Of a stretch of DNA of 34,102 nucleotides, positions 1-34,102 are shown one piece after another (positions within the stretch are counted from its first letter, which is position 1; the number at the start of each line of letters is the position of its first letter). The notes beneath the pieces are model-generated. The model made no database searches and was not told where the DNA came from. It worked only from the letters and a program-made list of their open reading frames with translations. The DNA comes from a virus: IMG/VR virus record IMGVR_UViG_3300044701_005206, positions 1 through 34,102 of that record. One strand, 5' to 3'. The translations under genes and the position numbers were made by a program.

Positions 1-53
1 AATTTGGGTGATGGGCAATATAGCGTGGCTCAAGCCCAGGCCAACATCATAAT

Positions 54-83
54 TTAACCAAAATCACCGGGTTTTTATATGAT
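54..83 (+). promoter_or_regulatory. Candidate promoter of the porin gene
   Basis: TTAACC (54-59) is followed after 18 nt by TATGAT (78-83). The spacing equals that of the TTGACC-18-TATAAT promoters downstream, with one mismatch in each box. Transcription would start near 90 and give a leader of about 64 nt before the porin ATG. Inference from pattern only. Confidence 0.4.
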
Positions 84-153
84 CATGGTCAATACTGATA
101 AGTAACTCGAGGCGTGAACAGCGTCCCAATCCCTATCTAGAAAAGGAAAATCA

Positions 154-1170
154 ATGAAGAAACTAGCAATCGCAGCGGCTTTGGCTTCAATGGCAACAAT
201 GGCATCTGCTCAAAATGTATCAGTTTATGGTGTGATTGACACAGGCATTCAAAACTACAACACCGGTGCCGCTACTTTGACCCGTGCTACAGATGGCATC
301 TTGGCTACCAGCCGCTTGGGCTTCCAGGGCAAAGAGGACCTAGGTAGTGGACTCACGGCAGGTTTCGTGCTTGAAGGCAAAGTGGTCCCTTCCGCAGGAA
401 CTTTTGGTTCTACAGCAACCACAGGTCAAGCATTTGATCGTGAGTCTTCGTTATTCATCTCCGGCAAGTTCGGCGAGATCCGCATGGGCAAGACTGACAT
501 CTCTGCGGCAGAAGGTGTAGACACCTTGACCACGCAGGCTGGCAACTTGGGTTTCCACGCCAGCAACGGCACAGGTGTTGAGCTGGGCACTGACGCTTCC
601 AGCACCGTGCGTTATACCACTCCCAAGTTCGGCAACTTTTCTGCACAGATTGGTCGCTCAAACAATGCCAACGGTGCCACCACAGACGCTGGTACAGAGC
701 TCACAGGTTACAGTGTGACCTATGATGATGGCAAGTTGAAACTGATCGCAGGTCAGGTAAAATTAAACGCAGCCACCACAGTGGCCGAGCGTGACTTCAC
801 TGCCTACGGTGCGGCCTATGACTTTGGTGTGGCTAGCGTTGGTGCATCATATGCCACAGGTGACGTATCCACCACAGGTGATGTCAAGAGCACAGTGAAG
901 CAGGCTTCGGTTAAAGTTCCTCTGGGAGCCGGCCTGGCAGCACATGGTGTGTATGCCATCACTAAGGATGGTACACAGGCCACAGCAGGTGAAGGCAAAG
1001 GCTATACTGTCGCACTGACCAAAGCTTTAAGCAAGCGTACCTCGGTATATGCGGCCTACACAGCAGTGACCAACGAAGCCAACGCCACAATGAGCATGGT
1101 GGGAACCACAGCAGGTACAGCAGGTCTTGATCCCAAGGCCACCACTGTTGGTATCAGTCACACGTTCTAA
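154..1170 (+). CDS. Gram-negative outer-membrane porin (Burkholderiales type)
   Basis: A 338-aa protein with a classical signal peptide (Lys-Lys, then an Ala-rich core, likely cut after Ala-Ser-Ala at residue 19). The mature start NVSVYGVIDTG is the hallmark of the 16-strand trimeric porins of Burkholderiales. It ends GISHTF; a C-terminal Phe is the signal for outer-membrane barrel insertion. Length is normal for the family and no frameshift is visible, so it is probably functional. Porins let small solutes diffuse across the outer membrane. AAGGAAAA lies just before the ATG. A candidate promoter upstream and a strong terminator downstream make it a self-contained unit. It is unusual in a lytic-type phage. 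Lambdoid prophages carry porins (Lc of PA-2, NmpC of DLP12), where they change the host surface. Possible roles are receptor masking or nutrient uptake; neither is shown by sequence. Confidence 0.93.
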   Translation: MKKLAIAAALASMATMASAQNVSVYGVIDTGIQNYNTGAATLTRATDGILATSRLGFQGKEDLGSGLTAGFVLEGKVVPSAGTFGSTATTGQAFDRESSLFISGKFGEIRMGKTDISAAEGVDTLTTQAGNLGFHASNGTGVELGTDASSTVRYTTPKFGNFSAQIGRSNNANGATTDAGTELTGYSVTYDDGKLKLIAGQVKLNAATTVAERDFTAYGAAYDFGVASVGASYATGDVSTTGDVKSTVKQASVKVPLGAGLAAHGVYAITKDGTQATAGEGKGYTVALTKALSKRTSVYAAYTAVTNEANATMSMVGTTAGTAGLDPKATTVGISHTF

Positions 1171-1193
1171 ACAGTTTCACTGTCAGCGACCCG

Positions 1194-1221
1194 AAAAACC
1201 CTGCCAGGCAGGGTTTTTCTT
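1194..1221 (+). terminator. Rho-independent terminator after the porin
   Basis: An 11-bp perfect stem (AAAAACCCTGC / GCAGGGTTTTT) closes a 3-nt CAG loop, and the descending arm ends in a T-run. It lies 24 nt after the porin stop and isolates the porin from the P1 unit. The A-run on the left arm could also stop leftward transcription. Confidence 0.9.
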
Positions 1222-1222
1222 T

Positions 1223-1240
1223 GGTAAGTGCCCACTAACC
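1223..1240. promoter_or_regulatory. 18-bp dyad upstream of promoter P1 (operator-like)
   Basis: GGTAAGTG-CC-CACTAACC is an inverted repeat with one mismatch. It lies exactly 17 nt before the -35 box of P1. The same element, perfect, sits 17 nt before P2. A dimeric regulator could bind here; no regulator was identified. Confidence 0.45.
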
Positions 1241-1257
1241 TAGCGGTTTGAAGACGG

Positions 1258-1287
1258 TTGACCAACAAAGGTCATTTCGACTATAAT
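1258..1287 (+). promoter_or_regulatory. Early-type promoter P1
   Basis: TTGACC (1258-1263), 18-nt spacer, TATAAT (1282-1287). The flanking block (GGTTGACCAA, ATTTCG, CATCAAGGAGCAG) is shared with P2 and P3. It drives the 67-aa gene at 1320. Confidence 0.85.
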
Positions 1288-1319
1288 TGTTCTACAGTAA
1301 ACATCAAGGAGCAGTGATC

Positions 1320-1523
1320 ATGGCCTATCACGTTTTCAAGCACAACCAAGATTATGGTCCAAGATCCGGCTTGGAAGGTCCCTTCCACTATCCCAACGGC
1401 CAGGTCCTGTACTACGATCCTAAACAGGGCGAGTACTGGGATCCACGCACCGACTTCTATGTGCCCGCAGAAGATGTGGCTCTTTTACAACAGAGCATTT
1501 TTGACCAGGTTAGTGCCCACTAA
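1320..1523 (+). CDS. Small hypothetical early protein, 67 aa
   Basis: Begins at the ATG preceded by AAGGAG (1306-1311), 8 nt away; the in-frame ATG at 1287 overlaps the -10 box and cannot be used from P1. The protein is rich in Tyr, Asp, Pro and His and has no signal peptide, membrane segment or recognised domain. Its last codons (Val-Ser-Ala-His-stop) lie inside the P2 dyad, so coding and regulatory sequence overlap. Its position first behind a strong early-type promoter suggests a host-takeover role, as for many small phage early genes. That is inference; the family was not recognised. Confidence 0.75.
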   Translation: MAYHVFKHNQDYGPRSGLEGPFHYPNGQVLYYDPKQGEYWDPRTDFYVPAEDVALLQQSIFDQVSAH

Positions 1524-1525
1524 CC
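1508..1525. promoter_or_regulatory. Perfect 18-bp dyad upstream of promoter P2 (operator-like)
   Basis: GGTTAGTG-CC-CACTAACC is a perfect inverted repeat, 17 nt before the -35 of P2. The matching copy at 1223-1240 has the same distance to P1. The sequences between dyad and -35 differ between the two copies, so the dyad and the spacing are the conserved parts. Confidence 0.5.
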
Positions 1526-1542
1526 ATGCTGTTCTACGCCGG

Positions 1543-1572
1543 TTGACCAAAAAAACCATTTTCGGTTATAAT
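1543..1572 (+). promoter_or_regulatory. Early-type promoter P2
   Basis: TTGACC (1543-1548), 18-nt spacer, TATAAT (1567-1572), followed by a GTATAGTGAACATCAAGGAG leader that is nearly identical to that of P3. It heads the micro-gene operon starting at 1602. Confidence 0.88.
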
Positions 1573-1601
1573 GTGTGTATAGTGAACATCAAGGAGCAGA
1601 T

Positions 1602-1946
1602 ATGACAACTACCATCAGTGCAGAAGCCATGGAAGAAATACATTTCGAAGCCACCCAGGCCGCTGAGCAGGCCGCGGCCAAATTCTTCCAGGAAAAACTC
1701 GGCGGCCAGGATCAGATGTGCTGTGGCTTTGCCTGGGTCACGGTGTTTGAAAAGGCAAGTACCAAACTGGGCCGTAAGCTCAAAGAAGTGGGCTTCCGCA
1801 AGTCTTACAATGGCGGGCTCCAATTATGGAATCCGTCACGGTTTGGGTGCCAGAATGTGGACACCTTGGAGGCTGGTGCTGAAGCCTATGCCGAAGTGCT
1901 GAAACGGTATGGCATCGAAGCCTACGCAGATTCGAGATTGGACTAA
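1602..1946 (+). CDS. Small hypothetical protein, 114 aa, first gene of the P2 operon
   Basis: Start ATG at 1602, with AAGGAG (1591-1596) 5 nt upstream; the in-frame ATG at 1575 is too close to the promoter. The N-terminal half is an acidic/Ala-rich helix (residues 10-40). A Cys-Cys pair follows, then a basic stretch and a Tyr/Gly/Trp-containing segment near residues 65-78. No membrane segment. The family was not recognised. The next gene starts 9 nt downstream behind an AAGGA that overlaps this stop, so the two are co-translated from one mRNA. Confidence 0.78.
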   Translation: MTTTISAEAMEEIHFEATQAAEQAAAKFFQEKLGGQDQMCCGFAWVTVFEKASTKLGRKLKEVGFRKSYNGGLQLWNPSRFGCQNVDTLEAGAEAYAEVLKRYGIEAYADSRLD

Positions 1947-1955
1947 GGACCAACG

Positions 1956-2135
1956 ATGACCATGGACGAACTCAAAGCAGACATCGCCAAAAGCACCACC
2001 GAAGTATTGCGACAAAGATACAGCCTTTATCGCGGACTCCGGAGCATGGGAGTCAAGGATGTGGTGGTGCGAGATTTGTTGGAATCAGAACTTGAACGCC
2101 GCAGGTCATGCTCGCCTGGATCAAAGGTAGACTGA
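1956..2135 (+). CDS. Small hypothetical protein, 59 aa
   Basis: ATG at 1956 (a second in-frame ATG two codons later), with AAGGA 6 nt upstream. The protein is charged and helical, with alternating acidic and basic residues and an Arg-rich end (residues 47-50). No known motif. It ends TGATG, overlapping the start of the next micro-gene by one base. Good ribosome site and tight coupling support a real gene; function unknown. Confidence 0.65.
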   Translation: MTMDELKADIAKSTTEVLRQRYSLYRGLRSMGVKDVVVRDLLESELERRRSCSPGSKVD

Positions 2136-2224
2136 TGTTTATATCTCTTGAAACCATCATGATAACAGGTGCACTGACGGTTATTTTTGGACCTTCCTTA
2201 GTCTTACATTTTTTGGAGCGATAG
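2135..2224 (+). CDS. 29-aa membrane micro-protein
   Basis: ATG overlaps the preceding stop, with AAAGG 7 nt upstream. Nearly all of the peptide is hydrophobic (a central Ile/Thr/Leu/Val/Phe stretch) with Glu-Arg at the end, so a single inner-membrane helix is likely. No family can be named. Support comes from the ribosome site, coupling and hydrophobic pattern only. Confidence 0.5.
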   Translation: MFISLETIMITGALTVIFGPSLVLHFLER

Positions 2225-2225
2225 C

Positions 2226-2378
2226 ATGAGAACCATGAACGATGTGATAGAAGAACTGATCCACCTCTGCGAGATCCGCGGTGAACTGGATCTGGAGGTC
2301 AACGCAAAGAATGAACGACGCATCGCTGAACTCAACCAAGAGTATCTGCGACTGCAGGCCCTGGAGGAACAGCAATGA
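2226..2378 (+). CDS. Small coiled-coil-like protein, 50 aa
   Basis: ATG at 2226 with GGAG (2215-2218) 7 nt upstream. The sequence is almost entirely acidic/basic helix with regularly spaced Leu and Ile, as in a short coiled coil. It ends Glu-Glu-Gln-Gln. The last bases overlap the start of the tiny lipoprotein gene (ATGA). Family not recognised; it may assemble as an oligomer or bind a partner. Confidence 0.6.
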   Translation: MRTMNDVIEELIHLCEIRGELDLEVNAKNERRIAELNQEYLRLQALEEQQ

Positions 2379-2458
2379 AAATGTTGGTCATGTCTGTGTC
2401 GGTGGGTGTGCTGTCAGGATGCCTGCTGTCAGGCTGTATGAGTTTCCACTTGTTCTAG
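2375..2458 (+). CDS. 27-aa lipoprotein-like micro-protein
   Basis: ATG at 2375 with a near-perfect GGAGG (2363-2367) 7 nt upstream, one of the best ribosome sites in the window. The peptide starts Met-Lys-Met, has a hydrophobic core, and contains two possible lipoboxes, VLSGC and LLSGC. Signal peptidase II cleavage before the second Cys would leave a lipid-anchored peptide of about 7 residues (CMSFHLF). Phages make small lipoproteins for superinfection exclusion (T5 Llp, Cor of N15/phi80) and for lysis (Rz1). This one is far smaller than any of those, so no role can be assigned. Confidence 0.55.
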   Translation: MKMLVMSVSVGVLSGCLLSGCMSFHLF

Positions 2459-2468
2459 GAGTCAGGTG

Positions 2469-2663
2469 ATGAGCGAACTCCAACCCAACCCTGATGTCAG
2501 GATCACCATCACTATCACCGATGCTGACCGCGAGGTTCTAGAAGTGCTCCGCGAGCGTGCCGGCCGCATTGATCAGACTGGCATCCTGGAGCATATCATG
2601 AACACCTATTATGATCGATTATCTAACATCACGGAGTGTACAAAAAATGAAGATTTTTGTTGA
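2469..2663 (+). CDS. Small hypothetical protein, 64 aa
   Basis: ATG at 2469 preceded by AGGAG (2457-2461); the GTG three bases earlier is less likely. An N-terminal beta-like stretch (RITITITDAD) leads into a helix (REVLEVLRERAGRID) and a second helix. This beta-helix-helix layout resembles ribbon-helix-helix DNA-binding proteins. That is a shape argument, not a family match. The 3' end overlaps the next micro-gene by 17 nt. Confidence 0.65.
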   Translation: MSELQPNPDVRITITITDADREVLEVLRERAGRIDQTGILEHIMNTYYDRLSNITECTKNEDFC

Positions 2664-2739
2664 AGAATTTCTTTTTTATGTTGCTGTTATCTGCTTCGTT
2701 TTAGGAACCGCTAATTATATTTGGGAGAGACTACAATGA
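2647..2739 (+). CDS. 30-aa membrane micro-protein
   Basis: ATG at 2647 inside the end of the previous gene, with GGAG about 10 nt upstream. The sequence has a short charged start (KIFVEE), then an unbroken hydrophobic segment of about 18 residues, then Trp-Glu-Arg. A single membrane helix is likely. It overlaps the next start as ATGA, the coupling typical of this operon. Function unknown. Confidence 0.5.
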   Translation: MKIFVEEFLFYVAVICFVLGTANYIWERLQ

Positions 2740-3215
2740 ACTGCGATGTCACACTGACCAAAGACGAATTCAAGGTATTACACAACAGTCTGTATGATCT
2801 TAACCAGTTGGCCTATTATCACCATGTGCCCAAAGTAGAAGAGATTGTAGAACGCATCCGCAAGGTGGCACTGAAATCGGCCTATGAGCAGGAGAATCAG
2901 GACTTTGATCGAAAACATCGTGAATATCAACATTGGCAACAACACTATGGGCTCCGCTCCACCTGGAGCCTATACCAGGTCAACTTGATGACCACCTGCC
3001 ATCCTTACACAGATGCTGAATATGTGGTCTATGATGAACATTGGGGTGACAGTGGTGAAGTGGTTAGCAAGATCGACGGCCGAGATTGGAACGCTCTGTA
3101 TCGTGCGGCTGATGCGGCCATCCAGGCATCCGGAGACACGCACCACTGCTTCATTGAGTCGTTCTCTCTCATTGAGGGCCGCCCCGGATACCTACAACTA
3201 CACACAGGGAGTTGA
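2736..3215 (+). CDS. Hypothetical protein, 159 aa
   Basis: ATG at 2736 with GGGAG 8 nt upstream; translation is coupled to the preceding micro-gene. The N-terminal half is helical and charged (residues 1-65). The C-terminal half is rich in aromatic residues, Asp and His, with a segment DSGEVVSKIDGRDWNALYRAAD near residues 110-130 that looks like a small globular domain. No signal peptide or membrane helix, and no recognised family. Confidence 0.75.
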   Translation: MNCDVTLTKDEFKVLHNSLYDLNQLAYYHHVPKVEEIVERIRKVALKSAYEQENQDFDRKHREYQHWQQHYGLRSTWSLYQVNLMTTCHPYTDAEYVVYDEHWGDSGEVVSKIDGRDWNALYRAADAAIQASGDTHHCFIESFSLIEGRPGYLQLHTGS

Positions 3216-3217
3216 TC

Positions 3218-3343
3218 ATGATACTGCGCTGGATACATCAGGCAATCACAGGCATATCCCACCTGCTGACTTTCCTCCTGACAGCATTGGCGATAGCCAT
3301 CGTGTTTTTGTTGGTGGCGGTCATAGTCACCACCTTAAGATAA
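3218..3343 (+). CDS. 41-aa membrane micro-protein
   Basis: ATG at 3218, two bases after the previous stop, with AGGGAG 6 nt upstream. The first 15 residues are amphipathic and positively charged. Residues 16-38 are a continuous Leu/Ile/Val/Ala stretch, and the peptide ends Leu-Arg. This predicts one inner-membrane helix. Small single-helix phage proteins can be holins, antiholins or host-membrane modulators; the early-region position argues against a holin. Function unknown. Confidence 0.55.
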   Translation: MILRWIHQAITGISHLLTFLLTALAIAIVFLLVAVIVTTLR

Positions 3344-3600
3344 TAAAAAGAACATGCCGTGTAGCAACGGCTAGTCTGACCCAGACGAGGAAGTGGTGTA
3401 GCAACCACGGGTGGTCCCAGTCGAACCAAACTGGCGCTGGCAATGCGACAACGGGCCTTGCGTGTAGCGGATGGTTACTGCCTGGATAGTCTTGCTGAGG
3501 GACCGGATGCCGATGGGCGGATGGGAGTAGTTCAAAAACCAACCAAGACGCAGTAAACAGGTCAGCCGAGGGCTGTCAGAGCATTTTTTAACTTTAGATA
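3344..3600 (+). other. GC-rich non-coding stretch with hairpins; candidate structured RNA
   Basis: No plausible gene covers this stretch between the 41-aa gene and the 183-aa gene. Four local hairpins occur in the first 80 nt. They are GCCGT/ACGGC (3356-3371) with loop GTAGCA, GTCTG/CAGAC (3374-3386) with loop ACC, GTGGT/ACCAC (3393-3408) again with loop GTAGCA, and CCAGT/ACTGG (3417-3434). Near the end CAGCC/GGCTG (3563-3575) is followed 8 nt later by TTTTTT (3584-3589), a possible terminator. The repeated identical hexaloop on different stems is the best sign of conserved RNA structure. No known RNA class was recognised. Reading frames here encode improbable peptides. Confidence 0.5.
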
Positions 3601-3612
3601 TTTGGAGGTATC

Positions 3613-4164
3613 ATGCCCAATTGGTGTTCAAATTTTCTAGCATTGTCGCACGAAGATCCGCGCATGATCGCCCGGGCGCGACGTGCGTTCCGGCAAGGCC
3701 GACTGCTAGACTCTTTGGTGCCGTTGCCCGAGAGCCAAAAAGAAAATTGGTACGATTGGCATGTTTCAAATTGGGGGACCAAATGGGACGTGGGACATCG
3801 CGGGGGAGATAATCGCGTGGACGCCAACACCGTGGAATTCACGTTTGATTCGGCATGGTCACCGCCCACAGCCTGGTACGAAAAGATCTTGGATCAAGGA
3901 TTCACCGTGCGTGCCTATTACTATGAATCGGGCATGTGTTTCGCTGGAGTCTGGGACAATGGCGACGATGACCACTACGAACTCTCCAACATGAACAGCG
4001 ACGAAGTGCGAGATCTCTTGCCCGACGATGTCAATGACTTTTTTGGTATTTCGGAAGTCATGGCCGAGTATGAAGAAATGGACAAAGACGAAGTCACTGA
4101 GTGGTATGAATCTGGCGTAGAAGAGTGTAAACTTGAACCACACACCATCAAAGGTACAACTTAA
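3613..4164 (+). CDS. Api92-like (DUF1281-type) ferredoxin-like-domain protein
   Basis: A 183-aa protein starting MPNWCSN, the signature opening of the Api92/YubB family found in phages and plasmids. The family has a ferredoxin-like fold (a shape name; no Fe-S centre implied). Other family-like features are the SLVPLPE segment (residues 35-41), NWGTKWD (54-60) and a late W-S-P-P-T-A-W motif. The C-terminal 60 residues are strongly acidic. GGAGG (3605-3609 region) precedes the ATG. The family function is unknown. It lies directly after the structured non-coding stretch and 4 nt before the next gene. Confidence 0.8.
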   Translation: MPNWCSNFLALSHEDPRMIARARRAFRQGRLLDSLVPLPESQKENWYDWHVSNWGTKWDVGHRGGDNRVDANTVEFTFDSAWSPPTAWYEKILDQGFTVRAYYYESGMCFAGVWDNGDDDHYELSNMNSDEVRDLLPDDVNDFFGISEVMAEYEEMDKDEVTEWYESGVEECKLEPHTIKGTT

Positions 4165-4168
4165 GGAT

Positions 4169-4636
4169 ATGAAATACTTTGCCTACGGTATGAACACCAA
4201 CTCGAGCGAGATGAGATGTCGCTGTCCTCGAGCACAGAGCCTTGGTGCCGCGATCTTGCCCGATCACGAGTTCCGTTTCGCTACCCATGCTGACATCATC
4301 GAATACCCTGGACTCGAAACCCACGGCGTGCTCTGGGAAATCACCAAAGACTGCGAAACAGCCTTGGACTTGTTGGAGGGGTTCCCACACTATTATCAAA
4401 AGAAGATGGTCACGGTACAGCACCAAGGCCAAGAGATCCAGGCCATGACCTACTACATGACCGGGGATCGGCCCGATGCCTTGCCATCCAGCAGTTATCT
4501 CGCCATGATCATGGATGGATACCATGAACACCATGTGCCCACGGAACAGATACACCTGTCCATAGACTACATCGAAAATATGGAATATACAAAATTCCCA
4601 CAGAACTGGGACTCTGTGGCCGAAATCACTGGTTGA
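4169..4636 (+). CDS. Gamma-glutamylcyclotransferase-like (GGCT/AIG2 fold) protein
   Basis: A 155-aa protein. Start ATG at 4169 with AAGGA 2-7 nt upstream; the earlier in-frame ATG lies inside the previous gene and adds residues with no family match. MKYFAYGMNT is the YFAYGSN substrate loop of the GGCT-like fold. Glu70 in LDLLEGFPHYY fits the catalytic Glu followed by Gly and Tyr in that family. Members convert gamma-glutamyl peptides to 5-oxoproline or act on gamma-glutamylamines. The phage substrate is unknown; glutathione turnover or removal of a modification is possible. The end of the gene overlaps the -35 box of P3. Confidence 0.72.
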   Translation: MKYFAYGMNTNSSEMRCRCPRAQSLGAAILPDHEFRFATHADIIEYPGLETHGVLWEITKDCETALDLLEGFPHYYQKKMVTVQHQGQEIQAMTYYMTGDRPDALPSSSYLAMIMDGYHEHHVPTEQIHLSIDYIENMEYTKFPQNWDSVAEITG

Positions 4637-4662
4637 CCAAAAAATCCATTTTCGGTTATAAT
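4633..4662 (+). promoter_or_regulatory. Early-type promoter P3
   Basis: TTGACC (4633-4638), 18 nt, TATAAT (4657-4662), then the same ATAGTGAATATCAAGGAGCAG leader as P2. The -35 box overlaps the last codons of the GGCT-like gene. An inverted repeat CCACAGA/TCTGTGG (4598-4619) lies 13 nt upstream but differs from the P1/P2 dyad. Confidence 0.88.
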
Positions 4663-4691
4663 ATGGGTATAGTGAATATCAAGGAGCAGAT

Positions 4692-5021
4692 ATGAGTTTC
4701 TTTTCCCCAGCCACAGGCCGCGAAGCCCGTGCCCTGCGACGGCACTTAGATTCCGAGCAAAATCGTCAGGCCATCGCCCAGCGTTGCCTGGATCCCGATT
4801 ACCTGACAGAGGTCAGCCGGCTTCGAGAATTCCATCGCAACCTGTATGCCAACATCGCCGCCGCCGACATCATCCACCCGCAAGGAGGATGCCCATGGGT
4901 GACATCGGGACTGACAGCCGAGTGTGAGAGAGTGGCTGATGCCTATCAAGTGCCCATCTTGGATGTGCTCGGTGCTGCCAATTCAGCGGCTGAAAACTGC
5001 TTCACAGTAAATCACTGCTAA
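4692..5021 (+). CDS. Small hypothetical early protein, 109 aa
   Basis: ATG at 4692 with AAGGAG 5 nt upstream, in the P3 leader. The N-terminal 50 residues are strongly basic and helical (several Arg). The second half contains Cys residues (CPW, AEC, ENC and a terminal Cys) and an Ala-rich segment. No known motif. It is the only gene of the P3 unit before P4. Function unknown; a nucleic-acid or host-protein ligand is possible given the charge. Confidence 0.75.
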   Translation: MSFFSPATGREARALRRHLDSEQNRQAIAQRCLDPDYLTEVSRLREFHRNLYANIAAADIIHPQGGCPWVTSGLTAECERVADAYQVPILDVLGAANSAAENCFTVNHC

Positions 5022-5031
5022 ATTGAGCCGG

Positions 5032-5060
5032 TTGACCAGAAATAGCTGATTTCTTACAAT
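5032..5060 (+). promoter_or_regulatory. Early-type promoter P4 (no gene behind it)
   Basis: TTGACC (5032-5037), 17 nt, TACAAT (5055-5060). No ribosome site and no credible reading frame follows before P5. It most likely makes the short RNA at 5066-5121. Confidence 0.7.
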
Positions 5061-5065
5061 GACAA

Positions 5066-5121
5066 CATGCTGGAAACACAGCAATTATAGGGTGTTGTTT
5101 TTTCGCAACACCAGCGTTTTT
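5066..5121 (+). ncRNA. Candidate small RNA of about 55 nt with two hairpins
   Basis: A transcript from P4 would start near 5067. It would contain TGCTG/CAGCA (5068-5083, 6-nt loop) and then GGTGTTG/CAACACC (5091-5112). The second hairpin is followed by a T-run (5117-5121), so it doubles as a Rho-independent terminator. No start codon with a ribosome site lies inside. Promoter, two stems and terminator in under 100 nt is a typical small-RNA layout. The target and family are unknown; alternatively it is a decayed gene remnant. Confidence 0.55.
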
Positions 5122-5128
5122 GGGGTGG

Positions 5129-5157
5129 TTGACCGGAAATGCCCATTTTCGTATAAT
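5129..5157 (+). promoter_or_regulatory. Early-type promoter P5
   Basis: TTGACC (5129-5134), 17 nt, TATAAT (5152-5157), then AAAAAGGAG before the ATPase start at 5190. It is a strong match to the sigma70 consensus and the last of the TTGACC series. Confidence 0.88.
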
Positions 5158-5189
5158 AATGGTATAGTAATTAAAAAGGAGCCTAGACA

Positions 5190-6236
5190 ATGTCAACAAA
5201 ATCATTCATCCGTGTCCGCGCAGGTGCTTACCGTACCCATGATGTTTCGGGTCGTGTGTTCCAACTGGTCGAGCAGTTCAAGCAGACTGCCAAGGGTGGT
5301 TATGTCACTGTCAAGAACGGTGGCCAGTTTCCTGGTTTCCCGGACGAGATCCGCGTGAAAATAGATTCAATGAAATCCTACGAATTCGTCGGTGAACACG
5401 AGTTCATCGAAGCCGGCAATACGCCAGTGGCTGAAGCCGAAAAGGTGTCCGCTTCTGCGGAAACCGACGAAGAGATCATGACTCGTATCCGCGAGCGTTT
5501 TGAAATCCTGGACGAAATGACCACAGCGGCCACCAATGGTGAGATCCGTGCCATGATCGTTTCGGGCCCTCCCGGAGTTGGTAAAAGTTTCGGCGTCGAG
5601 CGCATCGTTGAGAAAGCCTGCCTGTTCGATCAGATTTCAGGCAAGCGTCTCCGTGCCGAAGTGGTCAAAGGTGCCACATCGGCTCTGGGCCTTTACTGTA
5701 CCATGTACAAGTATTCTGACCCCAACTGTGTCCTAGTGTTCGATGACTGTGACTCGGTTCTGCTCGACGACACTTCGTTGAACTTGCTCAAAGGTGCTCT
5801 TGACTCCGGCAAGAAGCGCAAGATTTCCTGGCTCAGTGACAGCCATATGTTACGTCGTGAAGGTGTGCCCGATCAGTTTGAGTTCAAAGGCTCGGTGATC
5901 TTCATCACCAACTTGAAGTTTGATCAGATGAAGAGCCAGAAACTTCGCGACCACTTGGACGCTCTCCAAAGTCGTTGCCACTATCTAGATCTCACGCTGG
6001 ACACCATGCGTGACAAAGTGCTCCGTATCAAACAAATCGCCAAAGATGGTGCCTTGTTTGACGAGTATGATTTTGATCAGTGCGCCCAGGACGAGATCAT
6101 TGGGTTCCTGGAAGAAAACAAAAATCGATTCCGTGAAATGAGTCTGCGTATGGCCATCAAAGTGGCTGACCTTCGCAAGAGTTTTCCGTTAAAATGGAAA
6201 GCCATGGCCCAAGTCACTTGCATGAAATCGGCATAA
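5190..6236 (+). CDS. AAA+ family ATPase, 348 aa
   Basis: Start ATG at 5190 with AAGGAG upstream. Residues 1-110 are a non-ATPase N-terminal part with an acidic, Ala/Glu-rich linker. Walker A GPPGVGKS lies at about 126-133, Walker B (VLVFDDCD) at about 181-188, and a sensor-1-like segment VIFITNL near 235-242. An Arg-containing helical C-terminal part follows. This matches AAA+ ATPases seen in T4-like phages of aquatic bacteria, where the role is not settled (protein remodelling or host takeover). It has its own strong promoter and terminator, so it is one transcription unit. It has no clamp-loader or helicase hallmarks that would name it further. Confidence 0.85.
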   Translation: MSTKSFIRVRAGAYRTHDVSGRVFQLVEQFKQTAKGGYVTVKNGGQFPGFPDEIRVKIDSMKSYEFVGEHEFIEAGNTPVAEAEKVSASAETDEEIMTRIRERFEILDEMTTAATNGEIRAMIVSGPPGVGKSFGVERIVEKACLFDQISGKRLRAEVVKGATSALGLYCTMYKYSDPNCVLVFDDCDSVLLDDTSLNLLKGALDSGKKRKISWLSDSHMLRREGVPDQFEFKGSVIFITNLKFDQMKSQKLRDHLDALQSRCHYLDLTLDTMRDKVLRIKQIAKDGALFDEYDFDQCAQDEIIGFLEENKNRFREMSLRMAIKVADLRKSFPLKWKAMAQVTCMKSA

Positions 6237-6291
6237 GCCGACCACGGGTCGTGGCACCCTTGTCTAGCTCCTAGCCACGCACCTGTTTTTT

Positions 6292-6322
6292 CCCCGGATT
6301 GGTAACAGTCCGGGGTTTTTTT
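6292..6322 (+). terminator. Rho-independent terminator after the AAA+ gene
   Basis: CCCCGGA (6292-6298) pairs with TCCGGGG (6309-6315) around a 10-nt loop and is followed by seven T. It marks the end of the early-type region. The 55 nt before it (6237-6291) hold further weak hairpins (GTGGC/GCCAC) and no gene. Confidence 0.88.
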
Positions 6323-6323
6323 A

Positions 6324-6353
6324 TTGACTTTTTCTATAAAGTCAGCGTACACT
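6324..6353 (+). promoter_or_regulatory. Candidate promoter with leaderless start
   Basis: TTGACT (6324-6329), 18 nt, TACACT (6348-6353). Six bases separate the -10 from the ATG at 6360, so the predicted transcription start is the A of the ATG. No Shine-Dalgarno is present. The -10 is a weak match (4 of 6). Confidence 0.4.
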
Positions 6354-6359
6354 TACAGC

Positions 6360-7574
6360 ATGCACAAATATGACCATGTCGAGGACTACCTTGAAGTGAT
6401 TGCAGGACTTCGCGATCCTGCAACATTGAAACCGGCAGGATTGGGTTGGTTTGACCCCATAATCAATCTCGCTAGATATGATGTGTCGGTACTAGACTCA
6501 ATGAGCGACAGCGTTAGTCAGAATCAAGCACTCACAGCATCGCAAGGAGCATTGGCTGTGAGATTAATACTCAAGTATCGCCGACAATTACAGTCTCTTG
6601 GTGTTGATGTATCCCCTGTCTCTAATCCCAGATTCAGGATACCGTTTCGGATCATTGACAGGACGCAGGAACTTGTGATAGATGGCAACGAGATAATGCT
6701 GGCATTTCCCTATGATCAATCAATGATCGATCAGCTGAGAGAGTTTGCTAAGAGCAGCCATGGACATTGCCGCTGGGACAAGGATATTAAAAGATGGCGT
6801 TTGGCGCTGACGGAATACAACCTCAATTGGGCCACAACCTGGTCTAAAAAATATGGATTTGCCATTGACGAGAAAGCACGGTCGCTGATGCAGGAAATAA
6901 ACCAAGTAGAACAGCAAGGTTTTTCAATTGAGCTGACTACAGATCAAGGTCAGCTAAAAATAAATAATGCTCCAGATTCCATGCTCGAGTATATCAACAA
7001 CAATGTCGGAGAGATATGCTTTGATAATTTAGTGCCGTTATGCGACTTGTCTTCGACACTGGGTTATAGTATAGATCAAGGACTGCAACGGTATCTTGAA
7101 ACACAATATGGTTCTGATATCAAAGATCTTTTATCAGAGAGGTTAGTTATCTATGAAAATCACGATTTTGTAAAAACCCTGGAAGTGATTAAACGGTATG
7201 CGACACTGACTGATCGATTTCCTTTGGTGATTTACGAAACAGATCTTTCGCAACGATGGTTAGAGGCCGCCAAAAAATGCTTCGAGGAATCAAAAATATT
7301 CCAGATAAAAAGCGACAAAGACAAGAATCATATCGACGATCGTGCTCAAGTAATACACACGATCCGTCCGCTCACTCACAGACATCTTGCCAAAGTTCCC
7401 CTGATGATAAGCACGTCGGGCATGATAGTAGGTGGTGATCGACAAATGATGGTTCAGTGTGCTGAAAAGGTTGTTTATGTTTCGGTAGGAGTATATAATA
7501 TTAAAAATCCGCAACAAGTCAAAAAAATAACATCTGAACAAGGAAACTATGCAGGCCAAACTCTACATACGTGA
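6360..7574 (+). CDS. Hypothetical protein with HARP-like segment, upstream of uvsW
   Basis: A 404-aa protein from the ATG at 6360; the in-frame ATG at 6324 overlaps the promoter. Residues ~120-170 resemble the HARP domain of SMARCAL1-type annealing helicases. The segment has a Phe-Tyr start, an MIDQLREF helix, then RWDKDIKRWRLALTEYN. No helicase motifs are present in this protein. The SF2 helicase UvsW follows directly and overlaps by 26 nt. That order suggests the two act together at replication forks or in strand annealing, with the HARP-like part supplied separately. Base composition is more AT-rich than the neighbours. The HARP match is by eye and moderate. Confidence 0.7.
   Translation: MHKYDHVEDYLEVIAGLRDPATLKPAGLGWFDPIINLARYDVSVLDSMSDSVSQNQALTASQGALAVRLILKYRRQLQSLGVDVSPVSNPRFRIPFRIIDRTQELVIDGNEIMLAFPYDQSMIDQLREFAKSSHGHCRWDKDIKRWRLALTEYNLNWATTWSKKYGFAIDEKARSLMQEINQVEQQGFSIELTTDQGQLKINNAPDSMLEYINNNVGEICFDNLVPLCDLSSTLGYSIDQGLQRYLETQYGSDIKDLLSERLVIYENHDFVKTLEVIKRYATLTDRFPLVIYETDLSQRWLEAAKKCFEESKIFQIKSDKDKNHIDDRAQVIHTIRPLTHRHLAKVPLMISTSGMIVGGDRQMMVQCAEKVVYVSVGVYNIKNPQQVKKITSEQGNYAGQTLHT
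7471..7499 (+). promoter_or_regulatory. Candidate internal promoter for uvsW
   Basis: TTGTTT (7471-7476), 17 nt, TATAAT (7494-7499), inside the end of the preceding gene and 50 nt before the UvsW ATG. The AT-rich context raises the chance of a random match. Confidence 0.35.
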
Positions 7575-9009
7575 CGAAGTCAATGTCAAGATTGAAGGAC
7601 TGGATCTTACGACTCGCAAACGCTTGGTAGATCGATTCAAATTTGAGATTCCGGGAGCGAGATATCTGCCTGCAGTCAGACTGGGACGGTGGGATGGACG
7701 TGTGGCCTTTTTCCAGTTGGGTGGCAGCACTTACATCAATCTCTTGCCTGAGATCGTTCCCATGATAGAGGAAGCCGGCTACGACATTGAAGTCGAAGAT
7801 TTGCGCGAATATTCAACAAACTTTGAATTCCAACAGGTGTGTGAAACTACGTTTGAGGCTACCAAGTGGCCTACTACTCATCCTCGAGCCGGCGAACCTA
7901 TCTTGTTGCGTGACTATCAAGTTGAAATCATCAATAACTTCTTGAGTAATCCGCAAAGTGTGCAAGAAGTGGCCACAGGCGCTGGCAAAACTATCATGAC
8001 AGCGGCATTAAGTCGGAGCGTGGAGCACTTGGGTCGTAGTATCGTGATCGTACCCAACAAGAGCTTGGTCACACAGACCGAAGATGACTATCGAAATCTT
8101 GGCTTGGATGTGGGTGTTTACTTTGGCGACAGGAAAGAATGGGGGCATCAACACACCATCTGTACATGGCAAAGCCTTAATGTGTTGCTTAAGAATACCA
8201 AGAATGGTGTCGCGGATTGCACCATTGGTGAGTTCATTGAAGGGGTGGCTTGCATCATTGTTGACGAAGTACATATGGCCAAAGCCGACGCACTCAAGAC
8301 TTTGCTGACAGGTATCATGAGTCACATTCCAATACGTTGGGGACTCACCGGAACCATTCCCAAGGAAGACTACGAGAAGATCAGTATCTTCTGCAGCCTA
8401 GGTAATGTAGTAGGTCGTCTCAGTGCCAGCGAGCTCCAAGAAGCCGGGCACCTAGCCAACTGTCATGTAAATATAGTACAGCTTGTTGACCACAGCGAGT
8501 ATACCAACTATCAAAGCGAGCTCAAATATCTAGTAGAAACGCCCGAGCGATTAGATTACATCAGCCGGTTGATCGCATCTGTAAACGAAACAGGCAACAC
8601 CTTGGTGTTAGTGGATCGTATCGCCAGCGGAAAAGAGTTAGTGACGAGGTTGGGGGACTCAGCTGTATTCGTCAGCGGCGCCACCAAGGCCAAGGACCGA
8701 AAGGAAGAATATGACGAAGTCGCTGTCAGTGATGGCAAAATCATTGTGGCCACTTATGGCGTTGCCGCTGTTGGCATTAACATACCTAGGATTTTCAATT
8801 TGGTATTAGTTGAGCCTGGCAAGAGCTTTGTTCGAGTGATACAAAGCATTGGTCGAGGTATCAGAAAAGCCGAAGATAAAGACTTTGTGCAGATCTGGGA
8901 TATCACATCAACATGCAAATTTGCAAAAAGACACTTGACAAAACGCAAGCAGTTCTATCGCGAAGCCAACTATCCTTTCACCATAGAAAAAGCAGATTGG
9001 AAATATTAA
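7549..9009 (+). CDS. uvsW: UvsW-type SF2 DNA helicase
   Basis: A 486-aa superfamily-2 helicase; T4 UvsW is 587 aa. The N-terminal ~110 residues match the UvsW N-terminal domain (ARYLPAVRLGRWDGRVAFFQ). Walker A ATGAGKT is at ~141-147, the DEVH box (IIVDEVH) at ~236-242, LTGT (motif III) near 265, and QSIGRGIRK (motif VI) near 430. UvsW unwinds branched DNA and RNA-DNA hybrids. In T4 it shuts off origin-dependent replication and promotes recombination-dependent replication and fork regression. AAGGAA sits 5 nt before the ATG. The gene is in the recombination block with a HARP-like protein in front. Confidence 0.93.
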   Translation: MQAKLYIRDEVNVKIEGLDLTTRKRLVDRFKFEIPGARYLPAVRLGRWDGRVAFFQLGGSTYINLLPEIVPMIEEAGYDIEVEDLREYSTNFEFQQVCETTFEATKWPTTHPRAGEPILLRDYQVEIINNFLSNPQSVQEVATGAGKTIMTAALSRSVEHLGRSIVIVPNKSLVTQTEDDYRNLGLDVGVYFGDRKEWGHQHTICTWQSLNVLLKNTKNGVADCTIGEFIEGVACIIVDEVHMAKADALKTLLTGIMSHIPIRWGLTGTIPKEDYEKISIFCSLGNVVGRLSASELQEAGHLANCHVNIVQLVDHSEYTNYQSELKYLVETPERLDYISRLIASVNETGNTLVLVDRIASGKELVTRLGDSAVFVSGATKAKDRKEEYDEVAVSDGKIIVATYGVAAVGINIPRIFNLVLVEPGKSFVRVIQSIGRGIRKAEDKDFVQIWDITSTCKFAKRHLTKRKQFYREANYPFTIEKADWKY

Positions 9010-9010
9010 A

Positions 9011-9826
9011 TTGAAAAAGAAACTCATAGTCTGTGGTTGCAGTTTCAGTGCACCGGCTAGCGCCAAATTTCCTGAGTTGGTAGATACAGCCTACGGAGAA
9101 GTGCTGGCCAAGAAACTGGGCTGGGACGTAGAGATCTTGGCCAGGCAAGGATGTAGTAACGGAGGTATTCGTGTACAGATTGATGAAGTACTAAGACAGA
9201 AACCCGACTTCGCTATCATTGCACCTACTTTTCACGATAGAACAGAAATTCCTTCCCGGGCTGCCCCTTACGATTTCCGCGACGACGATTGGAAAGGTTG
9301 GAACAATGCTCTACAACAGCATCTACAGACAGCACATCTCAATGGCTATGATCGCACAGTGGGCATCAACAATGTCAATTACGGCAATAATCCTTATACC
9401 ATGATCTGCGAGACCATATTCAGCCTAGCCGAGAACTATGATCACCCATATCGCAGTTCCAAGATAGATCGAGATACGCAAAAGGCTGTCAAAACTTGGA
9501 TTAACTATCTCTACGACAGCGAGTGGAAGCGTCAGCAAGATGAATGGATCATACGCGACGGGATCATGCAACTGTTTTATGCTGGAGTGCCGTTTTTGCA
9601 CATTGCCTGTAACATTTGGACCAGCGATACTGTGCGAGAAGCTTTCCCATCGGTGCTACCCGATCACTATATGACATTAGACTACAAAGAAACACCGGCC
9701 TATGCCACCAATGAGTGGCCGTTTCAGGGAGAAGATCCTGGTTACCATGGCAGCCCAAGCAGCCAAACATATCTCGCAGATGTTTACTATAAAATAATAA
9801 CAGAAAGATTTGGAATACGACCATGA
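9011..9826 (+). CDS. SGNH/GDSL hydrolase-like protein
   Basis: A 271-aa protein that begins at TTG one base after the UvsW stop. VCGCSFSAP at the N-terminus fits block I (catalytic Ser after Gly-Cys). QGCSNGG (~46-52) fits block II with the oxyanion Gly and Asn. The late GYHGSPSSQTYLADVYY fits the block V His. Such enzymes remove acyl groups from sugars or lipids; no signal peptide is present, so it acts in the cytoplasm or virion. It may belong with the PIG-L deacetylase and aminotransferase downstream as surface-glycan tools. Translation is coupled to the next gene (ATGA overlap). Confidence 0.7.
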   Translation: MKKKLIVCGCSFSAPASAKFPELVDTAYGEVLAKKLGWDVEILARQGCSNGGIRVQIDEVLRQKPDFAIIAPTFHDRTEIPSRAAPYDFRDDDWKGWNNALQQHLQTAHLNGYDRTVGINNVNYGNNPYTMICETIFSLAENYDHPYRSSKIDRDTQKAVKTWINYLYDSEWKRQQDEWIIRDGIMQLFYAGVPFLHIACNIWTSDTVREAFPSVLPDHYMTLDYKETPAYATNEWPFQGEDPGYHGSPSSQTYLADVYYKIITERFGIRP

Positions 9827-10326
9827 GAATACTGACTTTAGAAAATCGCAGTTTTGAGATGAACGAAGTTCCCGACGAAGTTGAGGATCTGAGATTCTGT
9901 GTGTTGGATAACAGTGATCCCAAAGATCCTGATTACTTTTATATACCGTTGATCTTTCTTGAGAGTTTTAACAGTCCAGCCTTGGTATTAAGGATTGGAA
10001 ATCATGTGATCAAGATGCCAGTGGACTGGCAAATCTTAATTGGTGAACCTGACCTTGGGGATCTAGAAGTGGTACCACTGACGTCGATTAACGATCGAGG
10101 ATTCAATGTGTTTACATTCAACCCTATATCAAGTTTTAGGCCTGAATTCCATCCGGTGGAGATCATTGATATCTATCCTGATGTCAAATGGTACTTTCCA
10201 AAACTCAAAAGTGGGCAACTGCTGGCTATTCCATTGGAGTCCGATGTAGAAAAACCTTTGTGCGCTTTTTTTGTCAAAGACATTGGTCGGCAAAACGAAG
10301 TGATCAACTACAGCAAGGTTTGGTAA
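9823..10326 (+). CDS. Conserved phage protein of unknown function, 167 aa
   Basis: ATG overlaps the previous stop. The sequence is mostly beta-strand-like with many Pro, Phe and Asp. Notable segments are PLIFLESFNSPALVLRIG (~51-68), VDWQILIGEPDLGDLEVVPL (~82-101) and NDRGFNVFTFNP (~104-115). No catalytic motif is visible. It resembles small proteins found near uvsW in T4-like phages of aquatic bacteria, from memory rather than search. The PIG-L gene starts directly after the stop. Confidence 0.75.
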   Translation: MRILTLENRSFEMNEVPDEVEDLRFCVLDNSDPKDPDYFYIPLIFLESFNSPALVLRIGNHVIKMPVDWQILIGEPDLGDLEVVPLTSINDRGFNVFTFNPISSFRPEFHPVEIIDIYPDVKWYFPKLKSGQLLAIPLESDVEKPLCAFFVKDIGRQNEVINYSKVW

Positions 10327-10863
10327 ATGCGTGTCGGAGTAGTAGTGGCTCATCCCGATGATTGTGTGATATTCGCGTGGCCTCTGATGCGCAAGTACCC
10401 AAACTTTGATTGGAGTATCGTCTATCTCACTTATCAAGATCAAGATCCCCGTGCTCAGGAGATGAAACAATTCTGGGCGCAGTATTTGATACCCACACAT
10501 TTTTGTGGATTTGTCGATGACTATCGGGATATGGAAACACAGACAATCAGTTTCGACGTCAAACAAGCCAGGGAAGAACTACAGGATCGGGCTGGTCTGT
10601 TTGATCTCATAGTCACACATAATCGCGACGGAGACTACGGACATTTGCATCATCAGTTTGTTCATGATTGCTTAAAGCGTGTTCCGGTGCCACAGATTTA
10701 CTTTGCCAGCACCTTTAACAATAACTGTGTGTTTGAATCACTCGAGTATTACGATCTTGAGTGCTTGCCATTGCATAGATCAGTGATTGAGGGATTCCAG
10801 GATCGTTACATAGGAAGATATTTCATCACCGATGCTGCGCAGAAGGTACTTGGCAATGGGTAA
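10327..10863 (+). CDS. PIG-L/LmbE-family deacetylase-like protein
   Basis: A 178-aa protein. AHPDDC (residues 8-13) is the AHPDDE metal-binding motif with Cys in place of the usual Glu. The zinc ligands His9 and Asp12 and the general-base Asp11 are kept. THNRDGDYGHLHHQF near 97-111 carries the second motif with the third zinc-ligand His. PIG-L enzymes remove N-acetyl groups from GlcNAc-type sugars (MshB, BshB, PIG-L, LpxC-independent roles). The protein is shorter than many bacterial members (~220-300 aa). It lies among other possible sugar-modifying genes. The end overlaps the next gene by 8 nt. Confidence 0.78.
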   Translation: MRVGVVVAHPDDCVIFAWPLMRKYPNFDWSIVYLTYQDQDPRAQEMKQFWAQYLIPTHFCGFVDDYRDMETQTISFDVKQAREELQDRAGLFDLIVTHNRDGDYGHLHHQFVHDCLKRVPVPQIYFASTFNNNCVFESLEYYDLECLPLHRSVIEGFQDRYIGRYFITDAAQKVLGNG

Positions 10864-11128
10864 TCTGAAGCCTGGCGCTGACATCATTTACGAAAGTCCT
10901 GATCATGGTGAAACGATCTATGCCAGATACGCAGGTGAGCAGGAACGTTGGTTGGTAGGGCAAAGTGTCAATGCTAAAAATCGGGTAGATTCGATCAAAG
11001 AAGAACGGCTTTGGGGTGAAATTCGCCGTGCCGCTAAAACCGATCCAGCTTTACAAGACGCTCTGGATCGTGTTATAATCATTTATGAATTGAGTAGAGA
11101 AAATGGATCGATTAAACATAAAGAATGA
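10856..11128 (+). CDS. Conserved small phage protein, 90 aa
   Basis: Start ATG at 10856 (MGNLKPGADIIYES); the upstream in-frame ATG lies within PIG-L. The N-terminal half is beta-rich. The C-terminal half has LWGEIRRAAKTDPALQDALDRVIIIYELS, a helical motif seen in many phage small proteins of unknown function. No membrane segment. A candidate promoter (11051-11079) for the next gene lies in its 3' end. Confidence 0.72.
   Translation: MGNLKPGADIIYESPDHGETIYARYAGEQERWLVGQSVNAKNRVDSIKEERLWGEIRRAAKTDPALQDALDRVIIIYELSRENGSIKHKE
11051..11079 (+). promoter_or_regulatory. Candidate internal promoter
   Basis: TTACAA (11051-11056), 17 nt, TATAAT (11074-11079). It lies 23 nt upstream of the ATG at 11103 and within the previous gene. 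The -10 is perfect and the -35 matches at four of six positions. Confidence 0.35.
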
Positions 11129-11570
11129 AATGTCAGCATTGGATCGCAAGGATCGCGATTACTATGATGCCATGACCGAAGAGGAAAAGAAGAAATTTGC
11201 ACCTTATCTCATGATACGCTGGAGCTCATGTGTGAGCGGTGATCCTATGTTGCAGAGTTATTACCTTATGAGCGCCAACGAAAAACTCAACAAAGGTTTT
11301 TTTGATATTTCAACCTCACAGCATAAAAAATTGCAGTGGTTGATGTCAACCACTGTGAGTCCTGGTATGGGAGTTCAATCCCATCACTGGATATCTCCCA
11401 AGAAAAAAGAAAGCCAAAATAAATCGGCCAAAGTATTAAGGAAATTGATGCCCGAACTAAATGAAGAAGAAATATCATTAATGTGTAGCATCAATGATGA
11501 CAATGACATCAAAGAACTTGCTCGTAGTCACGGCTGGGACGAAAAAAGTATAAGGGAATCTTTTAAGTGA
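11103..11570 (+). CDS. Possible clamp-loader small subunit (gp62-like), 155 aa
   Basis: Helical protein with FAPYLMIRWSS (~33-43), then MLQSYYLMSANEKLN and HKKLQWLM. This order (short N-terminus, F-x-x-[FY]-[LM] motif, aligned helices, H/Y-K-x-x-W segment) resembles gp62 of T4-like phages, the small subunit of the gp44/gp62 clamp loader. The length is shorter than T4 gp62 (187 aa) and the match is by eye, so this is tentative. No ATPase motif is present, as expected for gp62. No gp44 lies next to it in this window. It overlaps the aminotransferase start. Confidence 0.4.
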   Translation: MDRLNIKNEMSALDRKDRDYYDAMTEEEKKKFAPYLMIRWSSCVSGDPMLQSYYLMSANEKLNKGFFDISTSQHKKLQWLMSTTVSPGMGVQSHHWISPKKKESQNKSAKVLRKLMPELNEEEISLMCSINDDNDIKELARSHGWDEKSIRESFK

Positions 11571-12673
11571 TAGCATTTTCGTCTCGGGCACAAAATTTTA
11601 ATCGATCATCGGTTTCAGAGTTTTCGGGAAATCTACCCACTGGCACTATAAACCTTTCCAGCGGAAGTCCAGCATTGGGGTTAATGCCCATTGACGATTT
11701 TCAATCTTCGGTGACTAAAGTATTACACAACAAACAATACCTATCTTTCCAATACGGACCAGCAAAGGGTTGTCCCGAGTTGATAGACTGGATAACACAG
11801 CACCACGGAGTTGACAGCGCACAAGTAATGATAACCAGTGGTAGCCAGCAAAGCATTGATCTTATCACTAAGATTTTTATCGATGCCGGAGATCCAGTCC
11901 TGGTCGAGACTCCCACATACAGTGGAGCATTAGATGCATTTACTTGGGCCATGGCAGACATAACAGGCATGCCGGACGTAGGTGTAGTCCCCGACGGCAT
12001 ATTTAAAATAGCATATGTTGAACCATCTTATCAGAATCCCACTGGGAGGTGTTGGACAGAACAACAAAGAAAATCATTTATGAAAATGGCTCAGCAAAAA
12101 AATATTTTGGTAATTGAGGATGCAGCCTACGCCGATATTTCTTTTGAAGGCAAAAACATCGCTTTAAGGAACATCGATCCAGCACGAGTAGTTTATCTAG
12201 GATCATTCTCTAAAATACTCAATCCTGGTATACGTTTATCTTACATAATTGCTGAGCCTTATATTATCAATAAACTGGTTGCGGCTAAAAAAATCACTGA
12301 TATGACCACATCGTATTTTTTGCAATTGGTGGTTGCAGATTTATTGACTAAGTTGAACTTTGATCAACATATATTAAACCTAAGAAGATCTTATTGTAAA
12401 AAAAGAGACTTATTGGTGCACGCTCTATCTACACATTGTCCCGAGGTAAAATTTGAAATTCCATCCGGAGGTATTTTCCTCTGGGCCACTAGTTCAGTAT
12501 CTTCGGAGACTTTACGAGATCGAGTATTATCCAACGGAGTCAGCATCGTTCCTGGCAAAGAATTTTATGCTTGTGATCCGGATCTTTTTTCTATTAGGTT
12601 AAGTTATTCTAGAATCACAGACGTGGAGGCAGATAAGTCCGCTATGGCATTAAAACAATCTCTGACTCAATGA
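11567..12673 (+). CDS. PLP-dependent aminotransferase, class I/II (fold type I)
   Basis: A 368-aa protein beginning at GTG that overlaps the preceding stop; AAGGGAA lies upstream. Fold-type I motifs are in order: ITSGSQQSIDL (~88-98), PTYSGAL (~109-115), NPTG (~158), EDAAYAD (~185-191), and SFSK with PLP Lys216 followed by PGIRLSYI. RLSYS near the end carries the carboxylate-binding Arg. The overall pattern is closest to MocR/LysN-like (2-aminoadipate) aminotransferases, but the substrate cannot be read from sequence. It is complete and looks active. AT content is higher than in neighbouring genes, which suggests acquisition. Possible roles are an amino-sugar or amino-acid supply step. Confidence 0.88.
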   Translation: MIAFSSRAQNFNRSSVSEFSGNLPTGTINLSSGSPALGLMPIDDFQSSVTKVLHNKQYLSFQYGPAKGCPELIDWITQHHGVDSAQVMITSGSQQSIDLITKIFIDAGDPVLVETPTYSGALDAFTWAMADITGMPDVGVVPDGIFKIAYVEPSYQNPTGRCWTEQQRKSFMKMAQQKNILVIEDAAYADISFEGKNIALRNIDPARVVYLGSFSKILNPGIRLSYIIAEPYIINKLVAAKKITDMTTSYFLQLVVADLLTKLNFDQHILNLRRSYCKKRDLLVHALSTHCPEVKFEIPSGGIFLWATSSVSSETLRDRVLSNGVSIVPGKEFYACDPDLFSIRLSYSRITDVEADKSAMALKQSLTQ

Positions 12674-12678
12674 TATAA

Positions 12679-13365
12679 ATGGAAGCACACATCTGCCAGT
12701 ATTGCAAGAAAGAATTCCGCAGGGAAAGCACGTTGGTGGCGCATCTCTGTGAAGCCAAGCGCCGCTGGCAGCAAGAAAAAGAAATTGGAGTACAGATGGG
12801 TTTTCGTGCCTATCTGAGATTTTATGAAATCACTCAGGGATCGGCTCGCTTAAAGACCTATGCCGATTTCTCTGACAGCAGTTTCTATAATGCTTTTGTG
12901 AAATTTGGTCGTCACTGTCAATCTATCCGTTGTGTAAACTATTCCAGTTTTTCGGATTGGTTACTTAAAAACAACAAGAAGCTTGATAGCTGGTGCCGCG
13001 AAGATATATATCTAGAGTGGCTACATCAATACATTAAAAAGGAAAACGTGCAAGATGCCTTGGAGCGATCGTTACAGGAAATGCAGAAATACATTGACGA
13101 AAATCCCGATTTACGTGGGGGTATTAGAGATTATTTTAAATTTGCTGGCGCTAACACTGTTTGCTATCATATCAGTACCGGTCGTGTTAGTCCTTGGGTT
13201 GTTTTCAATTGCGATTCGGGTTTGGAGTTCCTTGGTCGGCTCAATGAAGACCAGGTCATGATAGTGATGCCTTGGATTGACCCTGACTTTTGGCAACAGA
13301 AATTCCGAGACTATCTCGCCGATGTCGAATGGATCAAGGCGATATTGAGCGAAGCAGGATTATAG
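12679..13365 (+). CDS. Zinc-finger protein of unknown function, 228 aa
   Basis: ATG five bases after the aminotransferase stop. Residues 6-24 form a small zinc finger: C-x2-C (CQYC) followed by HLC (H22, C24). The rest (30-228) is helical with several Trp, Tyr and Phe and no catalytic motif. Proteins of this layout occur in T4-like phages next to replication genes; the function is unknown. The finger suggests nucleic-acid or protein binding. A 38-aa membrane gene begins 2 nt after its stop. Confidence 0.72.
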   Translation: MEAHICQYCKKEFRRESTLVAHLCEAKRRWQQEKEIGVQMGFRAYLRFYEITQGSARLKTYADFSDSSFYNAFVKFGRHCQSIRCVNYSSFSDWLLKNNKKLDSWCREDIYLEWLHQYIKKENVQDALERSLQEMQKYIDENPDLRGGIRDYFKFAGANTVCYHISTGRVSPWVVFNCDSGLEFLGRLNEDQVMIVMPWIDPDFWQQKFRDYLADVEWIKAILSEAGL

Positions 13366-13367
13366 GC

Positions 13368-13484
13368 ATGAAATATTTTTGGTTATTACTAGTGACAGCA
13401 ACAATCGTTGCTATAGCTTTCTTGCCGGCCCTGGTGCCCAGCGATGCCTATACCAATGCAGTTAAATTGATGGGACCACCATGA
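13368..13484 (+). CDS. 38-aa membrane or secreted micro-protein
   Basis: ATG at 13368 with AGG upstream. Starts Met-Lys, then a hydrophobic stretch of about 18 residues, followed by [15 protein letters not shown]. This is either one membrane helix with a short periplasmic tail or an uncleaved signal. Its stop overlaps the next start (ATGA), so it is translationally coupled to the polymerase-like gene. No family known. Confidence 0.55.
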   Translation: MKYFWLLLVTATIVAIAFLPALVPSDAYTNAVKLMGPP

Positions 13485-14080
13485 CCGCACGATTCGGCAG
13501 TGACATTGACATTGACTTTGGCGATCGAGATCGCGCATTGGCTTTGTTGCAATATCATCCAGCCAGCATAGATCGGGATGGGAGAATGATTCGTCACAAC
13601 ACCGGCATCTATGCCACAGATATTCCCATCGATCCTTTTACTGGCCAAGCGGCCATCGATCACGAAGAGGCCGAACAGCGCGGGTACATCAAACTAGACT
13701 TCTTGAATGTGGGAGTGTATCAGAGTGTGCGCGACGAAGAACATCTTCGGGATTTGATGAGCACAGAACCCCTGTGGGATCTGCTACGGGATCCTGCATT
13801 TTGTAGCTTGGTCATACACATTGGCAACCATCACGATACCTTGATGCGCATGCCTGAACCAGTAGATAGTATTCCTCGTATGGCCATGTTCCTAAGCGTG
13901 ATACGCCCGGCCAAGCGACATCTTATTGGAAAACTCTGGTCCGAAGTAGCCCAGACAGTCTGGCAGCGCCCCGACGACAACAGTTATTATTTCAAGAAAA
14001 GCCATGCTGTGGCCTATGCCAATCTCGTAGCAGTACACATGAACTTGATCTGCGAAAGCGTCAGTCAAGGCTATGGTTGA
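13481..14080 (+). CDS. Miniature DNA polymerase III alpha-like protein
   Basis: A 199-aa protein that looks like a condensed C-family polymerase. [14 protein letters not shown] (7-20) matches the palm motif PDxDxDF of DnaE/PolC, with Asp8, Asp10 and Asp12. [12 protein letters not shown] (~67-78) matches the GxxKxDxLG strand bearing the third catalytic Asp (Asp73). [12 protein letters not shown] (~168-179) matches the KSHxxAY block. The long fingers, thumb and PHP parts of the ~1,160-aa bacterial alpha subunit are absent. Similar short proteins occur in other phages. With so much missing, unaided DNA synthesis is doubtful; a structural or decoy role is possible. It sits just before endonuclease VII. 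Confidence 0.7.
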
Positions 14081-14450
14081 CTCAGCAACCCGGTATAAAA
14101 CCTGCGGAATATGCCAGCAGAGTCTGTCTGTTGATAATTTTGGTCGTGATGGTGGAGCCAAGTATCTGCGTTACGAGTGCAAGTTATGCGCAAAAAAACA
14201 AGCGGCCTTGGTCAGAAAACTCAAGCGTGAAAATACACCTCCAGCAGCTGATCATCAGTGCCCGATTTGTCAACGAGATGCTATAGCTATACAAGGGCAC
14301 AGCCTGCGTCGCAAAGGATGGTGCGCAGACCACGATCATGTCACCGGAAAGTTCCGTGGGTGGATTTGCCATAAATGCAATCTAGGGTTGGGTAATTTCA
14401 ACGATGATCCAGAGCGACTAAAGAATGCTTTGGAGTATTTGAACAGTTAA
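14073..14450 (+). CDS. Recombination endonuclease VII (gp49-like)
   Basis: A 125-aa protein. The core is C-x2-C (CPIC, ~64-67), [15 protein letters not shown] (~86-100) and [11 protein letters not shown]. These are the zinc-binding and HNH (DHDH...N) features of endonuclease VII, which resolves Holliday junctions and trims branched DNA before packaging. An extra N-terminal zinc ribbon (CGIC...CKLC, ~11-36) precedes the core. T4 endonuclease VII is 157 aa. It overlaps the polymerase-like gene by 8 nt and ends 4 nt inside the convergent minus-strand gene. A free-standing HNH homing enzyme is a less likely alternative. Confidence 0.82.
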
Positions 14451-14827
14451 TTGATCTTGCGCACCAAAGTGATTGATCGTCGTTTGCTGCGCTTGGCACC
14501 GATTTCTTTGAGATTGATCTGAGGTCCCATTTTTACTTCAACATCTTTGCTGTTCATGGTTCTGTTACAGAATCTAAACATACCCCAATCCTGCTTTAGG
14601 AACACATTGATGGGTATGATCCTGTTGCTTTCCCACCACCACTGATCTCCTAATTCCAGGAATCTTTTCTTTTGCTCAAAGTCTCTGAGTAATCCAAAGT
14701 CATACATGGTAGTGATTTGTTCGTCACAGTTTTGTATGATACCGATGTACTCGTTACCGCCGTAGACAAGGTAACTCAAGAATGGGTAATGCTGTAACAA
14801 GCGTTTGAGGTCGTTGAAATCTTCCAC
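14447..14827 (-). CDS. Conserved phage protein of unknown function, minus strand, 126 aa
   Basis: The only convincing minus-strand gene of the window. It starts at GTG (14827 on the reverse strand). The segments [29 protein letters not shown] and [11 protein letters not shown] are typical of a small beta-rich protein common in T4-like phages. The C-terminus is basic (KRSKRRS). A perfect TATAAATA box on the minus strand (14868-14875) lies about 40 nt upstream, so late expression is likely. It converges with endonuclease VII, with a 4-nt overlap. Function unknown. Confidence 0.72.
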
Positions 14828-14834
14828 GGTTTCC

Positions 14835-14842
14835 GATAAATA
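14835..14842 (+). promoter_or_regulatory. Late-type promoter, plus strand
   Basis: GATAAATA, one mismatch from the T4 late box TATAAATA. Transcription would begin about 14848-14849, one or two bases before the ATG at 14850. Confidence 0.5.
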
Positions 14843-14849
14843 TCAAATA

Positions 14850-15347
14850 ATGCAGCGCATCCAGACTTATTTATATGCTAACAAATTGGAGGTCCAATTT
14901 TTGGACAGCTCCGTTAATGGCCCAAGGAGCAGAAGAGTGTACTCAAGACCCGTGACCATCTACCAAGGTGTAGATAACCCCATACAAGTTTCCATCAAGA
15001 ACCAAGAACAGAGACCTTTCAATGTCACTGGCTATGCTGTCCAAGCCGACTTGCAGGATCCTGTAAACCGGGTCACAGTGGAAAGTTTTGCTGTGGTTAT
15101 GAGCAATGCTAGCCGCGGGCTAGGTAGCTTCATTATCGATCGAGACGCTAGTTTGGCCTTGGATCAACGTTTCTATCATATCACGTTCAAAGCCATTAAA
15201 ACATCAGATAATAGCGAACAGCCCATGTACATCGATGACAACTTTGGTGCTCCGATTGGACTGGAAGTGCGCGAAGCCTACTATGCTGTAAGCCAACCGG
15301 CACCCAGCGTAGATGACAGTATATTAGATGCGGGAACATTAGAATGA
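14850..15347 (+). CDS. Probable virion protein before the tail fibre, 165 aa
   Basis: Start taken at ATG 14850, giving MQRIQTYLYANKLEVQF, an opening typical of related T4-like proteins as I recall them. The alternative is TTG 14901, which has a perfect GGAGG (14888-14892) 8 nt upstream. Core segments are RRVYSRPVTIYQGVDNPI and VSIKNQEQRPFNVTGY, a beta-rich layout of tail or fibre-connector proteins. It overlaps the long tail fibre by 4 nt (ATGA), so it is likely a fibre-associated or baseplate component. No catalytic motif. Confidence 0.65.
   Translation: MQRIQTYLYANKLEVQFLDSSVNGPRSRRVYSRPVTIYQGVDNPIQVSIKNQEQRPFNVTGYAVQADLQDPVNRVTVESFAVVMSNASRGLGSFIIDRDASLALDQRFYHITFKAIKTSDNSEQPMYIDDNFGAPIGLEVREAYYAVSQPAPSVDDSILDAGTLE
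14868..14875 (-). promoter_or_regulatory. Late-type promoter, minus strand
   Basis: Reads TATAAATA exactly on the minus strand, aimed at the gene 14447-14827. It faces the plus-strand box at 14835, so the two predicted transcripts overlap by about a dozen bases at their 5' ends. Confidence 0.55.
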
Positions 15348-18211
15348 CACAGAGCATAGAAATCAAAAAAGTATTACTAAAGCGTGGTAACACTGCGCAA
15401 AGCACTTCCTATACTGGTCCCAATGGCGAAGTCACCATGGACACCACCATCAAAACCATAAGAATACACGATGGTGTGACCGCAGGCGGGCATCTCATAC
15501 CCACCCAGGCCAACATGCAGAGTTATGCCAATGCGGCTGTTGCATCAGGCCTGGCAGCGGTCAATGCCAATGTTTCGGCGCTGACTGCCAACGTCACTGC
15601 ATTGACCAGCAGCGCCACAGCGGCCAACACCGCTATGAAATCTTATGTTGATTCTCAGATCACTTCCATCGTTGGCGGTGCGCCCACTGTACTAGACACT
15701 CTGGGAGAAATCGCCACAGCACTCAACAACGATGCCAATGTGGCTGCCACCCTTACCAATTCTATAGCTGCTGTCAACGGCAATGTAGCCAACCTTACCA
15801 CTAATGTGTCGTCGATCAATAGCGATGTAGCCAACCTTACCACTAATGTGTCGTCGATCAATAGCGATGTAGCCAACCTTACCACTAATGTGTCATCCAT
15901 TGCCGGCGATGTAGCCAACCTTACCACTAATGTGTCATCCATTGCTGGCAATATCACTACCATCAATAACACCCTGGCCAACATCACTGTGCCCAATCTC
16001 CAATCTGTCACCACCGACATCATCCCTGCGACAGACATTGCCTATGATATAGGTAGTTTGACCAATAGATTCAGAGACATATACCTAAGCACCAATACGA
16101 TTTATTTGGGCACAAATGCCGTGGGCATAGATGCTTCAGGCCAACTGGTTATATCTGAATCTTACCAAGGCGGCGAAGGTGTGGGAGATATCGCCAGCGT
16201 GGAATGGACCACATCCAGTAACTTGGAAATAAGGACATCTGATACATCATCATTCGTGGCAAAATTTGATTCATTGAAAAATGGTGACACATTTGAACTG
16301 CTGACAGGAAGCGTGAGTTTTCCTGCAGACACCGTGGTCACGGTCAACGGTACCGTCACTAAAACATTGGACGGATCGGGCAACTACTACGATTTCGTGA
16401 TACCAGTTGATGTCGCCTCGCAATCCAACGTCTATGTTTACAATTTTACTTTGACAAAAACACCTCTCACCGATGTCAGCCAATTGAGTGACACTGGTAG
16501 TTTATTACTCAGCAACAGCATTAGCGACACAGATGGAGTTGACACTTTCTCGATTGATGTAAGTTCAACCGGTGTCGTTAGCATGTCGACCGCTCGCGGT
16601 GGGCTCGAATTTGGTGCCATGCCAGAAGTTGGTGGTTCTAGTCATTTGCACATCATGAGACCCGCTGGTCAAGAAGGTGCAACAGATTTATACTTTGGCG
16701 ATGACTACAACTATGTCAAGATGCCAGGATTGTATGGTCCAGGCACACAAGGTGTTGAAATAGGATCAAGTTATAACAGCGGTAACGTGAGCATTTGGCG
16801 TTTTGGCACAGATGGTACTACAACATTTCCAGGCAGCAGAATCAAAGCACCGGCTGGCGAATCTGTAGGATTCAGTGACAACGCTGGCAAAAACTTTGTC
16901 ACAGTCACTGACAGTTCGGTTAATATATCTACAGAAAGTGCAACCACAGAATACAATTGGATATTTGGCATAGATGGCAGTACAACTCCACCTAACAACA
17001 CAGTCAAAGGTTATTCTTTTACTGCTACTAATACAGTCACCAATTACATTCCGCAGGCAGCACAGTTTCTCTATAGCGATAGCCCAATACTGGGTCTAAT
17101 ATCAAGTACAGGCGGTGCCTGGTATATCAAAGGACCTGGCCTGGTAGGATGGAAACAAATAACCTCTGTACAAGACAACAGCGGTGTTGCCTTGATTGTA
17201 AGAATTGGTAGTGGGAGCACTCCATTGCCAGATGGTTCAGAATTTCCATCTGGTGGCGGCAATGATTATACTATAAGCCAATACCTTGAATTTGATCTCG
17301 AGGTCGCTGACAAAACCTGGACATTTGACAAAGATGGCAACCTGACCTTGCCCTCGGACGGATATCTTGTTGTTACTTCGGGATTGGCGACCACTGGTGC
17401 GAGCCCTGCACCAACCATCAGTGGATTCAGTATCACTAACTCTGTGGGCATCAGTGGTAATGGTGACATCTCAGGTGGCGACATCACGGCCACTGGCAAC
17501 GTCTCGGCCACTTCGTTTATCGGAGACGGCAGCCAACTCACGGGCTTGCCAGCCAGTTACAGCGACAGTGATGTAGCCACATTCCTGGCAGCGTTTGGAT
17601 CCAATTCCATATCCACCACCGGCAACATCACCGCAGGCAACATCTCGGGCAACATCACCATCACCGGCAACGTCACTGGCACCAGTGCCAACGTGGAACT
17701 AGTGGCCGGCTCCTACACCTGGTCATTCGACAACACTGGTAACTTGACTTTACCCGGCAACACATTCTCTGTGAACTATGCCAATGGCACGGCAGTCACG
17801 CTGGACAGAGTCTATTTGCTTGAAGCCTATGCTAATGTAACTTACACCTTACCAGGTAGTTTTACTGAAGATCCTTGTAGATACAGTATTGTAAGCAGTA
17901 ATGTCAATGTATCAAGCAGTTGGTTCGACACAAGCACATATACATTCACACCACAAAAGGCTGGTTACTGGGAAATCACTGCCAGTTATGATATCTATAG
18001 AAATACTGAAGCAAGTATTGCAATCAAGAAAAATAACAGCATTGTGGCCGCTGCCGGCTCCTTCGATGCGGTAGTTCAACAGATAACAAAAATCATCTAT
18101 CTAAATGGTTCCACTGATTATATAAACATTGTCAACGTTGGTGGTGCCGCACTTTCAAGATCACAATATGACTCAAGGTCTTGGTTTCAAGCAAGATGGA
18201 TAGGTGAATAA
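15344..18211 (+). CDS. Long tail fibre with C1q-like head
   Basis: A 955-aa protein. Residues 1-50 (LLKRGNTAQS...GEVTMDT...IRIHDGVTAGG) match the Mtd N-terminal-like attachment module common in phage fibres. Residues ~60-215 are heptad-rich with four copies of a 14-residue repeat (DVANLTTNVSSINS type), a trimeric coiled stalk. The middle has several beta-rich blocks and GDGSQLTGLP...YSDSDVATFLAAFGSNSISTTGNITAGN motifs frequent in aquatic T4-like fibres. The last ~130 residues (TFTPQKAGYWEITASYDIYR..., ending WFQARWIGE) resemble a C1q/TNF-like globular head, a likely receptor-binding tip. No chaperone or intramolecular protease motif was seen. Confidence 0.88.
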   Translation: MTQSIEIKKVLLKRGNTAQSTSYTGPNGEVTMDTTIKTIRIHDGVTAGGHLIPTQANMQSYANAAVASGLAAVNANVSALTANVTALTSSATAANTAMKSYVDSQITSIVGGAPTVLDTLGEIATALNNDANVAATLTNSIAAVNGNVANLTTNVSSINSDVANLTTNVSSINSDVANLTTNVSSIAGDVANLTTNVSSIAGNITTINNTLANITVPNLQSVTTDIIPATDIAYDIGSLTNRFRDIYLSTNTIYLGTNAVGIDASGQLVISESYQGGEGVGDIASVEWTTSSNLEIRTSDTSSFVAKFDSLKNGDTFELLTGSVSFPADTVVTVNGTVTKTLDGSGNYYDFVIPVDVASQSNVYVYNFTLTKTPLTDVSQLSDTGSLLLSNSISDTDGVDTFSIDVSSTGVVSMSTARGGLEFGAMPEVGGSSHLHIMRPAGQEGATDLYFGDDYNYVKMPGLYGPGTQGVEIGSSYNSGNVSIWRFGTDGTTTFPGSRIKAPAGESVGFSDNAGKNFVTVTDSSVNISTESATTEYNWIFGIDGSTTPPNNTVKGYSFTATNTVTNYIPQAAQFLYSDSPILGLISSTGGAWYIKGPGLVGWKQITSVQDNSGVALIVRIGSGSTPLPDGSEFPSGGGNDYTISQYLEFDLEVADKTWTFDKDGNLTLPSDGYLVVTSGLATTGASPAPTISGFSITNSVGISGNGDISGGDITATGNVSATSFIGDGSQLTGLPASYSDSDVATFLAAFGSNSISTTGNITAGNISGNITITGNVTGTSANVELVAGSYTWSFDNTGNLTLPGNTFSVNYANGTAVTLDRVYLLEAYANVTYTLPGSFTEDPCRYSIVSSNVNVSSSWFDTSTYTFTPQKAGYWEITASYDIYRNTEASIAIKKNNSIVAAAGSFDAVVQQITKIIYLNGSTDYINIVNVGGAALSRSQYDSRSWFQARWIGE
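15782..15949 (+). repeat. 42-bp tandem repeat, four copies, in the fibre gene
   Basis: Four in-frame copies of a 42-bp unit encode 14-residue coiled-stalk repeats. Units 1-2 and units 3-4 differ in the last codons (SSINS versus SSIAG), so pairs duplicated after divergence. Copy-number change would shorten or lengthen the stalk without frameshift. Confidence 0.9.
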
Positions 18212-18219
18212 GGATAAAA

Positions 18220-18942
18220 ATGATCATCCAAGGTGTTGCTCTCAACGGGCTAAGTGTGTATGACTTGTCGTTTAATTCAAACGGTGCTTTGTTATACTTG
18301 GACGCTGGCAACACCGCCAGCTATCCTGGTTCTGGAACCACCTGGACCGACTTATCTACCAACCAAAATAATTATACTATCACTGGTGGTCCAGGTTTTA
18401 CCAATGCTGGTGCTGCCAGCTACTTCTCATTCAACGGCACCGGCCTGCAATATGGCTATGCAAATAACAATCTTAAATTCAATCAAACTTACACAGGCAA
18501 AAGTATTATCATTGCAGCGAGATTGACTAGTGCTCTTACAAGCGGCCAGTATCGAGGAATGTTTGGAACCAGTAGCGGTTTTAGAAATTTTAATACCTAT
18601 ATGTACAGTCCATCGGCAGGTGTTTACCGATTACACTACAGCTCAAACAGTGCGGGCGGATTCTCCAACAACTTATCATATGCACCTAACCAATGGGGTA
18701 TTTTTTCTGTCACGCATACCACTGGTGGTTTAGTAACTTACTATCATAATGGACAAGCGGTTGGCACTAACACAGGTGCTACATTTGCTCAATGGTCTGC
18801 CGGCGGCTCATTTGAAAGCATAGGTGTTGCTGATAACTACTGGCTTGGAGATATTGCTGTGTGCGCTGTATATGGCAGAACATTGAGTGCCAGCGAAATA
18901 CAACGAAATTTCGATGTCATCCGATCGAGATACGGTATCTAA
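18220..18942 (+). CDS. LamG/concanavalin-like fibre or receptor-binding protein
   Basis: A 240-aa protein with AAGGAT before the ATG. LLYLDAGNTASYPGSGTTWTDLS (~28-50) is the opening of LamG/concanavalin-like domains in phage adhesins. DIAVCAVYGRTLSASEIQRNFD (~207-228) is the typical closing strand and helix. The fold binds sugars, so it probably serves as an additional adhesion tip or fibre-attached lectin. It directly follows the tail fibre and precedes the primase promoter. Confidence 0.8.
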   Translation: MIIQGVALNGLSVYDLSFNSNGALLYLDAGNTASYPGSGTTWTDLSTNQNNYTITGGPGFTNAGAASYFSFNGTGLQYGYANNNLKFNQTYTGKSIIIAARLTSALTSGQYRGMFGTSSGFRNFNTYMYSPSAGVYRLHYSSNSAGGFSNNLSYAPNQWGIFSVTHTTGGLVTYYHNGQAVGTNTGATFAQWSAGGSFESIGVADNYWLGDIAVCAVYGRTLSASEIQRNFDVIRSRYGI

Positions 18943-18957
18943 GCCCAAAAAATCCAT

Positions 18958-18985
18958 TTGATTTTTCCAAAAGATCCTGTATAAT
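18958..18985 (+). promoter_or_regulatory. Promoter for primase, leaderless start
   Basis: TTGATT (18958-18963), 16 nt, TATAAT (18980-18985), then 7 nt to the ATG at 18993. No Shine-Dalgarno fits in the gap. It restarts transcription of replication genes after the fibre genes. Confidence 0.6.
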
Positions 18986-18992
18986 ATCAACT

Positions 18993-20024
18993 ATGTTGAA
19001 CTCTATCCAGGACGCGGTACGTCTATTATTACCAGCACGTAAAAAGACCAATGCCACGTCGGGCTGGATCAGTTTCAACGCACCCTGCTGTCCTCACAAC
19101 GGCGAGAGTGCTGACACTCGCGGTCGCGGCGGCATAGTCACCAATCCCGATGGTGGTGTCAGTTACCACTGCTTCAACTGTGGTTACAAGGCCAGTTTCA
19201 TACCAGGTAGAAATCTTAATTTTAGGTTCAAGAGACTATTGAGTTGGTTAGGCGCCGACGAAAATACCATACAGAGATTGGGCATTGAAGCTCTTAGGAT
19301 CAAAGACTTGGTCAATCCCGACACAATAGTTGACGAGCCACGCGAAGAGATTGTATTCAAAAAACGCGGACTTCCTGAGCAAGCACAGACTTTCCAGGCG
19401 CTCAGCAACTTCTACACGCTCAACGATGACAGAGACGTGCCTGCAGAATTCCACTCAGCAGTGATCTATGCCTCCGAACGCGGCTTAGACTTGAGCCAAC
19501 AGGACTTTTACTGGACTCCCGAGACTGCCTACAATCTCAATCGGCGCATTATCATACCGTTCACGTGGCGAAATGAAATCATTGGGTATACTGCACGCGG
19601 CATCACTGATGGTGTTCGACCCAAGTATCACAGCAACTATGAACCCGACTATGTGTATGGTATAGATCAGCAACGTTCCGACAGCAAGTTTGTGATAGTG
19701 GCCGAAGGACCTTTTGATGCCTTAGCCATTGGCGGTGTAGCAGTACTCAGCAATAGGATCAGTTTGACACAAGCAGAAATCATCGATGACTTGGATAGAG
19801 AAGTGATCGTGATTCCCGATGCTGATCGAGCCGGAGCAGCCTTGATTGACGCTGCAATTGAGTATGGTTGGTCAGTGAGTTACCCAGTATGGCAACGAGA
19901 CTACAAAGATGTTTCTGAGGCCGTGGCGGAGTTAGGCCAGTTGTTTGTTCTCAAAAGTATCTTGGCGGCTCGTGTGCGCGGTAGATTAAAGATTGAGCTA
20001 CATAAAAAGAGGCTATATAATTAA
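18993..20024 (+). CDS. DNA primase (gp61-like)
   Basis: A 343-aa protein (T4 gp61 is 342 aa). Start at ATG 18993, directly after the promoter; the longer in-frame opening would read into the LamG-like gene. The zinc-binding part is CCPH (32-35) with H59-C60-x2-C63 (HCFNCGYK). The Toprim domain has VAEGPFDALAIGG (~231-243) and the Asp pair in VIPDADRAG (~273-281). Primase makes the short RNA primers for lagging strands and works with the gp41 helicase, whose gene starts 3 nt downstream with its own promoter. Confidence 0.92.
   Translation: MLNSIQDAVRLLLPARKKTNATSGWISFNAPCCPHNGESADTRGRGGIVTNPDGGVSYHCFNCGYKASFIPGRNLNFRFKRLLSWLGADENTIQRLGIEALRIKDLVNPDTIVDEPREEIVFKKRGLPEQAQTFQALSNFYTLNDDRDVPAEFHSAVIYASERGLDLSQQDFYWTPETAYNLNRRIIIPFTWRNEIIGYTARGITDGVRPKYHSNYEPDYVYGIDQQRSDSKFVIVAEGPFDALAIGGVAVLSNRISLTQAEIIDDLDREVIVIPDADRAGAALIDAAIEYGWSVSYPVWQRDYKDVSEAVAELGQLFVLKSILAARVRGRLKIELHKKRLYN
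19993..20021 (+). promoter_or_regulatory. Promoter for the gp41-type helicase, leaderless start
   Basis: TTGAGC (19993-19998), 17 nt, TATAAT (20016-20021), then 6 nt to the ATG at 20028, placing the expected start on the A of the ATG. It lies in the last codons of primase. Confidence 0.5.
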
Positions 20025-20027
20025 CCC

Positions 20028-21419
20028 ATGAAAGACTATTCCCTAGACCTACAAAAACTATTTTTGGAAATGATGCTCCAGGATGCGCAGAACTTTGTCC
20101 GCGTCCAAAACATCTATAATCCTGAAAACTTTGACCGCAGCCTGCGTGCTGTGGCCGAATTTTTCAAACAGCATGCCACTGATCACAAGACCTTGCCCAC
20201 CCGCGAGCAAGTAAAAGCCGCTTGTGGGATAGAACTGCGTGAGGTTCCTGATGTTGGTGATGGACACAATGAATGGTTCATGAAAGAGTTTGAGGGATTT
20301 TCTCGACGTCAAGAACTGGAGCGTGCCATCCTCAAAGCCGCAGACATGATCGAAAAAGGCGAGTATGATCCCGTAGAAAAACTCATCAAGGATGCAGTAC
20401 AGATATCTTTGACCAAAGACATGGGCACAGACTATTTTCGCGAAGCGAGAACAGCCATTGAGAACTACTATGACAATGGAGGACAAGTCAGCACAGGCTG
20501 GCCGGCTCTTGACCGAGTATTGTATGGCGGGTTCAGCCGTGGACAGCTCAACATCTTTGCCGGCGGATCAGGGTCAGGCAAAAGTTTGGTCATGATGAAT
20601 TTGGCACTAAACTGGTTACAAGCAGGTCTGTCAGGAGTCTATGTCAGCCTTGAGCTCAGTGAGGAATTGTGTACCTTGCGTACCACTGCCATGTTGTCCA
20701 GCATGGGCACCAAGGACATACGCAAAGATCTCGACACAGCCACCATGAAAGTGAACTTGGTAGGAAAAAAATCGGGCCGCTATCAGATCAAAGCTCTGCC
20801 AGCACAAAGCAATATCAATGATATCCGCGCTTACTTGAAAGAAGTGCAGATACAGACCGGCATGCGGGTAGACTTTGTGATGATTGACTATTTGGATCTC
20901 CTGATGCCGGTAAGTGCTAAAGTATCTCCCAACGACTTGTTTGTCAAAGACAAATATGTGTCAGAAGAACTGAGAAATCTCGCTGATGAGCTCAATATCT
21001 TGTTGGTCACAGCATCGCAGTTGAATCGATCGGCAGTGGAAGAGATCGAGTTTGATCACAGTCACATCTCTGGTGGTATTAGCAAGATCAATACTGCTGA
21101 CAATGTGTTTGGAATCTTTACCAGTCGAGCCATGCGTGAGCGTGGACGTTATCAAATACAGGCCATGAAAACTCGTAGCAGTAACGGTGTAGGGCAGAAG
21201 ATCGACTTGGCCTATGACATTGAGACCATGCGTATCACTGACACTGGCGAAGAACAAGGTGACGAAAAAGTTTCGCAGAGCGGAGCATCCTCGATACTGA
21301 ATCAGATCAAGCCCCGTAGCACCATGTCAGCTACTGCAGACTCACCCAAAGTCACAGCAACAGTAAACTCCAATAGACTACAGAGCATGTTGGCCAGTCT
21401 TAAATCTCAGAAAGAATGA
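20028..21419 (+). CDS. Replicative DNA helicase (gp41/DnaB-like)
   Basis: A 463-aa protein (T4 gp41 is 475 aa). The N-terminal ~140 residues are helical, like the primase-interacting region of gp41. Walker A GGSGSGKS lies at ~179-186 after STGWPALDRVLYGGFSRGQL. YVSLELSEE (~205-213) is motif H1a. VDFVMIDYLDLL (~282-293) is Walker B. VTASQLNRSA (~326-335) is H3, and the late EIDFDHSHISGG-like loop with an Arg finger follows. This is the hexameric 5'-to-3' fork helicase. It overlaps the radical SAM gene by 4 nt. Confidence 0.93.
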   Translation: MKDYSLDLQKLFLEMMLQDAQNFVRVQNIYNPENFDRSLRAVAEFFKQHATDHKTLPTREQVKAACGIELREVPDVGDGHNEWFMKEFEGFSRRQELERAILKAADMIEKGEYDPVEKLIKDAVQISLTKDMGTDYFREARTAIENYYDNGGQVSTGWPALDRVLYGGFSRGQLNIFAGGSGSGKSLVMMNLALNWLQAGLSGVYVSLELSEELCTLRTTAMLSSMGTKDIRKDLDTATMKVNLVGKKSGRYQIKALPAQSNINDIRAYLKEVQIQTGMRVDFVMIDYLDLLMPVSAKVSPNDLFVKDKYVSEELRNLADELNILLVTASQLNRSAVEEIEFDHSHISGGISKINTADNVFGIFTSRAMRERGRYQIQAMKTRSSNGVGQKIDLAYDIETMRITDTGEEQGDEKVSQSGASSILNQIKPRSTMSATADSPKVTATVNSNRLQSMLASLKSQKE

Positions 21420-22417
21420 TTGATTACAAAAACATAAGAGAAGTCCACTTGGAAATCTCTACTTTGTGCAATGCGGCTTGTCCCCAATGTCCCAGAAATT
21501 TCAATGGCTATCCTCACAACGACGGATATCCTGAACTCAACATGACCTTGGCCCAAGCCATGCAAATATTCCAACCGCAATTCTTGCATCAATTGACACG
21601 CATATTGATCAATGGCAACTTTGGCGATCTAGTCATGAATCCCGAAAGCACAGACATCGTAGCATATTTCAAAGAACACAATCCCAATGTTGGTATAACA
21701 ATCAGCACCAATGGTGGTGCCAGGAAAAGCGAATTCTGGCAAACACTGGCCAAATTGGACGCCAAGGTAATGTTTTGCATTGATGGACTCAATGACACCC
21801 ATCATCTCTATCGGCAGAACACGTCCTGGGACCGAGTGATAGAAAATGCCCAGGCATTCATTGACGCCGGTGGTTGGGCTATATGGAAAATGATTAAATT
21901 TCGTCACAATGCACACCAAATTAATGCTTGCCGTGAATTAGCCCAACAGTTGGGATTCAAAGATTTCCAACTGTTTGATCAAGGTCGCGATACTGGTCCG
22001 GTATTTGACAAAAACGGCAAACTCACGCATGTGCTGGGAGATTATCAAGGCGAAACTGAGTTTAAAGTGATGTTCGTTGATTGGAGGTCAGAACAACAAA
22101 CCATTGACGGGTATACCTTGGATAAAAAAGTGACTAAAATCTCCTGTGAGACCCAGGAAAAAAGATCCATTTATATAGCAGCCAATGGTGATGTGTTTCC
22201 GTGCTGTTGGACTGGATTGTATCCACAGAGTTTTGGGCACGGATCTTATTCTGAAGCCATAAATTCGCAGATATCCCCTTTGATCTACGAAAACAGCGCC
22301 TTGGAATTTCCCCTGGAACACTGCATTAATTGGTTTAAACGAGTGGAAGATTCTTGGAAAAAAGACCGGTATACCAATGGAAGGCTGTATATCTGCGACC
22401 AGAGTTGCGGACATTGA
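21416..22417 (+). CDS. Radical SAM protein with C-terminal cysteine-rich (SPASM/twitch-like) region
   Basis: A 333-aa protein; ATG overlaps the helicase stop. C18-x3-C22-x2-C25 (CNAACPQC) is the radical SAM [4Fe-4S] site. ILINGNFGDLVMNP (~62-75) and ITISTNGG (~92-99) are the expected SAM-binding strands. The last third has ISCETQ, FPCCW, EHC and ICDQSCG, a cluster of Cys as in SPASM/twitch domains that bind extra Fe-S clusters. The family uses a 5'-deoxyadenosyl radical to modify peptides, sugars or RNA. No substrate is evident. It needs Fe-S clusters, and iscU and iscA lie 7-8 kb downstream. QueE-like identity is unlikely because of the C-terminal Cys set. Confidence 0.85.
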   Translation: MIDYKNIREVHLEISTLCNAACPQCPRNFNGYPHNDGYPELNMTLAQAMQIFQPQFLHQLTRILINGNFGDLVMNPESTDIVAYFKEHNPNVGITISTNGGARKSEFWQTLAKLDAKVMFCIDGLNDTHHLYRQNTSWDRVIENAQAFIDAGGWAIWKMIKFRHNAHQINACRELAQQLGFKDFQLFDQGRDTGPVFDKNGKLTHVLGDYQGETEFKVMFVDWRSEQQTIDGYTLDKKVTKISCETQEKRSIYIAANGDVFPCCWTGLYPQSFGHGSYSEAINSQISPLIYENSALEFPLEHCINWFKRVEDSWKKDRYTNGRLYICDQSCGH

Positions 22418-22419
22418 CA

Positions 22420-22427
22420 CATAAATA
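22420..22427 (+). promoter_or_regulatory. Late-type promoter
   Basis: CATAAATA, one mismatch from TATAAATA, 28 nt before the TTG at 22455. It heads the late block 22455-25779. Confidence 0.6.
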
Positions 22428-22454
22428 CTAGTCAAATCCCAAGGGGCGATAATC

Positions 22455-22709
22455 TTGCAGAAACACACCCGCAGTATACTTGCTGAATTGGACTCGTTTA
22501 CCACTACTCGACGAGATCAAAGCGCATTGATTGAAAGTCGTGCCACTCATGTGATACAAGGTGCCATCAACTTGATCAATCATATCAAGGAAGTGTTCGA
22601 CCCTGAAACCGCCGGGGAACTCGAGCGCAGGTTGCTCAATAGCATACGTGCTCAAGATCCTGCGAAATTCACACGCGGCATACGGAAGACACGACATGAA
22701 AATCAATGA
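22455..22709 (+). CDS. Small probable virion protein, 84 aa
   Basis: Starts at TTG with AAGGGG (22441-22446) 8 nt upstream. Helical, with ALIESRATHVIQGAINLINHIKEVFD (~24-49) and ELERRLLNSIRAQDPAKFTRGI (~54-75). Comparable small proteins precede virion genes in T4-like phages; the function is unknown. It overlaps the next gene by 14 nt and is the first gene behind a late-type promoter. Confidence 0.65.
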   Translation: MQKHTRSILAELDSFTTTRRDQSALIESRATHVIQGAINLINHIKEVFDPETAGELERRLLNSIRAQDPAKFTRGIRKTRHENQ

Positions 22710-23310
22710 CATCATAAAAGAAGCTCCGCCTCGTGCCATGCCGGCCCAGGCCGCGGCATTGAAACAGCGGCGCCAGGCCATGCCACAAAACACCACTGTG
22801 CAGGCACAACAGCAACCACAGGCCACCGCACAACAGCAACCACAGGCCACCGCACAACAGCAACCACAGGCCACCGCACAACAGCAACCACAGGCCACCG
22901 CACAACAGCAACCACAGGCCACTGGATCTTATAATGTTGGTAACACACTGGGACAAATGGCTGGTAAAGCCGTCACCGGAGTCAAACAGGCCGTAGGAGC
23001 CGTTGCTACCCCTGTGTTGGTGGCCAAGCAGATCGCAAAACAGGCCGCACCTGGAATAGCACATGCCTTGAAATCCCAAACTGGAGGATCTGATCCCATG
23101 GGCCTGGGCGGATTCCAAGCAGTATCCTCAACACCAACCTCCAATCCCGCTGTGGCTGTGATGGATCCCCAAACCAAGAAACCCGTGACCTATACCAAAT
23201 ATGGCCAGGATTGGATGGATCCGGATGGCAACGGAGTAATCGATCCCGCGATGATATCACATCTCGAACAGCAGCTAAAAGCCAATCGTTCAAGAGCATC
23301 AGGAGAATGA
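22696..23310 (+). CDS. Gln/Pro/Ala-repeat protein, 204 aa, probable virion component
   Basis: Start ATG at 22696 (MKINDIIKEAPPRAMP); it overlaps the end of the preceding gene. Residues ~37-76 are five tandem AQQQPQAT repeats. Residues ~77-120 are Gly/Ala/Val-rich and mildly hydrophobic. The C-terminal part has MDPDGNGVIDPAM, like an EF-hand-type loop. The MKINDIIKEAP opening recurs in other virion genes of related phages. The repeat makes a flexible linker. It precedes the nucleotidyltransferase-like gene, whose ribosome site overlaps its end. Confidence 0.75.
   Translation: MKINDIIKEAPPRAMPAQAAALKQRRQAMPQNTTVQAQQQPQATAQQQPQATAQQQPQATAQQQPQATAQQQPQATGSYNVGNTLGQMAGKAVTGVKQAVGAVATPVLVAKQIAKQAAPGIAHALKSQTGGSDPMGLGGFQAVSSTPTSNPAVAVMDPQTKKPVTYTKYGQDWMDPDGNGVIDPAMISHLEQQLKANRSRASGE
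22804..22923 (+). repeat. 24-bp tandem repeat, five copies
   Basis: Five head-to-tail copies of a 24-bp unit (GCACAACAGCAACCACAGGC + CACC), identical except for the last base of copy 5. Each encodes eight residues (AQQQPQAT), so copy gain or loss keeps the frame. The near-perfect identity points to recent expansion. Confidence 0.95.
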
Positions 23311-23315
23311 CTGTA

Positions 23316-24038
23316 ATGATCACCGAAGGCGGCAACGTATTCAAGGACTCGGAAGGTAATTCTCTGACAACACGTATCCAACGTGATCAAGTGATCCCCA
23401 CTGTAAAATGGTTGGAAGATCTCACAGGTCTCAGCCTAGTAGACAACATGTTGGGAACCACTGGCAGAAAAGAAACGTCGGGTGATTTAGATCTGGCAGT
23501 GGATGGCAGCAAGATAGACAAAGACACACTGATTCGTGCATTGTTGACCAAGGGCGTTTCTGCCCAGGACATTAAGAAAAGCGGCGACAGCGTACACTTA
23601 AAAACTCCCATCCAAGGCAGCGAAGGTTTTGTGCAGACTGATTTCATGTTCGGTGAGCCCAAGTGGCAACAGTTCAGCATGCAGGGAGGCAGTGAAGGCA
23701 GCCAATATCGAGGTGTGCATAGACATATATTATTGGCCAGCATAGCCAAAGCCATGGGCATGAAGTGGAGTTACAAAAACGGTCTCATGGATCGCGAAAG
23801 CAACCAACCCATCGAAGGCGGCAAAGATCCCAAGGTAATTGGCAAGATGCTGGGCATACCTGCCAACAAGCTGGCTACCTTCGAGGACATACTTGCTGCC
23901 ATAAAAGGTCTGCCCGAGTACGAACAATTAATCGCAGATGCCAGGGAAGCTCTGGCCAGAGACAATCTCAAGTTGCCCGAGTCGTCCCCCACTCCCGGAA
24001 CAGCCGCTTGGTTCCGATCAATCACAGGACAGATATAA
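23316..24038 (+). CDS. Nucleotidyltransferase-like protein (Pol-beta fold)
   Basis: Start taken at ATG 23316, with AGGAG (23301-23305) 10 nt upstream; ATG 23307 is only one base from it. The protein is 240 aa. LGTTGRKETSGDLDLAVD (46-63) fits the Pol-beta nucleotidyltransferase signature, with Asp57 and Asp59. QTDFMF near 117-122 could give the third carboxylate. Members transfer nucleotides to RNA, sugars, proteins or antibiotics. Such proteins occur in T4-like phages among virion genes. It may function with the ligase-like gene two genes downstream. The substrate is unknown. Confidence 0.72.
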   Translation: MITEGGNVFKDSEGNSLTTRIQRDQVIPTVKWLEDLTGLSLVDNMLGTTGRKETSGDLDLAVDGSKIDKDTLIRALLTKGVSAQDIKKSGDSVHLKTPIQGSEGFVQTDFMFGEPKWQQFSMQGGSEGSQYRGVHRHILLASIAKAMGMKWSYKNGLMDRESNQPIEGGKDPKVIGKMLGIPANKLATFEDILAAIKGLPEYEQLIADAREALARDNLKLPESSPTPGTAAWFRSITGQI

Positions 24039-24039
24039 A

Positions 24040-24705
24040 ATGAAAACTGCAGAATTCATCAATGACTTGAACGAAGCACACCCCAACAGCAAAATCTATG
24101 ACCGATGCTGGGATGGCTATCGCAAGGTGCCGGGCAAAAAGCGCGGTGAAAAAGGAAGTTGTGTCAAGGAGGACGATGTCAACATCGTAGATCGTGGCGA
24201 ATACGATCGCGAAGGTGAAATGGCACAGCAAGATTTACAAACTGCTGCCGATGCTGCCGAGGAACTGCGCAGCATACTTGACAGCGACGAGAATCTTCCT
24301 GAGTGGGTGCAAAGCAAGATCACCAAAGCCGTAGACTACCTCGACACAGTTCGCGACTACATGAAGTCCAAACAGTCTGACCAAGACGAAGAAACCTATG
24401 AAGGCAACGAATTCTACGAAGCCTACGGAGAACTATGGTTCAACGAAGACCAGCAGCTGGATGAAGCTGAGTATCAAGGACGCAAAGTGCCTCTCGGCAA
24501 GCCCATGCGTGGCGATGTCAAGAAGTTCAAAGTCTATGTGAAAGATCCCAAGACTGGCAATGTCAAGAAAGTCAACTTTGGCGATCCTGACATGAAGATC
24601 CGCAAAAGCAATCCCAAGGCTCGTAAAAGTTTTCGCGCACGCCATAATTGCGCCAACCCCGGTCCTCGCACCAAGGCCAGATATTGGTCCTGTAGGAAAT
24701 GGTAG
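24040..24705 (+). CDS. Probable virion protein with conserved basic Cys-containing tail, 221 aa
   Basis: ATG at 24040, one base after the previous stop. The opening MKTAEFINDLNEA resembles short leaders of related virion genes. The middle (50-150) is acidic and helical. The end is strongly conserved across T4-like phages: KSFRARHNCANPGPRTKARYWSCRKW type, with His, two Cys and many basic residues, suggesting a small metal-binding or nucleic-acid-binding knob. A shorter related knot (YDRCWDGYRKVPGKKRGEKGSC) lies at ~20-41. Function unknown; prohead or virion role inferred from context. Confidence 0.7.
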   Translation: MKTAEFINDLNEAHPNSKIYDRCWDGYRKVPGKKRGEKGSCVKEDDVNIVDRGEYDREGEMAQQDLQTAADAAEELRSILDSDENLPEWVQSKITKAVDYLDTVRDYMKSKQSDQDEETYEGNEFYEAYGELWFNEDQQLDEAEYQGRKVPLGKPMRGDVKKFKVYVKDPKTGNVKKVNFGDPDMKIRKSNPKARKSFRARHNCANPGPRTKARYWSCRKW

Positions 24706-24708
24706 TCA

Positions 24709-25779
24709 ATGATCCTGCTAGAATTCGTTAACACTCTTTTTGAAGCCGGCGAAGGACCGCGTATCCCCCACCCCGAGGATGCCATCTTCGATGGGCAGGA
24801 TGCAGCCCAACGTATGGTCAGTGCCATGGAAGAAGTCATTGATGATCCCGGCCGAGCATCTATCAAGTGGGACGGCGGTATCGCCCTTTTCTTTGGTAAC
24901 CTTGACGGACGATTCGTTGTCACTGACAAATACATGCCAGCCAAAGGTGTGTACCCTGCCAGCCCCCAAGAGTGGGCAGAGTATGATCGTGCCCGCGGCG
25001 CCGACCGCGGAAATCTCTATGAAACTATCGCCACGATCTGGAACGGATTGAAGGCAGCCGTGGGCAACATTCCGGGACTATTCAAGGGCGATCTCATGTG
25101 GGTGGGCGAACTCAAGCCCAACGAGCAAGGGCAGTATGTTTTCCGTCCCACCACTGTGGAATATCGCATACCCGCACAAACTGCGCTGGGCAAACTCATA
25201 GCCGGCAAAGTGGGCGGCGTGGTAGTACATCAATACAACAATGCTCCCTGGGATGGCAAAAGCGGCCTAGCCAATGCCGGTGATGTGGCCATCATCGCGC
25301 CCACTGCCGGTATCACGTTTTCCTTGAAAACACCGGTGAGATTGCTGGATGCCGCTAAAAAATCCATCACCAAGCACGGCGACAGCGCCACAGGATTCTT
25401 GAACGGGCTTGACAAAGTAGCGCAGGCCGCCCTGAAAACTTTCATGAACAAACAAATCACACGCCAGACCACGCAAGAATTACCTGAGTGGTTAAAAACC
25501 AACGTCAGTGCCGCACAATATCGCAAGTTAATTGGCGACGATGAGTCGGGGTATTTGTACACAAACCGAGAAGGACTCAATGCCTTGTACGCGATCTGGA
25601 ACGCTGTGTATCAGCTCAAGGACAATCTAGTACAGCAGTTGGAATCACAAGTCAAGGGCTTTGAGCAATGGACCGGTGGCCGTAAAGAAGGCGAAGGGTT
25701 TGTTTTTCCCAGCAGCCAGGGCTTGATCAAATTGGTGAATCGCGCAGGTTTTGGTGCCGCGCATTTCAACAAGGGCTAA
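24709..25779 (+). CDS. Ligase-like (covalent nucleotidyltransferase-like) protein, 356 aa
   Basis: ATG three bases after the previous stop. ASIKWDGGIALFFG (50-63) resembles ligase motif I (KxDG), with candidate Lys53. GDLMWVGELKP (~127-137) resembles motif III, and GKVGGVVVHQYNN (~166-178) resembles motif IV. ITFSLKTPVR near 205 could be motif V. A DNA/RNA ligase or capping-type enzyme is one reading. Phage proteins of this kind are usually annotated as unknown, so the assignment is tentative. It lies in a late virion block rather than with replication genes, which is odd for a ligase. Confidence 0.6.
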   Translation: MILLEFVNTLFEAGEGPRIPHPEDAIFDGQDAAQRMVSAMEEVIDDPGRASIKWDGGIALFFGNLDGRFVVTDKYMPAKGVYPASPQEWAEYDRARGADRGNLYETIATIWNGLKAAVGNIPGLFKGDLMWVGELKPNEQGQYVFRPTTVEYRIPAQTALGKLIAGKVGGVVVHQYNNAPWDGKSGLANAGDVAIIAPTAGITFSLKTPVRLLDAAKKSITKHGDSATGFLNGLDKVAQAALKTFMNKQITRQTTQELPEWLKTNVSAAQYRKLIGDDESGYLYTNREGLNALYAIWNAVYQLKDNLVQQLESQVKGFEQWTGGRKEGEGFVFPSSQGLIKLVNRAGFGAAHFNKG

Positions 25780-25795
25780 AAAATCACTGTGATTT

Positions 25796-25803
25796 GATAA
25801 ATA
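25796..25803 (+). promoter_or_regulatory. Late-type promoter of the 92-aa gene
   Basis: GATAAATA, one mismatch from TATAAATA. A stem-loop GACGC/GCGTC (25813-25829) in the leader and AGGAGA (25840-25845) follow. The layout fits an abundant late mRNA. Confidence 0.6.
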
Positions 25804-25851
25804 TTTTTGTGAGACGCTTTAGATGCGTCCATTTAAATTAGGAGAAATAAA

Positions 25852-26130
25852 ATGGCAACAGTAACAAAAGTAAACGGTGTAGAAGTAGCTGATATGAATG
25901 CAGTTGGACGCACAATGCAGGTTGTTAGCCTGACCAAAACAGGTATCACAGCCGCAGAAGCAACTGATTGCGTAGAGTTCATTCAACAAACAGGTCTTGT
26001 TAGCGCGATCGACCTCCAGGCCAACGTGGCTTACGTTCTCTGCGAAGGCGCAACAGTTACAGCCGACGCCAGCGACTTTGGTGGTGTCACAGGCGTAGCC
26101 GGTGCCATCGTAGCAACATTCTCTAACTAA
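25852..26130 (+). CDS. Abundant late protein candidate, 92 aa
   Basis: ATG at 25852 with AGGAGA 6 nt upstream. The protein is Ala/Val/Thr-rich with short beta-like segments and ends GVAGAIVATFSN. It has two Cys and no signal peptide. It forms a one-gene unit: late-type promoter, leader hairpin, strong ribosome site, gene, strong terminator. This is the expected design for a highly made virion protein such as a capsid decoration protein, but no family was recognised. A beta-sandwich decoration fold is a guess from composition. Confidence 0.7.
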   Translation: MATVTKVNGVEVADMNAVGRTMQVVSLTKTGITAAEATDCVEFIQQTGLVSAIDLQANVAYVLCEGATVTADASDFGGVTGVAGAIVATFSN

Positions 26131-26150
26131 TCCTAGCATTACTTAGAACT

Positions 26151-26179
26151 AAAAGCACTTCTCCGGGAGTGCTTTTTTT
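26151..26179 (+). terminator. Rho-independent terminator after the 92-aa gene
   Basis: AAAAGCACT (26151-26159) pairs with AGTGCTTTT (26168-26176). The stem is extended inward by a C-G pair and closed by a TCCG tetraloop, then T-run. The start codon of the next gene (26180) follows immediately. Confidence 0.9.
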
Positions 26180-26635
26180 ATGGCCATAAGTACTAGCATG
26201 AATACCTTGCATTATTTCACTTTAGCCACTCTCGTAGACATTACAAAAACCGGAATAATACACGGTGACACCAACGATGTTGAGAGAAATCAACAACGTA
26301 ACTGGGAATCTGTGACACAGACCATTGGGCTAGGAGCTCAACCCATGGAAATACAGGGACCAAGCATGCAGGAAATTAATGTAGAAGATTTGGAATTCGG
26401 CGAGATGTACCGGGGCTCACAGCGTGTGTGGACCATGAGCTTTGCAGTGGAACACATCGATGTCTGGACCGAAAACAACGATCCCGTGGCTGGGCTCCGC
26501 AGGGATTTCAACCAGGTTCCTGTGATTACTGGTCTAACTGAAACTGCACGATTCATGTTGCCGATATTCTATTCATCGGGAGCAATCAAAAACATATATT
26601 TTAAATCATTCTCACAAGACTTAAATATAAGTTGA
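26180..26635 (+). CDS. Conserved phage protein of unknown function, 151 aa
   Basis: ATG at 26180 directly follows the terminator T-run; the alternative is ATG 26198 (MNTLHYF). Neither has a clear ribosome site. ERNQQRNWESVTQTIGLGAQPMEIQGP (~35-61) and FNQVPVITGLTETARFMLPIFY (~114-135) look like motifs of a widespread small phage protein. The layout is beta-rich and soluble. How it is expressed is unclear because the terminator sits in front; read-through is one option. Confidence 0.72.
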   Translation: MAISTSMNTLHYFTLATLVDITKTGIIHGDTNDVERNQQRNWESVTQTIGLGAQPMEIQGPSMQEINVEDLEFGEMYRGSQRVWTMSFAVEHIDVWTENNDPVAGLRRDFNQVPVITGLTETARFMLPIFYSSGAIKNIYFKSFSQDLNIS

Positions 26636-26722
26636 TGCGATAGGCATACACAGGCACCTTTAGGCACACTTTGGCACATTCACAGCATCGCCCTTAATGA
26701 AAAGAGCGAGGAACAGCAGTCG

Positions 26723-26983
26723 ATGTCTTCTACTGATATTGAAAAGAAAAGCCTTGAGGCGCACGTAGAACTCTGCGCGGAAAGGTATGAACAATTGGAA
26801 CACAAACTCACATCTTTGGATAAAAGAGTGGCTAAAATTGAAACCGGCATTGACGACATCAAACAAGCCATTGGCCGATCCTCGTTGTCGCAGTCCAAGC
26901 AGTTGATCACCATTGGAACCACGCTGTTGGGCGTTGGCATAACTGCCATCCTTGGATTGTTGGTACATCTCATTAACAAATAA
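26723..26983 (+). CDS. Coiled-coil protein with C-terminal membrane helix, 86 aa
   Basis: ATG with GAGGAA 9 nt upstream. Residues 1-55 are a charged helix with heptad-like Leu/Ile. Residues 62-84 (LITIGTTLLGVGITAILGLLVHLI) are a single membrane helix ending Asn-Lys. The layout resembles small phage membrane proteins annotated as holin-like or as tail-anchored proteins. A holin role would need an endolysin nearby, and none was seen. The 87 nt before it hold no gene. Confidence 0.7.
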   Translation: MSSTDIEKKSLEAHVELCAERYEQLEHKLTSLDKRVAKIETGIDDIKQAIGRSSLSQSKQLITIGTTLLGVGITAILGLLVHLINK

Positions 26984-26986
26984 CCT

Positions 26987-27196
26987 GTGAAAATCGTAGA
27001 ACTGCTCAACAAAGTACAGGTTCCTCTCTCCAACGAAGAAAGCGATGTGCTGAACATCGTGGAAAATCGCGGTGAAATGGAGAAACCCGATTTTTCAGAA
27101 CGCCAACTCTATGTGGCCAATCAACTAGTCAACAAGGATGTCTTGTTGAGAACCAATCAAAATGGCAGAATCCTTTACACCAAAAAAATCTCGTAA
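26987..27196 (+). CDS. Small hypothetical protein, 69 aa
   Basis: GTG start 3 nt after the previous stop; no clear ribosome site, so coupling is likely. Helical N-terminus, then EERxLYVANQLVNKDVLLRxNQNGR-type helix and a short beta hairpin at the end, a shape compatible with a winged-helix fold. No firm family. It overlaps the next gene by 35 nt. Confidence 0.6.
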   Translation: MKIVELLNKVQVPLSNEESDVLNIVENRGEMEKPDFSERQLYVANQLVNKDVLLRTNQNGRILYTKKIS

Positions 27197-27728
27197 AAAA
27201 CGATCACGAAAAAATCACACCATCTCGTCTGAGGCCCAGTTGGATATCGCCACAGATCTCACCGCTGCTTATATCAAGCACTGGACCATTGATCGCACCC
27301 GGGAAATACTCAAAACAGACCACAAACCCATCATCGTGCCAACAAAACAGGGATTCATAGTGGGTGGTATGTCAGTGAAACACAACAAAAATACCACCTG
27401 GACTGTGTCCAATCGCTGGCGAGAACCCGTGGCCACATTTTCCTGGAAAAGCTCTGCTATAACATATTGTGTGTTAGAGCACCTAAAAAAATACACATTG
27501 TCTCGAGAGATATTGTTGCTAGACGCCAGGATGACCAAGTTCGAAGTGGACCTAGAGCACTATCAAAAAAGCCTGCGCAACAGCATAGCCAAAAAAGACA
27601 CCGCTAAAACTGATTTTGTTTGGGCCCGGTATCTCTACGCCAAGGCCCAGCACGAAGTGGCAAAAAACAATTTGGAAAAAAGTCTAAATTCTAATAAATA
27701 CTTGAAAGTTTGGGATACTAAATCATGA
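27162..27728 (+). CDS. Hypothetical protein, 188 aa
   Basis: ATG at 27162 inside the end of the previous gene. A strongly basic start (KKSRKKRSRKNH, 8-19) is followed by a mixed middle part with IVGGMSVKHNKNTTWTV. A long charged helix forms the C-terminal half (~115-185), probably a coiled coil. The basic start could bind DNA or serve in packaging or scaffolding. A late-type box (27693) near its end drives the next gene. Family not recognised. Confidence 0.68.
   Translation: MAESFTPKKSRKKRSRKNHTISSEAQLDIATDLTAAYIKHWTIDRTREILKTDHKPIIVPTKQGFIVGGMSVKHNKNTTWTVSNRWREPVATFSWKSSAITYCVLEHLKKYTLSREILLLDARMTKFEVDLEHYQKSLRNSIAKKDTAKTDFVWARYLYAKAQHEVAKNNLEKSLNSNKYLKVWDTKS
27693..27700 (+). promoter_or_regulatory. 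Late-type promoter
   Basis: AATAAATA, one mismatch from TATAAATA, 24 nt before the ATG at 27725 and inside the preceding gene. Confidence 0.45.
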
Positions 27729-28408
27729 AACTAACAGAAATAGGTGTGAACAACACCAAGAAGTTTAACCGCGTGATGGAGAGCCGTTTTGGGTTTGCCA
27801 TCAACTACGATAACCTGACACGGGAAAAAGCACAGCGTTTGGTCACAGCATTCACCGAAAGCCTTGATTCTATCAAGCGCAGCCATGGCATGCATACCGC
27901 TGAAAAGAATCCTCGTTACATGGAATTACTCATGGTGCGCGAAGGACTCAATCGTTGGCTGTCCGGCGAGCAATCAGCAGATACCAATGAACAAATAGTC
28001 ACCGAAAGTGAAACTGCCAAGAGCGAAGCTATACTCGCCGCTCGCGACATTGTTGACAGCATGCAAGACATGATGGAACGTGTGGGCAAGATGCAAAACG
28101 AGCAGATGCCTGCCTTGTTAGATGCCATACGCGATCAGATCAGCATGGAACAAGCCGACGGATTCAAAGCTTCGGTGACTCCTTTGCTAGACACCTTGGC
28201 CCAAACTTTGCAAAGCTCAAGAGAGCAGGCCGATCAAGCAGCTCGTGCATTGGCCGGAGAACAAGTGGCTGCACCCATGACCATGCCCGGTACTGAGCCA
28301 GCAGGTCAACTGCCAGCCCCTGAAACTAGCGACCTTGACACTGATGAATTTGCAGCCACAGATGCTGCCGCCGGTGGCGAAACGGAAATCGGCAGAGAGC
28401 GCAGATAA
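27725..28408 (+). CDS. Probable prohead/virion internal protein, 227 aa
   Basis: ATG overlaps the previous stop. Mostly helical: RVMESRFGFAINYDNLTREKAQRL (~17-40), then an acidic/Gln-rich coiled region (~90-180), and a disordered Pro/Ala/Asp-rich end with DEFAATDAAAGGETEIGRERR. That acidic Ala-rich end is typical of T4-like prohead or virion proteins. No catalytic motif. A scaffold or internal head role is inferred. The next gene starts on its last base. Confidence 0.7.
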   Translation: MKLTEIGVNNTKKFNRVMESRFGFAINYDNLTREKAQRLVTAFTESLDSIKRSHGMHTAEKNPRYMELLMVREGLNRWLSGEQSADTNEQIVTESETAKSEAILAARDIVDSMQDMMERVGKMQNEQMPALLDAIRDQISMEQADGFKASVTPLLDTLAQTLQSSREQADQAARALAGEQVAAPMTMPGTEPAGQLPAPETSDLDTDEFAATDAAAGGETEIGRERR

Positions 28409-28821
28409 TGAGGCTTCGAGAGTTTACCAAAGATTTCGATGACTCTATCATCGAGGACGAAGCCGATAGTCGCGGTGATGCTAATCTTGTAACTGCCCTG
28501 GAGTTCTTGCGTAATCGCAGCCATGACAGCCATCTTGTCCCCAAGGTGCGGGTCGACAGTCTCATTAACATGGTCAAAGGCACAGACCAATCTGAATTCA
28601 ATCTCGATAGCTTGCTGGGTGCATTCAAAACCAATGAAACGGTCAAGAGCCTTATCAAAGACATCAAGGATGACGAGCACGGGGTTAAATATGTCTATCT
28701 CAAGACATTCAGTGATGACAAAGTGGATGACGCACCAACATTGGCTTCGGGCGGACCATCTATGAATCCTGAAAAAACCGTTGACGCTATGGCTCAACGT
28801 GCTCTCAAAAATCGCTCATAA
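28408..28821 (+). CDS. Probable virion protein, 137 aa
   Basis: ATG overlaps the previous stop by one base. Starts MRLREFTKDFDD, like other virion genes here with short leader-type openings. A helical middle (LVTALEFLRNRSHDSHL, VDSLINMVKGTDQSEFNLDSLLGAF) and a polar end with Ser/Gly/Pro and Asn. It pairs with the preceding gene, so both are probably head-assembly proteins. Function unknown. The 75 nt after it hold a late-type box. Confidence 0.65.
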   Translation: MRLREFTKDFDDSIIEDEADSRGDANLVTALEFLRNRSHDSHLVPKVRVDSLINMVKGTDQSEFNLDSLLGAFKTNETVKSLIKDIKDDEHGVKYVYLKTFSDDKVDDAPTLASGGPSMNPEKTVDAMAQRALKNRS

Positions 28822-28858
28822 TCAAGAAGAGATATCAGCCAACTTGGTTGACTTAATC

Positions 28859-28866
28859 TTTAAATA
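28859..28866 (+). promoter_or_regulatory. Late-type promoter of the tail-collar operon
   Basis: TTTAAATA, one mismatch from TATAAATA, 30 nt before the ATG at 28897. AAGGG lies before that start. Confidence 0.45.
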
Positions 28867-28896
28867 CTGTAAACTGTAATGATCTAAGGGAAAGAT

Positions 28897-29163
28897 ATGG
28901 AAACATATATTGCATCAATACTATGGGTAGCATTTACATGGGCACCACAAGGAACCCTGGAAGCAAATGGTCAATGCCTACCTATCAACAACAATGCGGC
29001 GATATATTCATTGCTAGGCACAAGATATGGTGGCAATGGCCGAGATAATTTTTGCTTGCCAGACATGCGTCCAATTGGTAAAGATGGTCAACGTGACTCC
29101 AACTGGAACAATGGCCCACGTGCGGTGATTGTTGTCAACGGTCTTTATCCTTCTCGTCCGTAA
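28897..29163 (+). CDS. Tail-collar domain protein (short)
   Basis: An 88-aa protein. FTWAPQGTLEANGQCLPINNNAAIYSLLGTRYGGNGRDNFCLPDMR (read in parts at ~13-58) matches the Tail Collar domain of phage short tail fibres and microcystin-dependent proteins. It has the hallmark APxG..xxxGQ.LPI, SLLGTRYGG and FxLPDMR segments. Full-length fibre proteins are larger, so this is a stand-alone domain. The N-terminus lacks a clear signal. It is the first gene of a late operon that continues into iscU, an odd partnership. Confidence 0.85.
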   Translation: METYIASILWVAFTWAPQGTLEANGQCLPINNNAAIYSLLGTRYGGNGRDNFCLPDMRPIGKDGQRDSNWNNGPRAVIVVNGLYPSRP

Positions 29164-29164
29164 T

Positions 29165-29545
29165 ATGTCATACAGCGAAAAAGTCATCGATCATTATGAG
29201 AACCCACGTAACGTGGGTTCCTTGCCTAAAGACGACCCAACGGTCGGAACAGGTATGGTCGGTGCGCCGGCCTGCGGTGACGTAATGAAATTGCAGATCC
29301 GAGTAGATGAAAACGGAGTTATTCAAGATGCAAAATTCAAAACATACGGCTGTGGCTCAGCGATTGCAAGTAGTTCGTTGGTCACGGAGTGGGTCAAAGG
29401 CAAAACGCTGGACCAGGCTGGCACAATTAAGAATGTTGAAATTGCACAGGAACTCGCGCTCCCGCCGGTTAAGATCCATTGTAGTATCCTTGCGGAAGAC
29501 GCTATTAAGGCTGCGATAGCAGACTACCAAAAAAAACACCAATGA
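29165..29545 (+). CDS. iscU: Fe-S cluster scaffold protein IscU
   Basis: A 126-aa protein (E. coli IscU: 128 aa) with near-identical stretches to bacterial IscU. Cys37, Asp39 (APACGDV), Cys63 (YGCGS) and the late Cys in KIHCSIL are all present, as is LPPVK, the HscA chaperone-binding motif. It can receive sulfur from IscS and build [2Fe-2S] clusters. The sequence looks host-derived and recently acquired. It begins one base after the tail-collar stop, without its own ribosome site, so expression depends on the late transcript. Stop and next ATG overlap (ATGA). No iscS, hscA, hscB or fdx lies in the window, so it must use host partners. Confidence 0.95.
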   Translation: MSYSEKVIDHYENPRNVGSLPKDDPTVGTGMVGAPACGDVMKLQIRVDENGVIQDAKFKTYGCGSAIASSSLVTEWVKGKTLDQAGTIKNVEIAQELALPPVKIHCSILAEDAIKAAIADYQKKHQ

Positions 29546-30033
29546 CATTGAAGATACGCACCTGGCCGGATCCTGTCCTGCTGGCACCTTGCCGACCTTG
29601 GGATTTCGACAATATTCCAGTGGATGATCAAGATCGGTTCGAAAAGGACATGATCGACACCATGCTGGAGGGACACGGAATCGGCCTAGCAGCCAACCAA
29701 GTTGGCTACGGTTTCCGTGTGCTGGCCATTCATCTGCAAGAAAACGGACAGGTATTGGTCATGTACAATCCCATGGTCAAACACACCAGCCAAGAACAAT
29801 GGCTGGCACCCGAAGGTTGTTTGAGTTTTCCTGGAATTGAGCTGGAAATCGCGAGACCTAAATTTGTCACAGCACAATGGCAAGATCGGGATGGGGAATG
29901 GAACGAGCGCATGCTTTCATACATGGATGCCAAATGTTTCCTGCACGAGCTCGAGCACCTTAATGGTGGTGTATTCAAAGATCGTGTCAGTGATCTCAAG
30001 TTCCAAATGGCTCAGAAAAAATCCCAACGATGA
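29542..30033 (+). CDS. def: Peptide deformylase
   Basis: A 163-aa protein. Motif 1 is GIGLAANQ (46-53), motif 2 is EGCLS (91-95, metal ligand Cys93) and motif 3 is HELEH (135-139, ligands His135 and His139, catalytic Glu136). The usual motif 3 is HExDH; here Asp is replaced by Glu. The enzyme removes the formyl group from new proteins and uses Fe2+. Phage deformylases are known in aquatic phages and may speed maturation of phage or host proteins. It lies between iscU and iscA with ATGA overlaps on both sides, an arrangement that ties three iron proteins together. Confidence 0.92.
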   Translation: MTLKIRTWPDPVLLAPCRPWDFDNIPVDDQDRFEKDMIDTMLEGHGIGLAANQVGYGFRVLAIHLQENGQVLVMYNPMVKHTSQEQWLAPEGCLSFPGIELEIARPKFVTAQWQDRDGEWNERMLSYMDAKCFLHELEHLNGGVFKDRVSDLKFQMAQKKSQR

Positions 30034-30353
30034 TCACACTCACTCCCGCGGCCACAGAAAAAATCAAATCCAGTCTGGAAAAGCGGGGGCGTGGCGTAGG
30101 CATACGCATTGGAGTCAAAACCACCGGTTGCTCGGGCCTGGCTTATGTGCTAGAATATGTAGATGACGAGAATCTCGTGGCTATGGCACACTATGATGTC
30201 AATGAGGTAAAAATATTCGTCGCTCTCGAGCATCGTGTTTATCTACACGGACTTACTGTAGACTACGTGAAAAAAGGACTCAACGAAGGTTTTGAGTTCA
30301 TCAATCCCAATGAAAAAGACCGCTGCGGATGCGGAGAAAGTTTTAGAGTTTGA
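30030..30353 (+). CDS. iscA: IscA/HesB-type Fe-S carrier protein
   Basis: A 107-aa protein, the normal length. Cys34 in KTTGCSG and Cys99/Cys101 in CGCGESF are the three Fe-S ligands. MITLTPAATEKI is the typical opening. IscA-type proteins carry iron or [4Fe-4S] clusters to target enzymes. It overlaps the deformylase by 4 nt. Its stop overlaps the TTG start of the exonuclease gene. Confidence 0.93.
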   Translation: MITLTPAATEKIKSSLEKRGRGVGIRIGVKTTGCSGLAYVLEYVDDENLVAMAHYDVNEVKIFVALEHRVYLHGLTVDYVKKGLNEGFEFINPNEKDRCGCGESFRV

Positions 30354-31063
30354 TCACTGAACGATATCAATATTATCCTCTTAGTCGGGAAAACGTAGAC
30401 GGCCAAAGGCTGTATGCCACTCCCGATGGGGACAAACTGCCCAGCGTGACTACGATCCTGGACAAAACCAAGCCCTTGGAAAGCCGACAGGCTCTCAATG
30501 AGTGGCGCAAGAGAGTGGGTGCTGACCGAGCACAAGCCATCACTACCGAAGCTGCCAATCGAGGTACTAGGATGCACAGCTATCTCGAGCACTACATCAA
30601 AGAAGGTCAAATCAAAGAGTGTGGGTCGAATCCCTTTGCTTGGGCCAGCCATGCCATGGCACAAGTGGTCATTGACTCGGGACTCAAAAATGTCGACGAA
30701 TTTTGGGGTGTGGAAGTACCCTTGTATTTTCCTGGAGTCTACGCAGGTACTACAGATTGTGTGGGTTTACATCAAGGCGTTGCCAGCATATTGGACTTCA
30801 AGCAAACCAATAAACCTAAACGAGAAGAATGGATTGACGACTATAAACTGCAACTGGCTGCCTATGCTGAAGCACACAACGAAATACACGGTACCCAGAT
30901 ACGCCGGGGTGTGGTGTTGATGTGCGTAAAACCCGAAGTTTCTGACAGCGGACATGTGATGTCGGAGCCAAAATACCAAGAATTCATCATCGAAGGCGAA
31001 GATTTTGATCATTGGCGCCGGGAATGGTGGAAACGGGTAGAGCTCTATTACCTCACAGTGTGA
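30350..31063 (+). CDS. PD-(D/E)XK exonuclease-like protein
   Basis: A 237-aa protein starting at TTG overlapping the IscA stop. RGTRMHSYLEHY (~71-82) and GTTDCVG (~133-139, Asp136) are followed by ILDFKQTNKPK (Asp149, Lys151) and QLAAYAE (~168-174). This is the PD-(D/E)XK pattern of RecB/MGME1-type exonucleases. It probably acts in DNA recombination, repair or degradation. There is no four-Cys cluster as in AddB or Cas4, so an Fe-S cluster here is not supported. It ends the operon; a late-type box follows. Confidence 0.82.
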   Translation: MITERYQYYPLSRENVDGQRLYATPDGDKLPSVTTILDKTKPLESRQALNEWRKRVGADRAQAITTEAANRGTRMHSYLEHYIKEGQIKECGSNPFAWASHAMAQVVIDSGLKNVDEFWGVEVPLYFPGVYAGTTDCVGLHQGVASILDFKQTNKPKREEWIDDYKLQLAAYAEAHNEIHGTQIRRGVVLMCVKPEVSDSGHVMSEPKYQEFIIEGEDFDHWRREWWKRVELYYLTV

Positions 31064-31078
31064 TAGTGATGTTCTTTG

Positions 31079-31086
31079 CATAAATA
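31079..31086 (+). promoter_or_regulatory. Late-type promoter of the tail spike gene
   Basis: CATAAATA, one mismatch from TATAAATA, 21 nt before the ATG at 31108. Confidence 0.55.
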
Positions 31087-31107
31087 GCATTAACACAGGA
31101 TTTAGCA

Positions 31108-32484
31108 ATGGCCATCATTCAAATTTCGCGCATACAGCATAGGCGCGGTCTACAACAAGATCTACCCAATCTAGCATCGGCTGAACTGGGCTGGAGCTTG
31201 GATTCACAGAAACTCTACATTGGAAATGGTACCTTGTCTGAGGGTGCTCCTGCGGAAGGTGTCACCGAGATACTCACACAAAATTCCGATCTTTTTGCCT
31301 TGGTAGAAAGTTTCCAGTTCAAAGCTCTGCCTGCAGGATTCATTGCTAACACCTCGGGTGACAACGAAGGTTTTAAGCGTACCTTGCAGGAAAAGCTAGA
31401 TGATGTGGTCAATGTCAGAGATTTTGGGGCCAAGGGCGACGGTCAAACCGACGACACAGCAGCCATCATACGAGCATTGAACAATACCTATGCATATTCC
31501 AGCACCCTTGGCGGCATCGATATGCATCGTACCGTTTATTTCCCAGCGGGATTTTATCTAGTTTCTGATGTCATTAAAGTTCCACCCTTTGTGAAAATCC
31601 AAGGCGACGGTAAAAGATCTACGATGATACGAAGTATCCTGGCATCGGTGTCGACTATATTTGTCTTGGCCGACAGCAACAATGCTGTTGGTTCGACTTT
31701 GGGTTCACAGCCTGGCACCATCGAGACCCAGGCCCGAGAATACATAATTTCCGATATTGGCCTGCACAATAACACCAACGTCAGTAATCGTTGCTTGACT
31801 ATTGATGGCGGTACAGATGTACATCTCATCAGAGTGGCCTTCATGGGCAACGAAGATAATACTGTACCGTCAACTGACCAAGGGTCCGGGAAGGCAGCAG
31901 TTTTTGTTTCGGGAGCCAGTTCGCTGATTCCTTCACAAAGAATCTATTTCAATGGCTGCGAATTCCGAAATCACAACACCGGTGTTGAGATACTGGGAAC
32001 TACCCAAGATGTGATCTTGAGAGATTGCGTGTTTGAAGACTTGTTCCAGGAAACAAAAGCCGGCAGCCAAGTAACTGGTCTCATTGTGCGTTCGTGTGTG
32101 TCCAACGATATAACTGGATCGGTGACCAATCAGTCACTGGTCGATCGCAGCGGCTCAGCGAATCGTGCCATCGGAGTCAACGCAGCCATGGCCGTGGGTT
32201 CGGGCAGTATCACTGGCATGATCGGTGTTAATGCATACAAAAATCTAGTGATAGACTATAAAATTGTACAAGGTAACGAGTATCGAAATGGCTGTTTCCG
32301 CGCCACCGGCAACGGAGTGGTTTATCGATATCAAGACGAATATGTTGAGTCGTCGGAAAGATTGGGTAATCCTTCTAATAATGACATCACTATTTCCGTA
32401 AACACAGCCACAGGCGCAGTGACCTATGATAACCAAACATCAGACCCTGCTGTTATTTCATTTACTTCTAGCTATTATCTATAA
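31108..32484 (+). CDS. Tail spike or fibre with pectate-lyase-like beta-helix
   Basis: A 458-aa protein. Residues 1-60 carry a virion-attachment module (ISRIQHRRGLQ, LASAELGWSLDSQKLYIGNG) like the fibre N-terminus at 15344. VNVRDFGAKGDGQTDDTAAI (~103-122) is the pectate lyase superfamily opening of parallel beta-helix spikes. A series of short strands (IYFNGCEFRNHNTGVEI, VILRDCVFEDLF) makes up the helix. It probably binds or cleaves surface polysaccharide; catalytic residues cannot be assigned by eye. No ribosome site is very strong before the ATG. Confidence 0.85.
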   Translation: MAIIQISRIQHRRGLQQDLPNLASAELGWSLDSQKLYIGNGTLSEGAPAEGVTEILTQNSDLFALVESFQFKALPAGFIANTSGDNEGFKRTLQEKLDDVVNVRDFGAKGDGQTDDTAAIIRALNNTYAYSSTLGGIDMHRTVYFPAGFYLVSDVIKVPPFVKIQGDGKRSTMIRSILASVSTIFVLADSNNAVGSTLGSQPGTIETQAREYIISDIGLHNNTNVSNRCLTIDGGTDVHLIRVAFMGNEDNTVPSTDQGSGKAAVFVSGASSLIPSQRIYFNGCEFRNHNTGVEILGTTQDVILRDCVFEDLFQETKAGSQVTGLIVRSCVSNDITGSVTNQSLVDRSGSANRAIGVNAAMAVGSGSITGMIGVNAYKNLVIDYKIVQGNEYRNGCFRATGNGVVYRYQDEYVESSERLGNPSNNDITISVNTATGAVTYDNQTSDPAVISFTSSYYL

Positions 32485-32486
32485 AA

Positions 32487-32927
32487 TTGGTTTGGAAACT
32501 CGACGACACCGAGCGACTCGCTCGGTGGAAAACTTTTAGAAAATCTTTGGACGATCTAGAGATTGGTCCTGCCCTTGACAGGGTAGCCCATTTCTGGCAA
32601 ACTGCACCATTCAGTCCCTACTATCTTGACCCCAGCGACTCCGGCAATTGGCCCGATCCTTGGACACTTCTTTTGGAAAATTACTACTGCGATGTTGCAA
32701 AAGCTCTTGGAATGCTGTACACTATCAAGCTGTCTTGTCACGACCCTGATGCAGAACTACATGTTTATTATGATGAGCGGAATCGAGTAAACTACAATTT
32801 AGTCTGGATTGAGGACGGAAAATATGTACTTAATATGACCGACGGAGTGGTCTTAAATAGACAACACATACCTGATACCTTCAAATTAAAATTCAAATAC
32901 TTAGGTTCAGAGTTGATTGAACAATGA
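32487..32927 (+). CDS. Conserved phage protein of unknown function, 146 aa
   Basis: Begins at TTG 2 nt after the tail spike stop. WKLDDTERLARWKTFRKSLD (~3-22) and APFSPYYLDPSDSGNWPDPWTLLLENYYCDVAKALGMLY (read across ~40-78) are rich in Trp, Tyr and Pro. VYYDERNRVNYNLVWIEDGKYVLN follows. It is mixed alpha/beta and soluble. It looks like a known but unnamed family in T4-like aquatic phages. Its end carries the direct repeat TGATTGAACA (32914 and 32938). Confidence 0.72.
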   Translation: MVWKLDDTERLARWKTFRKSLDDLEIGPALDRVAHFWQTAPFSPYYLDPSDSGNWPDPWTLLLENYYCDVAKALGMLYTIKLSCHDPDAELHVYYDERNRVNYNLVWIEDGKYVLNMTDGVVLNRQHIPDTFKLKFKYLGSELIEQ

Positions 32928-32955
32928 TGATGCAGCTGATTGAACAGAGGAAGCA

Positions 32956-34102
32956 ATGAATCAAATATTAGTAACCAAAAGAAGCGGTAGCAAAGAACCG
33001 CTTGACATAGAAAAATTACACAAAGTAGTATTCTGGGCCACGGAAGGTATCACCGGGGTCAGCGCCAGCGAAGTAGAAATCAAAAGCCATATACAGTTTT
33101 ACAATGGTATTCGGACCGAAGACATACAAGAAACTTTGATCAAATCGGCTGCCGACCTTATTTCAGAAGAAACTCCTAATTATCAATATGTGGCTGGCCG
33201 TCTTTTGACCTATCACATACATAAACAAGTCTACGGCGATTATAAACCTTGGTCCTTGCAAAAAATCGTCAATAGAAACGTCGGTATCGGATATTATACC
33301 AAAGAACTCTTGGAAAATTACACCCCCGAAGAATTTGACGAACTAGATCAGCACATTGATCACAAAAAAGATGAACAATTCACCTATGTGGCCATGGAGC
33401 AATGGCGCGGCAAATATCTAGTACAGAATCGTGTCACCGGCGAGATCTATGAAACTCCGCAAGTGGCCTATATGTTGATCGCCGCCACGTTGTTTATGTC
33501 TTATCCTCGGCATAGTCGACTTGATTGGATAAAACGCTATTATGATTCGATTAGCGACTACGACATCAGCCTGCCTACTCCTGTGATGGCCGGGGTGCGT
33601 ACTCCACAAAAACAATTTAGCAGTTGTGTGCTGATCGAAACCGGCGACAGCTTAGATTCGATCAATGCCACTGCCAGCTCGATCGTGAAATATGTCAGCC
33701 AAAAAGCCGGTATCGGTATCGGCGCCGGTCGCATCCGTGCTCTAGGATCACCTATCCGCAATGGCGATGCCTATCACACTGGTGTGGTTCCGTTCTATAA
33801 AATGTTCCAGGCAGCTACCCGATCATGCAGCCAAGGTGGTGTTCGTAACGGTGCAGCCACTCTTTATTATCCCATATGGCATTTGGAAGTGGAAGACCTC
33901 TTGGTGTTGAAAAACAACAAGGGCACCGAGGAGAATCGTGTGCGCCATATGGACTACGGGGTGCAATTCAACAAGCTCATGTACGAAAGATTGATTTCTG
34001 GCGGCGACATCACGCTATTCTCTCCGCATGATGTGCCTGAGATGTACGAAGCCTTCTTCAATGACCAAGATCGCTTCAAAGAACTCTATGAGCGAGCTGA
34101 GC
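32956..34102 (+). CDS. nrdA: Ribonucleotide reductase class I large subunit, partial at the window edge
   Basis: Starts at ATG 32956 with GAGGAA 3-8 nt upstream and runs off the window after 382 codons; full proteins are about 750 aa. Residues 1-90 hold the ATP-cone-type N-terminus. Cys224 in QFSSCVLIETGDSLDSI corresponds to the active-site Cys225 of E. coli NrdA. The INATASSIVKYVSQKAGIGIGAGRIR block is highly conserved. It converts ribonucleoside diphosphates to deoxy forms for phage DNA, together with the di-iron NrdB, presumably downstream. Position after virion genes fits the mixed order in T4-like phages. Confidence 0.96.
   Translation, partial: MNQILVTKRSGSKEPLDIEKLHKVVFWATEGITGVSASEVEIKSHIQFYNGIRTEDIQETLIKSAADLISEETPNYQYVAGRLLTYHIHKQVYGDYKPWSLQKIVNRNVGIGYYTKELLENYTPEEFDELDQHIDHKKDEQFTYVAMEQWRGKYLVQNRVTGEIYETPQVAYMLIAATLFMSYPRHSRLDWIKRYYDSISDYDISLPTPVMAGVRTPQKQFSSCVLIETGDSLDSINATASSIVKYVSQKAGIGIGAGRIRALGSPIRNGDAYHTGVVPFYKMFQAATRSCSQGGVRNGAATLYYPIWHLEVEDLLVLKNNKGTEENRVRHMDYGVQFNKLMYERLISGGDITLFSPHDVPEMYEAFFNDQDRFKELYERAE

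Follow-up and report, generated by a model that had tools for sequence, protein, structure and literature searches.

An Omp32-like porin gene maintained and exchanged among probable T4-like jumbo phages

Porins are common phage receptors, and the porin genes of lambdoid prophages, Lc of PA-2 and NmpC, have been reported to alter phage adsorption. Like the porin described here, which is encoded in the window (the whole stretch of DNA analysed, IMG/VR record IMGVR_UViG_3300044701_005206, 34,102 bases), Lc and NmpC are carried by tailed phages, although they are enterobacterial porins of temperate phages, whereas the window encodes a Porin_4 protein in a setting of T4-like jumbo phages. Marine virus contigs are described as carrying glnK-amtB together with the porin gene ompL (PMC8115048), a porin being there placed beside a nutrient transporter as in two of the phages considered below, G014 and G857. 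On the contrary, viral OmpL is another porin, with a Bacteroidetes-like source and an ammonium transporter as its partner, and a jumbo T4-like backbone is not mentioned in the accessible text (PMC8115048). Two proteins of uncultured Caudovirales annotated as 'OmpC outer membrane protein (porin)' (A0A6J5L4P1 and A0A6J5LP82) have a predicted fold matching that of the window porin, being 19-21% identical to it over the alignment. Phage-borne porins are already known from lambdoid phages, from viral contigs bearing OmpL with amtB (PMC8115048), and from database entries of uncultured phages; in the open literature, no paper was found using the term 'phage-encoded porin'.

Among bacterial porins, Omp32 of Delftia/Comamonas acidovorans (PDB 1E54 and 2FGQ) shares with the window porin the Pfam family, the mature start and the C-terminal Phe. 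Omp32 is a Burkholderiales anion-selective porin, whereas the window porin, which may share this selectivity, is phage-encoded and ~28% identical to it. The jumbo phages Phosso, Atu_ph07, PA5oct and GAP32, which are among the nearest cultured relatives (UvsW 50-55% or RNR 56%), have T4-like core genes like those of the window but no match to its porin. Relative to these systems, two aspects are new: a maintained and exchanged porin of the Omp32 type in T4-like jumbo phages, whose site is occupied in some and empty in others, and the porin-TctA operons of jumbo relatives. Coordinates of the features are collected in Table 1.

Table 1. Features of the porin locus and of the phage backbone in the window.
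Feature	Position	Strand	Remarks
3' end of upstream phage gene (348-aa protein in relatives)	1..55	+	NLGDGQYSVAQAQANII-stop
Promoter TTAACC-18-TATGAT of the earlier note, rejected	54..83	+	-10 varies among relatives
Porin leader	56..153	+	Shine-Dalgarno AAAAGGA just 5' of ATG; small stem-loop ~111-125
Porin gene, 338 aa, Porin_4 family, Omp32-like	154..1170	+	First gene of window; intact ORF
Signal peptide, 19 aa, A-locus type	154..210	+	Inspection of sequence
Terminator-like hairpin and T run	1193..1219	+	AAAAACCCTGCC-A-GGCAGGGTTTTT at ~1193-1217, inspection
Phage early promoter copy 1, TTGACC-N18-TATAAT, of next transcription unit	1256..1320	+	
Small early ORF P1, 67 aa	1320..1523	+	Homologues in several of these phages
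Small ORFs, 3' of porin locus in G844, G845 and G843 too	2226..3215	+	Short blocks at 77-83% nt identity; proteins 40-58% identical
AAA ATPase (phrog_1250), start of T4-like replication block	5190..6236	+	Collinear with G014 at 1.0 kb and G845 at 13.2 kb
UvsW helicase	7549..9009	+	PF21241 and helicase domains; phrog_16
DnaB-like replicative helicase	20028..21419	+	
Ribonucleotide reductase (RNR) large subunit, cut by window end	32956..34102	+	

The only Pfam match of the window porin is to PF13609 (Porin_4; 144 bits against a cut-off of 27, E 1e-41, profile positions 2-309 of 310), with none to the enterobacterial Porin_1 family. By inspection, the signal peptide is cleaved between MKKLAIAAALASMATMASA and QNVSVYG (MKKL...ASA before Q), leaving a Burkholderiales-type mature start, and the protein ends in Phe (...SHTF); the signal peptide and a terminal aromatic residue are kept in all close copies. 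The earlier note's account of a complete 338-aa porin with these three features is borne out, the ORF being intact and the match extending over the whole profile. The closest solved structure by sequence is Omp32 (E 6e-25, at the identity given above), followed by neisserial PorB. A barrel model built from 15 aligned sequences (pLDDT 70, moderate confidence) has about 17 strands, and a Foldseek search of it against the PDB returned malate-bound Omp32 first (E 1e-22, TM 0.77). The arginines that presumably form the Omp32 constriction seem to be just partly kept in the alignment of both sequences. The window gene is, on these grounds, predicted to encode an exportable porin of the Omp32 kind.

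A scan of the viral contigs of IMG/VR yielded eight further copies of this porin, 89-94% identical, and porins 52-58% identical occupy the same locus in G844 (35.7 kb) and G845 (89.8 kb). Upstream of the porin, G001, G002, G004, G006 and G007 present the order RNR large and small subunits, small ORFs, a 360-aa gene and a 348-aa gene, the RNR large subunit starting ~6.5 kb upstream of the porin in relatives. Phage genes flank the porin on both sides in G002, G006, G844 and G845, and in G007 as far as the next promoter; in G845 it sits mid-contig, flanked by 42.7 kb that include the T4-like replication and RNR block and, in the other direction, by 46 kb containing early ORFs. The porin-phage junctions recur in G002, G006, G007, G844 and G845, which come from different metagenomes, so that the recurrence in related phages named as support by the earlier note is seen in several independent contigs. 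Because the same locus recurs in them, the linkage is independent of this one assembly and the porin is a genuine phage gene. A bacterial contig with a phage island is ruled out by the 89-94% identical phage copies and the recurrent locus in relatives. G843 shows the empty site: directly after its 348-aa gene come the early promoter and the small ORF behind it. Porins occur in a minority of records, 1 of 28 chosen for UvsW and 4 of 45 chosen for QueD, and 50,697 phage records gave no match to the window porin except in one unannotated faecal scaffold (29%).

Gene content suggests that the porin carriers are T4-like jumbo phages. UvsW, the DnaB-like helicase, primase and RNR are found in the window as well as in G844 and G845, and window positions 5-34 kb are for the most part collinear with the opening 25 kb of G014 (343,632 bases), which has the gp23 capsid gene; the 34-kb window itself has no capsid gene. 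The initial assignment to T4-like phages was right in kind, its relatives being jumbo phages. The window proteins that were scanned contained nothing recognisable as a lysogeny gene product. The window also has genes for a class I/II aminotransferase (11567-12673), a radical SAM protein (21416-22417) and a gamma-glutamyl cyclotransferase-like protein (4133-4636). Positions 3330-3600 are non-coding and structured-looking, with no Rfam match at gathering score, and part of this stretch (3349-3447) shares 77% identity with G014 sequence at 204.6 kb.

The flanks of the porin were then compared with the earlier reading of a self-contained cassette having its own promoter and terminator. The residues preceding the window porin (NLGDGQYSVAQAQANII-stop) match the C-terminus of the 348-aa ORF, which in G001, G002, G004, G006, G007, G844 and G845 sits between NrdB and the porin. 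The leader is much alike in G001, G002, G006 and G007, its final ~25 nt 5' of the porin ATG being nearly identical in G844 and G845 too, and pairing in its stem is kept in relatives with altered bases; as a regulatory element, this 5' hairpin was discarded, its folding being at most ~1.5 sd better than that of shuffles. The proposed promoter agrees with the sigma-70 consensus at 9 of 12 bases, but its -10 reads CTAGGAT or TTGCGAT in porin-bearing relatives, the region is missing or different in G004, G844 and G845, and its -35 TTAACC includes the stop codon (TAA) that ends the preceding phage gene, so it was rejected. A T4 late promoter 5' of the porin (TATAAATA in G004, near-matches elsewhere) was likewise set aside, since this motif is not enriched in G014 (7 found against 5 expected).

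As for the terminator, the hairpin exists, and its CCCTGC..GCAGGG arms are kept in relatives, while the automatic terminator scan of the window did not list it at 1193, its loop being probably too short. G014 has the site empty, and downstream of its 348-aa gene come a CCCTGC-type hairpin and T run (31.8 kb) and then a promoter; because the same kind of element occurs there, the hairpin is resident in the locus rather than belonging to the porin. The cassette reading is at most partly right: the inserting unit is the gene with a short leader. The early promoter that opens the next unit does so also in G002, G006, G007, G843 and G845. Near-repeated copies of it (TTGACC-N18-TATAAT) lie at window positions 1256-1320, 1541-1605, 4631-4695 and 5127-5190, sharing their leader up to the Shine-Dalgarno sequence (core pattern, 3 matches against 0 expected). 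The genes 3' of these repeated promoters vary between phages, as if exchanged at the promoter.

The porin is under purifying selection, dN/dS among the nine close copies being 0.07-0.15, so the protein is maintained. Its dS between the window and G001-G007 is 0.46-0.63, against 1.5-1.9 for the RNR gene of the same records and saturated or nearly saturated synonymous sites for other backbone genes; between G001 and G002, porin dS is 0.32 and RNR is saturated. Since porin dS values of 0.3-0.6 contrast with a backbone near saturation, the gene has crossed between diverged phages. P1 has a dS of 0.42 against G002 and of 0.65 against G014, where it is remote from any porin, and because the G014 copy is about as near to window P1 as the porin is to its relatives, exchange seems normal among these phages.

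A second (B) locus is occupied in G003, G005 and G008, where the porin lies between GTP cyclohydrolase and a cupin-queD-queE group, at a place corresponding to 146-180 kb of G014. In G008 (~7.7-14.9 kb) this setting is a 7-deazaguanine pathway region. B-locus copies have another signal peptide (MKKLLTAVLLAGATTVSA), with dS above 2 relative to the A type, and a mature part close to that of the A type, a pattern that intragenic recombination between two loci would leave. G001 combines the upstream side of one porin locus with the downstream side of the other, being either a real recombinant or an assembly crossing; the cupin gene 3' of its porin (~11.07-11.42 kb) has an in-frame TGA where relatives have CGT.

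Regarding origin, a tree of the nine phage copies and 75 bacterial porins places the phage porins as one group (99-100% SH-aLRT) inside Burkholderiales porins, which agrees with the branching among host porins that had been anticipated. A small-genome family of the order Burkholderiales supplies the porins next to this group, a placement with moderate support (87). An exact-peptide genome scan found no bacterial copy of the phage porin, and a profile scan together with about 800 Burkholderiales genomes gave 37-39% identity over the length for the best bacterial porin, and 45% over a 180-residue fragment. A fresh host copy was discarded, no bacterial porin above ~39% over length having been found. 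Because of these low values, the acquisition would be either not recent or from an unsampled donor.

These observations are best accommodated, with a probability of about 0.5, by a phage-borne uptake porin acquired long ago and kept by selection. An Omp32-kind porin would have been taken from a Burkholderiales-type host and then retained by selection in a group of T4-like jumbo phages; made during infection, exported and inserted in the host outer membrane, it would raise the permeability to small solutes, probably organic anions, and the resulting influx would feed a metabolism-heavy jumbo phage infection cycle. Uptake is favoured because in two jumbo relatives a porin gene is coupled to one for a solute permease, and the marine virus contigs with glnK-amtB and ompL are a published precedent (PMC8115048). 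G014 (343.6 kb, at 209-213 kb) has a distinct Porin_4 porin followed by a TctA permease in an apparent operon, and G857 (216.7 kb, at 211.7-215.8 kb, reverse strand) has another distinct Porin_4 porin with TctA near the record end, an OmpA-like gene lying between both. TctA is the large permease of tripartite tricarboxylate transporters; the matches have E values of 1.6e-58 (G014) and 8.5e-59 (G857), and the two proteins are 32% identical to each other. The gene 3' of each TctA encodes an exported-looking protein of ~295 aa in the position of the TctC binding protein; as TctC it is at best a candidate, there being no Pfam TctC match and, for one of them, just E 0.32 against a solved TTT binding protein, and its model (pLDDT 35) was of no use. 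The TctA-linked porin of G014 is 28% identical to the window porin, and no transporter gene adjoins the porin in the window's own group, the TctA link occurring solely in the more distant G014 and G857. Elsewhere, the large records G888, G889 and G891, seemingly three near-copies of a single phage, each encode a lone ~300-aa porin, and G870 (130.7 kb) has a TctA gene at 45.4-46.6 kb with no porin found in the record.

A broader, tentative proposal is that in jumbo phages the genes for nutrient gates of the outer membrane form an exchangeable module, sometimes joined by an inner-membrane permease and an exported protein, which would give the infected cell a virus-specified route for taking up organic acids. 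Should the porin feed the infected cell, control of outer-membrane permeability by the virus would be among the means by which large phages manage host metabolism; the porin-TctA operons make the uptake reading testable with a named substrate class. If it alters adsorption instead, it would represent a receptor-exclusion device in jumbo phages. Under either reading the system is a clean one, in which close relatives differ in whether the site of this one gene is occupied or empty.

An effect on the receptor, by replacing or masking it, was suggested in the earlier note beside altered uptake during infection. In such a role, the phage porin would displace the host porin or cause its loss, and the infected cell would stop adsorbing the same or competing phages. 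The frequent use of porins as receptors and the effects of lambdoid porins on adsorption speak for it, and so does the swapping of the mature part between loci and phages, each locus keeping its own signal peptide, by which surface variants could be exchanged. Nonetheless, variable positions are as frequent in predicted strands (38 of 187) as outside them (26 of 131; 20% in both), porin dN/dS is low, the scanned window proteins include no recognised lysogeny gene (exclusion of this kind pays most in lysogeny), and the TctA-linked porins of relatives point to transport. The permease pairing favours uptake, and receptor masking, to which the even variability lends no support, is the less likely role.

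Less probable still is that the phage supplies a porin as a general replacement when host porin synthesis stops, with no special solute involved. T4-like phages shut off host expression, and purifying selection with no linked transporter in the window's own group would fit such a role, but existing host porins are stable and should outlast shut-off, and the TctA partners in G014 and G857 would be left unexplained. A place on the virion, or a decoy function in outer-membrane vesicles that lysis sets free, is very improbable: the porin does follow a 348-aa gene that could be a late or virion gene, but the sequence bears no sign of this role, the recognisable early promoters lie 3' of the porin, and the late motifs show no enrichment in G014. 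Lastly, that bacterial contamination or an assembly chimera set a host porin beside phage genes, as might be suspected from a window starting 153 b upstream of the porin, an odd gene order with a ~39.5-kb circle lacking capsid genes, and differing histories of backbone and porin, is hardly credible given the recurrent junctions in contigs from different metagenomes, the P1 similarity of G014 showing exchange to be normal, the absence of a near-identical bacterial porin from those found, and the position of any misjoin to the right of the porin, at ~1.6-5.1 kb.

Such a misjoin concerns the window contig itself. The relatives have RNR and NrdB first, with the 348-aa gene and the porin downstream of them, whereas the window has RNR at its right end and the porin at its left end; in G016, nearer to the window in part of the backbone, a weakly similar gene also lies downstream of RNR/NrdB. 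Between the window porin and the replication block lie ~4 kb of early genes carrying the near-repeated promoters, and the window taken at face value would close as a circle of ~39.5 kb without capsid genes. A single circular phage of 39.5 kb was discarded, as it leaves no room for T4-like capsid, portal and terminase genes. Gene order suggests that a misjoin between ~1.6 and 5.1 kb, whether it arose inside one genome or linked two phages, is the likelier explanation, and the odd order may otherwise be a genuine rearrangement. Any misjoin is to the right of the porin and would not detach it from phage genes. Of the two refuting possibilities named in the earlier note, the bacterial fragment is excluded by the relatives, and gene order makes a chimera of this contig, on the right of the porin, rather likely. 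Another IMG/VR contig (3300047510) encodes proteins 100% identical to those of approximately window positions 5847-12450, lending support to the assembly there.
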